Below are positions 1 to 64,000 of a DNA stretch of 64,000 nucleotides, piece by piece. The stretch spans positions 50,180 through 114,179 of the forward strand of contig JAFUFD010000050.1 in assembly GCA_017470055.1 (NCBI GenBank), written 5' to 3'. The position numbers were made by a program, and so were the translations under genes. Position 1 is the first letter of the stretch. Each line of letters starts with the position of its first letter. The notes beneath the pieces are model-generated. The model was not told the origin of the DNA, ran no database searches, and worked only from the letters and a program-made list of their open reading frames with translations. This DNA comes from Prevotella sp. (GTDB lineage: Bacteria > Bacteroidota > Bacteroidia > Bacteroidales > Bacteroidaceae).

Positions 1-1313
1 TTGGTGCTGTGGGGGACGGTGTTACCCTGAATACCGAGGCATTTGCCAAGGCAATCGAGACCTTAAGTAGCCAAGGTGGAGGAAAACTGGTCGTTCCAGC
101 AGGTGTGTGGCACACAGGACCTATCGTCCTCAAGTCTAATATCAACCTCCATCTTCAGGTGGGTGCCGTTATCATGTTTGCCGCCGACGAGTCGCTCTAT
201 CCTATTATCAATACCTCGTTCGAGGGACTGGACACCCGTCGCTGCCAGTCACCACTGAGTGCCAATGGTGCTGAGAATATTGCTATCACGGGACATGGCG
301 TGATTGACGGGAACGGTCAGTATTGGCGTCCTGTCAAGAAAGGTAAGATGACGGATGGTCAGTGGAAGGAAGTGTTGTCACGCCCGGGAGGCGTTGCCGT
401 GCGCAAAGACTACTGGGTTCCCTCACAGGGTTATGCTGATGCGGAGAAGAATGCCAATATGAACGTGCCCAATGCGCAGACAGAGGAGGAATGGAATGCC
501 ATCAAGCGTTTCCTGCGTCCTGTGATGATCTCACTGGTCGGCTGTAAGAACGTGCTGTTGCAGGGTGTCATCTTCCAGAACTCTCCCGCTTGGAATATCC
601 ATCCGCTGATGTGTGAGAATATTATATTGGATAATGTACTCGCGCGTAATCCTTTCTATGCCCAGAATGGTGACGCACTCGACCTGGAGTCCTGCAAGAA
701 CGCGCTGATTGTCAATTCTAAGTTTGACGCCGGTGATGACGGTATCTGTATCAAGAGTGGTAAGGATGCTGATGGTCGTCGTCGTGGTAAGCCCTGTGAG
801 AATGTCGTGGTAGATGGCTGTACCGTCTTCGCTGGTCATGGTGGTTTCGTGGTAGGCTCAGAGATGAGTGGTGGCGTGAGGAATATCCTCGTGGAGAACT
901 GTCAGTTCCTCGGCACGGATGTAGGTCTGCGCTTCAAGTCTACTCGTGGACGCGGTGGTATCGTGGAGAATATCTTCATCAAGGGTATCTCCATGACGGA
1001 TATTAAGACCGATGCCATTACCTTCAATATGTATTATGGCGGTAAGTCGGTGGCAGAGATGCTTGCCGATGGCGACAATCCTGATAACACGACCAAGATG
1101 CCTGTGACAGAGGAGACTCCTATCTTCCGCAATATCAATATCCAGGATATTATCTGCAATGGGGCTGGACGTGCAATGGAGTTCAACGGACTTCCTGAGA
1201 TGCCTATTGATGGTATCAACTTGGAGAATGTTCAGATTATCGCTAAGAAGGATGCAGTGTTCACTAACTACAAAAATGTGACGAAGAAAAACGTGAATAT
1301 CATCATCCAGTAA
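1..1313 (+). CDS. Glycoside hydrolase family 28 (polygalacturonase-like), 5' partial
   Basis: The reading frame is open from base 3 (GAVGDG...), so the start and any signal peptide lie outside the window. The visible part is a GH28 right-handed beta-helix. It carries the family catalytic signature: N-G-D near 671-679, AGDDG near 729-743, GHG near 835-843 and R-F-K near 931-939. GH28 enzymes hydrolyse alpha-1,4 galacturonosyl linkages in pectin by an inverting mechanism. Whether this one is endo, exo or a rhamnogalacturonase cannot be told. Bacteroidetes homologues are usually periplasmic. The hexuronate genes at 37-41 kb (permease, KduI, MFS transporter) could act on its products, though they are far away. 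A strong terminator follows directly. Confidence 0.9.
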   Translation, partial: GAVGDGVTLNTEAFAKAIETLSSQGGGKLVVPAGVWHTGPIVLKSNINLHLQVGAVIMFAADESLYPIINTSFEGLDTRRCQSPLSANGAENIAITGHGVIDGNGQYWRPVKKGKMTDGQWKEVLSRPGGVAVRKDYWVPSQGYADAEKNANMNVPNAQTEEEWNAIKRFLRPVMISLVGCKNVLLQGVIFQNSPAWNIHPLMCENIILDNVLARNPFYAQNGDALDLESCKNALIVNSKFDAGDDGICIKSGKDADGRRRGKPCENVVVDGCTVFAGHGGFVVGSEMSGGVRNILVENCQFLGTDVGLRFKSTRGRGGIVENIFIKGISMTDIKTDAITFNMYYGGKSVAEMLADGDNPDNTTKMPVTEETPIFRNINIQDIICNGAGRAMEFNGLPEMPIDGINLENVQIIAKKDAVFTNYKNVTKKNVNIIIQ

Positions 1314-1320
1314 GTAGTAT

Positions 1321-1360
1321 AAAAAAGAATCCCGCTCCAATTGGAACGGGATTCTTTTTT
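1321..1360. terminator. Bidirectional intrinsic terminator between GH28 and rpsO
   Basis: A near-perfect hairpin with arms GAATCCCG and CGGGATTC around a CTCC-AATT-GGAA centre, flanked by six A on one side and six T on the other. It can stop transcription both from the GH28 gene (+) and from rpsO (-), which converge here. Confidence 0.85.
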
Positions 1361-1371
1361 GTCTTTGCATC

Positions 1372-1641
1372 TTATTTACGCAGACCGAGTTCCTTAATCA
1401 GAGAACGGTAGCGGTTGATGTCCTTGTTGTAGAGATACTTCAGGAGTTTACGACGGCGACCTACCAACTTGGTCAGTGAGCGAGCGGTACCATAGTCCTT
1501 GTGGTTCTGCTTCAGGTGCTCTGTCAGGTGCTTGATACGGAAAGTGAACAGGGCAATCTGGCTCTCTGCGGAACCAGTGTCTGTTGCGCTCTTACCATGC
1601 TTCTCAAAGATCTCTTTCTTTTTTGCTTGATCTAAATACAT
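1372..1641 (-). CDS. rpsO: 30S ribosomal protein S15
   Basis: An 89-residue protein, the normal S15 length. It has the characteristic DTGSAESQIA segment, the LTEHLKQNHKDYG loop, and the C-terminal GRRRKLLKYL region that contacts the central domain of 16S rRNA. The ATG at 1641 gives the standard N-terminus (MYLDQAKK). It is monocistronic, transcribed leftwards from a -7 element at about 1730-1740 and ending at the terminator at 1321-1360. The leader of roughly 90 bases is long enough for S15 autoregulation as known in other bacteria, but I see no specific element to support that here. Confidence 0.97.
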   Translation of the reverse strand: MYLDQAKKKEIFEKHGKSATDTGSAESQIALFTFRIKHLTEHLKQNHKDYGTARSLTKLVGRRRKLLKYLYNKDINRYRSLIKELGLRK

Positions 1642-1724
1642 AATTTTGATGATTTAAATTGTTAATATAACACATCTTTCGGATGCCTGCCACGGTCATC
1701 ATCCATGGGGTACATCGTCAAATG

Positions 1725-1794
1725 CGGGTGCAAAGGTACAACTTTTTTGCAAAACGGACAAATATTTATTGGAAAAGTTGTACCTTTGCACCCG
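1725..1794. promoter_or_regulatory. Mirror-image divergent promoters for rpsO and typA
   Basis: Two 22-base arms (1725-1746 and 1773-1794) are exact reverse complements separated by 26 bases. Each contains a full Bacteroidetes -7 element, TACCTTTGCACCCG, one pointing left to rpsO and one right to typA. The rightward start would fall near 1797-1800, about 15 bases before the typA ATG. The 26-base spacer is AT-rich. Confidence 0.85.
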
Positions 1795-1811
1795 ATTTTA
1801 CGTAAAATGTT

Positions 1812-3647
1812 ATGCAGGATATTAGTAATCGTTCACAAGAACGCTTAACTCAGTTAAGAAATATAGCGATTATCGCTCACGTAGACCACGGTAAGACAAC
1901 GCTCGTGGACAAGATGATGCTGGCAGGCAATCTGTTCCGTGAGGGGCAGAACCTGAGTAGTCAGGTGTTGGACGCTAATGATTTGGAGCGTGAGCGAGGC
2001 ATCACGATTCTGTCGAAGAATGTAAGTATCAACTGGAAAGGAACAAAAATCAATATTATCGACACTCCGGGCCACTCTGACTTCGGTGGCGAGGTAGAGC
2101 GTGTGCTGAATATGGCGGACGGCTGTCTGCTGTTGGTCGACGCCTTCGAGGGTCCGATGCCCCAGACTCGTTTCGTGCTGCAGAAAGCACTACAGATAGG
2201 ACTGAAGCCCATCGTGGTGGTGAATAAGGTCGACAAACCGAACTGCCGTCCTGAGGAGGTCTATGAGATGGTCTTCGACCTGATGTTCTCCCTCGATGCT
2301 ACAGAGGACCAGTTGGACTTCCCTGTCGTCTATGGCTCAGCGAAGAATGGCTGGATGGGTGAGGACTATAACACACCAACGAATGATATCACTTACCTCC
2401 TCGACAAAATTGTGGAGGTGATTCCTGCTCCTCAGCAGATGGAGGGTACTCCCCAGATGCTCATCACCTCACTCGACTATTCGAGTTATACGGGGCGTAT
2501 CGCTGTGGGTCGTGTGCACCGTGGCAGTCTGAAAGACGGTCAGCAGGTCACCATCGCCCATCGTGACGGGTCTATGGAGAAGACGAAGATCAAGGAACTG
2601 CATACCTTTGACGGCATGGGACATAGTCGTGCGGAGCAGGTTGACTGTGGTGATATTTGTGCCGTCATCGGCTTGGAGAAATTCGAGATTGGTGATACTA
2701 TCTGTGACGTTGAGAACCCGGAGCCACTGCCTCCTATCGCCATCGATGAGCCTACCATGTCGATGCTTTTCACCATCAACGACTCACCATTCTTCGGCAA
2801 GGAGGGTAAATTTGTCACCAGCCGTCATATCAACGACCGTCTGGAGAAGGAACTGGAGAAAAACCTCGCCTTGCGGGTAGAGCCTTTCGAGGACTATACA
2901 GATAAGTGGGTAGTCAGCGGTCGTGGCGTATTGCATCTCTCTGTCCTGATTGAGACCATGCGCCGTGAGGGCTATGAGTTGCAGGTGGGACAGCCACAGG
3001 TTATCTATAAGGAGATTGATGGACAGCGTTGCGAGCCTATCGAGGAACTGACCATCAACGTGCCAGAGGAGTTCGCCTCTAAGATGATTGACATGGTAAC
3101 GCGCCGTAAGGGTGAGATGACCTCGATGGAGAGTCAGGGCGATCGTACGAATATCGAGTTTAACATCCCCTCACGCGGTATCATCGGACTGCGCACCAAT
3201 GTGCTGACGGCATCGCAGGGTGAGGCGATTATGGCACACCGCTTCAAGGAGTATCAGCCTTACAAAGGTGATATCGAGCGTCGTGTCAATGGTTCGATGA
3301 TCGCATTGGAGAATGGTACCGCCTTCGCTTATTCTATCGACAAACTGCAAGACAGAGGAAAGTTCTTCATCGACCCGGGTGAGGATGTCTATATGGGTCA
3401 GGTGGTCGGTGAGCATGTCCATGACAACGACCTTGTTGTCAACGTGGCAAAGGCAAAGCAACTCACCAATGTCCGTGCCTCTGGTACTGACGACAAGGCT
3501 CGCATCATTCCTAAGACTGTCATGTCTCTCGAGGAATGTCTGGAGTATATCAAGGAAGACGAGTTGGTAGAGGTCACTCCCAAGTCCATGCGCATGCGTA
3601 AGATTATCCTTGACCACGACCAGCGTAAAAAGGCGAATAAACAATAG
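1812..3647 (+). CDS. typA: Translational GTPase TypA/BipA
   Basis: A 611-residue ribosome-associated translational GTPase, close to the usual family length. G1 is AHVDHGKTT (residues 22-30), the switch region RERGITI (60-66), G3 DTPGHSDF (from 84) and G4 NKVD (138-141). EF-G-like domains follow, with the TypA-specific C-terminal part ([25 protein letters not shown]). TypA/BipA helps assembly of the large ribosomal subunit and adaptation to cold or stress in other bacteria. The ATG at 1812 lies just downstream of the -7 element at 1781-1790, so the mRNA has a very short leader. It marks the left edge of conserved core DNA before the accessory island. Confidence 0.97.
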
Positions 3648-3736
3648 AAAAAACATCTCCCCTTCTTCCGTTTTTGCTTGAAACGGCGATGTACAGGGGC
3701 TTTCAAGACGGGAGTAGAATACTTTTCTACTCCCGT

Positions 3737-3777
3737 GCCTTGCGCCCTTTACTTATCGGGTTTGCCCCACCTGACGG
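3737..3777. repeat. Left copy of 41-bp direct repeat flanking the ATPase gene
   Basis: This 41-base sequence (beginning GCCTTGCGCCCTTTACTTAT) recurs identically at 5251-5291, just after the ATPase gene. Weaker similarity continues about 30 bases beyond both copies (TAGTTTTTGCGA shared). Immediately left, bases 3709-3737 form a hairpin with arms ACGGGAGTAG and CTACTCCCGT, and GACGGGAGTAG occurs once more at 3773. The rest of 3648-3924 holds no recognisable gene. Confidence 0.85.
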
Positions 3778-3924
3778 GAGTAGGGGAGTAGTTTTTGCGA
3801 GAAAACTTATTTTGATCTCCTGTCGGTACGGGGATAGTTAAGGTCACTGTTAAGTACCTGTGGATAACGAATGGAGATAAGAAAGTGAGTAGATTGAGGC
3901 TCTAAATACAAATAATAACTAAAA

Positions 3925-3977
3925 TTTATAGTTGAAACTGCAAAAAGTGACGAAAAATTTGCAGTTTCAACTATAAA
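3925..3977. promoter_or_regulatory. 20-bp perfect palindrome over the ATPase promoter
   Basis: Arms 3925-3944 and 3958-3977 are exact reverse complements with a 13-base AT-rich loop. A -7 element TACCTTTG follows at 3982-3989, five bases after the right arm. The palindrome therefore covers the -33 region of the ATPase gene. It could be an operator, possibly for autoregulation, or a DNA/RNA hairpin end of a mobile cassette. The position favours regulation, but this is inference. Confidence 0.7.
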
Positions 3978-4013
3978 ACTGTACCTTTGTGGCATCATAT
4001 AGATGTAGTGGCT

Positions 4014-5219
4014 ATGGAAACGATAGAAATTCAACCCCTTTACGATAACTATCATCGTAAGATAGCAAAAGTTGATTTGCGCTTTAAACGCTATCTCTAT
4101 TCCCAAATAAATTGGAAAGCAGGTATCATAGGTATTAAAGGGGCGCGGGGTGTAGGAAAAACAACGATGCTGCTTCAACATATTCTTGATAATTTCGAGG
4201 ATATTGACAAAACATTATATGCCTCACTTGATGATTTGTGGTTTTCAACTCACTCGCTAATGGACTTAATAGATTGGGCATACCAACATGACATTATGCG
4301 GCTGTATCTGGACGAGGTTCATCGCTATGAGCAATGGGCAGAGTACCTGAAAAATATCTATGACAACTATCCAGATATGAGCATCGTATATACCAGTAGT
4401 TCTTTGCTTATCATGGATAATGCGAACGTTGACTTGTCACGACGGCAGACTACATACACCCTCTATGGTATGTCGTTCCGAGAGTTCTTGGAATATGAAG
4501 GAATCCTTCATGTAGAGTCTATTTATCTCGAAGACCTTTTGGAGAATCACGTAAAGTATGCTATGCGGATACAAAAGGAGATGAAGGTGATGCCATTGTT
4601 TGAAGCCTATCTTAGACATGGGTATTACCCGTTCTATCGTGAGGATATCGAAGACTTCCCCATTCGTTTACGCGCAATAGTGTCTGTTGTTATAGAGAAC
4701 GATTTACCTGCGGTTGAGAAAATCTCGTTCGAGACGATTCAGAAGGTTAAAAGACTCTTGATGATTATTAGTGAACGCGTACCTTTTGAGCCCAATATGT
4801 CTGAACTATGGAAACAACTCTCTACCAATAATGAGTTAGGACTCCGCATGCTCTATGCACTTGACAAGGCGCATGTTCTTAGCCTGTTGATGTCGAAGGC
4901 AAAAAACTATAAAACGCTTTATAAGCCAGATAAGATATTCTTGGGCAATTCCAATCTGATGCACGTGCTTTGTCCTCAGGTCGATAAAGGTAATGAACGT
5001 GAGACATTCTTCCTTAGTCAATTGGCAGTGCAGAACGAAGTGAGATATCCCCAACGAGGAGACTTCCTTATCAACGACAAGTATCTGTTTGAGGTTGGAG
5101 GAAAGAGTAAGACGTTCGACCAGATTAAAGACATTCCAAATAGTTATCTTGCTGTGGACGATACGGAAACGGGGCATAAGAATAGAATCCCACTTTGGAT
5201 GTTCGGATTGCTCTATTAG
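4014..5219 (+). CDS. AAA-type ATPase, DUF4143 family
   Basis: A 401-residue P-loop ATPase of the family with an N-terminal AAA domain and a C-terminal DUF4143/nuclease-like domain, abundant and variably present in Bacteroidetes. Walker A is GARGVGKT (residues 43-50) and Walker B LYLDEVH (97-103). A sensor-like TSSS follows, and the C-terminus carries the family FEVGGKSKTF motif. I chose the ATG at 4014 because an upstream TTG at 3987 lies inside the -7 promoter element. Biological role is not established for the family. The gene sits alone between 41-bp direct repeats with a palindromic promoter, which looks like a mobile or exchangeable unit. A remnant of a related gene lies at 22612-22794. 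Confidence 0.85.
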   Translation: METIEIQPLYDNYHRKIAKVDLRFKRYLYSQINWKAGIIGIKGARGVGKTTMLLQHILDNFEDIDKTLYASLDDLWFSTHSLMDLIDWAYQHDIMRLYLDEVHRYEQWAEYLKNIYDNYPDMSIVYTSSSLLIMDNANVDLSRRQTTYTLYGMSFREFLEYEGILHVESIYLEDLLENHVKYAMRIQKEMKVMPLFEAYLRHGYYPFYREDIEDFPIRLRAIVSVVIENDLPAVEKISFETIQKVKRLLMIISERVPFEPNMSELWKQLSTNNELGLRMLYALDKAHVLSLLMSKAKNYKTLYKPDKIFLGNSNLMHVLCPQVDKGNERETFFLSQLAVQNEVRYPQRGDFLINDKYLFEVGGKSKTFDQIKDIPNSYLAVDDTETGHKNRIPLWMFGLLY

Positions 5220-5250
5220 TCTTGTACCGTTTCGTAAGATAGGCTATTTT

Positions 5251-5291
5251 GCCTTGCGCCCTTTACTTATCGGGTTTGCCCCACCTGACGG
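5251..5291. repeat. Right copy of 41-bp direct repeat flanking the ATPase gene
   Basis: Identical to 3737-3777, starting 31 bases after the ATPase stop codon. Together the copies bracket a unit of about 1.5 kb containing only the ATPase gene and its palindromic promoter. Confidence 0.85.
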
Positions 5292-5412
5292 TAATAGGTT
5301 GATAGTTTTTGCGAAAAATTTTATAATTCATTTTGTATCCTTATTATTTGGTAGTCTGATCAAGTTTTTGTACCTTTGCAACTGATAAGATATTATTCTT
5401 TTCAAAGTAGAT

Positions 5413-5637
5413 ATGGAGGAAACAAACAATATGTTATCAGTTCTTGAGAGTTATCCTTATGTGTAGAGGGCTACAACGGAGAACATGCCACGTCGGTCAA
5501 TGGCACTGGTCGTCCTACCATGAAAGATTATTGCTGTAGGCACCAAAATCAAAATGAAAGAACAGCGATGCAGGGAAATCATTGACGAGGTTTACAGTAG
5601 ATGTGGCGACTTGATGCGGTACACGATAAACTTATAA
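5413..5637 (+). pseudogene. Short reading frame with two in-frame stops behind an intact promoter
   Basis: A Bacteroidetes promoter (TACCTTTGCA near 5371-5380) is followed by an ATG at 5413. The frame would encode about 74 residues (MEETNNMLSVLESYPYV... ending MRYTINL) but is interrupted by TAG at 5464 and TGA at 5521. Composition before and after the stops looks protein-like (TKIKMKEQRCREIIDEVY). I do not recognise the family. Most likely a decayed gene; recoding is possible but unsupported. The 120 bases between it and the next gene hold nothing I can identify. Confidence 0.4.
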
Positions 5638-5758
5638 ACAAGTGGATAATTTGACAGTTTCCACATTCAATATAGATTTTCTATTATAGAATTTGTATAA
5701 TTGGAAAATATTGTCTATATTTACACTTTCTAAAAACTTTCTTCATACTCACAAATAT

Positions 5759-6808
5759 TTATTCTAAAACATATCCATATTCTACACTCCGAATCACCGA
5801 GTCCCTGTTTTCGTTGATACAAATCGCAAACGGGCTATAATGCTTTGTCGGAATAATGAATTTGTACTCACATGGAATAGTCGTGTGGTAACGGTTCCTG
5901 ACTCCCATACTCCAGTTCCCTTTCCCATCCTTTATCACATCCCTACGAATGTACATGTACCCTCTACTATTGCTTAAACCAACGTGCTCGTATTTTGTTG
6001 ATCGTGCGCCTTCAATACTTTGATAGACATTGTAGCCTAAAGACATCGTAGGTAGTAGAAATGCAGCCATCAAAAAGGTCAAGGTAGAGACTACCAATTG
6101 CCGAGATTTGTAAAGCATCCATCCGCAAACTGCGAAGATGATACAGGCACTCGTTATCAGATAAGCAACTCTCTCTCCATCAACCTTGTACTGCGCTTTG
6201 TCAAATACATATAAGCCAATAAGCATTATCGCATATTCTATCCAATAGGGAGTTCTGCCAAGATGTCGGTTCCAGAAATAATATCCCACAACAGGTAAAG
6301 ACATTAAGGCATAGAAAGATAAATACTCTTGCATCTCATAACCAATCAGAAATGCGACGAACAGAGGCAAGGCAATTGACAATAGTAATTTGCCAATGCT
6401 TTCCTTAAATACGATTCCACCAATCAGGTAGTACCACGGATAACCATCGTCTTTAGTCTGTTCTGCAGCATATTGTACAATATAGATAGCCACGGGGATC
6501 AGCCATACCCAATAGATGATGCTTCTCATCAGCGTTCCTGGGAAGGGTGCCATATTTATGACTAAATCATGAAAAGCACCCATATAGATGCAAACACCAA
6601 AGAGTAAAGCAAAAGTCAGCAATGGAATAATCGCCAGTCGCTCTTTCTTATACAATAGCAATGGTACAATGACTCGTAATAAGAGTGCCATGTCTAATAG
6701 CGCACTGACAATCCAGTTCTCGAAGAGCATGGTATGATTGATTGCAAATAATAAGAAACCAAACATCGCCATGTCGAATACATAAAATGCTTTTCTCAAT
6801 TCACTCAT
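5759..6808 (-). CDS. Polytopic membrane protein of unknown function
   Basis: A 349-residue protein with about nine or ten hydrophobic helices through residue 260, then a soluble tail of about 85 residues with charged and aromatic residues (for example VIRSVEYGYVLE at the end). I recognise no family motif. Its start overlaps the stop of the gene at 6805-7212 by four bases, so the two are translationally coupled and probably work together: an exported small protein plus a membrane protein. It belongs to a minus-strand run of small envelope genes (5759-9602) that looks strain-specific. Confidence 0.7.
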   Translation of the reverse strand: MSELRKAFYVFDMAMFGFLLFAINHTMLFENWIVSALLDMALLLRVIVPLLLYKKERLAIIPLLTFALLFGVCIYMGAFHDLVINMAPFPGTLMRSIIYWVWLIPVAIYIVQYAAEQTKDDGYPWYYLIGGIVFKESIGKLLLSIALPLFVAFLIGYEMQEYLSFYALMSLPVVGYYFWNRHLGRTPYWIEYAIMLIGLYVFDKAQYKVDGERVAYLITSACIIFAVCGWMLYKSRQLVVSTLTFLMAAFLLPTMSLGYNVYQSIEGARSTKYEHVGLSNSRGYMYIRRDVIKDGKGNWSMGVRNRYHTTIPCEYKFIIPTKHYSPFAICINENRDSVIRSVEYGYVLE

Positions 6809-7212
6809 TTCTCATCCTCCTTTCCTTCATCGTTATTGTCATCCTTAGGCATGCTAATGGTTATAAATTGATTGTTGACTTCTGCCACACCTATCACGCC
6901 TTTTGTTGCATCTTCATCCCATCCGAAATAGGAGTAATACTCTCCTTCGATTTCTTTTCGGAATGAGAACCATAGATCTTTGTATTCAATCCGTGTTACA
7001 TTCTCCTGTTTTGAGATGTCATAGACACCACACTTTCCATCCCGCCAGACAACACCATATCGGTCGCTGTGTGAACTTACTATCAGACTATCGCATTTGT
7101 CTAATGGTATTTGAGGAACTGGGGGATTAGCAATTGAATCCGCCATCTCATTTTCTTGTGCCACTACATTTGTTGTCAGCAGAATGAGAAATAAAAGTAT
7201 CAATTTCTTCAT
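6805..7212 (-). CDS. Small secreted protein with WG-repeat-like motif
   Basis: 135 residues with a clear signal peptide (MKKLILLFLILLTTNVVAQ). The mature part contains IPLDKCDSLI and YGVVWRDGKCGVYD, the latter resembling one WG repeat. The C-terminus is acidic and lysine-rich. It is coupled to the downstream membrane protein by a four-base overlap and follows the gene at 7230-7799 by 17 bases. A truncated paralogue lies at 8839-9153, sharing IPLEECDSLM and YGVVYKDGKCGI. Function unknown. Confidence 0.7.
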   Translation of the reverse strand: MKKLILLFLILLTTNVVAQENEMADSIANPPVPQIPLDKCDSLIVSSHSDRYGVVWRDGKCGVYDISKQENVTRIEYKDLWFSFRKEIEGEYYSYFGWDEDATKGVIGVAEVNNQFITISMPKDDNNDEGKEDEK

Positions 7213-7229
7213 AAGTATATAAGTTTGAT

Positions 7230-7799
7230 TTAATCCTGTGTCGCTAATAATGCCTTTCCTTCTGCCTCTTTCCGCATCTCATCCAGTTCATTATAGTCCT
7301 GAATGGTCCTAAACTTCACCAAGACCCTTCCTGTTCTGTCAATGAAACCGTAAATATTCACTTCTTCATCATCCGTCATGCCGAAACCATCCTCATCCAT
7401 ATAGTACCTACCATCAGGATTCAGTTGCCAGTCCACCTCCGCTACGCCGTTTTCAAACTTTCTCACAAAAGACGGGAAATGGAAATTCAATTCACGAGCA
7501 AATCTTTTATCGCTGTCCGATAAGTCTGCCAGTGAGTCCCAGTCAATATCATTGGGGGTTACCGTAACCAGTCGCTCTTGCGGATTCATAAACTCGTAAG
7601 CCTTTCTCTCCCGATGATCTAACAGGTAGCGAGGTTTCCAATATTGGTCTATGACCTCATTTACCACGGACATTTCCTCCCCTAACTCGTTCGTCTCAAA
7701 TGGTCGTTTTTGGTACTCCTTTGTGTTTAACTGACCATAAAGTCTTTCTGCAGGACTTTTCCGTCCCATCAGAATGTTTAACAAATCCATCATAGCCAT
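7230..7799 (-). CDS. Hypothetical cytoplasmic protein with WG-like segment
   Basis: 189 residues, no signal peptide or membrane segment. The N-terminal half is charged. Near the C-terminus, YGFIDRTGRVLVKF resembles a single WG-type beta repeat, which may link it functionally to the WG-like protein encoded next. I do not recognise a named family. It sits between a lipoprotein gene (27 bases upstream) and the secreted WG-like protein (17 bases downstream), consistent with one transcript. Confidence 0.6.
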   Translation of the reverse strand: MAMMDLLNILMGRKSPAERLYGQLNTKEYQKRPFETNELGEEMSVVNEVIDQYWKPRYLLDHRERKAYEFMNPQERLVTVTPNDIDWDSLADLSDSDKRFARELNFHFPSFVRKFENGVAEVDWQLNPDGRYYMDEDGFGMTDDEEVNIYGFIDRTGRVLVKFRTIQDYNELDEMRKEAEGKALLATQD

Positions 7800-7826
7800 A
7801 ATTCTTATTTTTTTAGATTATACAAT

Positions 7827-8387
7827 TTATTTTGCTTCAATCTGTAGCATTTCATAAAAACGAGAGTTTTGCCAGTCAAGAGAAAGTCCAAGAGTTTTAG
7901 TCCCATTTACTTTTTGGTACACATTCTGCTTTGGCAGGCAATAATTCCAAGTCAGTTTATCAGGATTGAATACTATCTTGTAGCCATCATTATAATCCGC
8001 AAAACGAAATGTTCGGCCATTATTCACACTATCGGGATCTTCGCCGCTATGGCTATATGCATACCCTTGTTCAAAGGTCATAACCTCCATGGCTTGAAAA
8101 ATTTCTTCGGCAGGATAAAACTTTCTCTGGTGATTGACGTATCGATGTAGTTCCTTTACTGCATTCCATACCTCGATGGACTCTCCTACCTCTGGGTTAT
8201 GGGTCCATATATCCGCTCCATATTCATGATAGAGCGAGTCAAAGTATGCTATAATGTTCCGAACCGAATCCACGTCATAGACACCAGGGTAAACCCGAAT
8301 GTCTTTGGCAGCACTGTCCTTCTGGCTTATCTCTGAACAACTGACAACCAGTAGCAATCCCCAAATATACCAATACAAGTTCTTCAT
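7827..8387 (-). CDS. Putative lipoprotein, unknown function
   Basis: 186 residues from the ATG at 8387. This start gives a good lipoprotein signal (KNLYWYIWGLLLVVSC) with the lipobox Cys followed by SEISQKDS; an upstream start at 8414 would bury the signal. The rest is soluble with many aromatic and charged residues (NDGYKIVFNPDKLTWNYC). No family recognised. Probably anchored to the inner or outer membrane. Confidence 0.65.
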   Translation of the reverse strand: MKNLYWYIWGLLLVVSCSEISQKDSAAKDIRVYPGVYDVDSVRNIIAYFDSLYHEYGADIWTHNPEVGESIEVWNAVKELHRYVNHQRKFYPAEEIFQAMEVMTFEQGYAYSHSGEDPDSVNNGRTFRFADYNDGYKIVFNPDKLTWNYCLPKQNVYQKVNGTKTLGLSLDWQNSRFYEMLQIEAK

Positions 8388-8418
8388 CCGCTTTACGTTT
8401 ATATGATGTACCATTTCG

Positions 8419-8781
8419 CTAATCCTCTATTAGTTCATAGTTTATAAATTCGGGAAACCATCTGTCAAGGATTGCCTCCACCTTATTTTCAATATCTGGC
8501 GTGATATACTTCCTTACTTTAGATATACATACTCCTATCGAACCTATCTCATCTATCCAACCAATCACTGGAAGCCTCTTTGCATCAAGGATGTCAATAG
8601 GCAGTATAAGATATGACAATGTAGATAGTATTAACATCTTATCGGCTTTTGGTGTCTCTTTTGATATGAGAACAAACCAGAGGGTTAATATCGGTCGTGT
8701 GCTTACACGTCCTGCCTTCAGTGCTAATGTGCTGATTCTGTCCCAAAGGACATCATAATTGACAATTCTTGTTCTGCTCAT
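8419..8781 (-). CDS. DUF1232 (YkvA-like) small membrane protein
   Basis: 120 residues. The core KADKMLILSTLSYLILPIDIL followed by GWIDEIGSIGV matches the DUF1232/YkvA pattern (hydrophobic segment, LPxD, then an acidic GxxDD-like stretch). The function of the family is unknown; members are membrane associated. It is 31 bases upstream of the lipoprotein gene on the same strand. Confidence 0.7.
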   Translation of the reverse strand: MSRTRIVNYDVLWDRISTLALKAGRVSTRPILTLWFVLISKETPKADKMLILSTLSYLILPIDILDAKRLPVIGWIDEIGSIGVCISKVRKYITPDIENKVEAILDRWFPEFINYELIED

Positions 8782-8838
8782 AATCGTTCTTACATTAAGT
8801 TTTTTGGTGGTATAGAGAGCAATTTTTCTTATTTCCTA

Positions 8839-9153
8839 TCATTGTTCTTTAAAAAAATTATGTTTCCACATTAATAATATACCGATACCACACTTCCCGT
8901 CTTTATACACCACACCATAATGGTCTGTGATGTCACGTGCCATCAAACTGTCACATTCTTCTAATGGTATTTGTGGAATAGGATTAACACTGTTAATCAT
9001 ATCAGTGCTAATCGTGTCTCTCACTTGTGTAGAATCTGCATAGTAGATGACACCAGTCTCTACATCTATAGAATCTACAACTTCAACTTCTTGTGCTAAT
9101 GCCACTAATGGCATCAACAAACACACCGTTAATAATCTCAGAGTCATGTTCAT
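8839..9153 (-). CDS. Truncated paralogue of the secreted WG-like protein
   Basis: 104 residues with a signal peptide (LRLLTVCLLMPLVALA). Residues 70-90 match the paralogue at 6805-7212 (PQIPLEECDSLM, YGVVYKDGKCGI), but right after this block the sequence diverges into GILLMWKHNFFKEQ and stops, where the paralogue continues for another 65 residues. This looks like a frameshift or truncation, so the gene may be dead. Confidence 0.55.
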   Translation of the reverse strand: MNMTLRLLTVCLLMPLVALAQEVEVVDSIDVETGVIYYADSTQVRDTISTDMINSVNPIPQIPLEECDSLMARDITDHYGVVYKDGKCGIGILLMWKHNFFKEQ

Positions 9154-9166
9154 TCCCTATTTGTTC

Positions 9167-9602
9167 TTATTTCCTTACCTTTACCATTGCTTCTTGAGCC
9201 CATTTCATTCTCAATCGCGCTTTTTCTCTCGCTTCGATTGCCTATTTCATTTGCAAGCGAGCCTTATCCGAAACTTCATTAGCTCACTTTGTATAAGTTT
9301 TAGGCTTATTGTATTTCCTGTTTCGAGAATAATAGTCACCCTCGCGAAGATAGCCTTGGGCTTTCTTATTATAATACTCAGCTTCACGATCATCCCCCGG
9401 CTTTCTTTGTATAGTACTCAGCCTCGCGCATATATTCTTTAGCCTTTTCCATATAGTATCCATCTTGAGATGACGTGAACAATTCATAATTCACCCATGA
9501 AAATGGAGATAGAGCTATAGAGCTCAAAGCTTTCGTATCTTGTATAGATGAGATATAAACTATAATGAATATAATAAAATACAATATCTGTTTCATGCTC
9601 AT
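9167..9602 (-). pseudogene. Decayed gene for a secreted coiled-coil repeat protein
   Basis: The ATG at 9602 begins a signal-like helix and then a repeat of the type EKAKEYMREAEYYTKKA. A frameshift near 9390-9400 moves to another frame that continues the same repeat (REAEYYNKKAQGYLREGDYY). Further down, a third section reads DKARLQMK-stop-AIEAREKARLRMKWAQEA and ends at 9167. Three sections of one repetitive, Lys/Glu/Tyr-rich coiled coil separated by at least two lesions indicate a pseudogene. Family not recognised. The 195 bases between it and the next terminator hold no gene I can support. Confidence 0.6.
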
Positions 9603-9792
9603 ACCTTCTACTGTTTATAGTATAGAGTACAACATGCCTTAATTCCTATCAAAAAAGCACCATATTTGATTTGCCGAATGCTGATGTGTTTTTATCATAA
9701 GAGAAAATAAGGTATTTCTCATGTATGCTAGGTTACCTCTTTTTGCGTTATCTTGCTCCCCCCCAATCTTTTCCACAAGAATATTTGCATAT

Positions 9793-9831
9793 AAAAACTG
9801 TTACTTCAATCCTATAGATTAGAAGCAACAG
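9793..9831 (-). terminator. Terminator after the small-peptide genes
   Basis: A hairpin of arms near CTGTTGCTTC and GAAGTAACAG with a TAATC/GATTG extension, followed on the minus strand by five T. It ends transcripts coming from 10270 and possibly from the dynamin operon. A short T-run on the plus side makes it partly bidirectional. Confidence 0.7.
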
Positions 9832-9871
9832 CTTTTTCAATTTCTTTTGATTTCATTGTTTTGTTATCTCG

Positions 9872-9979
9872 TTATTTTCTAAGAAGTCCTCTTGAACCAG
9901 GAGGATTACCCCCATTACGTGAATTGTTAAGAAGCATTAAGACTGCAGCACCTGCTGCCATTAACGTTATTGGATCCAT
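9872..9979 (-). CDS. 35-residue membrane-helix peptide
   Basis: ATG at 9979, TAA at 9872. The peptide starts MDPITLMAAGAAVLMLLNN, a single short hydrophobic helix, then a polar tail with NGGNPPGSRG and a basic end LLRK. It lies 59 bases after the 52-residue peptide gene and shares its promoter and terminator. Too short for homology judgement; the pairing, the helix and the clean transcription unit argue that it is real. It could be a small membrane-active or regulatory peptide, or a toxin-like effector; none of this is shown. Confidence 0.5.
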   Translation of the reverse strand: MDPITLMAAGAAVLMLLNNSRNGGNPPGSRGLLRK

Positions 9980-10038
9980 AATTGAGTTTTTAGAGTTTAT
10001 ATTAATTTAAATTGGAGTCTCCTAAGTTAATAACAAGA

Positions 10039-10197
10039 TTAACTCCCACCGCCCAAAGCACCGGCTCCTGCGCCAAGCTTAAAACCTGCTACTGCACCAG
10101 CCGGACCGCCAACGACTAATCCTATAGCTCCTACTACAATGCCAACGCCTATTGCGCGACCTACACCTTGCTTGATACCATCAGTAAACTTACTCAT
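10039..10197 (-). CDS. 52-residue glycine-zipper membrane peptide
   Basis: ATG at 10197, TAA at 10039. After MSKFTDGIKQGVGRAIG the peptide is almost entirely Gly, Ala, Val, Ile and Leu with glycines at about four-residue spacing (VGIVVGAIGLVVGGPAGAVAG), ending GAGALGGGS. This is a glycine-zipper pattern typical of small self-associating membrane peptides, including some bacteriocin-like and pore-forming peptides. A good -7 element lies about 70 bases upstream. It is 312 bases downstream of the end of the dynamin-like operon, on the same strand. Confidence 0.6.
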   Translation of the reverse strand: MSKFTDGIKQGVGRAIGVGIVVGAIGLVVGGPAGAVAGFKLGAGAGALGGGS

Positions 10198-10265
10198 AAT
10201 TATTCTGTTTTATTTACGCAAGCAACGGATGACTTTGTGTTAATCCTTTTGCTTTTGTTTCTGGT

Positions 10266-10298
10266 GCAAAGATATAGGATAATTTAAAATGTCCCAAA
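10266..10298 (-). promoter_or_regulatory. Promoter for the two small peptides
   Basis: On the minus strand: TTTGGGAC (10298-10291) as -33 and TATCTTTGC (10274-10266) as -7, followed by ACC. This matches the housekeeping Bacteroidetes promoter and separates the peptides from the upstream operon. Nothing else recognisable lies in 10299-10509. Confidence 0.7.
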
Positions 10299-10509
10299 TA
10301 ATTATTTATATTTATTAAGATCCTGCAATTAAATCAAATAGTATTCATATAACAACAAAGAAAATACATGAAATTTTTCAATGCGCGACTTTTTGAAAGG
10401 AATAGATACGAAAAAATAACAATTTGAACTTAGGAGACATCGGACAGTTAAAATAACGACAAGAAAATTGCACTGTTCGTGACATTTTGCAATCATAAAA
10501 CAGCACTAC

Positions 10510-12018
10510 TTAACAAAATATTCGACAACATAAATCCTCAAAATTCATTCTTTCATCTTTATCCCTAAACTGTTTCATCTCTTTATCTAGAAGTTTCTCC
10601 TCTTTATTGAATTTGATATAAACAACATCTTTACAAGAAAAATTTACCACTGCTTTATTGTCCACAACTGCAACATGATATGCTGCGGGTATATCTTTTA
10701 GTTTTTGTGCTATTCTTGAGACATCAGTGGCTATTCGCCCTTTTCCATCATACAAATCTCCTTCGGCATTTTCTTTTACCATTGTATATATGGAAGCAAA
10801 TACCTTTTCAACATCCGTCTTAAATGTGGTTTTTCTTTTTGTGGCCCGATTAACTGGGACCCCCTTTTTGTATGTTGTAAATATAAGCACCAAAAGATAT
10901 AGACACATTTGCTTATTACTCAATGAGAATGTCATTGTTCGTCTTTCATCAAAAACAAATTGAACCTTCTTGTTTCCATAAGAGAAATCAAAAAGAACTT
11001 TTGTCAATTTTTCTGTGTTTAAGACATGAGACATGACAAAATTCAAAAATGTTCTATCAAAACCATGCAGCCTAAAGGGGCGACCGTGCAGTTTTCTTTC
11101 AGGGATGTGTAAATCCAACGTATATTCCTGATATTTGTTTAAAGCTTTTCTAAGCGTGTTTGATATTGATTCTTCAATTGGAATTAAAATGAAATTTGAT
11201 TTCTTCCTCGGTTTGTCTTCTGCTACTACCGAAGTGCTTATTTTCATTAAAAACGATGGGATAAGATTTGTATATAACTTGGCTTTATCAGAAAACAAAT
11301 CTTTAGCAAAATCTTTTGTGGCAATATTATCTATATTATCTACTATTTTCTGTGCATCTTGATCCTCATATTTGTGGAACGGGCTAACATAGCGCATTAA
11401 AGACTTAAGTTTACGTTGCTCTCGCTTTTCTTTAAGATAAGAACATACTTTTGGAATATAAATTAAACGCATACCAAAAAGTTCAAGTTGTGATTTGTAT
11501 TCTCCATAATGTTCTTGCATTTCTTCATATATCTTATAGTTTTCATTATTGTTTTCTAAATATATTATTTCCGACCTTGCAAATCTGTATTCGTTTTTTT
11601 TTATAGAAAAAACAATAGCGTTACTGTTTAGAGCGTATTCTATTGCTAAGAGAAGCCAAGCCTCACTTAGTGAACAGTGACCTTCGATTGTAGTATAACT
11701 CTTATTCTTTTCTACAATTCTTCCAACGCCAGATATAAGTTTCAACTCTTCTATCAAACATTTTACTTCATTTTTATTATCCCAATTCTGTAGTATCTGT
11801 AAAGCATCACAGAAGGTTATTCTGTTCACTTCAAAACCTCTTTCTGGATTACTTAGCCCATACTTGTCGTTAAGTAAACCATCCATTATATTTAACTCTC
11901 TATCACTAACATAACCGTCAGCGCCTACGATATCAAATATTAGTCTTGCTGCTGCGATACAAAATTCTTTTTTCATTTTTAATAATTCATTTAAGATATA
12001 GCGAATTGTTACAGTCAT
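10510..12018 (-). CDS. TerB-like domain protein, last gene of the dynamin-like operon
   Basis: 502 residues. An N-terminal helical segment (about 20-50) contains GADGYVSDRELNIMDGL, the acidic ADGxVSxxE pattern seen in TerB-like domains, which are often fused or linked to stress and membrane systems. The remaining 450 residues are mixed alpha/beta without motifs I recognise, ending in Cys-rich DLCCRIFC. The start ATG overlaps the stop of the dynamin-like gene upstream by four bases (ATGA), so it is coupled to it; an internal Met (residue 15) is an alternative. Probably a cytoplasmic partner of the GTPases. Confidence 0.7.
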   Translation of the reverse strand: MTVTIRYILNELLKMKKEFCIAAARLIFDIVGADGYVSDRELNIMDGLLNDKYGLSNPERGFEVNRITFCDALQILQNWDNKNEVKCLIEELKLISGVGRIVEKNKSYTTIEGHCSLSEAWLLLAIEYALNSNAIVFSIKKNEYRFARSEIIYLENNNENYKIYEEMQEHYGEYKSQLELFGMRLIYIPKVCSYLKEKREQRKLKSLMRYVSPFHKYEDQDAQKIVDNIDNIATKDFAKDLFSDKAKLYTNLIPSFLMKISTSVVAEDKPRKKSNFILIPIEESISNTLRKALNKYQEYTLDLHIPERKLHGRPFRLHGFDRTFLNFVMSHVLNTEKLTKVLFDFSYGNKKVQFVFDERRTMTFSLSNKQMCLYLLVLIFTTYKKGVPVNRATKRKTTFKTDVEKVFASIYTMVKENAEGDLYDGKGRIATDVSRIAQKLKDIPAAYHVAVVDNKAVVNFSCKDVVYIKFNKEEKLLDKEMKQFRDKDERMNFEDLCCRIFC

Positions 12019-13928
12019 TCATTATCCGCTTTTTCTGCTCGTGAGCTATTCAACATATCTGTTACTTTATGGAAATAGGACAACTCTTTTTTCTGTTGAC
12101 TCCTTAGTAATGCATTTTGGTTCTCAAATGTTTTTATTTGCTGCATAAGATCTTTTACCAATTTTACATTTGTTGCTGTAGCTTTTGTGTTACACTTATC
12201 TAAATATTGTTTAACGCAAGCATAAAATTGACTCACCAAATTTCTTAATGGCTTTTCAACAGATTTTAAAGATTCTGCTTTTGCTGCATTAAACATTCTA
12301 ATGCGTCTATTTCTGTTTGACACCCATGTTGATTCTGTCGCAGCAATAGCTACTGCTCTATATGTGGAATATACAACTTCATTTTGAGTTACCGAGAGAC
12401 AAATGTCACAATCAAAGCAGGCTTCTTTGTCAAAAAATATATTAAAATCATTTTCGGCAACAAATACCTTTATTGATTCTTGTATTTGAGATTCCACATT
12501 ATATATAATTGGATATAATTTATCTTTCAAATACTGAATAGTAAGGTTTACAAATGGGGAAAGAGACTCGAGCCTTGCATATCGATAGTCCGTCATGGAT
12601 TTGAATACATTCAACTTTAACGACAATATGTCTTTTTCTAAGGCAAGGTAATCTCCTACGCCAAACGAAACCTGATTGACAAGGGCTTTTTTTAGTTTTT
12701 CTTCCCAATCAGCATTCACGCTTTGGGAGAAATCATTATACAAATTATTAGAAAAACTATATATCTCATTGTAAAGTTTCTCAAACATTAGGTTTATTGA
12801 AGCTATAATGTCTTGGTTTGCCTTTATGTTTTTATTTGTTTCTATGATCTTCAAAGAAATAACATTAATAAGGTTGTCAAATTCAGATTTTCTAACAGCC
12901 ATCATTTCTGATAGTTGCAATTGACTTTTCTGTAGTTGTTTATTAATAGCTTCCTTTCGTGAAGCATCAGCATTTGCATTTACATGTTTACAGACATCAT
13001 TCATTATTTGAATGAACCCACTACGCTCTTGATAGTTTATGCCTTCATGATATTCTTCATAATCTGTGAAGCCATTTGCAAATTCTTGGTAAAGCGATGA
13101 AACTTGGAAAATTCTTTTTGATGAAAATTCTTTTGCGCAATTAGCTTTATTTAGGATGTCATCCATTTTTAATTTAACAAATTGCAACACTTTGTCTCTT
13201 TCATTCTTCTTTACAAGGTCAATACGATTTATACACAAGAAAAAATCATCATTATCTGGACAAAGATAAGTAGATATAAATTCTTCGTCTTTATCTGAAA
13301 GGCCTCGCTCTCCACATATATAAATGATAGCAATAGAATCCCTAATTGACGCAATGGTTTTTTCGTTATCCCTTTCATGAGCCGATAATCCTAATGTGTC
13401 AACAATGCATAAATTATTCTCTTTTAGGAATTCCGACTTAACATACATTACAGCATCAACAACATTCCTAAATCTCCGAATGTCTCCAATATCCATCCTC
13501 TCGTGGAAATCATCGAGATTAAAAGCAGAAAATGCCATAAATGCGTCATACGTCATTTCTTCCTCACTACCATCATTATACCTTATTATAACCTTTGGCT
13601 TATTCCCATACTTTATTTTTGTGATTATAGCTGTTGTTGGATTAGCAGAGACAGGCAATATCCTATCCCCTAAAATCGCATTTACAAAAGTGCTCTTGCC
13701 AACAGTAAAGTCACCTATCACACCTATTGTAAATTCTTTATTATTTGCAGCTGTGTAAACTTGATGTATATTCTCCGCAATTTCTGTGACAGCTTTTTGA
13801 TATTGGTCAGAAAACGATTGTGGGTATCTACGAATAGATGCAAGAATTGCATTGTCATCGTACTTGATATTTGGAGCTTCTCCAAACAGTCTGCTAAAAG
13901 CGTTTATTAGTTTGTCAAAAAATCCCAT
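12015..13928 (-). CDS. Dynamin-like GTPase (second intact copy)
   Basis: 637 residues. GTPase motifs are complete: P-loop GDFTVGKST (72-80), switch I NPTTA (96-100), G3 VDTLG (176-180), G4 NRID (234-237). A long helical region follows, as in bacterial dynamin-like proteins, without a clear hydrophobic hairpin; an amphipathic N-terminus (MGFFDKLINAFSRLFG) may bind membrane instead. Around residues 501-507 is a CFDCDIC cluster that could bind metal or form disulphides, unusual for the family. It lies 68 bases after the two-helix membrane protein gene and overlaps the TerB-like gene by four bases. The presence of several dynamin-like proteins suggests hetero-assembly, as known for some paired bacterial dynamins. 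Confidence 0.85.
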   Translation of the reverse strand: MGFFDKLINAFSRLFGEAPNIKYDDNAILASIRRYPQSFSDQYQKAVTEIAENIHQVYTAANNKEFTIGVIGDFTVGKSTFVNAILGDRILPVSANPTTAIITKIKYGNKPKVIIRYNDGSEEEMTYDAFMAFSAFNLDDFHERMDIGDIRRFRNVVDAVMYVKSEFLKENNLCIVDTLGLSAHERDNEKTIASIRDSIAIIYICGERGLSDKDEEFISTYLCPDNDDFFLCINRIDLVKKNERDKVLQFVKLKMDDILNKANCAKEFSSKRIFQVSSLYQEFANGFTDYEEYHEGINYQERSGFIQIMNDVCKHVNANADASRKEAINKQLQKSQLQLSEMMAVRKSEFDNLINVISLKIIETNKNIKANQDIIASINLMFEKLYNEIYSFSNNLYNDFSQSVNADWEEKLKKALVNQVSFGVGDYLALEKDILSLKLNVFKSMTDYRYARLESLSPFVNLTIQYLKDKLYPIIYNVESQIQESIKVFVAENDFNIFFDKEACFDCDICLSVTQNEVVYSTYRAVAIAATESTWVSNRNRRIRMFNAAKAESLKSVEKPLRNLVSQFYACVKQYLDKCNTKATATNVKLVKDLMQQIKTFENQNALLRSQQKKELSYFHKVTDMLNSSRAEKADNE

Positions 13929-13996
13929 AATTGTAGTTCATAGGATATATGAACTGGGGCAATAGTGGAACATATCGTTTCTATTGCCCCAGAATA

Positions 13997-14512
13997 TCAC
14001 GAAAGTATCTTTTTAATTTCTATTAGATGCTCTTCAAATTGGCGCCGGTAAAAATCAACGACCTGTTCGTCAAAGTTGGTATTTTTGTTCTTAAAAAGAG
14101 ATTGACATGTATACCACGTTAATACTGCTGTACCGATGGAAAATACAGCTTTACTAACGAATCCCATGTCAGTTATCCAGTCAAGAAAACAATAGCAAAT
14201 AGGCAGTGACAAGGCTGTTATCACATAATGACCCACTTGAGATGGTTTTGATTCATTATGCTCACGAAGCCTTATACTCATAATATATGTTTTGAATTTT
14301 CTAGCTACTTCTGGGCGTTCTTCTTCCAATTGCCTATACCATATGTATGGCGCCAACTTCCCATCAAACCATTCTACAGAAGAACTTCGAAAATCTCTAT
14401 TTACGACTGAAATGTCAAAAAATCCATTTTCAAGTTGACGGCGTACCGATGACAACGTCTCTGATGTTATTGTGCTCCAACGTTGAAGGAATAAATCCAT
14501 ATTTGCTTTCAT
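13997..14512 (-). CDS. Two-helix membrane protein of the dynamin-like operon
   Basis: 171 residues. Soluble N-terminal half, then two hydrophobic helices (around YVITALSLPICYCFLDWI and AVFSIGTAVLTWYTCQSLF) and a charged C-terminal helix. Both ends are predicted cytoplasmic. It starts two bases after the stop of the upstream dynamin-like gene, so it belongs tightly to that partner and may be its membrane anchor or receptor. No family recognised. Confidence 0.7.
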   Translation of the reverse strand: MKANMDLFLQRWSTITSETLSSVRRQLENGFFDISVVNRDFRSSSVEWFDGKLAPYIWYRQLEEERPEVARKFKTYIMSIRLREHNESKPSQVGHYVITALSLPICYCFLDWITDMGFVSKAVFSIGTAVLTWYTCQSLFKNKNTNFDEQVVDFYRRQFEEHLIEIKKILS

Positions 14513-14514
14513 AA

Positions 14515-16659
14515 TTAAAACGATTCAAATTGCTGTAAAGATAATTCTTTCCCAAATACTACAGAATAAGCTTCATTTGCCTCGTCATAAATTGTAGACA
14601 AAATTGTTCTGAAACGAGTCTTCTCTGTGTCAAGATTAAAATTGTGATCAGAAAAAGCCGCATTTATTGTTTCCATTTTTTTCTCTTCGTCACACAATTT
14701 TTGATTCATTTCTTCACTCTTTTCATTTTTCTTCTTGTTAATCTCAACGGCTATCTGTTTGTTTAGAGTATTGCATATCTCAGAAGTTTGTTGGCGAATA
14801 GTTCGCACAATATCATCCTTAGAATTTGAAAGAATTTTCTTCACGGTGTCATTCTTATTGCTCTTTCCTTGCATGTATTCAATGAGCAAAGCCAATATCA
14901 CACCTAATCCACCGTCCACCAACGAGAGGAGTACAAATTGCCACACGGTGTTAAAAATTGTTTTTTTTAGAAATTCTACCCATGAGGCTTTACCATCAGT
15001 GGCACCCTTTATTGCAGCACTAAAATCCCCCAAATAGCCAGAAATCAATATCTGAAGCCAGTTTTTATCAGACTCAGATATAGATGTATTTTTCCCATTA
15101 GTAATTTTCTTAGACAAATCCTTAAATAAGGATTCCGTACTGTCCAAAGAAATGTTCAAATGTTTCTGGCAATCTTTTACCTCTTGGTCTATAACGGTTT
15201 TATTCTCTGCCAAATAGTTGTCAATTTTTTCTACAAAATAATCGGATACAACTGTTATAAATTTGCCAGAGAATTCTTCCATACTTTTCCGTTTTGACTC
15301 TTTACTAGATAGTGGATTCATCTGTTTTAGTCCAGTCCACATATATTTCAATGTACCCACATCTACTTTCTGAGCCAAATCAATCATATCTTGTTCCCAA
15401 GATCTATCTATAGAAGCCGAACAACCGTTAAGCACATCGGCAATTTTATTTTGGATCTTCAGAGAACAATTATCAAAGGTTGCCTCAGTCAACTTGATAC
15501 TTTTTTTAATATCGGCAATAATTTGTGCACATTCAGCCTTCTGTTCAGAATCCAATTGTATTTCATTTTCATATGCACTAATATAATCCTCAATCTGCAC
15601 ACTTGCGTTTCGATAAGTGGAAGCCATTTGCGAAAAACATTTTTGATACTGTGCTATACATTTTTCGTCAGTTGTGAGAAAATGCTCTAATTCTTTTTCA
15701 AACTTGTCGAATCCACTAAGTTCGAATCTTCTCTTACATTCATCTACAGAAAGTGGTCTTTCCTCATCTAAATCATTATCATACGTCATACCCCGACGGG
15801 CATCCAATGCGCGTAAAGCACTTATTCCAAACATACGGCTTTGGCAGAGTTCTTCATGGTAATGCCCATCTTTATCAGTGAAAATGGGCTTTAAGTCTAA
15901 TTTGAGTTTCTCCATTACATTATCTCTTTCATCCCTTTTGACAAGGTCAAACTTGTTGAGGAGGAAGAATATATTATTAGGGCAATCATGAAAAACAGAA
16001 GATATATAATCCCTATCGGTTGTTGTACAGCCTCTACCTGTAACAACATATATCATGGCTTGAGCTTCTTGTGCAATCTTCATAGCCAAATCTGTAGCAA
16101 CCTTTTTGTCTTCTAATCCAGGAGAATCTATGATGCTTACCCCACCTTCCATTAAAGGTTTTGAACAATACATCACAGAGTATTTCACTTTGGCAAAACG
16201 CTCTATTGTCCCCGTTGCATCAAATTCTTTTTGGTCTTCTATTGTATATTTATATTCTTCCTGAAAATCTTTCACATTCATGCGAATACATTGCCCTTTT
16301 TTCACATGGCCATCCTCTAAAATCTCATCAGCCATAAACACGTCTGCACAGTCTTCCTCTGTACCATATTGTATGAAAGTAAGAATTGCAGTACTTGGCA
16401 AAGCGGCTTCTGGAAGAATCTTAGAGCCAACAAGTGCATTGATAACTGTACTTTTACCACTAGCAAAAGTACCAATAATGACAACCTTAAATAGACCATC
16501 ACGAACAGCTTTTGCTTCTTCATTACACTTATTCTGTTCAAACCCCATTTCTAGGCCTTTAATTCCATTGGCAACCCCAATGTTGTTGGTGCCAGCTAAC
16601 GAGCCAATGTTTATTAAACTCGTCATCAATTTTTGTTGTTTCTCTATGCTGTAAGCCAT
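14515..16659 (-). CDS. Dynamin-like GTPase (first intact copy) with membrane hairpin
   Basis: 714 residues. P-loop GTFASGKST (63-71), switch I LPSTAIL (87-93), G3 DSPGLED (178-184), G4 NKFD (235-238). A long helical stalk follows. Residues about 567-597 are hydrophobic (TVWQFVLLSLVDGGLGVILA), at the place where bacterial dynamin-like proteins have a membrane-inserting paddle. A charged coiled-coil region closes the protein. Bacterial dynamins tubulate, fuse or repair membranes; this role is inferred. The gene follows the pseudo-GTPase gene by five bases and precedes the two-helix protein by two. Confidence 0.87.
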   Translation of the reverse strand: MAYSIEKQQKLMTSLINIGSLAGTNNIGVANGIKGLEMGFEQNKCNEEAKAVRDGLFKVVIIGTFASGKSTVINALVGSKILPEAALPSTAILTFIQYGTEEDCADVFMADEILEDGHVKKGQCIRMNVKDFQEEYKYTIEDQKEFDATGTIERFAKVKYSVMYCSKPLMEGGVSIIDSPGLEDKKVATDLAMKIAQEAQAMIYVVTGRGCTTTDRDYISSVFHDCPNNIFFLLNKFDLVKRDERDNVMEKLKLDLKPIFTDKDGHYHEELCQSRMFGISALRALDARRGMTYDNDLDEERPLSVDECKRRFELSGFDKFEKELEHFLTTDEKCIAQYQKCFSQMASTYRNASVQIEDYISAYENEIQLDSEQKAECAQIIADIKKSIKLTEATFDNCSLKIQNKIADVLNGCSASIDRSWEQDMIDLAQKVDVGTLKYMWTGLKQMNPLSSKESKRKSMEEFSGKFITVVSDYFVEKIDNYLAENKTVIDQEVKDCQKHLNISLDSTESLFKDLSKKITNGKNTSISESDKNWLQILISGYLGDFSAAIKGATDGKASWVEFLKKTIFNTVWQFVLLSLVDGGLGVILALLIEYMQGKSNKNDTVKKILSNSKDDIVRTIRQQTSEICNTLNKQIAVEINKKKNEKSEEMNQKLCDEEKKMETINAAFSDHNFNLDTEKTRFRTILSTIYDEANEAYSVVFGKELSLQQFESF

Positions 16660-16664
16660 AATAA

Positions 16665-18311
16665 TTAAATATATTTATTTATTATATCGATTGTTTCTGC
16701 TGCATGCGCCAGACGCTCTTTTTCTTTATTTAAAGTATCACCTATTGACCCTATAACTTCATCATAATAATTCATTATTTCGTTATGGAATTGTTCTGCC
16801 ACCATCGTGAAATTACGGTCAGATTGACGAATTAGTTCCTCTTTATTGCATTCAATCACATCTGATATTTTTTCAGCTATTACTTTTTTATATTCATTAT
16901 CAATAGACTCCTTTCCTGCAATCTTAACCAATTCAGATGCTAGTACTGCAACCAATCCGTATGGAGTAAAAATAGTAGCCAAAAGACCGCCAATGGTTAA
17001 TGCATCGGTTAAACCGTTTCCAGAACTGGTCTTACGTGCAAAGAATGTATGTACGCTGTATGCAGAATCAAGTTTTTCTTTAATATCACTTTTAATCTCA
17101 AAATTGCGAATATTACGCGTGATATGTCGCAAATCAAGATTCATCATATCAATCAACATAGATGCCTCACGTTCAAACTCACTATATAACTCTAAATTCT
17201 GATATTCAGAAAACTGTTCCCAAATTGCAGTTAAATACCTTGGTAAAGCACGCGAATCTTGCTTAATATTTGTAGATATCTGGATATCTTCTTTTAATGA
17301 GTTTTTTAATAATACTGTAAACTGTTCCACAGCAGTACGATACTTTGCAACAAGTGGACTTTCTAAAAACAGGCTTATACTGCTTTCTAAATGATTCCTA
17401 CTCTCTATAAGCATATTCTGGTCCATTTCTACAGCAGAGGCATCTGCACTTTCTGTATCAAGACTTCTTTCCAACTCTGACTTTAGGTTGATAAGGGCTG
17501 CTTCAAGTACAGACGATTTATAGGCATCCAAATCTTCGAAATGAGCTTTGCGTAAATCAATTAGATTCTGATGTACGTTACTCAGGATTAAATCTATCGT
17601 CAAATCGCTTTCAGGATAACGACTGCGGCGTTCATTTGATAATTCTTCTGTGAAAACAGGAAATACAATGTATTTTTCATCAATTTGCATATGTACTCGC
17701 GCAACAGCATCAGTCCATTCTGCGGATTTTATATACTGAGCATTACCTATACCAAACACCAAACGTGAAGGGGAATAGAAAGGAATTACATGAGAGTGGA
17801 TGAATTCCTGCTCGCCTGTATATAAAAGATGATTAGCACTAAGAATAAGAATAGTCTTGTCTGATTTTAACATCAAATATCGCCAAGTATCATTGTCGAT
17901 ATATTTGTATTCAGGAGTATAAATAAGAGTTAAACTCATATTCTTAAGTCTTTCAATAGGAACTTCCATTGAACATTCTATATCTTTTAAGCTTGAGATA
18001 AGTGCTTTCTTCAACAAATCGTCATTAACAGCCAACTCTCCATACTCTGTCAAGATAGTGCACCCAGAGTTTCCGTAACACGCTTTTAGTTTAAACACAC
18101 GATCTGATTGTAGACGTGCTTCTATTCCTAAATTCTGAGAAAGCAAACATTCTGCGACTTCTTTAACAGTCGTCACAAATAGCAAATTTATCTCTTTGTC
18201 CTGATCAATTTGCAAATCCTCTATTAATTTGTCTACAATGACATATTTAGTCAGACCTAAGTCTTTAGCCAAAGCCAAAGACTCTGCTCTTGTTATATTC
18301 TTCTTCAGCAT
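16665..18311 (-). CDS. Dynamin-like pseudo-GTPase
   Basis: 548 residues that align by eye with the two GTPases of the operon, but with the nucleotide motifs lost. INLLFVTTVKEVAECLL (41-57) sits where the others have a P-loop, with no GxxxxGKS. LTLIYTPEY (127-135) replaces the G3 DTxG/DSPG, and VFGIGNAQYI (185-194) replaces the N-[KR]-x-D of G4. The spacing between these blocks is kept, including the helix IHSHVIPF-like element that in the GTPases precedes G4. Residues about 435-465 (ALTIGGLLATIFTPYGLVAV) form a hydrophobic hairpin as in the membrane paddle. I read it as a non-catalytic dynamin homologue. The ATG at 18311 lies six bases after the M48 gene stop. Confidence 0.75.
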   Translation of the reverse strand: MLKKNITRAESLALAKDLGLTKYVIVDKLIEDLQIDQDKEINLLFVTTVKEVAECLLSQNLGIEARLQSDRVFKLKACYGNSGCTILTEYGELAVNDDLLKKALISSLKDIECSMEVPIERLKNMSLTLIYTPEYKYIDNDTWRYLMLKSDKTILILSANHLLYTGEQEFIHSHVIPFYSPSRLVFGIGNAQYIKSAEWTDAVARVHMQIDEKYIVFPVFTEELSNERRSRYPESDLTIDLILSNVHQNLIDLRKAHFEDLDAYKSSVLEAALINLKSELERSLDTESADASAVEMDQNMLIESRNHLESSISLFLESPLVAKYRTAVEQFTVLLKNSLKEDIQISTNIKQDSRALPRYLTAIWEQFSEYQNLELYSEFEREASMLIDMMNLDLRHITRNIRNFEIKSDIKEKLDSAYSVHTFFARKTSSGNGLTDALTIGGLLATIFTPYGLVAVLASELVKIAGKESIDNEYKKVIAEKISDVIECNKEELIRQSDRNFTMVAEQFHNEIMNYYDEVIGSIGDTLNKEKERLAHAAETIDIINKYI

Positions 18312-18317
18312 GAGTAC

Positions 18318-19244
18318 TTATTTTAGGACTGTTAATAATTCATCTATTTTCTCTTTTAAAACACTGTCTGGCAAAAGATTCACTCCAGGCAAAACCTCTT
18401 TACCAGTTACCCGATAATAAAGTTCCGACTCATTGAAATATTGTAGAGCTTTTAAACGCTTGGGAGTAAGTGGATGGTCGAGCAAATATTCTTGCATGGC
18501 ACCAAGTTTCATGTTTTCTAAACTCTCAAGTGATTGATCTATATAAGTATCCAAATCCACATTAGAGACATTGGCAAACGAACTTTCCAACTTCATTAGT
18601 GCTCGCTGAGCTGTACGCAAATCTCCGCAACATAAAAATCCGGCACGGTCAGCCGTTATCTCTGAATATCGTGACCACGTTGCTAATGGTAGATTAACAA
18701 CCTGAACAAGCATGGGACCAATAACGGGAACAAGTTGACCTAATTGTGTCAGTTGCCTACCAATCATATGGTAAACCAGATGCTCCATTGCCAAATGGCC
18801 ACATTCGTGGCCAATAATAAAAGTCAACTCTTCTTTTGTCAACAAATGAGTACTTAAATCGCTTATTAACAAATAAGGATTATCTACAGTACCTGATGCA
18901 TATGCATTGATGCCTGGCATACGTGAAGAAACAACTCCGTGGGGAATACTTATTCCAAGAGTCTTACAACAATGGCGAAGAATTCCATAGATTTCGGGAA
19001 AATTGTTTGCATCAATAACAATACCACTGCTAATTTCAGTACCACTTTGTAGATTTACCAGTAAATCTGCAAGTTTGTTCATTGCTTTCTGCACATGGGT
19101 AGCCTCCAAAGCTTTGATTACGGTTGAATCAATATTGTGGGCAAACTCCATACGTTTGCCATACAAGCTGCCGGTGTTTTCCCTCTCAGCTTGGATAAAT
19201 TCAGCCAAGGAAGGATAACTTTTGTTGTTGAAATTTAAATTCAT
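18318..19244 (-). CDS. M48-like metallopeptidase 3 (soluble)
   Basis: 308 residues. Zinc motif HECGH at 146-150, third ligand Glu195 in SEITADRAG, then LCC-GD. This is the M48 (HtpX/Oma1-like) arrangement, but the four-helix membrane part of HtpX is missing; only a moderately hydrophobic stretch (163-185) between the motifs may touch membrane. The N-terminus is helical and charged. It is the third of three tandem relatives, overlapping the second by four bases (ATGA type). Substrate unknown; related peptidases control membrane-protein quality or process dynamin-family proteins in mitochondria (Oma1 and OPA1), a tempting but unproven parallel. Confidence 0.82.
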   Translation of the reverse strand: MNLNFNNKSYPSLAEFIQAERENTGSLYGKRMEFAHNIDSTVIKALEATHVQKAMNKLADLLVNLQSGTEISSGIVIDANNFPEIYGILRHCCKTLGISIPHGVVSSRMPGINAYASGTVDNPYLLISDLSTHLLTKEELTFIIGHECGHLAMEHLVYHMIGRQLTQLGQLVPVIGPMLVQVVNLPLATWSRYSEITADRAGFLCCGDLRTAQRALMKLESSFANVSNVDLDTYIDQSLESLENMKLGAMQEYLLDHPLTPKRLKALQYFNESELYYRVTGKEVLPGVNLLPDSVLKEKIDELLTVLK

Positions 19245-20065
19245 ATATCACTTCTATTTATAATATTATTATATCTCCCACTGTCTTCCCAATTTAATAG
19301 CTCCGCTGCTCTCATTACCGTCCAAGGATGATTTGAGTCTGCAATGCAAAATAGTTTTACAAACTTATTCATTCCTTCAAAATCCAACATTTTAAAATCT
19401 CGAGCTTGTCTGATAAAGGACTCACAATTAATGTTTTTGTATTCATTAATAGGTAAACCTGCAATTTTAATGAATGAACGAACTGCAGCATCTTTGTCTT
19501 GACAGCAAAGTAGTCCTGCGCGATCAGCAGTCAATTCTGACATCCTGTCCCAATAGCAAAGGGAATACTTAAAACCTGTAGAAAGCAAAGCTGCTCCAGG
19601 AATCTCTTCTATAATGATATCTACTAACTGGGCCATCATGTGATATAACATATGATTGGATTTTATATGCCCAAGTTCATGACCTAGAATAAACAGCATC
19701 TCATTTTCATCACACAAATCAATTAAACCAGAGTTAATAACCACAATTGGCTTTTTTGCCCCAATTGTACATGCATTTATGTCATAGTCCCATTGCAAAT
19801 ACAAATCTGGAATGTTGGATATGTCAAGAATCTTGCATGCGTACAAAAAGCAGTCATATACTTTCGGATAGTTGTCTACTGAAACTTTTAAATTTGAACC
19901 AGTATATTGAATAGTGTAAACACGCTCTATTGTATTTTCGGTAATCCAAGAAATAGCTTTCTTTAGAAAAGATGCTTTTTCCAACTTTTCTAATGCGGCT
20001 CTGTCAAATGGATGCTCATATAATGAGTGATTAAGCCCCGTCAATATTTGTTTATTTCTAACCAT
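19241..20065 (-). CDS. M48-like metallopeptidase 2 (soluble)
   Basis: 274 residues. HELGH at 129-133, Glu177 in SELTADRAG, then LLCCQD. The N-terminal 60 residues diverge from the other two. All catalytic residues are present, so it should be active. It overlaps the upstream M48 gene by eight bases and the downstream one by four. Motif conservation with low similarity elsewhere suggests an old duplication rather than a recent one. Confidence 0.82.
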   Translation of the reverse strand: MVRNKQILTGLNHSLYEHPFDRAALEKLEKASFLKKAISWITENTIERVYTIQYTGSNLKVSVDNYPKVYDCFLYACKILDISNIPDLYLQWDYDINACTIGAKKPIVVINSGLIDLCDENEMLFILGHELGHIKSNHMLYHMMAQLVDIIIEEIPGAALLSTGFKYSLCYWDRMSELTADRAGLLCCQDKDAAVRSFIKIAGLPINEYKNINCESFIRQARDFKMLDFEGMNKFVKLFCIADSNHPWTVMRAAELLNWEDSGRYNNIINRSDI

Positions 20066-20861
20066 TTTTCATTCCAGAATTAATAAAATAATTCAATTCT
20101 TCTAAACGCAATTCCTTGGATGGATATGATTCCATAAGTTCTTTGTATTGGGAGAATGCTGTGACATGCCTTTCAAAAGGCAATTTTGCAAAAAGATTCT
20201 CTATACACTTAATATCTCTGCAGCAAAGATAACCGGCTCTGTCAGCAGAGAATTCTGAAGATTTATACCAGTTGTTTAACGGAACTTCGATAAAATCAGA
20301 AATAATGCCACCAAGGATTTCAGAACGTTTATTCAAATCTAAGAGAAGTCCTTGAACGGCATGGGCAATTAAATGTCCAAACTGAACATGACCTAATTCA
20401 TGACCTAAAAGGAAACACTGTTCATTACCACTAAGAAGTGAAACTGAATGATAACTAAGCAATATTATTGCCTCTTTTTTGAGTTCTACACCCAAAGCAT
20501 TTATACCTTTTAGTTGTGATGTTATAAAGACTTTTGGAGTAAAATCAATTTTGAGGACATTGCAACAATGCTGATAATTGCTCCATAGTATAGGATAGTT
20601 TGAAGGATCTAATTGCGAATCATTTCTTGTTATTTCTTCCAATTGTTCGCCATAGTATTTGTTTATGATGCTTTGTAGAGTTTGTTGAGTATATTTGTTT
20701 TCAAGAATTGTTTCAAGGTAATTGTCACATGGATAAGCATAATCTGGTTTCTTAACGAGTTTGGCTAAGCCAACTCGTTTCTGTACTGCATCGGCAATGT
20801 TGCAAAAATTACCTACGGCATCAAAAAATCTTTTATATGTCTTATTCTGTACGCCTTGCAT
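20058..20861 (-). CDS. M48-like metallopeptidase 1 (soluble)
   Basis: 267 residues. HELGH at 154-158, Glu203 in SEFSADRAG, then YLCCRD. Cysteines are frequent (CC at 99-100 and in the conserved LCC motif). First of the three tandem M48-like genes, 12 bases after the anti-sigma-like gene. With a sigma/anti-sigma-like pair directly upstream, one peptidase could act in signal-dependent anti-sigma cleavage, although in known systems that step is done by other protease families. Confidence 0.82.
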   Translation of the reverse strand: MQGVQNKTYKRFFDAVGNFCNIADAVQKRVGLAKLVKKPDYAYPCDNYLETILENKYTQQTLQSIINKYYGEQLEEITRNDSQLDPSNYPILWSNYQHCCNVLKIDFTPKVFITSQLKGINALGVELKKEAIILLSYHSVSLLSGNEQCFLLGHELGHVQFGHLIAHAVQGLLLDLNKRSEILGGIISDFIEVPLNNWYKSSEFSADRAGYLCCRDIKCIENLFAKLPFERHVTAFSQYKELMESYPSKELRLEELNYFINSGMKNG

Positions 20862-20873
20862 ATACCAAGAATC

Positions 20874-21209
20874 CTAATTACTATTTTGAACTTCGTCCCC
20901 AAAATTTAATATCCTATTCAGCCTTTCATCTATTAAACCTTCTATTGCTTCACTGGAAAGCTGATGATCAACTACCGTTCGCGGAGCAAATGCTGCTGCC
21001 GCATAGGCTATATCGGAAAACGATTGTTCTATACGCACTGGAGAAAGATTCTTTGATGGATTCTCTTCAAAATCACTTTCATCCAATAAGGCAAGAACAA
21101 TATCCTGAACCTCAGGGTGAATCACCATATAGTGCAAAACCTCTTCACGTTCTTTTCCAGAGAGTTTGCCCTCAACGTAAGCGGCTATGATTTCTTCTGT
21201 TATTACCAT
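20874..21209 (-). CDS. Anti-sigma-factor-like protein
   Basis: 111 residues. The N-terminal EEIIAAYVEGKLSGKEREEVLHYMVIHPEV resembles the helical anti-sigma domain of zf-HC2 type proteins (AAYLDGELS-EER pattern) but lacks the HxxxCxxC zinc ligands. The rest is low in structure, with no membrane helix. It overlaps the sigma-factor gene by seven bases, the classic arrangement for a sigma/anti-sigma pair. It may be a soluble anti-sigma factor; identity is moderate. Confidence 0.6.
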   Translation of the reverse strand: MVITEEIIAAYVEGKLSGKEREEVLHYMVIHPEVQDIVLALLDESDFEENPSKNLSPVRIEQSFSDIAYAAAAFAPRTVVDHQLSSEAIEGLIDERLNRILNFGDEVQNSN

Positions 21210-21877
21210 TTAAACTCCTTTTTAAGTTCTTTAATAATGACTCGAATCTCATCCTTAGCCCTACCTTTAAGCATGTGCATATACTCCGCAGTTGGTAATA
21301 TATCAATGGACTCTCCATTGACCTTTTTGGACTTAAGACGACCTTCACGTCTTCGGTAGTTCTCCAATTGTTTTGCAATTTCTTTGGGCTTGTACCCATC
21401 AAACTCTCGCAAAAGGATGTATCTCATATCTTTATCTTCAAGTAAATGGATTGCCTCAATTAAGAGCACCATATGAATATCATTCTCATGAGGCGATTCT
21501 GGCTCTGAGGGATTAACCTCGTTATTATCGCCATCTTCACCTATAGAGACCGTAAATTTACTAATTCCTATCAATTCCGGCATTTTTTTTATAAATAAGT
21601 TACCGGCAACAACTCCTAGCCATGTTCCAAAACTAGACCTCCAACCAAATCCGCGCAAAGCATGAAAGTCTTTTGTCTTAAGTAATATCAGAAGTTCTGT
21701 TTGCAATTGTTCAAGGAAATACAAATCGGCATAATATCTAACACACAACTTCTTTAGAAGAGGCGAATACCTGTCAAATATCAGATAAAGCAGTGCCTCT
21801 TCATTGCCATCTAAAATTAGTTCGACTAATTTCTGATCATCTAAGCCATTATAATTATATTGATATGCTATATGCAT
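21203..21877 (-). CDS. Sigma-70 family (ECF-like) RNA polymerase sigma factor
   Basis: 224 residues. The N-terminal half has a region-2 pattern (DQKLVELILDGNEEALLYL, FDRYSPLLKKL, then WRSSFGTWLGVVAGNLFIKK). Around 138-170 lies a region-4-like helix-turn-helix (LLEDKDMRYILLREFDGYKPKEIA). A linker of about 25 acidic residues separates them. The last 50 residues (RRREGRLKSKK...) are longer than in a minimal ECF factor. As first gene of the operon it likely directs its own transcription. The start ATG at 21877 is preceded by a large structured leader. Confidence 0.72.
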   Translation of the reverse strand: MHIAYQYNYNGLDDQKLVELILDGNEEALLYLIFDRYSPLLKKLCVRYYADLYFLEQLQTELLILLKTKDFHALRGFGWRSSFGTWLGVVAGNLFIKKMPELIGISKFTVSIGEDGDNNEVNPSEPESPHENDIHMVLLIEAIHLLEDKDMRYILLREFDGYKPKEIAKQLENYRRREGRLKSKKVNGESIDILPTAEYMHMLKGRAKDEIRVIIKELKKEFKW

Positions 21878-21907
21878 GTATAGTTTCTATTTAAATATAT
21901 AAACGCA

Positions 21908-22247
21908 GAAAGTCCCACAACGTCTGTTCGGAAACAGAACGTTGAGGACTTTCTTTCATATCCCTTTAGCCCTATTGGGCTCCCTATGTCTTTAAGCACA
22001 AGCGGAACTTCCATATTTGCTCTTTGCTTTAGCGGTTAGTACTCTTGTTAATGGCATTCTACACTAACCTCCCTGATACAGAGAAAGCGCAGACAACTGC
22101 CATATCTCTCACCAGGTTCAGCACGACCCCAAGTATACTATGGATGAAGCCTACGCTTATAAAACGTGCTTCAACGTATACTTGGTTTTGCTCGATAATT
22201 TCTCTTTGACGAGGTGCTGATTCGGTGAGAGAATTTGAGCAAATATG
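21908..22247. ncRNA. Structured RNA-like region upstream of the sigma-factor operon
   Basis: Nested inverted repeats: closing stem 22012-22022 with 22237-22247 (11 bp, CATATTTGCTC); a hairpin GGTTAGT 22034-22040 with 22063-22069; a long arm made of TCTCTCACC 22105-22113/22224-22232, TCAGCAC 22118-22124/22214-22220, CCAAGTATAC 22129-22138/22176-22185 and GAAGC 22146-22150/22168-22172. Outside are hairpins AGCCC 21968-21981 and GAAAGTCC...GGACTTTC 21908-21953, the last about 30 bases before the sigma-factor ATG. No coding frame fits. It is either a long 5' leader of the operon (minus strand) or a separate RNA; I cannot fix strand or family. A 6S-like, tmRNA or RNase P identity could not be supported. 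Confidence 0.55.
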
Positions 22248-22502
22248 TCTTTTGATAACTCTTGCGAGGAATCGGGTGTAAAATTACAAATTTTCTGCAA
22301 AATAGAAGAATTTTTCAAGGGAAAAGTTGCAGAATGAGATTATTTTTGTTCTTTCAGGCTATTAAACGGTACGTAAATTGCTGAATTTGCGCCATAAATA
22401 CATGTATAGCCCTCTTCCCTTATCATAAATTCGTATACTAATTAGTATGTGGTAAACCTGTAATAGAATAATCAAAGAGAGTGGTTACCTGTTTTAGCAT
22501 TC

Positions 22503-22585
22503 GGAAAAAGTCCCGAATTTAGTATGTGAAAACTTGGAAAAAGTCCCAATTTCCTTGCAAGAATGTAGATTTATTCGTATATTTG
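22503..22585 (+). promoter_or_regulatory. Direct repeats and promoter of the DUF4143 remnant
   Basis: GGAAAAAGTCCC(G)AATTT occurs twice, at 22503-22520 and 22536-22552, with an AGTATGTG segment between. A -7 element TATATTTG follows at 22578-22585. This is the intact promoter region of the gene whose coding part survives only as a fragment at 22612. Nothing recognisable lies in 22270-22500 apart from AT-rich DNA that may hold the leftward operon promoter. Confidence 0.5.
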
Positions 22586-22611
22586 CAGCCGATAAACAGT
22601 ATGCTATATAG

Positions 22612-22794
22612 GAAGTTTGCAAGTCATTTGTGGCTCAAGAGTTGCATGCGCATGGTTTCTCTTTACATTATTATGATAATAAGCAGAGGGGTGAAGTAGA
22701 TTTTCTGTTGGACGATTATAGTAATTTGTCAGTTCTTCCAATAGAGGTAAAGTCAGGTAAGGATTACAAGACACATAGTGCATATCCTAAATAA
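22612..22794 (+). pseudogene. C-terminal fragment of a DUF4143-type ATPase
   Basis: About 60 codons read SFVAQELHAHGF, LHYYDNKQRGEVDFLLDDY and VLPIEVKSGKDYKTHSA, the hallmark end of DUF4143-type ATPases (nuclease-like E-V-D-F and E-V-K-S-G). The N-terminal AAA domain is missing although a promoter remains just upstream, so most of the gene was deleted. The last codons run into the inverted repeat of the MITE-like element, whose first bases help form the TAA stop. Confidence 0.75.
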
Positions 22795-23011
22795 CGTGAG
22801 TTCGATGAATTTTGTTTTCATGCATGTCAGGACATTTTCCGTTACTAAAGCCTCCGATAGTGAAGACAAGAGCCTTCCATCATTGACACGAGAGTCTCTC
22901 ATCAGCCATCGGAGAGGGTTCGCTCCTCAATCGGAGACATGATAATCTTGCGGTGGAGGCTTACTAACACGTGACGGAAGACATCAAAACAAATTTCATC
23001 GAACTCACGTT
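22793..23011. mobile_element. MITE-like element with terminal inverted repeats
   Basis: Ends 22793-22820 and 22985-23011 are nearly perfect inverted repeats (outer part AACGTGAGTTCGATGAA, one mismatch block before TTTGTTTT). Similarity continues inwards (GTTACTAAAGCCTCC near 22850 against GTTAGTAAGCCTCC near 22950 on the other strand). Length is about 219 bases with no coding frame. AAAT flanks both ends (22789-22792, 23012-23015), a possible 4-bp target duplication. It fits a non-autonomous insertion element. Confidence 0.75.
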
Positions 23012-23037
23012 AAATAGGAACTGACTTGTGAGATCCC

Positions 23038-23550
23038 CTATGCGTCAGCAAACAGCATTCCGTCGTCGAGGGTGATCTGTAGTTTGGTGTACTCGCTGTG
23101 GAAATCGTTTTGCAGACGGTCCAGATAGCGCTTGCTCTCCCACTTACACATGGGCAGGTCGTGCAGCAGGTAGTTGCCGCATGCCTCTGGACGGGTGGCA
23201 GGCACCTCGGTCTGGGTGAGGATCCATTGGAGACACTGGATAGTCAGACGGCGCATGTCCTCTACGGTATAGTTGCCTGATTCCCGACCGTTGTCTTTCA
23301 TGATGATATACATGCCAGTGAGGCACCCCATAGGTCCTACATACACGACGTCCTCTTTCGCCTCGCTGTTGCGGAACCAGGTTGCCATCAGATGCTCCAG
23401 GCTATGGATGGCGGCAGGGGCGATGGCTGGCTCTTTGTTGGGCTCTGTGATACGCAGGTCGAAGGTGGTGAAGCCCTTGTCCTCTCGTGATACGTAGATG
23501 CCTGGCTTCAGGTGGGTATGGTCGATGGTGAAACTCTGTATGACTTCCAT
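23038..23550 (-). CDS. luxS: S-ribosylhomocysteine lyase (AI-2 synthase)
   Basis: 170 residues. Metal ligands HSLEH (His49, His53) and Cys124 (EACGNYLLHD), catalytic Cys76 in GPMGCLTGMY. It splits S-ribosylhomocysteine into homocysteine and DPD, the AI-2 precursor, in the activated methyl cycle. It follows mtnN by 15 bases, so the two consecutive steps of SAH detoxification are encoded together. Length is normal. Confidence 0.96.
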   Translation of the reverse strand: MEVIQSFTIDHTHLKPGIYVSREDKGFTTFDLRITEPNKEPAIAPAAIHSLEHLMATWFRNSEAKEDVVYVGPMGCLTGMYIIMKDNGRESGNYTVEDMRRLTIQCLQWILTQTEVPATRPEACGNYLLHDLPMCKWESKRYLDRLQNDFHSEYTKLQITLDDGMLFADA

Positions 23551-23565
23551 ATTGTTATTGGTGAT

Positions 23566-24216
23566 TTATAGTGATTCGACGAAAGTCTTAGTGATTTGGA
23601 ACGAGTTATCGGCGATGGTGTTCCAGAAGTCATGATACTGTGAGGCATCCGTGTCACGCAAGGGGATGTCGCTGATGACACGGAAAGAGATAAACGGTAC
23701 CTTGTTGATATAACAGGTCTGGGCGATGGCGCACGACTCCATGTCTACCGCCTTTGCCTCTGGGAATATCTCGACGATGCTGCGCATCTTCTCCTTTGAG
23801 TCTACAAACCAGTCGCCAGTGACGATCAGTCCTGGATGGACTGAGATGGCTGATGACTGCTGGCTGATGGCAAGGGCTTTCTCCAACAGCATCGGGTCAG
23901 GCGTGTAGCGGACAGGGAGTCCCTGTACTTGCCCGTAGACAGTGGTGTCGTCGATTGCCTTACCGCAATAGACATCATGATAGGTGACTTCCGAGCCGAC
24001 AATGACATCCTGGATGTTGATATCATCGCCATTACCACCTGCACAGCCACTGGAGATGATGACATCGGGGTGGAACTCGTTGATCATCCGTTGGGCACCA
24101 AGGGCAGCGTTCACCTTGCCGATACCGCATTTCTCTACACGTATATTCCCGTCACAGAAGAGTTGTTGCAATTGGCGCAACTCCTTATCCATCGCTACAA
24201 TAATTCCGATTTTCAT
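23566..24216 (-). CDS. mtnN: 5'-methylthioadenosine/S-adenosylhomocysteine nucleosidase
   Basis: 216 residues with the family N-terminus GIIVAMDKELRQL (Glu/Asp proton path), GCAGG, AVDMESCAIAQ (nucleoside-binding Met-Glu) and VISDIPLRDTD containing the catalytic Asp. It hydrolyses SAH or MTA, releasing adenine and S-ribosylhomocysteine for LuxS downstream. A -7 element TAACTTTGCC lies at 24247-24238. Confidence 0.94.
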   Translation of the reverse strand: MKIGIIVAMDKELRQLQQLFCDGNIRVEKCGIGKVNAALGAQRMINEFHPDVIISSGCAGGNGDDINIQDVIVGSEVTYHDVYCGKAIDDTTVYGQVQGLPVRYTPDPMLLEKALAISQQSSAISVHPGLIVTGDWFVDSKEKMRSIVEIFPEAKAVDMESCAIAQTCYINKVPFISFRVISDIPLRDTDASQYHDFWNTIADNSFQITKTFVESL

Positions 24217-24237
24217 ATCGCTTTTTACTATTTCGGT

Positions 24238-24270
24238 GGCAAAGTTACGAATTAAATTCGTATATTTGCA
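24238..24270. promoter_or_regulatory. Divergent promoters for mtnN-luxS and yfhO operon
   Basis: Minus-strand TAACTTTGC at 24247-24238 faces mtnN; plus-strand TATATTTGCACC starting at 24261 faces yfhO, whose ATG is at 24288. The two -7 elements are only 13 bases apart, so the promoters overlap. Confidence 0.8.
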
Positions 24271-24287
24271 CCCAAAATACGATAATT

Positions 24288-26792
24288 ATGATGAAAAATT
24301 TGAAGCAGTGGCTACCAGATATCATAGCCGTAGCGTTATTCGCCGTTATATCATTTGCCTATTTCTTCCCCGCCGATATTGAGGGTCGCATCCTGTATCG
24401 CCATGACACCTCAGCGGGACGTGGGGCAGGACAGGAGGCATCAGAATACTATCAGCGGACAGGGGAGCGAACCCGTTGGACCAATGCTGTGTTCAGCGGA
24501 ATGCCGACCTACCAGACCGCTCCCTCGTATAAGAGTACGGATACGCTTGCCAAGGTTGAGAAAGTGTATCATCTGTGGCTGCCAGAGAACGTGTGGTATG
24601 TGTTTGCATACCTGTTGGGGTTCTATATCCTGTTGCGTGCCTTTGACTTCCGTTGGTATCTTGCGACGTTAGGTGCTGTGGTCTGGGCTTTCAGCAGTTA
24701 TTTCTTCATCATCATCGCAGCAGGACATATATGGAAGGTGATAGCCCTTGCCTATCTGCCTCCGATGATAGCGGGTGTGGTACTTGCCTATCGGGGGAAA
24801 TACGCATGGGGCTTGATTGTTACAGCCCTGTTCTGTGCCTTGGAGGTGCTCGCCAACCATGTGCAGATGACTTACTATTATCTGTTTGTCATTCTTGCCA
24901 TGGTGATCGCCTTTGTGATAGAGGGTGCCCGCAAGAAGGAGTGGCAACATCTGCTGAAAGCGACAGGTGTATGTCTTGCAGGTGCCGCTATTGGTATCTG
25001 TATCAATCTCTCGAACCTCTATCATACGTGGGAGTATGGTAAGGAGTCGATGCGTGGGAAGAGTGAGTTGGTGAAGGCGAATGCCGCCAATCAGACGAGC
25101 AGTGGACTGGACCGTGACTATATCACCCAGTGGAGTTATGGTCTTGACGAGACATGGACGCTGTTGGTGCCTAACACCAAGGGCGGTGCCTCTGTGCCGA
25201 TGGTGCAAAACAAGACGGCGATGGCGCATGCAAATAATGACTATCTTGGAATCTATGAGCAGATAGGACAGTATTGGGGCGACCAGCCGATGACGGCAGG
25301 ACCTGTCTATGTGGGCGCTTTTGTGTTGATGCTCTTTGTGCTGGGACTATTTATCGTCAAAGGTCCGCTGAAGTGGGCTTTGCTTGCCGTGACCATTCTG
25401 TCCATCCTATTGTCATGGGGTCGTAACTTCATGCCGTTTACGGATTTCTTCCTCGACTACGTGCCGATGTATGCGAAGTTCCGTACTGTCGCCTCTATCC
25501 TCGTCATTGCGGAGTTCACGATTCCCTTGTTGGCGATGCTTGCCTTGAAGAAAGTCGTGGAGGAGCCAGAGATTCTCACCAAGAAAGTAAAATATGTATT
25601 TATTGCCTTTGGTCTGACAGGTGGACTTGCCTTGCTTTTTGCCTTGATGCCGAGACTTTTCTTCCCTGACTATATCAGTGCCAGTGAGATGCAGGCGATG
25701 AGCCAGATTCCCGCAGAGCATTTGAGCCCGTTGATACAGAACCTTACAGAGATGCGTGTCGCCGTGTTCACCGCTGACTGCTGGCGCTCGTTCTGGATCA
25801 TTGTGATAGGTACTGTTTGCCTGTTGCTCTTCAAATACCAGAAGTTGCGTGCGGAATGGTTAGTAGGTCTGCTGACCGTACTCTGTCTGGTGGATATGTG
25901 GCAGGTCAACAAGCGTTATCTGAACGACGAGATGTTTGTCTCCAAGACCGTCCGTGAGGAACCTGTCCAGAAGTCAACGGCTATCGACCATATCCTTCAA
26001 GACAAAAACCTCGACTTCCGGGTGCTGAACCTTGCCTCGAATACGTTCAATGAGAACGAGACGAGTTTCTATTTGAAGAGTATCGGAGGCTATCATGCCG
26101 CCAAACTCCGTCGTTATCAGGAACTGATTGACGCTTATATCTCCAAGGAGATGGATCAGACGTTCACTGCTATTGCTGAGGCTCAGGGCGATATGACACA
26201 GGTGATGGGTGACTCTATCTATCCTGTGCTGAACATGCTTAACACCAAGTATTTCATATTGCCACTGCAAGGTGGGCAGACGGTTCCAGTGGAGAATCCC
26301 TATACCTATGGTAATGCATGGCTGGTGGATAAGGTAACGTATGTTGACAATGCCAATCAGGAACTTGACATGATCGCAAAGTTGGATCTGCGTCATGAGG
26401 CAGTCGCTGACACCAAGTTTAAGGAACAGTTGGGCGGGAGCATTTTACAAGACACCCTGAGTGTGGTCCGTATCAAGAGTTACGAGCCTAACCAGTTGTC
26501 GTATGAGGTGGAGTCGGGTAAAGGCGGTATTATCGTCTTCTCGGAGATATATTATCCAGGATGGACGGCAACCGTAGATGGGGTGGAACAGGAACTGGGA
26601 CGTGTCGATTATGTGCTGCGTGCCTTATCGGTGAAACCTGGCAAACACGAGATTGTGCTGAGTTTCTTCCCGAAGAGTATCACCACCACGGAGACCATCG
26701 CATACATTGCTTTGGGTATCTTATTCTTATTGCTTGTCCTACTTGTCGTACAAGCCTATCTTAAAAGGAAAAAGTGTAATGTTATATCTTAA
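24288..26792 (+). CDS. YfhO family membrane protein
   Basis: 834 residues with about a dozen transmembrane helices through residue 530 and a C-terminal extracytoplasmic domain (VFSEIYYPGWTATVDG and PGKHEIVLSFFPKS are typical YfhO segments), then a last helix. YfhO proteins are GT-C-like and linked to glycosylation of cell-wall or lipid-linked polymers in Gram-positives; in Bacteroidetes the role is not established. ATG at 24288 or 24291. It heads an operon with fkp (five-base gap), GSCFA and murF/alr. Confidence 0.88.
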   Translation: MMKNLKQWLPDIIAVALFAVISFAYFFPADIEGRILYRHDTSAGRGAGQEASEYYQRTGERTRWTNAVFSGMPTYQTAPSYKSTDTLAKVEKVYHLWLPENVWYVFAYLLGFYILLRAFDFRWYLATLGAVVWAFSSYFFIIIAAGHIWKVIALAYLPPMIAGVVLAYRGKYAWGLIVTALFCALEVLANHVQMTYYYLFVILAMVIAFVIEGARKKEWQHLLKATGVCLAGAAIGICINLSNLYHTWEYGKESMRGKSELVKANAANQTSSGLDRDYITQWSYGLDETWTLLVPNTKGGASVPMVQNKTAMAHANNDYLGIYEQIGQYWGDQPMTAGPVYVGAFVLMLFVLGLFIVKGPLKWALLAVTILSILLSWGRNFMPFTDFFLDYVPMYAKFRTVASILVIAEFTIPLLAMLALKKVVEEPEILTKKVKYVFIAFGLTGGLALLFALMPRLFFPDYISASEMQAMSQIPAEHLSPLIQNLTEMRVAVFTADCWRSFWIIVIGTVCLLLFKYQKLRAEWLVGLLTVLCLVDMWQVNKRYLNDEMFVSKTVREEPVQKSTAIDHILQDKNLDFRVLNLASNTFNENETSFYLKSIGGYHAAKLRRYQELIDAYISKEMDQTFTAIAEAQGDMTQVMGDSIYPVLNMLNTKYFILPLQGGQTVPVENPYTYGNAWLVDKVTYVDNANQELDMIAKLDLRHEAVADTKFKEQLGGSILQDTLSVVRIKSYEPNQLSYEVESGKGGIIVFSEIYYPGWTATVDGVEQELGRVDYVLRALSVKPGKHEIVLSFFPKSITTTETIAYIALGILFLLLVLLVVQAYLKRKKCNVIS

Positions 26793-26797
26793 GCGCT

Positions 26798-29341
26798 ATG
26801 AAGAAACTACTATCCGTACCACCTAATTTGGTGGAATGCTTTCACGAGATAACAGGATTGAGCAGGGATGAGTTTTTCTGTACCTGCGACCCGATAGGTC
26901 ATCGACTGGGCTCTGGTGGAGGTACCACATGGCTCCTGCAACAGGCTGCCAGTTGGTTGGGCGATGAGCGTAGTATCATTCTTCATGCAGGAGGGCAGAG
27001 CAAGCGTCTTCCCTCCTATGCCGTCAGTGGTAAGATACTGGCTCCTGTCCCAGTGTTTCGATGGGAGCGGGGACAACGGCTATCCCAGACACTGCTGGAC
27101 TTGCAGTTGCCACTTTATGAGCGGATGATGGAGGCTGCCCCAAAGCGGTTGCGTACCATGATAGTCAGTGGGGATGTGTATATCCGTGCCGCAGAGCGTA
27201 TCGGGCAGATTCCTGATGCCGATGTGGTGTGCTATGGCTTATGGCTCGATGCCTCTATTGCCAAGGACCATGGAGTGTTCGTGAGTGACCGGCGTACACC
27301 GAACATCTTGAAGATGATGTTGCAAAAGCCCAGTGTGGAGAAACTCTCTGAACTACTGAAAGACCATTTCTATCTGACTGACATCGGAATATGGCTATTG
27401 AGCGACCGTGCCTTGGAACTCTTGAAGAAACGGAGCACGACATCTGACGGTATCAGGGAATATGACCTATACAGTGAGTTCGGTTGTACTTTAGGCACTC
27501 ATCCTACAATCGACGATCCAGAACTGCATGAACTGACGGTCGCCATCGTTCCCCTGCCTGGAGGAGAGTTCTATCATTTCGGCACCTCTAAGGAGATGAT
27601 CTCCTCGACATTGGCGATACAGAATATCGTCAATGACCAACGGGAGATCATGCACCATGACAAGAAACCGCATCCCTCTATCTTTACGCAGAATGCGATT
27701 ACCCATTATCCGTTTACCTCGGAGAACACGAATATTTGGATTGAGAACAGTTATGTGGGTCCTCGTTGGCAATTGACGCATGACAATGTCGTGACAGGAG
27801 TGCCGGAGAATGACTGGGAGTTACGTCTGGAGCCAGGAGAGTGTATTGATGTCGTGCCAGTAGGGGAGAAAGACTATGAGGTGCGCCGTTATAGGATAGA
27901 CGAGGCAGTCAACAGCAATGAACTCGCTGAGCGTGCCAACCTCAGACGATTGTTTGCCCAACGGAAGGCTTTCCGTAAGGAGAACTGGAGTGCGATGGCG
28001 AAGAACTGGCAGCATAGCGTTTTTTATCAACTGGATTTGGACGATGCCGCCAAGGAGTTTGAGCAGATGAAGGTGGCAATGCCTCCAGTGCTCCCAGAGG
28101 ACGCACCTCTGTTGACTCGTATCCATGATGCGATGTTCCGTAACGACCAACAACGTGCTTTCTCCTTGTTGAGGGAGGGGCTGACAGACGGAGTGCTCGC
28201 CGAGAAACAGTCGCCACGGCTGTCTGTCTACCAAGACCAAATCGTATGGGGACGTTCTCCTGTACGCATTGACTTGGCAGGCGGTTGGACAGATACCCCG
28301 CCATATTGTCTGATGGAAGGCGGTAGCGTGGTGAATATCGCCATAGAGTTGAACGGACAGCCCCCTTTGCAGGCATACGTCAAGCCGTCGAGGGACTTCC
28401 GCATCGTGCTGCGTAGTATTGACCTTGGCGCCTCGGAGATGGTGGAGACCTATGAGCAGTTAGGCGATTTTATGCATGTGGGCTCTCCTTTCAGCATCCC
28501 CAAGGCGGCTCTCGCCCTGGCGGGCTTCCTGCCGCAGCTCTCAGTAGAGAGGTATCCGTCGCTCAAGGAGCAGTTGGAGGCTTTCGGCTGTGGCATCGAA
28601 CTGACACTGTTGTCGGCGATTCCTGCGGGGAGTGGACTGGGTACCAGTAGTATTCTCGCTGCTACCGTATTAGGTGCCGTCAGCGACTTCTGTTCTCTTG
28701 CCTGGGACAAGAACGAGATAGGCAAGCGTACTTTGGTGCTGGAGCAGTTGTTGACGACAGGTGGAGGCTGGCAAGACCAGTTCGGTGGCGTGCTGGGTGG
28801 TGTGAAACTATTGGAGACCACCCGTGGTTTCCAACAGAATCCCGTGGTTCGTTGGTTGCCTGATGACATCTTCACCCAACCGGAATACCAGTCCTGTCAT
28901 CTGCTTTATTATACTGGTGTTACCCGCACGGCAAAGAAGATTCTTGCGGAGATTGTGCGCCGTATGTTCCTTAACCAGCATGAGCAGTTGTTGCAACTGC
29001 GTGCCATGAAGGCACATTCGTTAGACTTGTACGAGGCGATACAACGGCATGACTTCGTGGAGATGGGACGACTGATTCGTAAGACATGGCAGCAGAACCA
29101 GTTGATAGACAGTGGTACCAATCCTGACAGCGTACGTCGTATCACGGATATGATTGACGATCTGTGTCATGGTTATAAACTACCAGGAGCAGGTGGCGGA
29201 GGCTATCTGTATATGGTGGCAAAAGACCCGGAGGCGGCAGCCCGTATCAAGCAGACTATTCTGCAGCATGAGCAGAACCCCAATGCCCGCTTCGTGGATA
29301 TGTCACTGAGTAAGAAAGGACTGCAGATTAGTAGGAGTTGA
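26798..29341 (+). CDS. fkp: Bifunctional L-fucokinase / L-fucose-1-P guanylyltransferase
   Basis: 847 residues. The N-terminal half is a nucleotidylyltransferase with HAGGQSKRLPSYAVSGK (63-79). The C-terminal part (from about 484) is a GHMP kinase with VRIDLAGGWTDTPPYC and the ATP loop IPAGSGLGTSS (about 608-618). In Bacteroides Fkp makes GDP-fucose from exogenous fucose for capsule and glycoprotein fucosylation. This protein is somewhat shorter than the approximately 950 residues of the Bacteroides enzyme. It overlaps the GSCFA gene by four bases. Confidence 0.88.
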   Translation: MKKLLSVPPNLVECFHEITGLSRDEFFCTCDPIGHRLGSGGGTTWLLQQAASWLGDERSIILHAGGQSKRLPSYAVSGKILAPVPVFRWERGQRLSQTLLDLQLPLYERMMEAAPKRLRTMIVSGDVYIRAAERIGQIPDADVVCYGLWLDASIAKDHGVFVSDRRTPNILKMMLQKPSVEKLSELLKDHFYLTDIGIWLLSDRALELLKKRSTTSDGIREYDLYSEFGCTLGTHPTIDDPELHELTVAIVPLPGGEFYHFGTSKEMISSTLAIQNIVNDQREIMHHDKKPHPSIFTQNAITHYPFTSENTNIWIENSYVGPRWQLTHDNVVTGVPENDWELRLEPGECIDVVPVGEKDYEVRRYRIDEAVNSNELAERANLRRLFAQRKAFRKENWSAMAKNWQHSVFYQLDLDDAAKEFEQMKVAMPPVLPEDAPLLTRIHDAMFRNDQQRAFSLLREGLTDGVLAEKQSPRLSVYQDQIVWGRSPVRIDLAGGWTDTPPYCLMEGGSVVNIAIELNGQPPLQAYVKPSRDFRIVLRSIDLGASEMVETYEQLGDFMHVGSPFSIPKAALALAGFLPQLSVERYPSLKEQLEAFGCGIELTLLSAIPAGSGLGTSSILAATVLGAVSDFCSLAWDKNEIGKRTLVLEQLLTTGGGWQDQFGGVLGGVKLLETTRGFQQNPVVRWLPDDIFTQPEYQSCHLLYYTGVTRTAKKILAEIVRRMFLNQHEQLLQLRAMKAHSLDLYEAIQRHDFVEMGRLIRKTWQQNQLIDSGTNPDSVRRITDMIDDLCHGYKLPGAGGGGYLYMVAKDPEAAARIKQTILQHEQNPNARFVDMSLSKKGLQISRS

Positions 29342-30141
29342 CGATGGAATTCCGTACTCAGGTGAAGATTGACCGTCCAGGTTTCCAGATAGAACCGATG
29401 GAGTCGATGCTGTTGGTGGGCTCTTGTTTTGCCGACCATATCGGTCGTCGCTTCGTGGAAGATAAGTTTCAGGCCGTCGTCAATCCCTTCGGAGTGATGT
29501 ATAACCCAGCCTCTATCCTCCATACTATCCAACGGGTGGAGACGGCTCCCCGTATCGTGTTCCTGACCTTGGGCACCAACCATGTCTACCGTCTGAAGGA
29601 GACGGGAGAGATTGTGGACAATTGTGAGAAACGTCCCCACAACCTCTTCCAGGAAGAGGAACTGACGGTGACGGAGTGTGCCGACTATCTGCGGCAAGCG
29701 GTGGAACTCCTCAAGGAGCGTAACCCCGAGGTGCAGGTGGTGCTGACGGTCAGCCCTATCCGTTATCGCAAGTACGGTTTCCATGGCAGCCAGTTGTCAA
29801 AAGCGACCTTGTTGCTTGCCGCCCATCAACTGATGGAGGTAGAGGGGGTGTCCTATTTCCCTGCCTATGAGATAGTCAATGATGAGTTGCGGGACTATCG
29901 TTTCTATGCCGCCGATATGCTGCATCCCTCCGAGCAGGCAGTGGACTATATCTGGGAACGGCTCTCCGAGACCTATTTCAGTGAGGCGACAAAGCAGTTC
30001 CTGATGGAGTGGCATCCCATCAAACAGGCATTGGAACACAAGCCTTTCCACCCTTATTCTGCCGATTACAAGGCTTTCATGGATAAAACTATGTTAAAAG
30101 TAACTGAGTTACAAAAGAAATATCCTACCTTTGTACTATGA
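29338..30141 (+). CDS. GSCFA domain protein
   Basis: 267 residues, beginning a few residues before the name-giving GSCFADHIGRRF motif, then NPFGVMYNP and a C-terminal DMLHPSEQAVDYIWERL with the D-x-x-H pair. This is an SGNH-hydrolase-like fold; the Ser in GSCFA and the DxxH would form the active site. Physiological substrate unknown; polysaccharide deacetylation or acylation is a reasonable guess given the operon. Overlaps fkp and murF/alr by four bases each. Confidence 0.9.
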   Translation: MTMEFRTQVKIDRPGFQIEPMESMLLVGSCFADHIGRRFVEDKFQAVVNPFGVMYNPASILHTIQRVETAPRIVFLTLGTNHVYRLKETGEIVDNCEKRPHNLFQEEELTVTECADYLRQAVELLKERNPEVQVVLTVSPIRYRKYGFHGSQLSKATLLLAAHQLMEVEGVSYFPAYEIVNDELRDYRFYAADMLHPSEQAVDYIWERLSETYFSEATKQFLMEWHPIKQALEHKPFHPYSADYKAFMDKTMLKVTELQKKYPTFVL

Positions 30142-32654
30142 TTTACACCATTGAGAAGATAACGACGCTCATTGGAGCGCGTCGCATCGGCTCTGCTGAT
30201 GCGAGAATAGGATGGCTGTTGACAGACAGTCGTTCTTTGTGTTTCCCTGAGGAGACCCTGTTTTTCGCCTTACGCTCTCAGCGTAATGACGGGCATAAGT
30301 ATATTGACGACCTGTATCGCCGTGGAGTAAGAAACTTTGTGGTAAGCCAGGAAGGCGTTAAAGAGTTAAGGAGTCAGAGTGTGAAGCCGATGGAGGATGC
30401 CAACTTCCTCATCGTCCCCTCTCCTTTAGAGGCACTGCAGCGCCTTGCCGAGCGTCATCGTGACGAGTTCGACATCCCCGTGGTGGGTATCACGGGCTCT
30501 AACGGCAAGACGATGGTCAAGGAATGGCTGTTCCAGTTATTGTCGCCCCAGATGGTGGTGACCCGCTCGCCCCGTAGTTATAACTCGCAGATTGGTGTGC
30601 CTCTCTCCGTATGGCTCTTGGATGAGCAGACGGAGGTGGGTGTCTTCGAGGCGGGTATCAGTGAGCCGGGCGAGATGCAGTCGCTGCATGACATCATCCA
30701 GCCCAGCATTGGTGTGCTGACCTCCTTAGGGAATGCCCATCAGAAGAATTTCCGCTCGTTGGACGAGAAATGCATGGAGAAACTGCAACTCTTCCATGGA
30801 GCGAAGGTGATCGCCTATGATAGCGATAACGACGCCATCAGCCGTTGCATCCGACGTTCTGGCTATAAGGGCGAGAAGATAGGATGGAGCCGTGAGAACC
30901 AGTCTGCGCCATTGTTTATCTCTGGTGTCTCTAATATGTCTAGTACTCCTAGTTCTGCTAGTATCACTAGTTCTACTAAGATTTCATATACCTATCAAGG
31001 CATCCGTGCGGAATACCACCTCCCGTTTATCGATGAGGCTTCGGTAGAGTGCTCTTTTGCCTGTGCCGCCATCGCCCTTTACCTCGGTGTGACTCCAGCG
31101 GATCTGGATGCCCGTATGGCGAAGTTGGAGCCTGTCGCCATGCGTCTGGAGGTCAAGGAGGGACAGCATGGCTGCACCCTCATCAACGACTCCTATAACT
31201 CAGATGTCAACTCCTTGGATATCGCCCTCGACTTCATGAATCGCCGTCCAGATCCTCGTGGTCGTCGGCATACACTGATACTCAGTGATATCCAGCAGAC
31301 GGGAATGGAGAAGGCGGCGCTTTATCAGGAGGTCAGCGACCTGTGTTTGAAGCGTGGCATCGACCGTCTGATAGGTATCGGCACCTCCATCCAGCGGCAT
31401 GCCGAGGTGATAGCCGTTGCCGATAAGGCGTTCTTCCCCAGCGTTGAGCAGTTTGTGGCAAGCGATTTGTTCCGTAGTCTGCATGATGAGGTCATTCTCC
31501 TGAAAGGTGCCCGTGTCTTCGGTTTCGACCATCTGACGGAACTGCTGGAGCAGAAAGTGCATGAGACGATTCTGGAAGTCAACCTTAATGCGGTGGTGGA
31601 TAACCTTAATTTCTACCGCTCGTTCCTCAAGCCAGAGACGAAGTTGGTGTGCATGGTCAAGGCGGATGCCTATGGCGCAGGCGCTATCGAGGTGGCAAAG
31701 ACGCTACAAGATCATCGTGTCGACTACCTTGCGGTCGCTGTCGCCGATGAGGGAGTGACCCTCCGTCGCAACGGCATCACCCAGAATATCATGATCATGA
31801 ATCCTGAGATGACTGCCTTCAAGACGATGTTCGACTACGACCTGGAGCCTGAGGTCTATTCCTTCCGACTGATGGATGCGTTGATCCATGCGGCGGAGAA
31901 GGAGGGTATCACAGGATGGCCCGTACATATCAAACTCGATACGGGTATGCATCGACTCGGCTTCGACCCGGAGAAGGAAATCGATGAGGTGATCGACCGA
32001 CTGAAACGGCAGAATGCCATCATTCCCCGTTCGGTATTCTCCCATTTCGTGGGCTCCGATAGTGATGACTTCGACAATTTCTCCTCGATGCAGTTCGAGA
32101 AATTCGATGTGGCAAGCAAGAAACTGCAGGCAGCCTTCTCACATAAGATACTGCGGCATATGGATAACTCCGCAGCCATCGAGCACTTCCCAGAGCGACA
32201 GATGGATATGTGTCGCCTCGGACTGGGGCTCTATGGTGTCGATCCTCGTGACAACCGCATGCTGCATACTGTCAGCACCCTCAAGACCACCATCCTGCAA
32301 CTCCGTCATGTTCCCAAGGAGGAGACGGTGGGCTATAGCCGTAAGGGCATCCTGACTCGTGACTCTGTCATTGCCGCTATCCCTATCGGCTATGCCGACG
32401 GACTGAACCGCCACTTGGGACGTGGCGCCTGCTATTGTCTGGTCAACGGCAAGAAAGCACCTTATGTCGGTAATATCTGTATGGATGTCGCCATGATTGA
32501 CGTGACGGATATCGACTGTCGGGAAGGTGACAGCGTGGAGATCTTCGGTGAGCATCTGCCCGTGACCGTCCTCTCGGATATCCTCGATACCATCCCTTAT
32601 GAGGTGCTGACAGGTGTCAGCGGTCGTGTGAAGAAGGTGTATTACCAGGATTAA
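30138..32654 (+). CDS. Fused MurF ligase and alanine racemase
   Basis: 838 residues. The N-terminal part is UDP-MurNAc-tripeptide:D-Ala-D-Ala ligase (ATP loop GITGSNGKTMVKEWL, about 118-132). The C-terminal part from about 475 is a fold-III alanine racemase with the PLP lysine in CMVKADAYGAGA (about 505-517) and GYSRKGIL. The fusion, known in Bacteroidetes, joins supply of D-Ala with its use in peptidoglycan synthesis. A Ser/Thr-rich stretch at about 262-284 (SNMSSTPSSASITSSTKIS) looks like a low-complexity insertion within MurF. Last gene of the operon; a hairpin overlaps the stop codon. Confidence 0.94.
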   Translation: MIYTIEKITTLIGARRIGSADARIGWLLTDSRSLCFPEETLFFALRSQRNDGHKYIDDLYRRGVRNFVVSQEGVKELRSQSVKPMEDANFLIVPSPLEALQRLAERHRDEFDIPVVGITGSNGKTMVKEWLFQLLSPQMVVTRSPRSYNSQIGVPLSVWLLDEQTEVGVFEAGISEPGEMQSLHDIIQPSIGVLTSLGNAHQKNFRSLDEKCMEKLQLFHGAKVIAYDSDNDAISRCIRRSGYKGEKIGWSRENQSAPLFISGVSNMSSTPSSASITSSTKISYTYQGIRAEYHLPFIDEASVECSFACAAIALYLGVTPADLDARMAKLEPVAMRLEVKEGQHGCTLINDSYNSDVNSLDIALDFMNRRPDPRGRRHTLILSDIQQTGMEKAALYQEVSDLCLKRGIDRLIGIGTSIQRHAEVIAVADKAFFPSVEQFVASDLFRSLHDEVILLKGARVFGFDHLTELLEQKVHETILEVNLNAVVDNLNFYRSFLKPETKLVCMVKADAYGAGAIEVAKTLQDHRVDYLAVAVADEGVTLRRNGITQNIMIMNPEMTAFKTMFDYDLEPEVYSFRLMDALIHAAEKEGITGWPVHIKLDTGMHRLGFDPEKEIDEVIDRLKRQNAIIPRSVFSHFVGSDSDDFDNFSSMQFEKFDVASKKLQAAFSHKILRHMDNSAAIEHFPERQMDMCRLGLGLYGVDPRDNRMLHTVSTLKTTILQLRHVPKEETVGYSRKGILTRDSVIAAIPIGYADGLNRHLGRGACYCLVNGKKAPYVGNICMDVAMIDVTDIDCREGDSVEIFGEHLPVTVLSDILDTIPYEVLTGVSGRVKKVYYQD

Positions 32655-32670
32655 TCAGTCCTGGTAATAC
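32639..32670 (+). terminator. Terminator of the yfhO-fkp-GSCFA-murF/alr operon
   Basis: Perfect 12-bp stem GTATTACCAGGA / TCCTGGTAATAC with an 8-base loop that contains the TAA stop of murF/alr, followed by ATTTTCC. The stem includes the last codons of the gene. Confidence 0.7.
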
Positions 32671-32893
32671 ATTTTCCATCTTAATAAAGCCTCGATATAA
32701 TATATCTGCCTCAGACAAATCTCCCTGTTGATTACTATATACACGGTTCAGTACATCCTGCAAATCATGTTTTATGAAGCGTAAATTACGCAATTATTTT
32801 GACTTATCCAAAAGTTATGTTGTTATTAACATAATATAATTTTTAAAGTACTCACATCCTTCATAAGGGTGTAACATTAACGTTTAAGTATTC
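32671..32893. other. Intergenic region with weak gene remnant
   Basis: On the minus strand a frame of 58 codons (32793 to 32617, no ATG; RFIKHDLQDVLNRVY, GDLSEADILYRGFIKMENV) looks protein-like but starts right after a stop and runs into the 3' end of murF/alr. It may be the end of a lost gene. Bases 32871-32890 are identical to 37068-37087. Otherwise AT-rich. Confidence 0.3.
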
Positions 32894-33589
32894 TCACAGT
32901 GTCTGTAATTTCACACCGATAGACAGACCGATGATGTCTTTCAGCGGTATGCTATGCTCCAGGAATTTCGCACGGATATATAGATCGCATGACCCCAACT
33001 CGTAGAAAAGAGAGATGCTCTTGGCATATTTGCGGCGATTACTTGGTATCTCCCAGGTGATGCGTTGACCCAAGGCTATGTTCAGGCGGAATTTCGTGGA
33101 CATGAACTCATAGTATTTGTCTGGATAGCGATTGGGTTGACTCTTCCAGAACTCATGCCCATAGACCGTGTTGATGTAGAGGCTGGCAGTGAGTGGACTG
33201 AATGTCCAGCCTCGTTTCAGAATGCCTGTCGAAGAGTCATGTGGACCCGATATGTGCAAGTCCCAGGGGATATAGTTCTCTTTCAGTGTCATCGTCACTT
33301 TCCCTCGTGTACTCTTATCCTTGGGAATATAGCCAATCAGCAGGTGCGTCTCCCATTGTCTGCGTTTTCCATAGCCCCAGCCGAAGCCCGCAGAGACGAT
33401 GCCCATATTGCCTGCATTCTGAATGACAAATTGATTGGGGATGAGCGATGCCCATCGTCGCTGGCGCAGTTCAACACGATGCCTGTAGGTGTCGCTCTCC
33501 TGGTTGACCACATCGATACTGTCCCCAGCCGCAACGGTAGCCGTCTGTAGCAGCAACCCAATACTAATAACGAATCTGTTCCATCTCAT
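32894..33589 (-). CDS. Exported beta-rich protein, possible outer-membrane barrel
   Basis: 231 residues with a signal peptide (RFVISIGLLLQTATVAAG). The mature part alternates polar and aromatic residues (NMGIVSAGFGWGYGKR, ASLYINTVYGHEFW, SISLFYELGSCDLYIRAKF), as expected for a small outer-membrane beta-barrel. It overlaps the metallophosphoesterase gene by 26 bases. No named family recognised. Confidence 0.65.
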   Translation of the reverse strand: MRWNRFVISIGLLLQTATVAAGDSIDVVNQESDTYRHRVELRQRRWASLIPNQFVIQNAGNMGIVSAGFGWGYGKRRQWETHLLIGYIPKDKSTRGKVTMTLKENYIPWDLHISGPHDSSTGILKRGWTFSPLTASLYINTVYGHEFWKSQPNRYPDKYYEFMSTKFRLNIALGQRITWEIPSNRRKYAKSISLFYELGSCDLYIRAKFLEHSIPLKDIIGLSIGVKLQTL

Positions 33590-34376
33590 AGCCGTCAGGG
33601 GTTATAGTCATGATACGATAGTTGCGATGTTCGGCACAGTCGATGCCGTAGAAGATAAGGTCATCATCATAGAGACTTCCAACGTTATCCCCGTGGCAAT
33701 GTCCATAGACACAGCACATGAGACCGGGCATGAACTCCAGATAGAGCCGAAACGCCTTTGCCACATTATTGTTAAACTGGTCGCTGTAGGGTGGAGCGTG
33801 CATCACCACGACAGTGCGGTCGAATCGATCCGAGTCACGTGCCATCTCCTCCTCCATGTAGTCGAAATTCGGCACGGCAGCCGTGTGGTCATACTCCGTG
33901 GCATTGGTGTTCAGGCAGACAAATTTCACACGTGCCACAATGAAACTGAAATCCATTTCACCATACATCACATAGTACGTCTGGTCGCCAGTACCGAGGA
34001 AATCGTGGTTCCCGATCAAGGCTACATACGGCATGCGCAGTTCATTCAGAAGGTCACGTGACCACTCAAACTCTTTCGTTGTCCCCGTATCTGTCAGGTC
34101 GCCACAGTGAATCACAAAGTCGATATCCTTTCGGCGATTGATGTCTGCTATCTCATCCCGTGCGTCCGAGTGCCACAGATGCGTGTCGCTGATGAAAGCC
34201 ACTCGTAGCGTTTCTTTTCCCGAGAGCGATTGCTCTATCGTGCTTATCCGCTTGGCATTGATGCCCGTCTCACCGTCGAAATGCACATCATACGGATGCG
34301 TCTGGAACACATCGCCGCATGATGTTAAAAGAAACAGCAGCAGAGGCAGCAGGATCCTGTTGTTGATCTTAGTCAT
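33564..34376 (-). CDS. Calcineurin-like metallophosphoesterase lipoprotein
   Basis: 270 residues from ATG 34376, which gives a lipoprotein signal (ILLPLLLFLLTSC). Metal-binding motifs: AFISDTHL, HCGDLTD, ALIGNHD, VVVMHAPPY and CCVYGHCHG, the complete five-block set of calcineurin-like phosphoesterases. It would be an envelope-anchored phosphatase or phosphodiesterase; substrate unknown. It follows the DUF4421 gene by 25 bases. Confidence 0.88.
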   Translation of the reverse strand: MTKINNRILLPLLLFLLTSCGDVFQTHPYDVHFDGETGINAKRISTIEQSLSGKETLRVAFISDTHLWHSDARDEIADINRRKDIDFVIHCGDLTDTGTTKEFEWSRDLLNELRMPYVALIGNHDFLGTGDQTYYVMYGEMDFSFIVARVKFVCLNTNATEYDHTAAVPNFDYMEEEMARDSDRFDRTVVVMHAPPYSDQFNNNVAKAFRLYLEFMPGLMCCVYGHCHGDNVGSLYDDDLIFYGIDCAEHRNYRIMTITPDGYEMEQIRY

Positions 34377-34401
34377 AAGCCTATATAGTTTATACAATTA
34401 T

Positions 34402-35436
34402 CTACAATCGAATACCGAAAAACAAGCGAGCGCGCCACTTGCGGTAGTTGATGTCAATATCCTTGTCGCCCAGTAGCGAGTTGGTCATCACCAGGGTGGC
34501 ACCAGTGAAATACTTCTCTCCGAAGTTGCGCACGATGGCGGCACGCTCGGCAAGGATGAGGTCAGGAAACTTCGTTGCCATGTTGCGCCGCTCCCCATCC
34601 ACCTTGATGTTGTTGCGGTTACTGATAACGAGTGTGGGCAGAGCCGAGAGGTGTATCAGCCAGCCATTGCCCACGACGAGGTTGTAACCATAGCCACCGC
34701 CGATACCCAGATGACCAACGTAGATACGGTAGTCGGGCATGCGCTCCGACTTTTTCTCACCTGCCGTCAGACTGCCTCCGAGGAAAGAGAGACCTACCAG
34801 CCAAGAGCCTGCCGAGCGTTTCTGGACATAACTCTGTGTGAAGGCGGCAGGGTAAGAGAAACGTCGCCCATTGAAAGCGTAATAGGCGTTGATGGTGAGC
34901 ATTTTCATGTCCAACACGCCTTTCTGCATGAAATACTCATCGCCATTGATGGTGACAGTGCCAGAGAGTGTCGTCGATGACTGATAGGCAATGTCCACGC
35001 CATATCGGTTGCTGTAAGCATTGAGGTTCAGTTCGTAGTCTTTGTAGTGTCCGAGGATTTTACCAGGGTTCAGTGCCAGTCCTGCACTGATACCATAATA
35101 ACTGGCTCCAATGCTCAGCGTCGCCTTGTTGTCGGTACTGACATCGCTGCCACCCTCATATCCACCTCTTCGCCCCTTTACGCGAAATGCCGAGCCACTG
35201 ACATTGCCTCGTACTTTCAGCGTCAGCCGTGAGTGGGGCCTGCCGATGTAGGCAGTGTCGTATGACGCCTTGTTGTATCTCGCCAAAAGCGCGCTGTCCA
35301 CACGTGCCGCCATGATGTCACGCCAGGTGTCCTCAGGGCACTGGGTGGCACCAATGGCACAGAGCCGCTCCTGCTCTCTACATCCCGTACAAAGTAATAG
35401 TACTGTTATGGTCGTACTAATTAATAGTTTTCGCAT
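34402..35436 (-). CDS. DUF4421 family envelope protein
   Basis: 344 residues. The N-terminal signal has a lipobox-like Cys (STTITVLLLCTGC). The sequence DTAYIGRPHSRLTLKVRGN, then ASYYGISAGLALNPG and SNRYGVDIAYQ match the DUF4421 pattern, a Bacteroidetes family that looks like an outer-membrane barrel. Function unknown. First of three genes in one direction (DUF4421, phosphoesterase, barrel-like protein). Confidence 0.8.
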   Translation of the reverse strand: MRKLLISTTITVLLLCTGCREQERLCAIGATQCPEDTWRDIMAARVDSALLARYNKASYDTAYIGRPHSRLTLKVRGNVSGSAFRVKGRRGGYEGGSDVSTDNKATLSIGASYYGISAGLALNPGKILGHYKDYELNLNAYSNRYGVDIAYQSSTTLSGTVTINGDEYFMQKGVLDMKMLTINAYYAFNGRRFSYPAAFTQSYVQKRSAGSWLVGLSFLGGSLTAGEKKSERMPDYRIYVGHLGIGGGYGYNLVVGNGWLIHLSALPTLVISNRNNIKVDGERRNMATKFPDLILAERAAIVRNFGEKYFTGATLVMTNSLLGDKDIDINYRKWRARLFFGIRL

Positions 35437-35519
35437 TTCTGGTTCGAATCACTAAAACTCGACCACAAAAATACACAAAACTCATGAAATCACCAAATTT
35501 ATTTGGAATTTTCATGGGT

Positions 35520-35744
35520 TCAGCAACCGCCAGCCGATATCGACATGGACGGCAAGTTGTTCACGTCCTTACCTACGAAGAAGGTCTCGCCCTTCTCATT
35601 TGTCATGGTGCGTACTTCACTGAACATCTCGTTCTTGAAAACTTGAATCTTTGTTTTTCCATTGTTTTTTGTCTCATATTTTATTTGATTTTGCCACATC
35701 ACCTTCAATTTTCCCCGATTTCTTGTTCTGGCAAGCGATTTCAT
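35520..35744 (-). pseudogene. Truncated phage-type antirepressor (BRO-N) fragment
   Basis: The middle, TKIQVFKNEMFSEVRTMTN followed by EKGETFFVGKDV, is the start of a BRO-N domain, but after GKDV the frame reads NNLPSMSISAGGC and stops, so most of the domain and the rest of the protein are missing. The 35 residues before it are not part of the family. Probably debris of a mobile element. Confidence 0.65.
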
Positions 35745-35813
35745 CGGTTTCTTGCTTTTGCAAGCGACTTTTCGTTGTCATCGACGAAATCGCTTGCAAA
35801 AGCAAAAGAATTA
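35731..35813. repeat. Interlocked inverted repeats
   Basis: GCAAGCGATTTC near 35731 pairs with GAAATCGCTTGC near 35791, and CTTTTGCAAGCGA near 35754 pairs with TCGCTTGCAAAAG near 35797. The same GCAAGCGA core occurs three times in alternating orientation, so alternative hairpins are possible. It lies directly upstream of the BRO-N fragment. Confidence 0.55.
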
Positions 35814-35833
35814 TTCTACACTAACTCAGAAAC

Positions 35834-35867
35834 AAAACAACGCTCCCTTTTCTGGGAACGTTGTTTT
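35834..35867. terminator. Bidirectional terminator after the propeptide-like lipoprotein gene
   Basis: Stem AAAACAACG-TCCC / GGGA-ACGTTGTTTT with loop TTTTCT. The distal T-run overlaps the TAA stop of the lipoprotein gene. Confidence 0.7.
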
Positions 35868-36444
35868 AGTAAAATTCCCACTTACATATCATATCAGGCT
35901 CACACCACACCACTTGGTCATTACTATCCAACTCCGCTACAACTTTTAATACTTTCTTGGCATCAGATAGATTACAAGTCAGGGTTATCATTCCCTGAAG
36001 TCTTTGGTCAGAATCAAGGACAAGATAATCAGTGTGTCTTTTTATCACATCGCCAATCTGCGCATTGTCTTTTAACGCAAGAATTATGCGAGGTAGAATA
36101 TAATACGGATTACCTTTAGTGTCAAAAAATAATTCTGAAATATAGTCATTCTCCATCAGATAGGATTTGGAAGAGACAAAAAACTCATTTTCAGAAATCA
36201 TCGTCACTTCATCTTTGCTGCTATTTTGACTATTCCCCTTTTTTGCGACACTCTCTAAATGTTCTCTTGACTCTGGATTTCTTGTTTGCACATAGTATCG
36301 CTCTATCGTGCTGGGTATCAATTGAATAATTTTCCCTTCATAACGGTAATAAAAGAAGGGAGATTTTTCTTCTTCCTCATTGCTGCATGCGCCAAGCATT
36401 CCCAACGATAGCAGTAGGCTTAGAACTAAAAAGACTTTTCTCAT
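35866..36444 (-). CDS. Lipoprotein resembling a protease propeptide
   Basis: 192 residues with lipoprotein signal (LSLLLSLGMLGAC, then SNEEEEKSP). The C-terminal part (DAKKVLKVVAELDSNDQVVWCEPDMI) resembles the end of subtilisin-type (I9/S8) propeptides in Bacteroidetes, where a W/A-EP-D/N motif precedes the catalytic domain. Here the protein ends ten residues later, at a terminator. It may be a free inhibitor or chaperone, or the stump of a deleted S8 peptidase. The resemblance is by eye only. Confidence 0.5.
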   Translation of the reverse strand: MRKVFLVLSLLLSLGMLGACSNEEEEKSPFFYYRYEGKIIQLIPSTIERYYVQTRNPESREHLESVAKKGNSQNSSKDEVTMISENEFFVSSKSYLMENDYISELFFDTKGNPYYILPRIILALKDNAQIGDVIKRHTDYLVLDSDQRLQGMITLTCNLSDAKKVLKVVAELDSNDQVVWCEPDMICKWEFY

Positions 36445-36678
36445 CTACTTATAATTTAGGTTAATCACTATAATTGTGCTTTTAAAGGATATTCCCTCTA
36501 TATACTAATTCCATAAGTGCAGAAAACTTGCATGAGCGTGTCAATATTTAACACATTTTAATCTGCGCTGGATCATCTTTTTGCAAAGATATGTCGTTTT
36601 TCCTAAACGACAATGGCTTTTCCTTCTATTTTTCACACCAACTTGATAATATCCGTCCAGCGGGATGATCCTAAGCAC

Positions 36679-36810
36679 CATTACATTACAGATTACAGTT
36701 TATTGAATGTGAAGTCCAGATGAGGTTCAATAAATTGATATAATTATATATACATAAAATATACAGGGAACGTCTTTTCGAAAATAGGAAACTGTAATCT
36801 GTAATGTAAT
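36679..36810. repeat. Short element with 23-bp perfect terminal inverted repeats
   Basis: Arms 36679-36701 and 36788-36810 are exact reverse complements (outer part CATTACATTACAGATTACAG). The 86-base centre is AT-rich with no coding frame. It looks like a small MITE or repeat unit; no clear target duplication seen. The surrounding region 36445-36678 holds no gene I recognise. Confidence 0.6.
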
Positions 36811-36864
36811 GCTACGCTATCGGACTTATTGCGATACCTCTCTTCGAATAGTCTCTAATAGGGT

Positions 36865-36947
36865 ACTCCAATATCTGGAGCACCCTGCGCCAGATATTGG
36901 AGTCAAGCACTGGAGACATCAGAGTCAAGGACTCCAGATATCGGAGT
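36865..36947. repeat. Three copies of a CTCCAATATCTGGAG-type palindrome
   Basis: Arms ACTCCAATATCTGG (36865-36878) and CCAGATATTGGAGT (36890-36903) form a perfect 14-bp stem, and a third related palindrome ACTCCAGATATCGGAGT is at 36931-36947. An orphan -7-like element (TGCCTTTGCACC near 36991) follows, then short frames without a recognisable gene. Confidence 0.5.
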
Positions 36948-37089
36948 AAAAAACCAAAAGAAATCTATTGACATGGCGTGTTAAATGTTGTGCCTTTGCA
37001 CCATCCGTCAGAAGTTCGCCATCGCCAAGGCACTGGTGAAGCCATTAATAAGGCAGAGGAAATTACAGTAACATTAACGTTTAAGTAAT

Positions 37090-37128
37090 AAAAAATCAGC
37101 GAATGTATGTTGTGTTCGCTGATTTTTT
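37090..37128. terminator. Terminator upstream of the hexuronate operon
   Basis: Stem AAAAAATCAGCGAA / TTCGCTGATTTTTT with an 11-base loop; works in both directions. It isolates the gatC-like gene from the repeat region. Confidence 0.8.
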
Positions 37129-37130
37129 AT

Positions 37131-37140
37131 TATCTTTGCA
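37131..37140 (+). promoter_or_regulatory. Promoter of gatC-like/kduI/MFS operon
   Basis: TATCTTTGCA, a perfect Bacteroidetes -7 element, immediately after the terminator; the transcript leader to ATG 37191 is about 45 bases. The -33 region would fall inside the terminator stem. Confidence 0.75.
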
Positions 37141-37190
37141 CACAAATAGGCTAAAACAAACAACGAATATTGATATTTATAAGTTACCTA

Positions 37191-38558
37191 ATGGAACAAG
37201 TCTTTAGTTACATAATCAGTCTGGGCGCATCGGTCATGATGCCCATTCTGTTTACGATTATCGGACTGTGCATCGGCATGAAGTTCGGTAAGTCGCTGAA
37301 ATCAGGTCTGTATGTCGGTGTCGGCTTTGTGGGATTAGGTATCGTGACAGCCCTGCTGACCACGAATTTCGGATCCCCGCTGAGTGAGATATCCAAACTC
37401 TATGACCTGCAACTCGGTGTGTTTGACATGGGATGGCCCGCCGCCGCTGCCGTCGCCTATAACACAGCGGTGGGTGCGCTGATCATCCCGATCTGTCTGG
37501 GTGTCAACTTCCTGCTGCTGATCACAGGATGCACCCGTACCGTGAATATCGACCTGTGGAACTACTGGCATTTCGCTTTTATCGGTGCCGTCGCCTACTT
37601 TGTGATGGACCAGAGCCTGGCGTGGGGCTATTTCGCCGCCATCGTCTGCTATATCATCACCTTGGTGATGGCAGACCTGACCGCCGATAAGTTCCAAGGC
37701 TACTATGACGATATGGATGGCATCTCCATCCCACAGCCTTTCTGTCAGAGTTTCACCGCTTTTGCCATCGCCATCAACTGGTTGCTGGACCGCATCCCTG
37801 GTTTCTCGAAACTGGACATCGACGCAGAGGGACTGAAGAGGAAGTTTGGTGTACTTGGTGAGCCTATCGTACTGGGTGTCATCGTCGGTGCTTTGATCGG
37901 TGCCGTGGCACAGTTGGACATCAAGAAGATCCTGTTCTTGGGTGTGACGATGGGTGCCGTGATGGAGTTGATACCCCGTATCACCAAACTCTTCATCGAC
38001 GGTCTGAAACCCATCGCTGAGAAGACACAGGAGGTGGTGCAGAGGAAATGGGCTGGCAAGAAAGTGTATATCGGTATGTCGCCCGCACTGGTTATCGGTC
38101 ATCCGACCACTCTTGTTGCCTCCCTGATCCTGATACCCCTTGCCCTGTTGATGGCTGTCATCCTGCCAGGTAATGAGTTCCTGCCCCTTGCCTCCCTTGC
38201 GGGTATGTTCTATGTGTTTGTCATGGTACTGCCCTATACGAAGGGTAACGTGGTGAAGACGCTGATTATCGGTATCATCACGGTGGGCATCGGATTGTGG
38301 TTTGTCACCGACATGGCTCCCGCCTTCACACAGGCAGCCCAGACGGTATATGCCCAGACACAGGACCCTGCCGCCAAGATACCAGAGGGATTCCAGGCTG
38401 GCGCGCTCGACTTCGCCTCCTCGCTCTTCGGATGGGTCATCTATAAGTGTGTGAACAACCTCCAGTGGGTGGGTGCTGGGCTCCTGACTATCATCACCAT
38501 CGGTATGGTTGTCTGGAACCGCCAGCGCATTGCAAAGGAAGAAAAGAATAACAAATAA
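37191..38558 (+). CDS. GatC-like permease (PTS galactitol-type EIIC family)
   Basis: 455 residues from ATG 37191 (an upstream TTG in frame is less likely). About ten to twelve hydrophobic helices with segments typical of the GatC family ([50 protein letters not shown]). In enterobacteria GatC works with EIIA and EIIB of the phosphotransferase system; neither is visible here, so this one may work as a non-PTS carrier. Next to kduI and a hexuronate-type transporter it probably carries a uronate or an unsaturated uronate product of pectin. Seven bases separate it from kduI. Confidence 0.8.
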
Positions 38559-38565
38559 TGGAAAT

Positions 38566-39552
38566 ATGAAAAAGACAATTTTGACATTCATGCTTATGGG
38601 AACGATAACAGTTGGTTCTGCCCAGCAGACCATGAATTTCCAGCAGGCATGTCATCCTACCGACGTGAAGCACTACGACACACAGACACTGCGTGACCGC
38701 TTCGTGATGGAGAAGGTGATGGCTGCCGACGAGATTAACCTGACCTATTCGATGTACGACCGTTTCATCTACGGTGGCGCCATGCCTGTGACGAAGGACC
38801 TGAAATTGGAGACGCATCCGCAGTTGCGTGCCGACTATTTCATGCGCAACCGTGAGTTGGGTATCATCAACACGGGTGGTGACGGTGTCGTCATCGTCGA
38901 CGGACAGGAATACCCGCTCGGCTATAGCGAGGCACTCTATGTGGGTCGTGGCTGGCTGGGAAAGGACAAGAACGGTAAGGACATCGACTCCAACAAGGAG
39001 GTCATCTTCCGCTCGAAGGATCCCCAGAAACCCGCTAAGTTCTACCTGAACTCCGCTACCGCCCACCAGCACTACAAGACGCAGTGGGTGACCCTCGACG
39101 GTCGTAAGAACGGGAAGGTGCAGTCGTTGAAGGCTACCATCATCGGCACCAAGGACAAACCCCTGGGCACCCTTGCTGAGAGTAACCAGCGCACCATCAA
39201 CCAGTTGATCGTGAACACCTCGCTGGAGGAGGGACCCTGCCAGTTGCAGATGGGCTTGACCCAGTTGCAGGCAGGTAGTGTGTGGAACACGATGCCCGCC
39301 CATACCCATGGTCGTCGTATCGAGGCATACTACTATTTCAACGTGCCTGAGGGGCAGCAGGTGAGCCATTTCATGGGTGAGCCCCAGGAGACCCGTGTGG
39401 TATGGCTGAAGAACGAGCAGGCTATCATGTCGCCAGAGTGGAGCATCCACTGCGCTGCCGCCACCTATTATTATACCTTCATCTGGGGTATGGCTGGTGA
39501 GAACCTGAACTATAATGACAAGGACAACATCCCTGTCAGTGACCTGAGATAA
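38566..39552 (+). CDS. kduI: 5-dehydro-4-deoxy-D-glucuronate isomerase with signal peptide
   Basis: 328 residues from ATG 38566. The body is full-length Kdu[60 protein letters not shown] (metal-binding His-x-His and Glu) and [17 protein letters not shown]. KduI converts the pectin-derived 5-keto-4-deoxyuronate to 2,5-diketo-3-deoxygluconate, normally in the cytoplasm. Here the protein starts [20 protein letters not shown], a convincing signal peptide with cleavage after GSA. That predicts a periplasmic isomerase. The upstream in-frame start at 38509 lies within gatC and would still carry the hydrophobic stretch. Confidence 0.93.
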
Positions 39553-39587
39553 TCGACATATCGTAAATATCACAAAAAAGTAAAAAT

Positions 39588-41042
39588 ATGGCTCCTGTAC
39601 AAACTACTAAAATGTCCAACTTCCGTTGGGTCATCTGTGCGTTGCTGTTCTTGGCAACGACGATTAACTACATGGACCGTCAGGTCTTGTCATTAACATG
39701 GAAGGACTTCATCGCCCCTGAGTTCCATTGGACAGATGGTGACTACGGTACGATTACCGGTCTTTTCTCCCTGTTCTACGCTATCGCAAACCTCTTCGCC
39801 GGTAAGTTCATCGACTGGATGGGCACCAAGAAGGGCTACCTCATCGCCATCTTCGTATGGTCATTAGGCGCTGTGCTGCACGCCGGTTGCGGCTGGGTTG
39901 CCATGCAGGTCGAGGGCTACGACTCCATCGAGGCACTCCGTCTGGTGGAGGCAGGCAGTGACGCCGCTGTCGCTATCGCCACCATTTCGGTATGGTTGTT
40001 CCTGAGTTGTCGCCTGATCCTCGCTGTCGGTGAGGCAGGCAACTTCCCCGCTGCCATCAAGGCTACCGCCGAGTATTTCCCCAAGAAGGACCGTGCGTTC
40101 TCTACCTCTATCTTCAACAGTGGTGCCTCTGTGGGTGCGCTTGCCGCTCCCGCCACTATCCCCCTCTTGGCTCGTGCCTGGGGATGGGAGATGGCATTCG
40201 TTATTATCGGTGCCTTGGGCTTTATCTGGATGGGTCTGTGGATGTGGCTCTATGAGAAGCCAGCCAAGAATCCTCGTGTCAACCAGGCAGAGTTGAACTA
40301 TATCGAGCAGGACAACGACCTTGCCGAGGCGCAGGATCGTGATGCCGTGAAGGAGGAGAAGACTATTCCTTTCTTGCAGTGCTTCACCTATAAGCAGACG
40401 TGGTCGTTCCTCGTTGGTAAGTTCATGACGGATGGCGTATGGTGGTTCTTCCTGTTCTGGGCTCCCGCCTACTTCAGCGACCAGTATGGCTACACCTCCG
40501 ACTCCGGTATGGGTATCGCCTTGATCTTCACCCTCTATGCGATAGTGACGATTCTCTCTATTGGTGGCGGCTATTTGCCCACCTATTTCGTGGACAAGAA
40601 GGGAATGAACCCCTATCTGGGACGTATGCGTGCCATGTTCATCTTCGCCTGCTTCCCTGTGTTGGGCTTGTTCGCACAGCCTTTAGGAGCCTATAGCGCA
40701 TGGTGGCCCGCTATCCTGATCGGTCTGCTGGGCGCAGGGCACCAGGCATGGTCGGCAAACCTGTTCTCCACCATCGGTGACATGTTCCCCAAGTCGACTA
40801 TCGGTACGATAGTAGGTCTGGGAACGATGGCTGGCGGTCTGGGCTCGATGAGTATCAACCTCGGCTCTGGTAAGTTCTTCGACTGGGCTTCCGAGCAGGG
40901 CGCTGCTTTCTCGTTCTTCGGTTTCGAGGGTAAGCCAGCCGCCTATATGGTTGTCTTCTGCATCTGTGCCGTCGCCTACCTGATCGGCTGGTGCATCATG
41001 AAGGCACTCGTGCCTAAGTACAAGCCCATCATCGTGGAGTAA
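39588..41042 (+). CDS. MFS transporter, hexuronate (ExuT)-like
   Basis: 484 residues, 12 predicted helices. Family features: INYMDRQVLS in helix 1, GWMGTKKGY-like loop (DWMGTKKGYLIAI), AVGEAGNFPAAIKATAEYFPKKDRA and GASVGALAAP. These match the anion:cation symporter group containing ExuT. A loop insertion around residues 105-135 (EGYDSIEALRLVEAGSD) is longer than in E. coli ExuT. It is the third gene of the uronate set and probably takes up galacturonate/glucuronate or the KduI product. Confidence 0.88.
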   Translation: MAPVQTTKMSNFRWVICALLFLATTINYMDRQVLSLTWKDFIAPEFHWTDGDYGTITGLFSLFYAIANLFAGKFIDWMGTKKGYLIAIFVWSLGAVLHAGCGWVAMQVEGYDSIEALRLVEAGSDAAVAIATISVWLFLSCRLILAVGEAGNFPAAIKATAEYFPKKDRAFSTSIFNSGASVGALAAPATIPLLARAWGWEMAFVIIGALGFIWMGLWMWLYEKPAKNPRVNQAELNYIEQDNDLAEAQDRDAVKEEKTIPFLQCFTYKQTWSFLVGKFMTDGVWWFFLFWAPAYFSDQYGYTSDSGMGIALIFTLYAIVTILSIGGGYLPTYFVDKKGMNPYLGRMRAMFIFACFPVLGLFAQPLGAYSAWWPAILIGLLGAGHQAWSANLFSTIGDMFPKSTIGTIVGLGTMAGGLGSMSINLGSGKFFDWASEQGAAFSFFGFEGKPAAYMVVFCICAVAYLIGWCIMKALVPKYKPIIVE

Positions 41043-41062
41043 TCATTAATGATATATCATTG

Positions 41063-41089
41063 CGAGAGTGGCACAACACCACTCTCGCT
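41063..41089 (+). terminator. Hairpin between MFS gene and rsmA
   Basis: Stem GCGAGAGTGG / CCACTCTCGC with a 7-base loop and a weak T-run (TTTACATT). Likely partial terminator after the uronate operon; rsmA starts 21 bases later, so some read-through may supply it. Confidence 0.6.
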
Positions 41090-41109
41090 TTACATTACCC
41101 TATATACCA

Positions 41110-41940
41110 ATGAAACAAGTACGACCGAAGAAGAATCTGGGTCAGCATTTCCTGACCGACCTGTCGATAGCCAAGCGCATCGCCGATACGGTGGATGAGC
41201 CATATGGTGCTATCCCTGTATTGGAAGTGGGGCCTGGTATGGGTGTGATGACCCAGTATCTGGTGGAGAAGGCTCGTCCTTTCAAAGTTGTGGAGATTGA
41301 CCGGGAGAGTGTGGCGTACTTGAATGAGCATTTCCCCATGTTGAGGGAGAAGATCTTAGGGGAGGACTTTCTGAGAATGGACTTACGCAGCGTGTTCGGC
41401 GGTCAGCAGTTTGTGTTGACGGGCAATTATCCGTATGATATCTCCTCGCAGATATTCTTCAAGATGCTGGACAACCGTGACCTGATACCCTGTTGTACGG
41501 GTATGATCCAGCGTGAGGTCGCCTTGCGCATCGCCTCTGAGCCAGGCACGAAGGCATACGGCATCCTGTCGGTGCTGATACAGGCATGGTACGACGTGGA
41601 GTATCTCTTCACGGTCGAGCCTTCTGTCTTCAATCCGCCTCCCAAGGTGCAGAGTGCCGTGATACGTATGACACGCAATCAGGTGACACACCTGGATTGC
41701 GATGAGGACCTGTTTAAGAGAGTCGTCAAGACTGCCTTTAACCAGCGTCGCAAGATGTTGCGGGTGAGCCTGCGCCCCCTGTTCGATGCCGCCCATCCAG
41801 CCTCTGAGGGTTTCTTTGCTCATCCAATCATGACGAAACGCCCTGAGCAACTGACGATTGCGCAGTTTGTCGAGTTGACAAACTTGGTGGAAGGAGAATT
41901 TTGTGTTCGCACACAAGGTGTTGATATAGGTCAAGAATAA
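41110..41940 (+). CDS. rsmA: 16S rRNA dimethyladenosine transferase (KsgA)
   Basis: 276 residues from ATG 41110 (MKQVRPKKNLGQHFLTD). SAM-binding VLEVGPGMGVMTQYL, catalytic NYPYDISSQIFFKML (NxPY type), and QREVALRIASEPGTKAYG. It dimethylates two adenines at the end of 16S rRNA helix 45 during small-subunit maturation. Length and motifs are normal. A longer in-frame start at 41068 would sit over the upstream hairpin and lacks support. Confidence 0.95.
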   Translation: MKQVRPKKNLGQHFLTDLSIAKRIADTVDEPYGAIPVLEVGPGMGVMTQYLVEKARPFKVVEIDRESVAYLNEHFPMLREKILGEDFLRMDLRSVFGGQQFVLTGNYPYDISSQIFFKMLDNRDLIPCCTGMIQREVALRIASEPGTKAYGILSVLIQAWYDVEYLFTVEPSVFNPPPKVQSAVIRMTRNQVTHLDCDEDLFKRVVKTAFNQRRKMLRVSLRPLFDAAHPASEGFFAHPIMTKRPEQLTIAQFVELTNLVEGEFCVRTQGVDIGQE

Positions 41941-41994
41941 GCCCTTTTTTCCTCAAAATAAGAAAGATTTCATGGTGGCATCGTGAAATCTGCT

Positions 41995-42188
41995 TAACTT
42001 TGCATCGTGATTCAGAGGAACACTTAAGGTAAAAGAGAAAAGATTGAAAGGATAACACGGTTAAGTTGGTTAGTTAGTAGTTTTAGGTTAGTAGTAAGGT
42101 ATTAGTTTTAAAAGAGAAAGCAATTTTTTAGTTATTAATAGGAAAAGAAAAGTAGCAGCCCTGAGGAGTGATCCCCAGGGCTGTTTTT
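41995..42188 (+). ncRNA. Orphan small RNA transcription unit
   Basis: A perfect -7 element TAACTTTG at 41995-42002 (then CATC), and a strong intrinsic terminator 42156-42183 (CAGCCCTG / CAGGGCTG, then TTTTT). Between them about 145 bases rich in A, G and T contain no ATG and no reading frame of note. The next gene lies on the opposite strand, so this is not a leader. The expected RNA is about 180 bases, starting near 42009. The terminator also serves the MATE gene converging from the right. Confidence 0.6.
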
Positions 42189-43566
42189 ATGCTTTCATCT
42201 GATTGACCCATTTCCCGGAGAAGAGTCGGATGAGGAAAAGAATGCCTCGGAAGGTGAGTTCCACCGCCATGGCGATCCACACGCCAGCGAGTCCGTAGTG
42301 CGGGGCGAGAATGGCAGCGAGTGTCAGTCGGACAGCCCACATGCTGGTGAGGTTCATGATGGCAGGCTTCAGCGTGTCGCCAGCACCCACGAAGACACCG
42401 TAGCATACGATTGAGGCGGCGAACATCGGTTCTGCGAAAGCCTCGATGCGCAGGCAGTAGGCTCCTAAGTCGATGATGTCGCCGACAGGTGTCAGAATGG
42501 TCATCAGTTCAGAGGCGAAGACAAACATCAGGGCCCCCATCAGTGTCATCACCACCATACCCAAGCCTACAGACATTCGCGCGAACGACTTCGTGAGCAG
42601 TTTCTTACCTGCTCCGAAACTCTGACCTACCAAGGTGGTGGCGGCATCGGCGATGCCGTAGCCAGGCATATAGCAGAGGCTCTCCACCGTGATGGCGAGG
42701 GAGTGGGCGGCAATGGCAATGGTGCCCAAGGGCGCCACGATGATAGTGCTTACAATCTGGGCACCTCCCATTAGTATGTGCTGCAGAGCCATAGGTGCTC
42801 CAATCTTAAAAGCATTATTGACAATGTCAGCCTGTGGGCGGAAAGACTTTCTCGGGCGACCTTTCAGTCTGAGTATCTCAGAGCGACAGAGGAGGAAGTA
42901 TAGCATCAGCGCTGCTGTTACCAACTCAGCGAGTCCTGTACCCAAAGCAGCACCCATGACCCCCATGTCTGCCACATAGATAAAAAGGTAGTTGAATACT
43001 ACGTCCAACACACACATCATGATGTTCAAGGCAGAGGGAATCCTCATGTTGCCCGAGCATTTCAGCATAGAGCCGGCCAAACCCTCTATTTGAAAGAAGA
43101 TGCCAAAGACGCCTATCAGGGCGAAATAGAGTGATGCGTCGTGGGCGATCTCCTCTGTGCCTCCCAACCAGTAGGGCAAGGGGATACTGACAGAGAGGGC
43201 AAGAAGCGAGATGGTGAGGCTGAACAGTAGACAGCATACCAGTGACTGGCGCAGCACACGGCGGGCTCGCTCGAAATCGTTGGCACCGATGGCATGGGCG
43301 ACCTGTACGGAGAAACCCATATTTGCCGCAGAGGCAAGTCCGCCCAACAGCCATCCTGTCGTCTCTACCAGTCCGATGGAAGCGGATGCCTTGGCGCCAA
43401 GATGTCCTACCATGGAGGCGTCGATGAAGAACATGACGGTGGCGGAGATCTGTGCCAATATACTGGGAATACTCAGACTGACGATCAGTCTGAGTTTCTC
43501 TCCCCGTGTCATCTCTCGACCTTCGCGAATAGATGCTAAAAGGGTATCACTATTGCCCAACGCCAT
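42187..43566 (-). CDS. MATE family efflux transporter
   Basis: 459 residues, twelve helices. Family segments SIPSILAQISATVMFFIDAS, MVGHLGAKASASIGL and the second-half equivalent PLGTIAIAAHSLAITVESL are clear. MATE proteins export drugs or metabolites driven by Na+ or H+. The start lies nine bases after the alpha-galactosidase stop, so it is the last gene of the sensor-kinase/GH36 operon. Substrate unknown. Confidence 0.9.
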   Translation of the reverse strand: MALGNSDTLLASIREGREMTRGEKLRLIVSLSIPSILAQISATVMFFIDASMVGHLGAKASASIGLVETTGWLLGGLASAANMGFSVQVAHAIGANDFERARRVLRQSLVCCLLFSLTISLLALSVSIPLPYWLGGTEEIAHDASLYFALIGVFGIFFQIEGLAGSMLKCSGNMRIPSALNIMMCVLDVVFNYLFIYVADMGVMGAALGTGLAELVTAALMLYFLLCRSEILRLKGRPRKSFRPQADIVNNAFKIGAPMALQHILMGGAQIVSTIIVAPLGTIAIAAHSLAITVESLCYMPGYGIADAATTLVGQSFGAGKKLLTKSFARMSVGLGMVVMTLMGALMFVFASELMTILTPVGDIIDLGAYCLRIEAFAEPMFAASIVCYGVFVGAGDTLKPAIMNLTSMWAVRLTLAAILAPHYGLAGVWIAMAVELTFRGILFLIRLFSGKWVNQMKA

Positions 43567-43575
43567 TCGTCCCGA

Positions 43576-45768
43576 TTATTCAGCCTCCAGCAGCAGTACT
43601 CGGCTTGACCAGTCGTTTTTCTTCGACCACTCAGGCTCGTTGCGATACGGTATGTCCAAGCCATGGCTCATCAGGTAGGCTCCACTGAAAGACTTGCCCT
43701 CCACGCTCAACGGTTTGAGGTCGATGCGGTTCAACTCGTGTACCTTATACATACGGTTGGCATCCAAGCCTGCCATCTTTACACGGGGCAGATGCTCGTT
43801 CTGGAATGACTCAGTCTTCCACCAGTAGAAGACAGCCTTGTCTTGCTGGTCGGTGACATACATCATTGAGGCGAGTCCTTTCTTGTCATAAGGCGACACC
43901 AGTCGGTAGATGTTGCCAAACTGTACGATGGGACGTATCTGTTTGTATTCGGCAATCGCTTTACGGCACAGTTCCTTCTCGTCGTCTGTCATGTTCTTGG
44001 GTTGGATCTCCATGCCTAAGCGTCCGCTCATAGCGACATCAATACGGTATTTTAGTGCCGTGGTGCGGAATACGGTGTGGTTGGGGGTAGCAGAGATATG
44101 GCTTGCCATAGCGATGGCAGGGAAGAAATAACTGGTGCCCCACTGCATGTAGATACGCTGCAGCGCATCGGTGTTGTCGCTGACCCAGAACTCGTCGAAG
44201 TAGGGAAGGATACCCCAGTTGGCACGACCGCCACCACTGGCACATGCCTGGATAGTGACATCGGGGTACTTGGCACGGATGCGCTGGCATACTTTCTCCA
44301 AACCACGATGATATTCGATATACAGGTGGCTCTGGTCATTCATAGTCAGATACTGAGAACCATGATTCATGATAGCCATGTTGGCATCCCATTTGATATA
44401 GTCAATCTCAGGATATTTCGACATCAGGTTGTCGACCACGCCAAATACGAAGTCCTGTACCTTGGGGTTGGAAAGGTCGAGCACGACCTGGGTGCCACCA
44501 CGTCCTAAGACAGCCTCACGCTTGGGAGCCTTGACAATCCAGTCAGGGTGCTGCTCATACAGTTCACTCGTGGTGTTTGCCATCTCCGGCTCAATCCAGA
44601 TACCAAACTTCACTCCGTTCTTCTTCGCGTCACGTAGCAAACCCTCGATACCCTCAGGCAGTTTGTTCTTGTCGACGACCCAGTCGCCCAGTGAGGAGTT
44701 GTCCGTCTTACGGGGGTATTTGTCGCCAAACCAGCCATCGTCCATGACGAACAGTTCTCCACCCATCGAGGCGATATCCGCCATCATCTGGTCCATACCT
44801 TTCTGGTTGATATCGAAATAGACACCCTCCCATGAGTTTAACAGAATCTTACGTTCTTTGTCACCATGTAGGAGCATATACTTGCGTCCCCATTTGTGGA
44901 AGTTACGGGATACACCAGAAAGACCTTGCTGGGAGAAGGTCAAAGCGAGTTTTGGCGTTACAAAAGTCTCTCCCTTTTTGAGGTGGTACTCCGAGTTATC
45001 CTCGTTGATACCTGCAAAGAAATAATGGTACTCTGTATCATCAGTGGTCACCTTCAGGCGGTAGTTGCCCGAATAGCATAAAGCAGCGCCAATCACCTGT
45101 CCGTAGTTCTCCTGTCCCTTACCGTCCAACGAGAACATCACCTCGGCATGGTCAGTATGGGAGTTGCGGGTACCGTCTTTGTTGACAATGACCTTCTGCC
45201 CTGGGGTCAGAGGCTCCTCCACCAACCGTGCCTCGTTAGCCCATGAGCCATAGAAGTGGCTGAGCCATACGTCACCCCGTCGGATGGGCAGCATCGCCGA
45301 GGCGAAAGTTGTCAGTGTGACAGTCTGTTTCTCCCCATTGGCGATCTCCGTCCATGTCTCTATCATATCCTCCTCCCGATACGCCTTGTATTTCAGGTTG
45401 ACAGTGATGGGGTAGACAGGGTCTTTCATCTGTATGGTGGTGATGTCACCGCTACGCAGAACACCTTCCACCACAAGGGCAGTGGAGAGGTTGCCGTCAG
45501 CATGACGCATGGCAAGAGCGGCTTCGGCAGGGGTGTTCAGTCCATAGGCTGGGTAGGCGTCCATACGTCCCTCTACAGGAGTCTGCAGGTGAGCCAGTTC
45601 CGTACTGCTCAGTCTCGCTCCGAAATAAACATACTTAGGCTGTGCGCCCTTCTCCACGTCAAGAACCAAGGATACGTTCTTTGTCTCAATGACTACTTGC
45701 TCAGCCTTTGCCCATGATGCGGACAAACATAGCAAGGTAGTAATAATAAGTGTCTTTCTCATCATCAT
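43576..45768 (-). CDS. GH36 alpha-galactosidase, exported
   Basis: 730 residues with a signal peptide (LIITTLLCLSASWAKA). Domains as in GH36: beta-sandwich to about 300, then a TIM barrel with FVMDDGWFGDKYPRK, the nucleophile in YIKWDANM, and the acid/base in WVSDNTDALQR. It removes alpha-1,6-galactose from raffinose-type sugars or galactomannan, probably in the periplasm. Three Met codons in a row (45768, 45765, 45762) leave the exact start open. It starts 21 bases after sensor kinase 4, so its expression is tied to the kinases. Confidence 0.92.
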   Translation of the reverse strand: MMMRKTLIITTLLCLSASWAKAEQVVIETKNVSLVLDVEKGAQPKYVYFGARLSSTELAHLQTPVEGRMDAYPAYGLNTPAEAALAMRHADGNLSTALVVEGVLRSGDITTIQMKDPVYPITVNLKYKAYREEDMIETWTEIANGEKQTVTLTTFASAMLPIRRGDVWLSHFYGSWANEARLVEEPLTPGQKVIVNKDGTRNSHTDHAEVMFSLDGKGQENYGQVIGAALCYSGNYRLKVTTDDTEYHYFFAGINEDNSEYHLKKGETFVTPKLALTFSQQGLSGVSRNFHKWGRKYMLLHGDKERKILLNSWEGVYFDINQKGMDQMMADIASMGGELFVMDDGWFGDKYPRKTDNSSLGDWVVDKNKLPEGIEGLLRDAKKNGVKFGIWIEPEMANTTSELYEQHPDWIVKAPKREAVLGRGGTQVVLDLSNPKVQDFVFGVVDNLMSKYPEIDYIKWDANMAIMNHGSQYLTMNDQSHLYIEYHRGLEKVCQRIRAKYPDVTIQACASGGGRANWGILPYFDEFWVSDNTDALQRIYMQWGTSYFFPAIAMASHISATPNHTVFRTTALKYRIDVAMSGRLGMEIQPKNMTDDEKELCRKAIAEYKQIRPIVQFGNIYRLVSPYDKKGLASMMYVTDQQDKAVFYWWKTESFQNEHLPRVKMAGLDANRMYKVHELNRIDLKPLSVEGKSFSGAYLMSHGLDIPYRNEPEWSKKNDWSSRVLLLEAE

Positions 45769-45789
45769 TATTGTTAGTTGTTATTGTTT

Positions 45790-48609
45790 TCATGATAGGA
45801 TATGTGCGGATGGAGTGGGGTAGACCTCCTTGATGTCGGCAGGAATCCAGAACCAGAAGGTAGAGCCCTTTCCGACTTCACTATCCACACCAATCTGTCC
45901 GCCACACTGTTCCACGATAGACTTACAGATCGCGAGTCCCAGTCCTGAGCCCTGCACGAAGTCATTGAGTTTGACAAAACGCTCAAAGACCATTTCCTGC
46001 TTGTCTTTCGGGATACCCGAGCCCGTGTCCTCGCAATAGACAAAGATGCCCTTTTTGCCAAAGCGCATGTCTATGCGATAGCCCACGCAGATATGTCCCT
46101 CTTGGGTGTATTTCACCGCATTGGTCACGAAGTTGGTGATCACCTGTTGGATGCGCCCCTTATCCAACACAGTCTGTAGTTTAGTATGTGGGTTCTTCTT
46201 GATAAACTCCACCTTCGCCTCTTGTACACGTTGGGCAAGTGACTGGCACATAGTATCAAACTCCTTGGCAAAATCCACCTCTTTTGGAAGAATTTGTATC
46301 TGTGTATCTGAGATATTAGCGGCTTCGATAATATCGCTAATCAGGCGCAAAAGGATGTCACAGTTCGTACGGATAATGCGGATAAACTCTTTGCGCTCTT
46401 CTGGAGCGTCGATAGATCGTAATAGGTCAGAGAAACCAACGATGGAGTTTAAAGGGGTGCGTAGTTCATGCGTCATCGAGGCAAGGAACATACTCTTTTG
46501 CTGTCCGCTGTTCTCTGCACGCAGTGTCTCCTCTTTTAGTTTCTGCTCAGACTCTTTTTGCTCCGTAATATCCCGTATGATACCGAATGTGCTGTTGACA
46601 TCCCCTTGCTCATTGCGGATAGGAAAACCTGAGATATTATACCATTTTTCAGAGCCTTCAGTACTGAATAAGGGCTTTTTGAAATGACGCTCCAAATAGA
46701 ATGGCTTGTCCCACATATTCGGTGTCTCCAGCCCTTTCTTTACAGCAGATCTCTCATCGTCATCCACGCAATCGTAATATTCCTCAAAAGTGATAGTATG
46801 CTCTGATTTTCTCAGATAGCGTGTATATTCTATTGTTTTCTTGTCATAGTTGAGCCGCCAGACATACATATTGGTATTCTTCAGGATATATTGAAGTTGT
46901 TGCTCCAATTGGTTCATCTGGTTAATGGCTGTTTGCACCTCGTGATTCATTTTATGCATGCTAACGTCTCGGTCATGCTCCTCTGTGGCATCCATGGCAG
47001 AGACAATATAGTTGATTACATTTCCCTGCTCGTCCAACAAGGGGCGTACCTCATATTCTATATAAGTATCCTTGTCAGCATAGGGCTTATCCATACGCTG
47101 GCATGCTGCCTTTGCCTCTTTACTGCCTTGTGGGTAGATGTCATGGAAGATAGGAATGTCAAACATGGACGAATGTCGGAAATAACGCTCATTCTCGGGC
47201 TTGTCAAACTCACAAAGGGCTTTCATGGAGTCATTGGCATCAATCAGGGAACCGTTCTTGTTATAGAATGACATAGCAAGTTGTGGCATATTGCTTAGTC
47301 GCTCATATTTCTTCACCAAGTCATGAGCGGTTTTCTCCTCCTCTATATTTTCTGTAATATCGTTAATGGTATTGATGATATAGGTAGGATGTCCGTAATC
47401 ATCGTACTCAACTAACGAGTGGCCTTTGAAATTCAACCATTTAGGATTTTCTGCAGTTCCAGTGTTCCATCGTTTGTCAATGGAAGTCTTCTGCTCACGT
47501 CCTGTTTCCATCAGGTTCATCTTATTCTTAAACTCCTCCTGTTCCTTGGGATGGATGTGGGCGACAAACTCCTCCAGCGACATTCCTTTATTAGGCAGGA
47601 AGGTGCCATAACGGTTGGTAAACTGATTGTTGGCGATGTCGTATTGCATCACATAGAAACGCCCCAAGTGTAATGCCTTGTACATCATTTCGTTCAGTTC
47701 CATAGAGTTATGCGACGCTTTCTTCGCATGTGACTGAGCAAGGCGAGTGAGTAAATAGCAGAAGGCGACCAATAAAATAATGGCGAGGATGATAATGACA
47801 GACATGGGAATCTGCTGTCTTACCGATATCTTTTCTGGATGAAACCAGCGGGTGTTGATAGCCTCTACCTCGCCGCTTTGCTTTAGGCGGGAGTAAATAT
47901 CGTCAATCTCGTTAATCAAGTCTTTATCACGTCCAATGACATGAATATCGCTGACAGGAATATTGATTTCGTTCAAGGCAAAGTCTTCCTGTCCGAATCC
48001 CAATTCCTTCATTTTCCATTTCAAAGGCTCCTCTCCCCATACGAAGAATTTGTAATCGTTGTCACGCAACCCCAACATGGCGACTTTAGGCGACTGGAAC
48101 TCAATATGGTTGATGTAGTCAGCGTCTTCGGCAAGAAAATAAGCCAGTGTATAGTCGGAAGGCTTTAATACGACACCTCCCTCGATTAATTGTCTCAAAG
48201 AAAGTGATGGTATGGTATCACCTCTCATGAGTACACGGATGCGATTGTAGTTAATGATATTCCGAGAGTAATAATATGGTGCCTTCTTGTACCTATGGGC
48301 ATTGGCAAGAATCAGGTCGGCCTCGCCTCGCTCAAAAGCCTTGATGGCATTGCCCCATTCCTTGAGTAGGAACTTGCAGGGAATCCCCAATTGTTTCATG
48401 ACAGCACGCATAACATCGATGTTAGAGCCTGCAGGCTCTCCTCGGTCATTCTGGTACTCGTATGGGGGCTTGTCCCAGTCTCCAGCGATGATAAGAGGAT
48501 GCTCCTTATCATACTTCCCCTCATACGACCGTTGGGCGTTTATGGGGAGACTGGCTATCAACAGGATTACCAGTGTGATAGATTGTAGAAAATGCCTTTT
48601 ATTAATCAT
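45790..48609 (-). CDS. Sensor histidine kinase 4 with periplasmic solute-binding domain (type B')
   Basis: 939 residues from ATG 48609, one base after the stop of kinase 3. Order: signal/anchor (ITLVILLIASLPINA), SBP_bac_3-type ligand domain (about 35-265; WDKPPYEYQNDRGEPAGSN), transmembrane helix (VIIILAIILLVAFCYLL), three PAS-like domains, HisKA with MTHELRTPLNS, HATPase with NAVKYT, EDTGSGIP and GSGLGLAICKS. All catalytic residues present. No receiver domain. PAS and kinase parts resemble kinase 2. It probably senses a small amino-acid-like or sugar-derived ligand; ligand unknown. Confidence 0.9.
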   Translation of the reverse strand: MINKRHFLQSITLVILLIASLPINAQRSYEGKYDKEHPLIIAGDWDKPPYEYQNDRGEPAGSNIDVMRAVMKQLGIPCKFLLKEWGNAIKAFERGEADLILANAHRYKKAPYYYSRNIINYNRIRVLMRGDTIPSLSLRQLIEGGVVLKPSDYTLAYFLAEDADYINHIEFQSPKVAMLGLRDNDYKFFVWGEEPLKWKMKELGFGQEDFALNEINIPVSDIHVIGRDKDLINEIDDIYSRLKQSGEVEAINTRWFHPEKISVRQQIPMSVIIILAIILLVAFCYLLTRLAQSHAKKASHNSMELNEMMYKALHLGRFYVMQYDIANNQFTNRYGTFLPNKGMSLEEFVAHIHPKEQEEFKNKMNLMETGREQKTSIDKRWNTGTAENPKWLNFKGHSLVEYDDYGHPTYIINTINDITENIEEEKTAHDLVKKYERLSNMPQLAMSFYNKNGSLIDANDSMKALCEFDKPENERYFRHSSMFDIPIFHDIYPQGSKEAKAACQRMDKPYADKDTYIEYEVRPLLDEQGNVINYIVSAMDATEEHDRDVSMHKMNHEVQTAINQMNQLEQQLQYILKNTNMYVWRLNYDKKTIEYTRYLRKSEHTITFEEYYDCVDDDERSAVKKGLETPNMWDKPFYLERHFKKPLFSTEGSEKWYNISGFPIRNEQGDVNSTFGIIRDITEQKESEQKLKEETLRAENSGQQKSMFLASMTHELRTPLNSIVGFSDLLRSIDAPEERKEFIRIIRTNCDILLRLISDIIEAANISDTQIQILPKEVDFAKEFDTMCQSLAQRVQEAKVEFIKKNPHTKLQTVLDKGRIQQVITNFVTNAVKYTQEGHICVGYRIDMRFGKKGIFVYCEDTGSGIPKDKQEMVFERFVKLNDFVQGSGLGLAICKSIVEQCGGQIGVDSEVGKGSTFWFWIPADIKEVYPTPSAHILS

Positions 48610-48610
48610 A

Positions 48611-51433
48611 TCAAATATATTTCTTACGTTTGACAACCGTGGCAAGGCATGGAATTGAAATCCATACAGTAGTGCCAAGTCCCTCCTCGGAATTGATATC
48701 CAGTGTTCCCCCCATCTGCTCTGTCAGTTCCTTGCAAATAGGGAGTCCAAGTCCGCTGCCCTTGTTGGGACCTGCGGCAAATCGCTCATAGATACGCTGT
48801 AGAATTTCCTTGCTAATACCTTGTCCCGTGTCTTCCACAGAGATCATCAGTCGTCGCCCAATATAGTCATAACGGGCACGTACTGTTCCGTTCTGAGTAT
48901 ACTGAGCCGCATTTACCACCACTTGCTCGATAATATGCTGGAGGTTAGTGGCGTCAATATCGACAATTAACTGTTGGTAGGGGTTCTCCACGATATAGTT
49001 GACACCCTCTCGTTGGTATCGCTCCCATCCTTGTTGACAGAATCCCTCAAAGACAGTGGCGAAGTCACAGGGCTGTTTGTGAATCTCTATCATGTGCGCA
49101 TCCAGTCTTGACAGGAAAAGGATGTCATTAATCAACTGCAGCAGAAGGTCGGAGTTTTTAAGGATTTCCTGTATGAAAACCTCCTCGTCTTCTGGGGAAT
49201 GCTCCATCTCGAAGAGTTCTGCGAATCCTACAACAGTGTTGAGTGGTGTACGAATCTCATGACTGACATTCTTCAAGAAACTACTTTTGATATTCTCTAC
49301 CTCAAGTGCCAATTTTGTTTTTTGTGCCAATTGTTGCTCATTGTACATCTGCTCTGTCACATCACGGCATAGTCCAAAATAGTCTCTGAGTTTTCCGTCT
49401 TTGTCGTATGTCGGTACCATGTTGAATTGTAAGTGCATCAGTTTGTTGTCATGCACATGTATGCTGGTCATGATATCCGTGTCGATAGGTTTGGGCACTA
49501 AGTTATCCATGTTGTTAAGCAAGTGCATTGCTTTCCTCTTCGACTTGTCGTGTACCAAGGTCATACAGCGAGCCTGTGTGATTTCGTATTGTACCTTGTT
49601 AATACCGCTATAGATAATCAATGTGTGAGACTTGGGAGAGTAAGTTACCATGTGGACACCTCCAAACTGGAGCACATAGTTGATGTTGTTGATATATTCT
49701 GTCAGCGCATTGACAACATCTTTAGTGCGGCTCGTCTGTTCGTGTCGCTGTTTAATACCGTTCACACGGTCCGTCATGTCACGTCCGACAGCAAACATAC
49801 CCATGAGTTGGTTGTCATCGTCATAGACAGTCATCAGGTGTATCTCGTGCAGGAGTTTTCCTTTACGCTTGCATGATTTCACTCTCCGCTCCTCTTGGGG
49901 AATCTTGTCGAGATTGATGATTTGGGTAAAATGATATCCCTCAGCCTCAGACATGTCGATATGGATGTCCAGCAGGTCATGGAAAGACACATGCTCCGCA
50001 AGCATCTCCTCACGGTTGCAGACATATGTCTCACAAGCCTTCTCGTTGATATTCACCAAAATGCCATTTTTGTCGAAATACATGATGCCCGTAAGAGGCG
50101 TGTTGAAAATAGCCCAATAGCGCATAGTACGTTCTTCGTCCAATTGGTGTTGCCGTCTTTCCTCTGTGATGTCTTTCTTTGTTCCGAGAATGATGAGGGG
50201 AACTCCATTCTTGTCCCTTCTGAGTACTGAGAGTGACATGAGGAAGTCATGTTCTTGCACGTCACCGTCCTCGCTGTCCTTGGCTCTCACGTACAGGCTG
50301 ACCTCCTCTTCTTTCTCCTGATTTCCTTGGCTGTTCCCAAGTCGTTGTAGTGCGTTGCGCAGTTGCTCGAAATCACCAGAGTGGTAACGATGGGAGAACT
50401 CTTCCATTGTGTAGTTGAAAGAAGGTTGCCCTTTCTCATTACGCCAGGTAAACAGGTTGGTCCTTGTGTCGTACGTCCACATACGTACACGGCTTGCTTC
50501 CAGAATAAGCCCCAGTCGCTGGTTGTATTTCTTAGTGAGTTTAAGTAACTGACGTTCTTTGGTCCGATAGTTAATAGCGTATATAAGGAAAAGTATGATG
50601 ATAATAGATCCAATCCCTGCGATATACCAAACCCATGATTCTATTTTTTTCTCATTACGCTCAGGATAGAACCATTTGTTCTGGATTTCAGTGAACTTAT
50701 CAGCGGAGTTGAGTTCTGTGTAAATACTGTCAAGCCGTACAAGCAACTGTGGATTGTTCGACATGAACTTATACTCTCCATGCGGCATGTCCACGGGGGT
50801 GATTTGTACGTTATCAATCTGATATTTCTGAATGAGCCATTTCAGAGAGAGGGTATTCCATACGATCTGTCCGTCTTCATTCATACTCAGTTTCTCAATA
50901 GCCTCTCTCATGAACCTGGTCGGTATGGCATTCTCCTCCCAGCCATAGTCCTTCATAAGGTGGTGGCAGATGCTGTTGTCCCAGACAATGACCTTATGTT
51001 GCCTTAAATCACGGAAAGTGCGTATTTCAATGGGCTTGTCGATAGGAGTTGCGACACTTTGCGTGAAAAGGGTAATCGTATTGTTGCTATATCGCCCGAA
51101 TTCGTCATTGAAACCGGCTGCAAGGGCAAACATCAAGTCGGATTTTCCTTCTTTGATGTCTTTGAAGCATTCCTGCTGGGGTTTCATCTTAATGATGTAG
51201 GGAATGTCCAGTTCCTTAAGCATAAGGCGAATCAAATCCACATTATATCCGTCAGGCTCTCCGTTTTCATTCAGGAAAGAATAGGGCCACAAGTCAAAAA
51301 CATCCTCATAGATAAGTGGATGCTCTCGTGTATAGACCCTGATATTCTCATCTTGTGATGCTGCCAGACTGGGGGTACAAATAGACCATAGTGTTAGGGC
51401 AGCCCATAAATACATCATTTTTCTGGTTCTCAT
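48611..51433 (-). CDS. Sensor histidine kinase 3 with periplasmic solute-binding domain (type A')
   Basis: 940 residues from ATG 51433, which follows the kinase 2 stop by one base, the same TGA-C-ATG style spacing as between kinases 3 and 4. Signal peptide (MYLWAALTLWSICTPSLAA), SBP_bac_3-type domain (YSFLNENGEPDGYNVDLI), helix (WVWYIAGIGSIIIILFLIY), PAS domains, HisKA with VSHEIRTPLNTVVGF, HATPase with VVNAAQYTQNG, EDTGQGIS and GSGLGLPICKE. Its PAS region resembles kinase 1. Fully equipped kinase, no receiver. Confidence 0.9.
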   Translation of the reverse strand: MRTRKMMYLWAALTLWSICTPSLAASQDENIRVYTREHPLIYEDVFDLWPYSFLNENGEPDGYNVDLIRLMLKELDIPYIIKMKPQQECFKDIKEGKSDLMFALAAGFNDEFGRYSNNTITLFTQSVATPIDKPIEIRTFRDLRQHKVIVWDNSICHHLMKDYGWEENAIPTRFMREAIEKLSMNEDGQIVWNTLSLKWLIQKYQIDNVQITPVDMPHGEYKFMSNNPQLLVRLDSIYTELNSADKFTEIQNKWFYPERNEKKIESWVWYIAGIGSIIIILFLIYAINYRTKERQLLKLTKKYNQRLGLILEASRVRMWTYDTRTNLFTWRNEKGQPSFNYTMEEFSHRYHSGDFEQLRNALQRLGNSQGNQEKEEEVSLYVRAKDSEDGDVQEHDFLMSLSVLRRDKNGVPLIILGTKKDITEERRQHQLDEERTMRYWAIFNTPLTGIMYFDKNGILVNINEKACETYVCNREEMLAEHVSFHDLLDIHIDMSEAEGYHFTQIINLDKIPQEERRVKSCKRKGKLLHEIHLMTVYDDDNQLMGMFAVGRDMTDRVNGIKQRHEQTSRTKDVVNALTEYINNINYVLQFGGVHMVTYSPKSHTLIIYSGINKVQYEITQARCMTLVHDKSKRKAMHLLNNMDNLVPKPIDTDIMTSIHVHDNKLMHLQFNMVPTYDKDGKLRDYFGLCRDVTEQMYNEQQLAQKTKLALEVENIKSSFLKNVSHEIRTPLNTVVGFAELFEMEHSPEDEEVFIQEILKNSDLLLQLINDILFLSRLDAHMIEIHKQPCDFATVFEGFCQQGWERYQREGVNYIVENPYQQLIVDIDATNLQHIIEQVVVNAAQYTQNGTVRARYDYIGRRLMISVEDTGQGISKEILQRIYERFAAGPNKGSGLGLPICKELTEQMGGTLDINSEEGLGTTVWISIPCLATVVKRKKYI

Positions 51434-51434
51434 G

Positions 51435-53504
51435 TCAATCCGCTGATTTCTCGTATTTGTCAATTAAACAGGGAATCCAAATCCAGAATATGGATCCTTT
51501 TCCCACCTCACTGTCTACTCCAATCCTTCCATTGCATCTTTCGGCGATAGCCTTACAGATAGAGAGCCCGAGTCCAGTACCCTGTACGTAGTCGTTCAGT
51601 TTGACAAACCGCTCGAAGACTTTCGGACATTGTTCCTTGGGGATACCTGTTCCAGTATCCTCGCAATACACATAGATGCCGTTGTCTTGTATGCGATATC
51701 CTACTTTGATATGTCCTTCCTTGGTATATTTCACCGCATTGGTGACAAAGTTTGTGAGTACCTGCGTGATACGTCCCTCGTCCAGATGGGTCTCCAGCGT
51801 CTTGTAGGGATTCTCCTTGATAAACTGCACGTTGGGGTTCTCCACACGCTGGGCTAGTGACTGGCACATCTCATCGAAAGAGCGTGCGAAATCGCAGTCA
51901 ACAGGTTTCATGATGAGTCCGTTGGAGTCCATAGCGGAGATCGCCATGATGTCGTTGATAAGTCGGAGCAGCATGTCACAGTTGTTGTGGATGACATGGA
52001 TCAGTTCCCGTTTCTCCTCTGGGGTGCTCATCATCTGCAACAGGTCAGAGAAACCGACAATAGCGTTGAGTGGCGTGCGTATCTCGTGGGTCATATTGGC
52101 AAGGAAGACGCTCTTCAGACGACCAGATTCATTGGCGCGTTGTGTCTCATGCTTCAGACGCTCCTGCGCCTCAATGAATCGGGACATGTTACGTATAAGA
52201 CCGAAGCAGCCGGTCAAATTGCCCTCCTCGTCGTAGATGGGGATGTTGTTGATCTGGTTCCATTGCATATCCTCCGTCTCATGGAAGACAGGGCGCATAT
52301 AGCATAGGTATGCGACGGGCTTTGTGAAGTGAATCTCGGGGTGGGCAAAATTCTCCGCGATGGTGCCAGAATCGTCCAGGAAGTATGTCTCGTATTCCTC
52401 GAATGACATCTCTTTCTCTATCTCACTAAGTCCCTTGAAGAACTGGATCTTACGGTCTTTAAAAGAGGTACGCCATACACGCATCTCACACGCTTCCATC
52501 ATGTATCTCAACTCCGTCTCATAGCGTTGTATCTCCTCATTTGCCTTCTGTATCTGGATGTCGTTTAACTTCGACTGGAGATACATCTCACGCTCCTCTG
52601 TGACATCACGGGTGGCGATAGCGATATAGAGTAGTTTGCCATTCTCATCATGGATGGGGTGTAGACGTATCTCCAAGAACAGGTGCATGTCACGCTCAGG
52701 GATATCACTTCTTGAACATACCCAGAATTCCTCTATGTGGTTCTTGTCCACATGCTCACGGAATGGGGGAGTCTCGAAAAGATTGGTGTTGGAGAAATAC
52801 CTGTCTTCCTCCTCGCTGTCGAAATTGCAGATCTCGCGCATCTTCTTGTTGGCATCCAGTAGCCAGCCGTCTGGGGTATAGAATGACAGACCGATAATCG
52901 ACTGCTCGAAGATCAGTTTGTACTTTTCTGTCAACTCCGTCTCACGCTCTTGTTGCTCTAAGAGTTTTGTCTCGTCTACCAAAGTGCTGACGATTCCACG
53001 TGGATGGCTCATCCCCGGCAGGTACTCTGCGATGCTTACATTATACATATTTCCCCAACGAGGTTTTCCTCCGCTGTAATCAAAGTTCCAGCGGTAACGG
53101 AACTCCTTCCGTTTTGTCTCGCCTTCAATCATTTGATGCAGCGATCTAAGAACCTCAGGCAAGTCGTCTGGGTGCACATGGCTCTTCCACTCATCAGATG
53201 AGAGACCCTCGTCAGGAATCATGTGCCCGTAAAGTTTGAAAATCCGGTTTTGGGGGATGTCAAAATACACGACATTAGCCTCACTGATCTTAACAGCCTG
53301 TTCCATGATGGCGCTGATGTTCTTTGTCACTTGTGTTGATCGGCGTATCCTACGTCGTACGATTCTGTTAGAGATGATAACAGCAATAAATGCGATAGCG
53401 ACAAATACCGTCAGGGACCAAGGGATCAAGGATGACGACTCCTTGGCAGGCAGTACCTGTAATAGGGGGAAAATGTTATATAGCGTAGTCATATCCACAA
53501 ACAT
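51435..53504 (-). CDS. Sensor histidine kinase 2 (type B)
   Basis: 689 residues. One N-terminal helix (LTVFVAIAFIAVIISNRIV), no periplasmic domain, three PAS-like domains, HisKA with MTHEIRTPLNAIVGF, HATPase with FVTNAVKYTKEGH, EDTGTGIP and GTGLGLSICKA. Close relative of kinase 4 in its cytoplasmic part. The start at 53504 lies three bases after the kinase 1 stop; an internal Met (53492) is possible. Without a sensor domain it may depend on a partner. Confidence 0.88.
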   Translation of the reverse strand: MFVDMTTLYNIFPLLQVLPAKESSSLIPWSLTVFVAIAFIAVIISNRIVRRRIRRSTQVTKNISAIMEQAVKISEANVVYFDIPQNRIFKLYGHMIPDEGLSSDEWKSHVHPDDLPEVLRSLHQMIEGETKRKEFRYRWNFDYSGGKPRWGNMYNVSIAEYLPGMSHPRGIVSTLVDETKLLEQQERETELTEKYKLIFEQSIIGLSFYTPDGWLLDANKKMREICNFDSEEEDRYFSNTNLFETPPFREHVDKNHIEEFWVCSRSDIPERDMHLFLEIRLHPIHDENGKLLYIAIATRDVTEEREMYLQSKLNDIQIQKANEEIQRYETELRYMMEACEMRVWRTSFKDRKIQFFKGLSEIEKEMSFEEYETYFLDDSGTIAENFAHPEIHFTKPVAYLCYMRPVFHETEDMQWNQINNIPIYDEEGNLTGCFGLIRNMSRFIEAQERLKHETQRANESGRLKSVFLANMTHEIRTPLNAIVGFSDLLQMMSTPEEKRELIHVIHNNCDMLLRLINDIMAISAMDSNGLIMKPVDCDFARSFDEMCQSLAQRVENPNVQFIKENPYKTLETHLDEGRITQVLTNFVTNAVKYTKEGHIKVGYRIQDNGIYVYCEDTGTGIPKEQCPKVFERFVKLNDYVQGTGLGLSICKAIAERCNGRIGVDSEVGKGSIFWIWIPCLIDKYEKSAD

Positions 53505-53507
53505 TCG

Positions 53508-55646
53508 TTAAATCATTATCTCACTCTTCTTCTCTATCCGGGTTGCCTCACAGGGTAGGAATACCCATACAGTACTGCCTTTACCCTTCTCTGACTGTAA
53601 CTCGACAGAGCCTCCCATCCTCTTGACAATCTCCTCGATGATAGGCAGGTCGAGACCTGTACCACAGAGTTTCTCGTTCTCGTCACGGGCAAAGCGTCCA
53701 AAGGCTTTGGGAAGGGTCTCTGGAGAGATGCCGCCGCCAGTGTCCTCTATGCTGATGACTAATTCCTCTCGGCGGTACTCATATTTTGCCCGGACATTTC
53801 CTTTTCTGGTAAAGGAGGCGGAAAGCATACATAGTTTTTGGATAACTTTTCCTAACTGCTCGGCATCGCCACTGATCACCAAGTGCTCATAAGGGTTCTC
53901 AATAGAGGTTTTCACCTCAGGATTGATACTGCTCCAGCCCATTTGGCAATAGGCATCAAAATACTCGGCAAAATCAAAACTGTTGTTCTTGAACTCCACC
54001 ATGTCGGCATCGAGACGGGAAATAAACAGGATGTCGTTGATGAGTTGTAACAGTTCGTTCGTGTTCTTCTTGATCTCATCTACAAAGACGGGCTCGTCGG
54101 CTTCGTCATGCTCGGTCTCGAACAATGCCGCATAGCCCAAGATGGAGGCGAGTGGTGTTCTGATCTCATAACTCATATTGGTGAGGAACGACTCCTTCAG
54201 CAACTCAGCCTCTTGTGCTTTCTTTGTCTCCAGAGCGAGTTGGCGTTCGGTTTCAACCATATCCGTCATATTACGGCACATGCCAAAATAGTGACTTACT
54301 TGTCCTTGCTTGTCAAGGATGGGAATCAGATTGAACATCAAGAACACCTGTCGTCCTTTGTTGTCACGTATCTCTGTCTCTATGGTAAGTTCGATAACAC
54401 TTCGTGTGAGGTGGTCCATGCGGTTCAGGACACTGGATACCGAGCGGCGGAAACGAGGGGTCGCAAGTCGGATGCAGCGGAGTTGTGATAGCCTGATCTT
54501 TGGCTTTCCGATGATGTCGGAGAGTTCCATGGTGAAACTGCTCGGATAATAGTTGACTAACAGTACTTTGCTGACCTGCAGCGTATAGTTGATGTTGTCG
54601 ATATACTCTTTGATATGCTGAGTTGCCTTCTTCAGTAGGATGGCGCCCTCTTGGCGCTGATGGAACGACTCGACCAATTCCGTGACGTTGCGACCGGCGA
54701 CGTAGATACCCTCCAGGTTCCCATCCTTATCACGAATGGCGTTAACGATAGATTCATAGTAAAATAAGCCTCCCTGATTCGGCAATATGAGTGATGCGTC
54801 ATTCGTGTTGTATTTGGAGAAATCAATGATGGTGGTAGTGTGAATATAATCATTGTTCTCTAACTTGATACTCTTTAATAATTCTTTTCCCAAGTGGGGC
54901 TTCTGTCCAAGATATTTATCAGACTCTGTCACCTGGAATGTCTTATGGGCAGTTTCGTTGATCTCAGTGAGTATACCGTCTTTGTCGTAGTACATCATGT
55001 CAATCAAGGCGGAGTTGAAAACGGTGTGGTAGCGCATCAGCAACTCATTTGCATGCTCTTTTTTTTCGTGTTCAGCGGTGATATCGTGCTGTACTCCTAA
55101 GATACGGGCGACATGCCCTCTCTCATTCCTATGGTCGATGGACAGATGTATGCTGTAATGTTTTACGTCACCATTGTCGGAATTACTTTTCACATTAACA
55201 GTAGATGACAGACGACGGTTCTCGCTGATGTCGAAGATAGCGGCGCGCATAACTTCGAAATCGTCACGATCGTAGAAATGGGCGAAATCGATGGGGTTGT
55301 ATTCCTCTGTCAGTATACCGGTCTCAGACAATATTTTGTAGTGTCGGGTATTGGTGTCATATACCCAGAGCCGGAGTCTGCCAGCCTGTAAGACGAGGGC
55401 AAGACGGGCATTTTGGCTCTTTTGGAGATTGTTGATGTCATGCTCTCTGAATATGTAGAGGAAATTATAAAAGAGTAGAACAAAAGTGGAGATGAAAAGA
55501 CCTGCTACTATATAGACATGTATATGTTCGGCATCGAAGAGCACGTCTTCTTGGAATCCTTTTGCTATTAGAATATCAGGAATAAGCGTTAGGATAGCGA
55601 GGATGGTTAGCCGTGGATTTTCTTTGTATTGTCTTTTTAGATTCAT
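53508..55646 (-). CDS. Degenerate sensor kinase 1 (type A), phospho-acceptor His replaced
   Basis: 712 residues. Two N-terminal helices, PAS domains like those of kinase 3, then a HisKA segment reading MSYEIRTPLASILGY: Tyr (TAT) stands where the phosphorylated His (CAT) is expected. In the ATPase domain the N-box is also altered (LCMLSASFT, without the Asn of NAxKxT), while EDTGGGIS is intact and the G2 box reads GTGLDLP. It should therefore lack autophosphorylation and may serve as a regulatory pseudokinase for kinase 2. First gene of the operon, with a good promoter. Confidence 0.87.
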   Translation of the reverse strand: MNLKRQYKENPRLTILAILTLIPDILIAKGFQEDVLFDAEHIHVYIVAGLFISTFVLLFYNFLYIFREHDINNLQKSQNARLALVLQAGRLRLWVYDTNTRHYKILSETGILTEEYNPIDFAHFYDRDDFEVMRAAIFDISENRRLSSTVNVKSNSDNGDVKHYSIHLSIDHRNERGHVARILGVQHDITAEHEKKEHANELLMRYHTVFNSALIDMMYYDKDGILTEINETAHKTFQVTESDKYLGQKPHLGKELLKSIKLENNDYIHTTTIIDFSKYNTNDASLILPNQGGLFYYESIVNAIRDKDGNLEGIYVAGRNVTELVESFHQRQEGAILLKKATQHIKEYIDNINYTLQVSKVLLVNYYPSSFTMELSDIIGKPKIRLSQLRCIRLATPRFRRSVSSVLNRMDHLTRSVIELTIETEIRDNKGRQVFLMFNLIPILDKQGQVSHYFGMCRNMTDMVETERQLALETKKAQEAELLKESFLTNMSYEIRTPLASILGYAALFETEHDEADEPVFVDEIKKNTNELLQLINDILFISRLDADMVEFKNNSFDFAEYFDAYCQMGWSSINPEVKTSIENPYEHLVISGDAEQLGKVIQKLCMLSASFTRKGNVRAKYEYRREELVISIEDTGGGISPETLPKAFGRFARDENEKLCGTGLDLPIIEEIVKRMGGSVELQSEKGKGSTVWVFLPCEATRIEKKSEIMI

Positions 55647-55680
55647 TGTTACTGGGTTTGGATATATGCTAATCAGTTTA

Positions 55681-55688
55681 CAAAGATA
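55681..55688 (-). promoter_or_regulatory. Promoter of the four-kinase/GH36/MATE operon
   Basis: Minus strand TATCTTTG followed by TAAAC, about 40 bases before the kinase 1 ATG at 55646. Confidence 0.65.
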
Positions 55689-55728
55689 GGATTTTTCAGC
55701 CAGTTAACAAAATTTTTGGGCTCCTTTT

Positions 55729-55771
55729 TAAAAATTAGGCACGAATGGAGCCCATTCGTGCCTAATTTTTA
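55729..55771. terminator. Terminator after cysK
   Basis: Long perfect stem, TAAAAATTAGGCACGAATGG with its reverse complement and a 4-base loop, T-rich on both sides. It closes metY-cysK and insulates the kinase operon. Confidence 0.85.
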
Positions 55772-55795
55772 ATCTTTTTAAGATTTGTATCTGTT

Positions 55796-56743
55796 TTATA
55801 GGGGATACTCATCGAAAGCGTAAAGCACAGTCGAGAGGTAACGCTCTCCCGTATCAGGCAGCAATGCCACGATGGTCTTGCCTGCATTTTCAGGGCGCTG
55901 GGCAATGACAGAGGCGCCATAGGCAGCGGCACCAGATGAGATACCTACCAATAGACCGTCCTGCTGGGCAAGTTCACGTCCTGTGCGGATGGCGGCATCG
56001 TTCTCAACGTCCAACACTTCGTCAATCACACTGGCGTCATACGTCTTGGGTACGAAACCGGCACCGATTCCCTGAATCTTGTGAGGACCACTCTGTCCGC
56101 CGTTTAGCACGGGAGAGGAGGCGGGCTCTACAGCGATGATCTTGATGTTGGGGTTTTTCTCTTTCAGGAATTTTCCTACACCCGAGATGGTTCCGCCTGT
56201 TCCTACACCTGCCACGAAGATGTCAATTTTCCCATCAGTGTCTCTCCATATCTCCTCTGCCGTGGTAGCATAGTGCTTGGCGGGATTGGCAGGGTTCTCA
56301 AACTGTTGCAGGATGATAGATCCAGGGATGTTGTCACGCAGTTCTTCTGCGGCACGGATGGCTCCTGCCATGCCGTCCTTACCACTGGTCAAGCGCACCT
56401 CTGCACCGTATGCTTTTACCAGGTTTCGACGCTCTACGCTCATGGTCTCGGGCATGGTAAGAATCAACTTGTAGCCTTTCACTGCTGATACAAGGGCAAG
56501 TCCTACACCAGTGTTACCACTGGTTGGCTCGATGATGGTGGATCCTAGTTTAAGGAGTCCTTTCTGCTCAGCGTCCTCGATCATAGCAAGTGCAATACGG
56601 TCTTTCACGCTGCCACCTGGGTTGAAATACTCTACCTTGGCAATAAGAGGAGTCTTCAGTCCTTTCTTTGCGGAGAACTTGCTCAGTTCGAGCAGTGGGG
56701 TGTTACCAATAAGGTCTGTCAGTTGTTTTGCAATTTTAGCCAT
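55796..56743 (-). CDS. cysK: Cysteine synthase A (O-acetylserine sulfhydrylase)
   Basis: 315 residues. PLP lysine in [14 protein letters not shown], the substrate loop [10 protein letters not shown] and the phosphate-binding GTGGTISG. It makes cysteine from O-acetylserine and sulfide. It follows metY by 16 bases in one operon, so both PLP enzymes of sulfide assimilation are co-expressed. Confidence 0.95.
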
Positions 56744-56759
56744 AATTTATTTTTATTTG

Positions 56760-58049
56760 TTAAATCTTTTCTAATGCTTGTGAAAGGTCGGCGATGATGT
56801 CGTCGATATGCTCTGTTCCGATGCTGAGTCGAACGGTAGCAGGAGTGATGTGCTGCTGCTCCAGTTCTTCTGGCGTCATCTGAGAGTGAGTGGTGGTATA
56901 AGGATGGATCACAAGGCTCTTTACGTCAGCGACATTGGCAAGTAGCGAGAATATCTCCAGAGAGTCAATAAATTTCCAAGCCTCTTTCTCGCCGCCCTTA
57001 ATCTCGAAGGTGAAGATGCTGCCACCTCCGTTGGGGAAGTATTTCTGATAGAGTGCGTGGTCCTCATGGTCGGGCAGTGAGGGGTGGTTCACCTTTGCCA
57101 CCTTCGGATGGCTCTTCAGGAAGTCTACCACCTTCAGCGCATTCTCCACATGACGCTCTACACGCAGGCTCAGTGTCTCTACGCCCTGCAAGAGGATGAA
57201 AGCGTTGAATGGGGAAATGGTGGCGCCTGTGTCACGCAGAATGACGGCACGGATGCGGGTGACGAAAGCAGCGGCTCCTGCCACATCGGCGAATACGGCA
57301 CCATGGTAAGAGGGGTCTGGCTTGGCAAGAGTTGGGAACTTGTCTGCATTTGCCTTCCAGTCAAACGTACCACCGTCTACGATGACACCACCCAGAGAGG
57401 TACCATGACCGCCCAAGAACTTCGTGGCGGAATGTACGACGACATCTGCGCCGTGCTCGATGGGGCGAATCAGGTACGGAGTACCGAAGGTGTTGTCGAT
57501 GATAAGGGGAATATGGTGCTTATGGGCAACCTCTGCGACTCCCTCAATATTCGTGACGTCTGAGTTGGGGTTACCGAAAGTCTCTACGAACACAGCCTTT
57601 GTGTTTGGTTGGATGGCAGCCTCAAGGGCGGCAAGATCGTTTACCTTTACGATAGTGTTGCTAATGCCTTGGGTGGCGAGGGTGTGGGTGATGAGGTTGA
57701 AAGAGCCGCCATAGAGGTTATCGGCTGCGACGATATGCTCACCGGCACCAGCGATGTTCTGCAGTGCGTAGGTCACTGCTGCGGCACCACTTGCCACGGC
57801 GAGACCAGCCACACCACCTTCCAATGCGGCGACACGATCCTCGAACACTCCCTGTGTGGAGTTAGTCAGACGGCCGTAGATGTTGCCTGCGTCACGAAGA
57901 CCGAAACGGTCAGCGGCATGTTGTGAGTTACGGAACACGTAGGAAGTGGTCTGGTAGATGGGCACAGCGCGAGCGTCGGTAGCGGGGTCGGGCTGTTCCT
58001 GTCCTACATGTAGTTGCAAAGTCTCGAAGTGTAATTTCTTGTTGCTCAT
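56760..58049 (-). CDS. metY: O-acetylhomoserine sulfhydrylase / Cys-Met metabolism PLP enzyme
   Basis: 429 residues, typical for MetY. N-terminus FETLQLHVGQEQPDPATDAR, the PLP lysine in HSATKFLGGHGTSLGG, and RVERHVENALKV. It converts O-acetylhomoserine and sulfide to homocysteine. ATG 58049. A -7 element and a palindrome lie upstream. With LuxS/MtnN the organism can both make and recycle homocysteine. Confidence 0.93.
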   Translation of the reverse strand: MSNKKLHFETLQLHVGQEQPDPATDARAVPIYQTTSYVFRNSQHAADRFGLRDAGNIYGRLTNSTQGVFEDRVAALEGGVAGLAVASGAAAVTYALQNIAGAGEHIVAADNLYGGSFNLITHTLATQGISNTIVKVNDLAALEAAIQPNTKAVFVETFGNPNSDVTNIEGVAEVAHKHHIPLIIDNTFGTPYLIRPIEHGADVVVHSATKFLGGHGTSLGGVIVDGGTFDWKANADKFPTLAKPDPSYHGAVFADVAGAAAFVTRIRAVILRDTGATISPFNAFILLQGVETLSLRVERHVENALKVVDFLKSHPKVAKVNHPSLPDHEDHALYQKYFPNGGGSIFTFEIKGGEKEAWKFIDSLEIFSLLANVADVKSLVIHPYTTTHSQMTPEELEQQHITPATVRLSIGTEHIDDIIADLSQALEKI

Positions 58050-58117
58050 AATCTTCTATTTTATATTATTAATATTTTACTACGTCTTTAAAACATGTTA
58101 TGGATGTCCTTTCGACA

Positions 58118-58207
58118 GTGCAAAGGTACGGTGATTTTCCCATACCCGAAATAGCACAAATGGGGCATTCTGCATACCACGATTATGGTATTCTGCAAAA
58201 ATGCCCC
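58118..58207 (-). promoter_or_regulatory. metY-cysK promoter and upstream imperfect palindrome
   Basis: Minus-strand -7 element TACCTTTGCAC at 58128-58118. Just upstream, about 58160-58207, is an imperfect palindrome: TGGGGCATT and AATGCCCCA at the ends, ATACCA and TGGTAT near the centre, and a direct repeat GCAGAAT inside. The position upstream of the -33 region suits an activator or repressor site for sulfur control. Confidence 0.6.
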
Positions 58208-58250
58208 ATTATTAATAAGGTGTAATATGAAGGCGGAACCTCCTGCCTGC

Positions 58251-58296
58251 GAAGCCCCTACCTTCGCCCCTCGAAGGTAGGGGCTTCCTCTTTTTT
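58251..58296 (+). terminator. Strong hairpin with T-run on the plus strand
   Basis: Stem GAAGCCCCTACCTTCG / CGAAGGTAGGGGCTTC followed by CTCTTTTTT on the plus strand. No plus-strand gene is visible upstream, only a 17-codon frame starting near 58227. On the minus strand it follows the acetyltransferase stop but lacks T residues. It may be a repeat unit or the end of an unseen short RNA. Confidence 0.5.
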
Positions 58297-58846
58297 AGTT
58301 GGTTTTGCGGATAACGTGGCAAGGATTGCCTACAGCAATAGAATCAGAAGGAATGTCCTTGACTACCACGCTTCCTGCACCAATGATACAACGGTCGCCA
58401 ATCGTTACTCCTGGACAGACTGTCACACCGCCCCCCAGCCAGCAGTCTTCACCGATGGTTATCGGAGAGCATCGCTCTATGGGCTTGCGGCGCTCGATGT
58501 AATCCATAGGGTGATTAGGAGTCAGGAACTGGCAGTTCGGACCAATCTGAGTGTTGGACCCGATGGTGATAACACCTCCGTCAAGCATGGTGCCATTATA
58601 GTTGATAAAAACATTCTCACCCAGTTTGATGCCATGTCCATGGTCGCAATGGAATGGTGGCGCTACCGTGGATGATTCAGGGATGCCCGGAATCAAGTCC
58701 TCTATCGTCTTCCTGTAGTCATCATCCTCTACGGTCATTGTTTGCAGTTTCGCACAAAGATGCTTGGCTTTGTAATAACTCGCCAGACATTCTTCGCTTG
58801 TGAAGTCGTAGAACTCTTCACTGCGCATCTTTTCAAATTCTGTCAT
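58295..58846 (-). CDS. Sugar O-acetyltransferase (maltose/galactoside acetyltransferase type)
   Basis: 183 residues from ATG 58846 (MTEFEKMRSEEFYDF), the usual start of the family; an upstream in-frame start at 58882 would lie in the promoter (TGACTTTGTGC). Left-handed beta-helix hexapeptide repeats (GGVITIGSNTQIGPNC, GGVTVCPGVTIGDRCIIGAG), with the catalytic His in LTPNHPMD. It acetylates sugars with acetyl-CoA; role uncertain. Confidence 0.88.
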   Translation of the reverse strand: MTEFEKMRSEEFYDFTSEECLASYYKAKHLCAKLQTMTVEDDDYRKTIEDLIPGIPESSTVAPPFHCDHGHGIKLGENVFINYNGTMLDGGVITIGSNTQIGPNCQFLTPNHPMDYIERRKPIERCSPITIGEDCWLGGGVTVCPGVTIGDRCIIGAGSVVVKDIPSDSIAVGNPCHVIRKTN

Positions 58847-58895
58847 AGCCAAATTCACATAAATACACTTAAATCTGAGCACAAAGTCAAATGAA

Positions 58896-59168
58896 TTAAC
58901 CCTTCTTTCGTTTAATCCAACTCTTCAACCGATTATAGCCCTCTACCCCAAGAATCGTTAGACCTCCATACTGACAGGTCTTTGCCATTCCAAAAAGGAT
59001 TGTCCAAAGAACTCCCTTCGCAGTAGCACTGATAGGAAGCAACATTTGAGCAAAGGACAGGATGTAGAAAGGTATGCAGCACAGCAGGACTATTACGCCT
59101 GTCCTGAAAGACAGCGACTGAAGCCACCTTTTGACCTTATCCCATTGCCTCACGCAGCACCTTTTCAT
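58896..59168 (-). CDS. Small two-helix membrane protein
   Basis: 90 residues with two hydrophobic helices (VIVLLCCIPFYILSFAQML and GVLWTILFGMAKTCQYGGL) between strongly basic ends (KRLKSWIKRKKG). No family recognised. It stands alone between the thioesterase and the acetyltransferase on the same strand. Confidence 0.55.
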   Translation of the reverse strand: MKRCCVRQWDKVKRWLQSLSFRTGVIVLLCCIPFYILSFAQMLLPISATAKGVLWTILFGMAKTCQYGGLTILGVEGYNRLKSWIKRKKG

Positions 59169-59251
59169 AACTGCCTAACTTTATATTCTCTGATTGGATG
59201 ACCCTCAATCTGGGGTGTTGTTGTCAATATCATAATCGTATATTATCTTTA

Positions 59252-59962
59252 TCATTCTGTAAATTCTATAATTGCACTTACCTCATTTCCGATTGATAGT
59301 GAAACAATAATGCCTTCCTCTATCTGGAACTGTGTCGGGACAAGCATATCGCCCAACTTTGCAGCAACACGATACTCAACCCTCAGTCCTCTTACCTCAA
59401 AGTCCTCTGGCAACAATTCCATAGCCATACGGATATAGTTGGCGTTGTTCAGGTGCTTGTTGTAGTCGATGTCAGCACGAAGAACTTTGATGGGGGCGAG
59501 CGTTTCGCCACCTTCCTTTGGCGGAATGATTCGCCGGTCTTTGTAGTTCATTTCTAACTGAGGCTCCAGAGACATTGAGGCAATCGTCTCCTCATCCACT
59601 CGCTTCAATTTTCCATTTGATTTGTCTACAAATGCCCCCATGCTCCATGTCTTGTAGCAAGGTTTCCCTTCTGCATCATAGATGAATGTGTTGCGGAAAC
59701 CGAACATGGGCTTCATGCCATAGACAGAAGTGGTAACGGTCAGTTCCTCTTTGTATTCAGGCACTCGTATCACCTCCACTTGACGGGATGCCAGCAGTTG
59801 AGCCATATTCTGCTCTGTGAAATACTGCTTCACACCTGGCTCTGAGTCAATCCACATTTCAGAGCAGTCTTGCATCATCTGGAGTGCTGAGTATAGTTTC
59901 AGCCGTCCTTCGCTGTCACAGGTACTTGTTGTTACTTTATAATTCAAACTATACATATTCAT
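59252..59962 (-). CDS. Acyl-ACP thioesterase (Fat family)
   Basis: 236 residues, double hot-dog fold. First hot dog: RLKLYSALQMMQDCSEMW; second: DIDYNKHLNNANYIRMAMEL, holding the catalytic N-x-H-x-N-N. It releases fatty acids from acyl-ACP. Cytoplasmic, common in anaerobic Bacteroidetes. Its start is next to a leftover gene tail (59966-60058). Confidence 0.87.
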   Translation of the reverse strand: MNMYSLNYKVTTSTCDSEGRLKLYSALQMMQDCSEMWIDSEPGVKQYFTEQNMAQLLASRQVEVIRVPEYKEELTVTTSVYGMKPMFGFRNTFIYDAEGKPCYKTWSMGAFVDKSNGKLKRVDEETIASMSLEPQLEMNYKDRRIIPPKEGGETLAPIKVLRADIDYNKHLNNANYIRMAMELLPEDFEVRGLRVEYRVAAKLGDMLVPTQFQIEEGIIVSLSIGNEVSAIIEFTE

Positions 59963-59965
59963 TCG

Positions 59966-60058
59966 TTAGAAGTTCTTAGCCAAATGTGTTATATCTTTAG
60001 GGGCAATGGCGAACTTATGATAGCCGTCACGAGTCAGCGTCAGTCTGCCTCCGTCTTG
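59966..60058 (-). pseudogene. Orphan C-terminal coding tail
   Basis: A frame ending TAA at 59966 reads GGRLTLTRDGYHKFAIAPKDITHLAKNF, which looks like a genuine protein end. It is one frame away from the truncated oxidoreductase upstream, so the two meet at a frameshift or deletion junction. Parent family not recognised. Confidence 0.4.
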
Positions 60059-60441
60059 CTCTTCACCTGCTGCCAGAACTGCTTGCCGTCAGGACTTGTG
60101 CCAGCACCGCTGAGATAGATGTAGGTCATGCGCTCCTTGTCGGGCATGATGCTGGCAAAGTGCAAGGGTATTTCCTGAGAGATACGCACATAAATGTCCT
60201 TTGGTGTACCAACAGATGTGATGCCGGCAATGAAGAACACGGCATCGTAGCCCTTGAAATGCTCGTCACCTTCCTTCAACGCCATGAAGTCCCGCACCAG
60301 ATATTCTTCCAACTTCTCATGCTTGATGCCCGTCGGCTTGCGGCTGACAGACAACACCTTTTCCACTGCTTCGACCTTGAGCAGTTCGAGCAGCGTTCCT
60401 TCTCCCACATATCCTGTGGCTCCTGTTAATATTACTTTCAT
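60040..60441 (-). pseudogene. Truncated NAD(P)-binding epimerase-like protein
   Basis: From ATG 60441 the sequence MKVILTGATGYVGEGTLLEL is a Rossmann NAD(P)-binding start, followed by FFIAGITSVG and MTYIYLSGAGTSPDGKQFW, a family usually of about 220 residues. Here it stops after 133 at KSKTEAD, inside the expected C-terminal half. A frameshift is likely. Substrate binding is probably lost. Confidence 0.65.
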
Positions 60442-60618
60442 TGTATCTCTAATTTCGGTTTTACTGGATCTGTAAGACGATAGGCGTGGTCGCTCCAGAA
60501 ACTCCTTCATCAGTCGGGCAATCTCTGTGTGATGGCTTTCTAAAGCGAAGTGTCCGTCCTTCACTAATTGCTCTCCGATATGAAGTCCCCGCTTGCCCTC
60601 CTTGACGGCATAACTCAT
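60442..60618 (-). pseudogene. C-terminal fragment resembling an alpha/beta hydrolase
   Basis: In frame upstream of the epimerase start is a 59-codon stretch from ATG 60618. KDGHFALESHHTEIARLMKEFLERP matches the end of many alpha/beta hydrolases, where the His in GHF is the catalytic base. No N-terminal part exists. It looks like debris of a deleted hydrolase gene. Confidence 0.5.
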
Positions 60619-60775
60619 GTTACAGACGTGACCGCAACGCCCAGATAATATAAAGTCCGACTATCTCATTCGTCTCACCATCGATGGCATTCCATAGCCT
60701 CACTGGTATCCGTTTCCCTGTATTTCCTTATTTCAATCATTAGACAATTCTCTTAAACTTTGTTGTATTAACTGG

Positions 60776-60813
60776 GCAAAGTTAATGAATTCTCTGCATT
60801 TTTCGTATATTTG
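60776..60813. promoter_or_regulatory. Divergent promoter pair upstream of yjbQ (copy A)
   Basis: Minus TAACTTTGC (60784-60776) and plus TATATTTG (60806-60813, then CACC). The surrounding 80 bases are clearly related to the promoter region at 62512-62590. Confidence 0.75.
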
Positions 60814-60829
60814 CACCTGATATTTAGGA

Positions 60830-61258
60830 ATGTTTATGATTGAGCAAGTAGAGATAACCCTAAAACCGAAGTCTCGCGGATTCCATTTGGTGACCAGCGA
60901 GATTCTGAGCCAGTTGCCTAAATTGCCAAAGACGGGCATCGTGAATATATTCTGCAAGCATACGAGTTGTGGGCTGAGTATCAACGAGAACGCAGACCCT
61001 GATGTTCGTGTGGATATGGAAACTATCTTCAACCGTCTTGTTCCTGAGAACCGGCCAGAGTACGAGCATACCTTGGAAGGTGCTGATGACATGCCTGCTC
61101 ATGCCAAGTCAACATTGAGTGGTGTAAGTCTGACCATACCCGTTACGGATGGGCATCTGAACATGGGAACCTGGCAGGGTATCTACTTCTGCGAATATAG
61201 GAATTATGGTGGGGCAAGAAAACTGGTAGTAACAATAATTGGAGAACACATATTTTAA
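60830..61258 (+). CDS. YjbQ family protein (UPF0047)
   Basis: 142 residues (or 140 from the Met at 60836). Family motifs: NIFCKHTSCGLSINENADPDV, DMPAHAKSTLSG, GTWQGIYFCEYR. These trimeric proteins are small enzymes annotated as secondary thiamine-phosphate synthase; the physiological role is uncertain. The leader is very short (about 15 bases after the expected start point). Confidence 0.88.
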   Translation: MFMIEQVEITLKPKSRGFHLVTSEILSQLPKLPKTGIVNIFCKHTSCGLSINENADPDVRVDMETIFNRLVPENRPEYEHTLEGADDMPAHAKSTLSGVSLTIPVTDGHLNMGTWQGIYFCEYRNYGGARKLVVTIIGEHIF

Positions 61259-61388
61259 CGTGCATGCCACTTATAGGGGAAGAAGCGGCTTATTCACAGG
61301 AGTGAGGAGCCTGTTTACAGGGATTTAGTGGACTACTAATGAGTTTACACCTATAAGTGAACGTATTTTCACCTATAGGTGCAAATTG

Positions 61389-61583
61389 ATGCGTGCCACT
61401 AAGGAACGCGCAGACAAGATTGGGCATCCTTGCGTGGACCTGTTGGTTGACAAGGGGAATCCTGACGGTGAAGCCTTATACGCTTCTGTTGGCTTCCGCT
61501 ATGCGAATAAAACATTCTTCTGTATACCAACATCAACACCATATATCGTTTCATCCTCGCAAATTACTGCAATATCGACGTAG
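61389..61583 (+). pseudogene. GNAT acetyltransferase C-terminal fragment
   Basis: MRATKERADKIGHPCVDLLV then GNPDGEALYASVGFRYANK is the last third of a GNAT domain (N-x-x-A-x-x-L-Y-x-x-x-G-F). The acetyl-CoA-binding part is missing. The tail after KTFF is unrelated. Region 61259-61388 holds no gene I recognise. Confidence 0.55.
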
Positions 61584-61641
61584 GTATGCAGGCTGCAAAA
61601 TTATTTATCTGGATTTTTTCAAAGATAATTTTAAAAAAGTA

Positions 61642-61652
61642 TTACCTTTGCA
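61642..61652 (+). promoter_or_regulatory. Orphan promoter without a gene
   Basis: TATTACCTTTGCACTCG, a full -7 element on the plus strand, but only about 100 bases follow before a convergent gene end at 61750 and no reading frame fits. Possibly a relic of a deleted gene or a small RNA start. Confidence 0.4.
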
Positions 61653-61749
61653 CTCGCTCACTCACGCCGAGCCGGCTTCGTAAGATGTTGGAGCGGCTAC
61701 AGGGAGGGAGTTCTACATTTCTTCATCGTTGCGTCTTTTATGGGATTCG

Positions 61750-62133
61750 TTACTTCTGAATCGTATTCGAATTCTGATTGTAGGCCTTGGCCACGCACTT
61801 CCACTCGCCGTCAATCTTCAACAGCAGCAGCACGTCGGTGAAGTCGATGCTGCCGCCCCAGCCTTCTTCAAGCACACGGACAACGGCCAGCGTCTCTTCC
61901 AGTTCCAGCACGTCGATGCGCGTCTTGAACTCCTCACCGGCACCTACGGTATCTACGTTGTGATAGAACTGCTCGATGCTGCCACGCTCCAGTTTGCCAT
62001 TCAAAAATCCAAACAGGCAGGCATCCTCGGTGAACAACTCTTTTGCATACTTGCTGTTGCCCTCGGCAACGCTACGTGTAAACTTGCTTGCAGCCTCTAC
62101 GACTGCATTGTAATCTGCGATGTTACTTCTCAT
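61750..62133 (-). CDS. NTF2-like protein (putative lumazine-binding family)
   Basis: 127 residues. DYNAVVEAASKFTRSVAEGN, TVGAGEEFKTRIDVLELEE and DFTDVLLLLKIDGEWKCVAKAY are the segments of the putative lumazine-binding/SnoaL-like family, a cone-shaped alpha+beta fold binding small molecules. Role unknown. Promoter TACCTTTGCA lies at 62260-62251. Confidence 0.78.
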   Translation of the reverse strand: MRSNIADYNAVVEAASKFTRSVAEGNSKYAKELFTEDACLFGFLNGKLERGSIEQFYHNVDTVGAGEEFKTRIDVLELEETLAVVRVLEEGWGGSIDFTDVLLLLKIDGEWKCVAKAYNQNSNTIQK

Positions 62134-62250
62134 CTTTCCTTTGCTTTAAAATTAAACGATGTTTGAATCTGGGTGCAATGATGCGAGTTAGCGAGAGCAA
62201 AGAGAGCGTGCTCTCATTTGCCAAGCGTGAGCATCATCGCCGTTTTCGAC

Positions 62251-62260
62251 TGCAAAGGTA
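62251..62260 (-). promoter_or_regulatory. Promoter of the NTF2-like gene
   Basis: TACCTTTGCA on the minus strand, about 115 bases before the ATG at 62133. Confidence 0.65.
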
Positions 62261-62311
62261 CGACGATTCCGACATATAGACTTTTCTATTTAGTTCAACT
62301 TTTCTTTCCCT

Positions 62312-62491
62312 TTAGTCCAAAAAGGCAAGACAAAATGGTGTGCCACAAAAATTGGCTACCATTGTTTCCGTTCCTGATATGCAATAGAAATACTCGCTGG
62401 CATGTACTATCATAACCGAAAGACAGGCAAAGACTCGGATATAGTCAAGAAAGACTATCCTCCCCGCATTTTTTTCCACTTTATTGATCAT
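62312..62491 (-). pseudogene. N-terminal fragment of an acyltransferase-3 family protein
   Basis: From ATG 62491: a short lead, then RIVFLDYIRVFACLSVMIVHASEYFY, the first helix and H of integral-membrane acyltransferases (YIRV...VHASE). The frame ends after 59 codons, whereas the family has 300 or more residues. Promoter (TAACTTTGC) is intact at 62541-62533. The rest is gone. Confidence 0.65.
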
Positions 62492-62532
62492 TTTGGTATT
62501 ATTATCTCTTAAACTATTTTGTAAATGTGAGG

Positions 62533-62570
62533 GCAAAGTTATGGAATTTATGGCAGATTTCGTAAATTTG
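62533..62570. promoter_or_regulatory. Divergent promoter pair (copy B)
   Basis: Minus TAACTTTGC at 62541-62533 for the acyltransferase fragment; plus TAAATTTG at 62563-62570 followed by CACCTGATAT, as in copy A, but with no convincing gene behind it (a 149-codon plus-strand frame from 62585 has no recognisable features). Confidence 0.6.
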
Positions 62571-62695
62571 CACCTGATATATTTATGAATTTATCGCTGC
62601 CGCATTGCAAGCACAGACGACCAGCCTCACTACGAAAGGAAGGGGCTACGTCAGCAATGATACCACCAACCACGATATTCTGGATGGTTTTACAG

Positions 62696-62860
62696 TCAGG
62701 GCAGGACTGTTATCTGTTGACGAAACAATCCCCGTCCTTTCATCTCCTCACCCTGCTTGTCGTACTGCTTGCGCTTACCAGTGGGAGGTGCTGTCAGGGT
62801 TATTTTAACGACTGCTGTTCTCTCCAGACTGTGTGCAATAGCATCGTCGAAAGCGGTCAT
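62696..62860 (-). CDS. Possible short protein, doubtful
   Basis: A minus-strand frame reads MTAFDDAIAHSLERTAVVKI then LTAPPTGKRKQYDKQGEEMKG. Composition is plausible, and a degenerate promoter (TATCTTCGCAG) lies upstream near 62926-62936. The frame extends upstream without an ATG into the next terminator. It could be a relic or a conserved element rather than a gene. Confidence 0.3.
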   Translation of the reverse strand: MTAFDDAIAHSLERTAVVKITLTAPPTGKRKQYDKQGEEMKGRGLFRQQITVLP

Positions 62861-62938
62861 GTGGTGAGGAAGAAAACTCAGACAGATAGCCCTCAGAGCC
62901 TCATATTTGGAAATTATTATTTCTGCTGCGAAGATACG

Positions 62939-62969
62939 AAAAAAGTCCCGCTTTATAGTAAAACGGGAC
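62939..62969 (-). terminator. Terminator of the flavin-reductase-like gene
   Basis: Stem GTCCCG / CGGGAC with 13-base loop, followed on the minus strand by six T. Confidence 0.8.
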
Positions 62970-62998
62970 AATTTCTTAGGATTATTTATAGGTATAGA

Positions 62999-63721
62999 TT
63001 ACTTTATCTCACGCTCCTGTATCGCCTTACCTGAACCCCAGGCTGTTCCAACTTTCTCACCGACAACGCGGTATTCGTTCTTTGCCGAGTCGAAGATGAC
63101 GGGCTGCAACTTGCCGAGGTCGATGTTGCCCTCTTCATCAAGGATGCTTTCATCAGCGCTCATGTTGACAATCTCACCAACCACTCGTGCGCCACCGTTC
63201 TCGTCTTCATCGAAGGTAACCACCTTGCACTCCAAGGTCAACTTATACTCATTGATAATAGGTGCATCCACGTTGGGACTCGGTGTAATTGTGAAACCAG
63301 CCTTCTTCACCTTGTCAGGCACGTCGTTGCCGGAAACGATGCCGAAATAGTCGCTCTGTGCGATGTCATCCTTCGTGGCGAAACTGACGGTGAAGGCCTT
63401 CTTCAGGCGAATGTTGTCTGTGGTCTTGTGCTTTGAGAGTTCGAAGGTGATGTGCGCTGGTCCGCACTGACCACCCCAGGCTGCCATCATCACATCGGGA
63501 TTCTCATTCTCGTCCCATGTGGCAATCATAATGGCGGGCAGAGGCGTAATCACTGCCTTGTCGCTGAAGTTCTTGCGACCTTCTACGGCCTTTACTTCCA
63601 CTTTCTCCTTTGCAGGGTTCTCGTTCACGTTTGCATCTGTCTTTTGCTCCTTGTTTCCACAGGCTGTCATGAGCAGTGCGCCTGTCAGCACGAGGGCTGA
63701 TGTTCTGATTAATCTTTTCAT
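62999..63721 (-). CDS. Flavin-reductase-like (split-barrel FMN-binding) lipoprotein
   Basis: 240 residues from ATG 63721. Lipoprotein signal RTSALVLTGALLMTAC, then a lysine/asparagine-rich linker, then a flavin-reductase-like split barrel (PAIMIATWDENENPDVMMAA, SFATKDDIAQSDYFGIVSG, EYKLTLECKVV). Members bind FMN; cytoplasmic homologues are common, so a lipoprotein version suggests an envelope redox role. An in-frame start at 63817 would destroy the signal and overlap the AraC gene. Confidence 0.8.
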   Translation of the reverse strand: MKRLIRTSALVLTGALLMTACGNKEQKTDANVNENPAKEKVEVKAVEGRKNFSDKAVITPLPAIMIATWDENENPDVMMAAWGGQCGPAHITFELSKHKTTDNIRLKKAFTVSFATKDDIAQSDYFGIVSGNDVPDKVKKAGFTITPSPNVDAPIINEYKLTLECKVVTFDEDENGGARVVGEIVNMSADESILDEEGNIDLGKLQPVIFDSAKNEYRVVGEKVGTAWGSGKAIQEREIK

Positions 63722-63743
63722 ATTATTTGGTTTAAAATAGTGT

Positions 63744-64000
63744 CTATGACTGCGACGGGGCATAACCGTATTGTTGCTTGAAGATGCGGCTGAAATGAGT
63801 GGGATTCTCGAAACCAAGACTATAGGCTACATCAGCAACGGAGAGGCTTGACGAGCGCAGCATATCATGGGCTTTCGACAGCCGCTTCGCACGAATCCAG
63901 CGGGCGGGTGGCTCCCCATAGATGTCCTGGAATTCGCGCTTGAAACTCGACAGCGAGCGGCCAGAGAGGTAGGCCAGTTCGTCGAGGGATATGGGCGATG
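63744..64000 (-). CDS. AraC-family transcriptional regulator, partial
   Basis: The C-terminal 84 residues: SLDELAYLSGRSLSSFKREF, then WIRAKRLSKAHDML and VADVAYSLGFENPTHFSRIF, the two helix-turn-helix motifs of AraC regulators. The N-terminal part lies beyond the window. It ends 22 bases before the lipoprotein gene on the same strand and may regulate it. Confidence 0.9.
   Translation of the reverse strand, partial: SPISLDELAYLSGRSLSSFKREFQDIYGEPPARWIRAKRLSKAHDMLRSSSLSVADVAYSLGFENPTHFSRIFKQQYGYAPSQS

Follow-up and report, generated by a model that had tools for sequence, protein, structure and literature searches.

The bacterial dynamin DynA carries two GTPase heads in one protein. DynA of Bacillus subtilis is reported, in the available portion of PMC8844932, to have an anti-phage, lysis-delaying and membrane-surveillance role, and LeoA, LeoB and LeoC are the sole components named in excerpts of PMC4159319. 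The GTPase-centric (DO-GTPase/GAP1) conflict systems of Kaur et al. 2020 combine constant regulators with variable effectors, according to the excerpted text of PMC7159879.

The window analysed here, the whole 64,000-nucleotide stretch of Prevotella sp. DNA, contains an operon in which two dynamin-like GTPases stand together with a sigma factor, an anti-sigma and three peptidases. The operon is one member of a modular family in which a recurring sigma/anti-sigma/peptidase head is followed by a swapped effector tail, and the window shows the composition of this family in full: a subfamily sigma, an anti-sigma, a peptidase and an exchangeable tail.

The operon and its products

All ten open reading frames lie on the minus strand at 10510..21877, where the earlier note had placed a ten-gene operon in an AT-rich stretch. 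The gaps at the junctions, in gene order, are -7, 12, -8, -4, 6, 5, 2, 68 and -4 bases, and this spacing, from -8 to +68 bases, supports the claim made there that the ten genes would form a single transcriptional unit. The GC content is 34.8% in the operon versus 48.9% in the window outside 3701-23037, which agrees with the AT-rich description. The unit may extend past these ten genes, because several genes at 5759-9602, also on the minus strand, recur in sister sigma loci. They comprise a broken gene for a secreted YYxxxAEGYxRDAEYY repeat protein (9153..9602; open relatives in L135, L136, L221, L228 and L239), a DUF1232 protein (8419..8781; relatives in 10 other sigma loci), a lipoprotein-like protein (7827..8414; a weak relative adjoins the anti-sigma in L150, 5e-6), a protein with a sub-threshold WG-repeat match (7230..7799; relatives in 6 other sigma loci, L230 at 8.5e-52), a small secreted-like protein (6805..7212; a relative, 6e-10, in L232, a sigma locus with no recognised head partner) and a membrane protein (5759..6808; relatives in L210, L221 and L231).

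A structured RNA lies upstream of the sigma gene; it was discounted as a component of the system because a relative is present in a same-genus genome that lacks the operon. The Rfam searches produced no match that reached the gathering level, and the matches below that level look like chance. None of 30 relatives offered a clean empty site; 14 of them have the neighbour gene at 23038-23550, which by eye looks like luxS. The four of these 14 that were fetched contain no operon DNA detectable by blastn and no match to the 548-aa protein described below, and their gene order differs.

The operon begins with a 224-aa ECF sigma factor (21203..21877, minus strand, as are all the genes that follow), of a subfamily that separates in a tree from 9 generic ECFs with support 99/96. 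The window protein alone falls below the Pfam cut-offs and below that of TIGR02937 (5e-9). The earlier description of an ECF-like sigma factor is borne out by the 12-row subfamily profile, which matches solved ECF sigma factors across both domains: RpoE 1or7 (2e-7) is matched over positions 7-187 of 194, with the sigma-2 and sigma-4 domains in order. At E <= 1e-20 the sigma profile matched 63 of 369 family genomes, including the window's own, and the head is not present in all of them. Neither sigma alignment A3 nor the M48c peptidase had a match in viral contigs.

The sigma gene is followed directly, with a gap of -7, by that of a soluble anti-sigma of 111 aa (20874..21209) with a ZAS-like N-terminal anti-sigma domain. 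The match of this protein alone is weak (Pfam zf-HC2, E 0.011), and its designation as anti-sigma-like draws strength from the N-terminal domain, which can be aligned in 14 loci. The HxxxCxxC zinc motif of the zinc anti-sigmas (ZAS, class I) is absent from the window protein, which lacks CxxC, and is kept in the relative L130. The SFSDIAYAAAAFAP linker of the anti-sigma is a candidate cleavage or switch site; this linker motif is absent from the anti-sigma of L234.

Three peptidases follow, M48a (267 aa, 20058..20861), M48b (274 aa, 19241..20065) and M48c (308 aa, 18318..19244), which had been described beforehand as HExxH peptidases and are confirmed as such: Pfam M48 is matched three times above cut-off (E 1e-8, 1e-21 and 6e-23), and an intact HExxH and a later E-x-x-ADRAG stretch, as in family M48, are kept in each. 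Relatives of M48a were found in L236 (3e-67), L134 (4e-54) and, over a cut piece, L147 (4e-65), relatives of M48b in L236 (2e-123) and L134 (1e-113), and M48c is related to the M48 protein of L234 (5e-15). M48c matched 40 of 395 phylum genomes, including its own, and was dropped as an anchor for the operon, with no other operon member in the 12 regions fetched around its matches. Its plasmid matches (41 records) are distant, as are those of the first dynamin (8 records), and no similar neighbourhood was seen in the three plasmid records inspected for these two proteins.

Dynamin-like GTPase 1 (714 aa, 14515..16659) has a strong hydrophobic segment at 575-593, a candidate tip or paddle, and dynamin-like GTPase 2 (637 aa, 12015..13928) is without a strong hydrophobic segment. 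The claim that both are intact GTPases holds: Pfam Dynamin_N is matched twice (1e-20 and 4e-22), and sites that we take to be the motifs named G1, G3 and G4 are present in both, in standard form in dynamin 1 and with the variants DTLG and NRID in dynamin 2. Among solved structures the nearest to dynamin 1 is 2j68 (7e-24), a bacterial dynamin-like protein. The dynamin profile extends over positions 55-674 of the 695 of 2j68, and the Dynamin_N GTPase domain and the helical trunk of the dynamin superfamily are both represented.

The remaining three proteins are less readily placed. The 548-aa protein (16665..18311), with a single hydrophobic segment at 440-458, has no P-loop and no G1 motif; it might conceivably be a degenerate dynamin, as its weak matches to the dynamin profile (hhalign E 0.0022, probability 13%) and to the pair profile (E 0.0068, probability 6%) faintly suggest. 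Among 199 relatives it was found in its own genome only, and it matched no phage record and no plasmid. The 502-aa protein (10510..12018) had no match in the other genomes of 295 from the class and none among plasmids, and by these searches both proteins appear to be without clear homologues. The 502-aa protein, earlier described as TerB-like, has a weakly TerB-like N-terminus that stays below the Pfam cut-off, with TerB at 13.2 bits versus 24.4 (E 0.11). The 171-aa protein (13997..14512) has two moderately hydrophobic stretches whose hydropathy peaks reach no higher than 1.47 and 1.18; this two-helix protein is a possible analogue of the 166-aa protein of L234, with no sequence similarity between them.

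Head and tails in the sister loci

The head, consisting of the divergent ECF sigma, a soluble anti-sigma and a peptidase, is found again in dozens of Bacteroidales loci, where the effectors behind it are exchangeable and often of conflict type. In the 76 sigma-subfamily loci compared (the window and 75 others), 50 have an anti-sigma and 52 a peptidase of type C39 or M48, and at least one of the three is present in 61, where matches were counted on the strand of the sigma gene, within 16 kb and at E <= 1e-4 (for the anti-sigma, 1e-3 within 1.5 kb). None of 9 generic-ECF control loci has an anti-sigma, C39 or M48; a tenth control, L146, with one dynamin-profile match, was left out of this count, its sigma not having been recovered. 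Because the loci that supplied the profile seeds are included in the counts, their share of these counts is not independent, and an earlier count over 72 loci with a greedy gene caller gave slightly lower numbers. Family genomes yielded 79 sigma matches outside the window, of which 60 were fetched; the 19 left out were mostly weaker, a few being near contig ends. The contig profile search with alignment A3 gave five loci (L147, L148, L149, L150 and L151), of which L149 was judged to coincide with L134, and L151 was dropped as a weak match.

No head partner was found in 15 of the 76 loci, 9 of them weak sigma matches (above 1e-26) and 3 with less than 8 kb after the sigma gene; L219, L224 and L231 are without any head partner even though they score strongly for sigma and offer 17 kb of sequence. 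The subfamily cannot be said to stop near E 1e-26, since L136, L240, L242, L246 and L251 have head partners at sigma scores weaker than this.

The sigma, anti-sigma, M48a and M48b genes have the same order in the window, L236 and L134 while the tails differ. M48a also lies behind the anti-sigma in L147, the nearest sister (sigma 67% identical), where the sequence ends inside M48a; searches of the genome of L147 detected no 548-aa protein and no M48 other than this cut piece. The ten genes do not form a conserved ten-gene system, since the head order is kept in L236 and L134 with a different tail behind it. L234 is a sister whose make-up is like that of the window operon, with a sigma, an anti-sigma, a two-helix protein, an M48 peptidase, a protein lacking the P-loop and three dynamins. 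Tails elsewhere in the family contain TIR-STAND (TIR, nSTAND1), RyR, Hsp70/DO-GTPase and kinase/vWA/PP2C genes.

Paired dynamins occur in 11 of the 76 sigma loci, all 11 having at least two dynamins together, or in 8 of 73 when the window and two loci found through their dynamins are removed. A match to dynamin 2 was found in 4 of 60 family loci versus about 0.02 expected from the order-wide rate, a rough figure that assumes a mean genome of 3.45 Mb. Most dynamins of the order lie elsewhere, because of 20 dynamin regions retrieved from it 16 are without the head and 3 are behind it (L086, L088 and L089). These 16 form the dynamin-selected control, from which L086, L088 (which coincides with L136) and L089 were removed for their heads and L095 for its length of 3.3 kb; since head-bearing loci were taken out, this control is silent on sigma and anti-sigma.

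A proposed proteolytic switch and its alternatives

The reading that we judge a little likelier to be right than wrong is that the operon is an inducible conflict system, probably anti-phage, in which proteolysis of the anti-sigma would free the sigma factor to drive membrane dynamin effectors. The anti-sigma would hold the sigma factor in the resting cell, until a trigger, such as a phage or a membrane insult, activates the peptidase. The peptidase is an M48 here; in 29 of the 76 loci a C39 domain and the anti-sigma domain are fused within one protein, which links peptidase and anti-sigma. The peptidase would cleave the anti-sigma, with the SFSDIAYAAAAFAP linker as a possible site, and the freed sigma would then transcribe its own operon. 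The two dynamins, with the 548-aa and two-helix proteins, would assemble at the inner membrane to remodel it, with the outcome either that damage is sealed and lysis delayed, as reported for DynA, or that the infected cell is killed. A broader claim, which we advance tentatively and place just on the doubtful side of even, is that the family may be an undescribed Bacteroidales immune class, in which a soluble anti-sigma, either paired with a peptidase or joined to it in one protein, would act as a proteolytic tripwire and the ECF sigma would switch on exchangeable effectors, the window being its dynamin-armed member.

An envelope-stress repair function, in which the sigma would answer membrane damage and the dynamins would patch or remodel the membrane with no anti-phage role, is unlikely, while retaining appreciable weight. 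Envelope stress is a frequent cue for ECF sigma factors, and the sigma of L086 has no match among plasmid or phage records. The membrane-surveillance role of DynA, as given in the available portion of PMC8844932, also speaks for repair. Against it, the same head fronts TIR, nSTAND1, RyR, DO-GTPase and kinase/vWA/PP2C genes, which are of conflict type rather than repair type, the base composition of the operon is foreign, and the 548-aa protein is confined to its own genome among the relatives searched.

Processing of the dynamins by the M48 peptidases, in the manner of Oma1 acting on OPA1, is improbable. M48 and dynamin genes both occur in the window operon and in L234, and in L134 an M48 accompanies a weak dynamin; three M48 copies also look excessive for a sigma switch. 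The analogy, which had been drawn in the earlier note, is nevertheless unsupported because only 2 of the 11 dynamin loci carry an M48, while 7 carry a C39 and 2 neither (L237 and L239, with dynamins and an anti-sigma). In the opposite direction, 14 of 16 M48 loci are without a dynamin at threshold (9 of 11 where at least 10 kb follows the sigma), and none of the 16 dynamin-selected loci without the head matches the M48 profile. The peptidase is associated with the head of sigma and anti-sigma and not with the dynamins. The 12 M48-selected loci include none with an anti-sigma, C39, dynamin or subfamily sigma. The inducible stress or defence role proposed in the same note remains plausible, the operon probably being under the control of its own sigma factor, and the Oma1/OPA1-like processing part of that proposal is lost. 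That the M48 proteins are themselves effectors, proteolytic toxins beside the dynamins as a second effector with the sigma switch triggered otherwise, is very improbable: their genes are multiplied (3 in the window, 3 in L134, 4 in L236) and unfused to the anti-sigma in the loci inspected, but M48a and M48b follow the anti-sigma at the same position in the window, L134 and L236 while the tails vary, and a C39 peptidase is fused to the anti-sigma in 29 of the 76 loci.

If the conflict-system reading is right, Bacteroidales conflict systems would have a general transcriptional on-switch in the proteolysis of an anti-sigma, and paired bacterial dynamins would gain an inducible, testable context. 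The common head offers a simple search key, since the genes behind a subfamily sigma are likely to be the effector set.

Comparison with described systems

No description of such a system was found in the open-licence literature searched, and the claim that the system is undescribed stands as far as these searches reach, while the ten-gene unit itself is not conserved. The dynamins share their fold family with 2j68 (Nostoc BDLP), which the dynamin profile covers nearly end to end (1e-51), and with the pair 5owv (1e-28), presumably from Campylobacter; we know of no sigma/peptidase head in front of either. LeoABC of enterotoxigenic E. coli resembles the locus in that dynamin-like GTPases are arranged in tandem within a genomic island, as described in excerpts of PMC4159319. 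PADLOC matches of the window to the Leo models are partial (LeoA 2.5e-16 on dynamin 1, LeoBC 3e-14), and NCBIfam DLP_LeoA reaches 21.3 bits versus a cut-off of 325, which places the window outside LeoA/LeoBC. DynA is likewise a bacterial dynamin to whose family the window does not belong (NCBIfam, 41.5 bits versus 1600). A kinase/PP2C/vWA triad, which we take to be TerY-P, lies in the tails of the sisters L134 and L236 and is absent from the window.

The DO-GTPase systems are approached by L089, with one DO-GTPase above and one below the Pfam cut-off, and by L242, through a profile built for this analysis; the window differs in having no DO-GTPase, and the excerpted text of PMC7159879 contains 0 mentions of dynamin, M48, C39 or ECF. 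The EACC2/caspase systems differ in their caspase and TPR domains, with 0 mentions of dynamin, anti-sigma or C39 in the available portion of PMC8195603, and they resemble the locus in that an ECF sigma factor is coupled to a peptidase and to variable domains.

The operon and its surroundings

The ten-gene operon described in the earlier note is real. Its ORFs are at the positions given there (minus strand, 21877 to 10510) and encode in order a sigma factor, an anti-sigma factor, three M48 peptidases (M48a, M48b and M48c), a 548-aa protein, dynamin 1, a 171-aa protein, dynamin 2 and a 502-aa protein, with junction gaps of -7, 12, -8, -4, 6, 5, 2, 68 and -4 bases. The reading of three M48 and two dynamin-family proteins also holds, all five lying above the Pfam cut-off, as does the AT-richness of the region (GC 34.8% in the operon vs 48.9% in the window outside 3701-23037). 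HExxH is intact in all three M48 proteins, each of which carries an E-x-x-ADRAG stretch further on, and both dynamins have G1, G3 and G4 sites, those of dynamin 2 including the variant forms DTLG and NRID. Among solved structures, mitofusins and 2j68, a bacterial dynamin-like protein, are nearest to the dynamins. A hydrophobic segment, potentially a membrane tip, is present in dynamin 1 and in the 548-aa protein.

More than these ten genes may belong to the system. Some 0.9 kb past the operon's final gene there is a broken gene (9153-9602), which would encode a secreted repeat protein, and further genes continue from it down to 5759. Relatives occur in other sigma loci for the DUF1232 protein (10 loci), a WG-repeat-like protein (6), the repeat protein (5), a membrane protein (3), the 6805-7212 protein (1) and, weakly, the 7827-8414 protein (1), and in none of nine control loci selected for generic ECF sigma factors; the 8839-9153 protein matched only its own paralogue at 6805-7212 and had no relative in other loci. 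These genes may form a second unit, since by reading they are preceded by a promoter sequence of the housekeeping type. A glycine-rich 52-aa ORF (10039-10197, minus strand), with no relative in the other loci searched, has a promoter sequence of the Bacteroidetes type upstream of it.

Shortly before the sigma gene there is a terminator-like hairpin, part of a very stable RNA-like stretch on the minus strand (21905-22290, z -7.9). The stretch resembles a chromosomal non-coding RNA and has a relative (170 bases, 71%) in the same-genus locus L173. Between the operon and the gene at 23038, inverted 38-base repeats (22785-22822 and 22982-23019, 89% alike, about 160 bases between) appear to be a MITE-like remnant, and the region has a partial relative in locus L133 near 18048. 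Several large PAS-type histidine kinase genes stand in tandem at 45790-55646 on the minus strand, as read by eye.

A family of sigma-headed loci

Searches with single proteins pointed at first to an operon without parallel: beyond their own genome, neither the 548-aa protein had a match among 199 relatives nor the 502-aa protein among 295 class genomes; M48c matched in 40 of 395 phylum genomes, with no second operon member in any of 12 regions fetched around its matches; and dynamin 2 matched in 33 of 393 order genomes, its own included. Two of the 20 dynamin-2 regions fetched, L086 and L089, have a homologue of the window's sigma just upstream; the sigma of a third region, L088 (refetched as L136), was recognised later. 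In L086 the order is sigma, anti-sigma fused to a C39-like peptidase (slightly under the Pfam cut-off), dynamin, weakly dynamin-like GTPase, dynamin; in L089 it is sigma, anti-sigma with C39 (exceeding the cut-off), dynamin, Hsp70, two DO-GTPases (of which one exceeds it), a 441-aa protein, dynamin. A sigma profile built from these three loci and run in 295 order genomes found, besides its seeds, ten places in nine genomes at 2e-60 to 5e-17, the remaining matches being 3e-14 or weaker. All ten neighbourhoods have the same head (divergent ECF sigma, anti-sigma and a C39 or M48 peptidase), whole or partial, with differing tails: M48 with TIR and nSTAND1, RyR, vWA, Hsp70, dynamins, and a membrane protein that we read as TrkA-N-like without Pfam confirmation.

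The operon head recurs in dozens of loci. Of 369 family genomes, 63 (the window's own among them) matched a 12-row sigma profile at E <= 1e-20. The profile listed 79 places beyond the window, and the 60 of these that were fetched make up, with 15 earlier loci and the window, a set of 76. Counted with profiles built from seeds, the anti-sigma domain occurs in 50/76, C39 in 42/76, M48 in 16/76, either peptidase in 52/76 and any of the three in 61/76, with C39 and anti-sigma in a single protein in 29/76. Dynamins occur in 11/76, RyR in 17/76, TIR in 7/76, STAND in 5/76 (all alongside TIR), DUF1232 in 10/76 and the repeat protein in 6/76 (the window counted in both). All head partners are missing from 15 loci, of which nine are weak sigma matches (above 1e-26) and three have less than 8 kb after the sigma; L219, L224 and L231 have strong sigma scores and 17 kb of sequence, yet no head partner, and stand as exceptions.

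None of the counted families appeared in the nine generic-ECF controls (a tenth, L146, was left out), and 12 M48-selected loci held M48 alone. Sixteen dynamin-selected loci (20 less three head-bearing ones and a very short region) contained dynamin and, beyond that, a single weak match to Hsp70 and another to sigma, with M48 and C39 absent from all 16; they are informative on M48 only, because of the loci that had been taken out. Of the 60 fetched regions, 4 had a dynamin-2 match vs about 0.02 such places expected from the order-wide rate; the comparison is rough, since it uses an assumed mean genome size and searches differing in method and taxon.

The members of the sigma subfamily cluster with one another: a tree built from 16 of them and nine generic sequences separates the two sets with support 99/96, L133, L135 and L136 being long branches of unsure placement. 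The window's sigma, closest to L147 (69% identical over 197 columns), clusters with L147, L148, L134 and L150 (92/94). Members of this small cluster differ in peptidase, which is M48 in the window, L147 and L134, C39 in L148 and not recognised in L150. They differ in tail as well: there are dynamins in the window and L148, in L134 a weak dynamin plus kinase, PP2C and vWA, and in L150 other genes, the L147 tail being unseen.

Sister loci and their tails

L234 repeats the window's composition and is the sole other genome examined that does so. After its sigma and anti-sigma come a 166-aa protein bearing two hydrophobic stretches, M48, a 484-aa protein in which no P-loop was recognised, three proteins with Dynamin_N and a membrane protein of the DUF697 family. 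Its 484-aa protein is weakly like the window's 548-aa protein (BLASTP E 0.011 over 258 residues), and on comparison no resemblance was found between its 166-aa and the window's 171-aa protein, or between its 382-aa and the window's 502-aa protein. L236 keeps the window's order for sigma, anti-sigma, M48a (3e-67) and M48b (2e-123), and continues with kinase, vWA, PP2C and other genes; L134 has a window-type head with an inserted lipoprotein, and behind it an 836-aa protein that is weakly like dynamin, DUF4407, vWA, PP2C and kinase. Kinase/PP2C/vWA is another effector type of the family; these genes lie behind the sigma/anti-sigma/M48 head at 10362-14620 in L134 and 11641-15780 in L236.

Other tails were seen as well. 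TIR and STAND genes stand behind the same sigma head in L128, L130, L198, L206 and L209, all five with RyR domains, which in four lie within the C39 anti-sigma protein. A protein of about 87-110 aa, its family not recognised, recurs in L127, L128, L196, L200, L209, L235 and L238, mostly directly after M48. By eye, a dynamin pair in L237 is followed by a 309-aa protein (9271-10200) whose HECTH motif might mark a third type of metallopeptidase, and look-alikes of type III CRISPR effector subunits lie downstream of the sigma/anti-sigma pair in L150 (12198-16268). In L148 (462-1500 and 4406-6094), a draft assembly, the sigma and anti-sigma reading frames are interrupted and the second dynamin contains a run of unknown residues.

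Proposed mechanism and known systems

The earlier note's analogy, in which M48 would act on the dynamins as Oma1 does on OPA1, fails on co-occurrence: the 11 dynamin loci have M48 in 2, C39 in 7 and neither in 2, and dynamin is absent at the threshold used from 14 of the 16 M48 loci. Five of these 16 have less than 10 kb after the sigma, and nine of the other 11 have no dynamin; counting L134's weak dynamin, M48 is in 3/12 dynamin loci, and 13/16 and 8/11 M48 loci have none.

The peptidase would be the release switch of the sigma/anti-sigma pair. The anti-sigma lacks a hydrophobic segment, its gene overlaps the sigma gene, and its N-terminal domain is alignable in 14 loci; the zinc motif HxxxCxxC is kept in the relative L130. 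A short linker (SFSDIAYAAAAFAP in the window), which may be what the peptidase targets or else a contact for regulation, is conserved among L147, L134 and L150, recognisable in L236 and a piece of L148, and missing from L234. Every one of the 11 sigma-headed dynamin loci has at least two dynamins. We infer that the operon functions through dynamin action on the membrane, which might be protection, as reported for DynA in PMC8844932, or damage.

Among the matches listed in open-licence PubMed Central, no title or abstract start describes the sigma/anti-sigma/peptidase/dynamin combination, and the class of sigma-headed loci looks undescribed in that literature. PMC7159879 contains neither dynamin nor ECF terms, and in PMC8195603 ECF sigma factors are named alongside EACC2/caspase systems. 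The theme to which the class belongs, that of constant regulators with exchangeable effectors, is already known.
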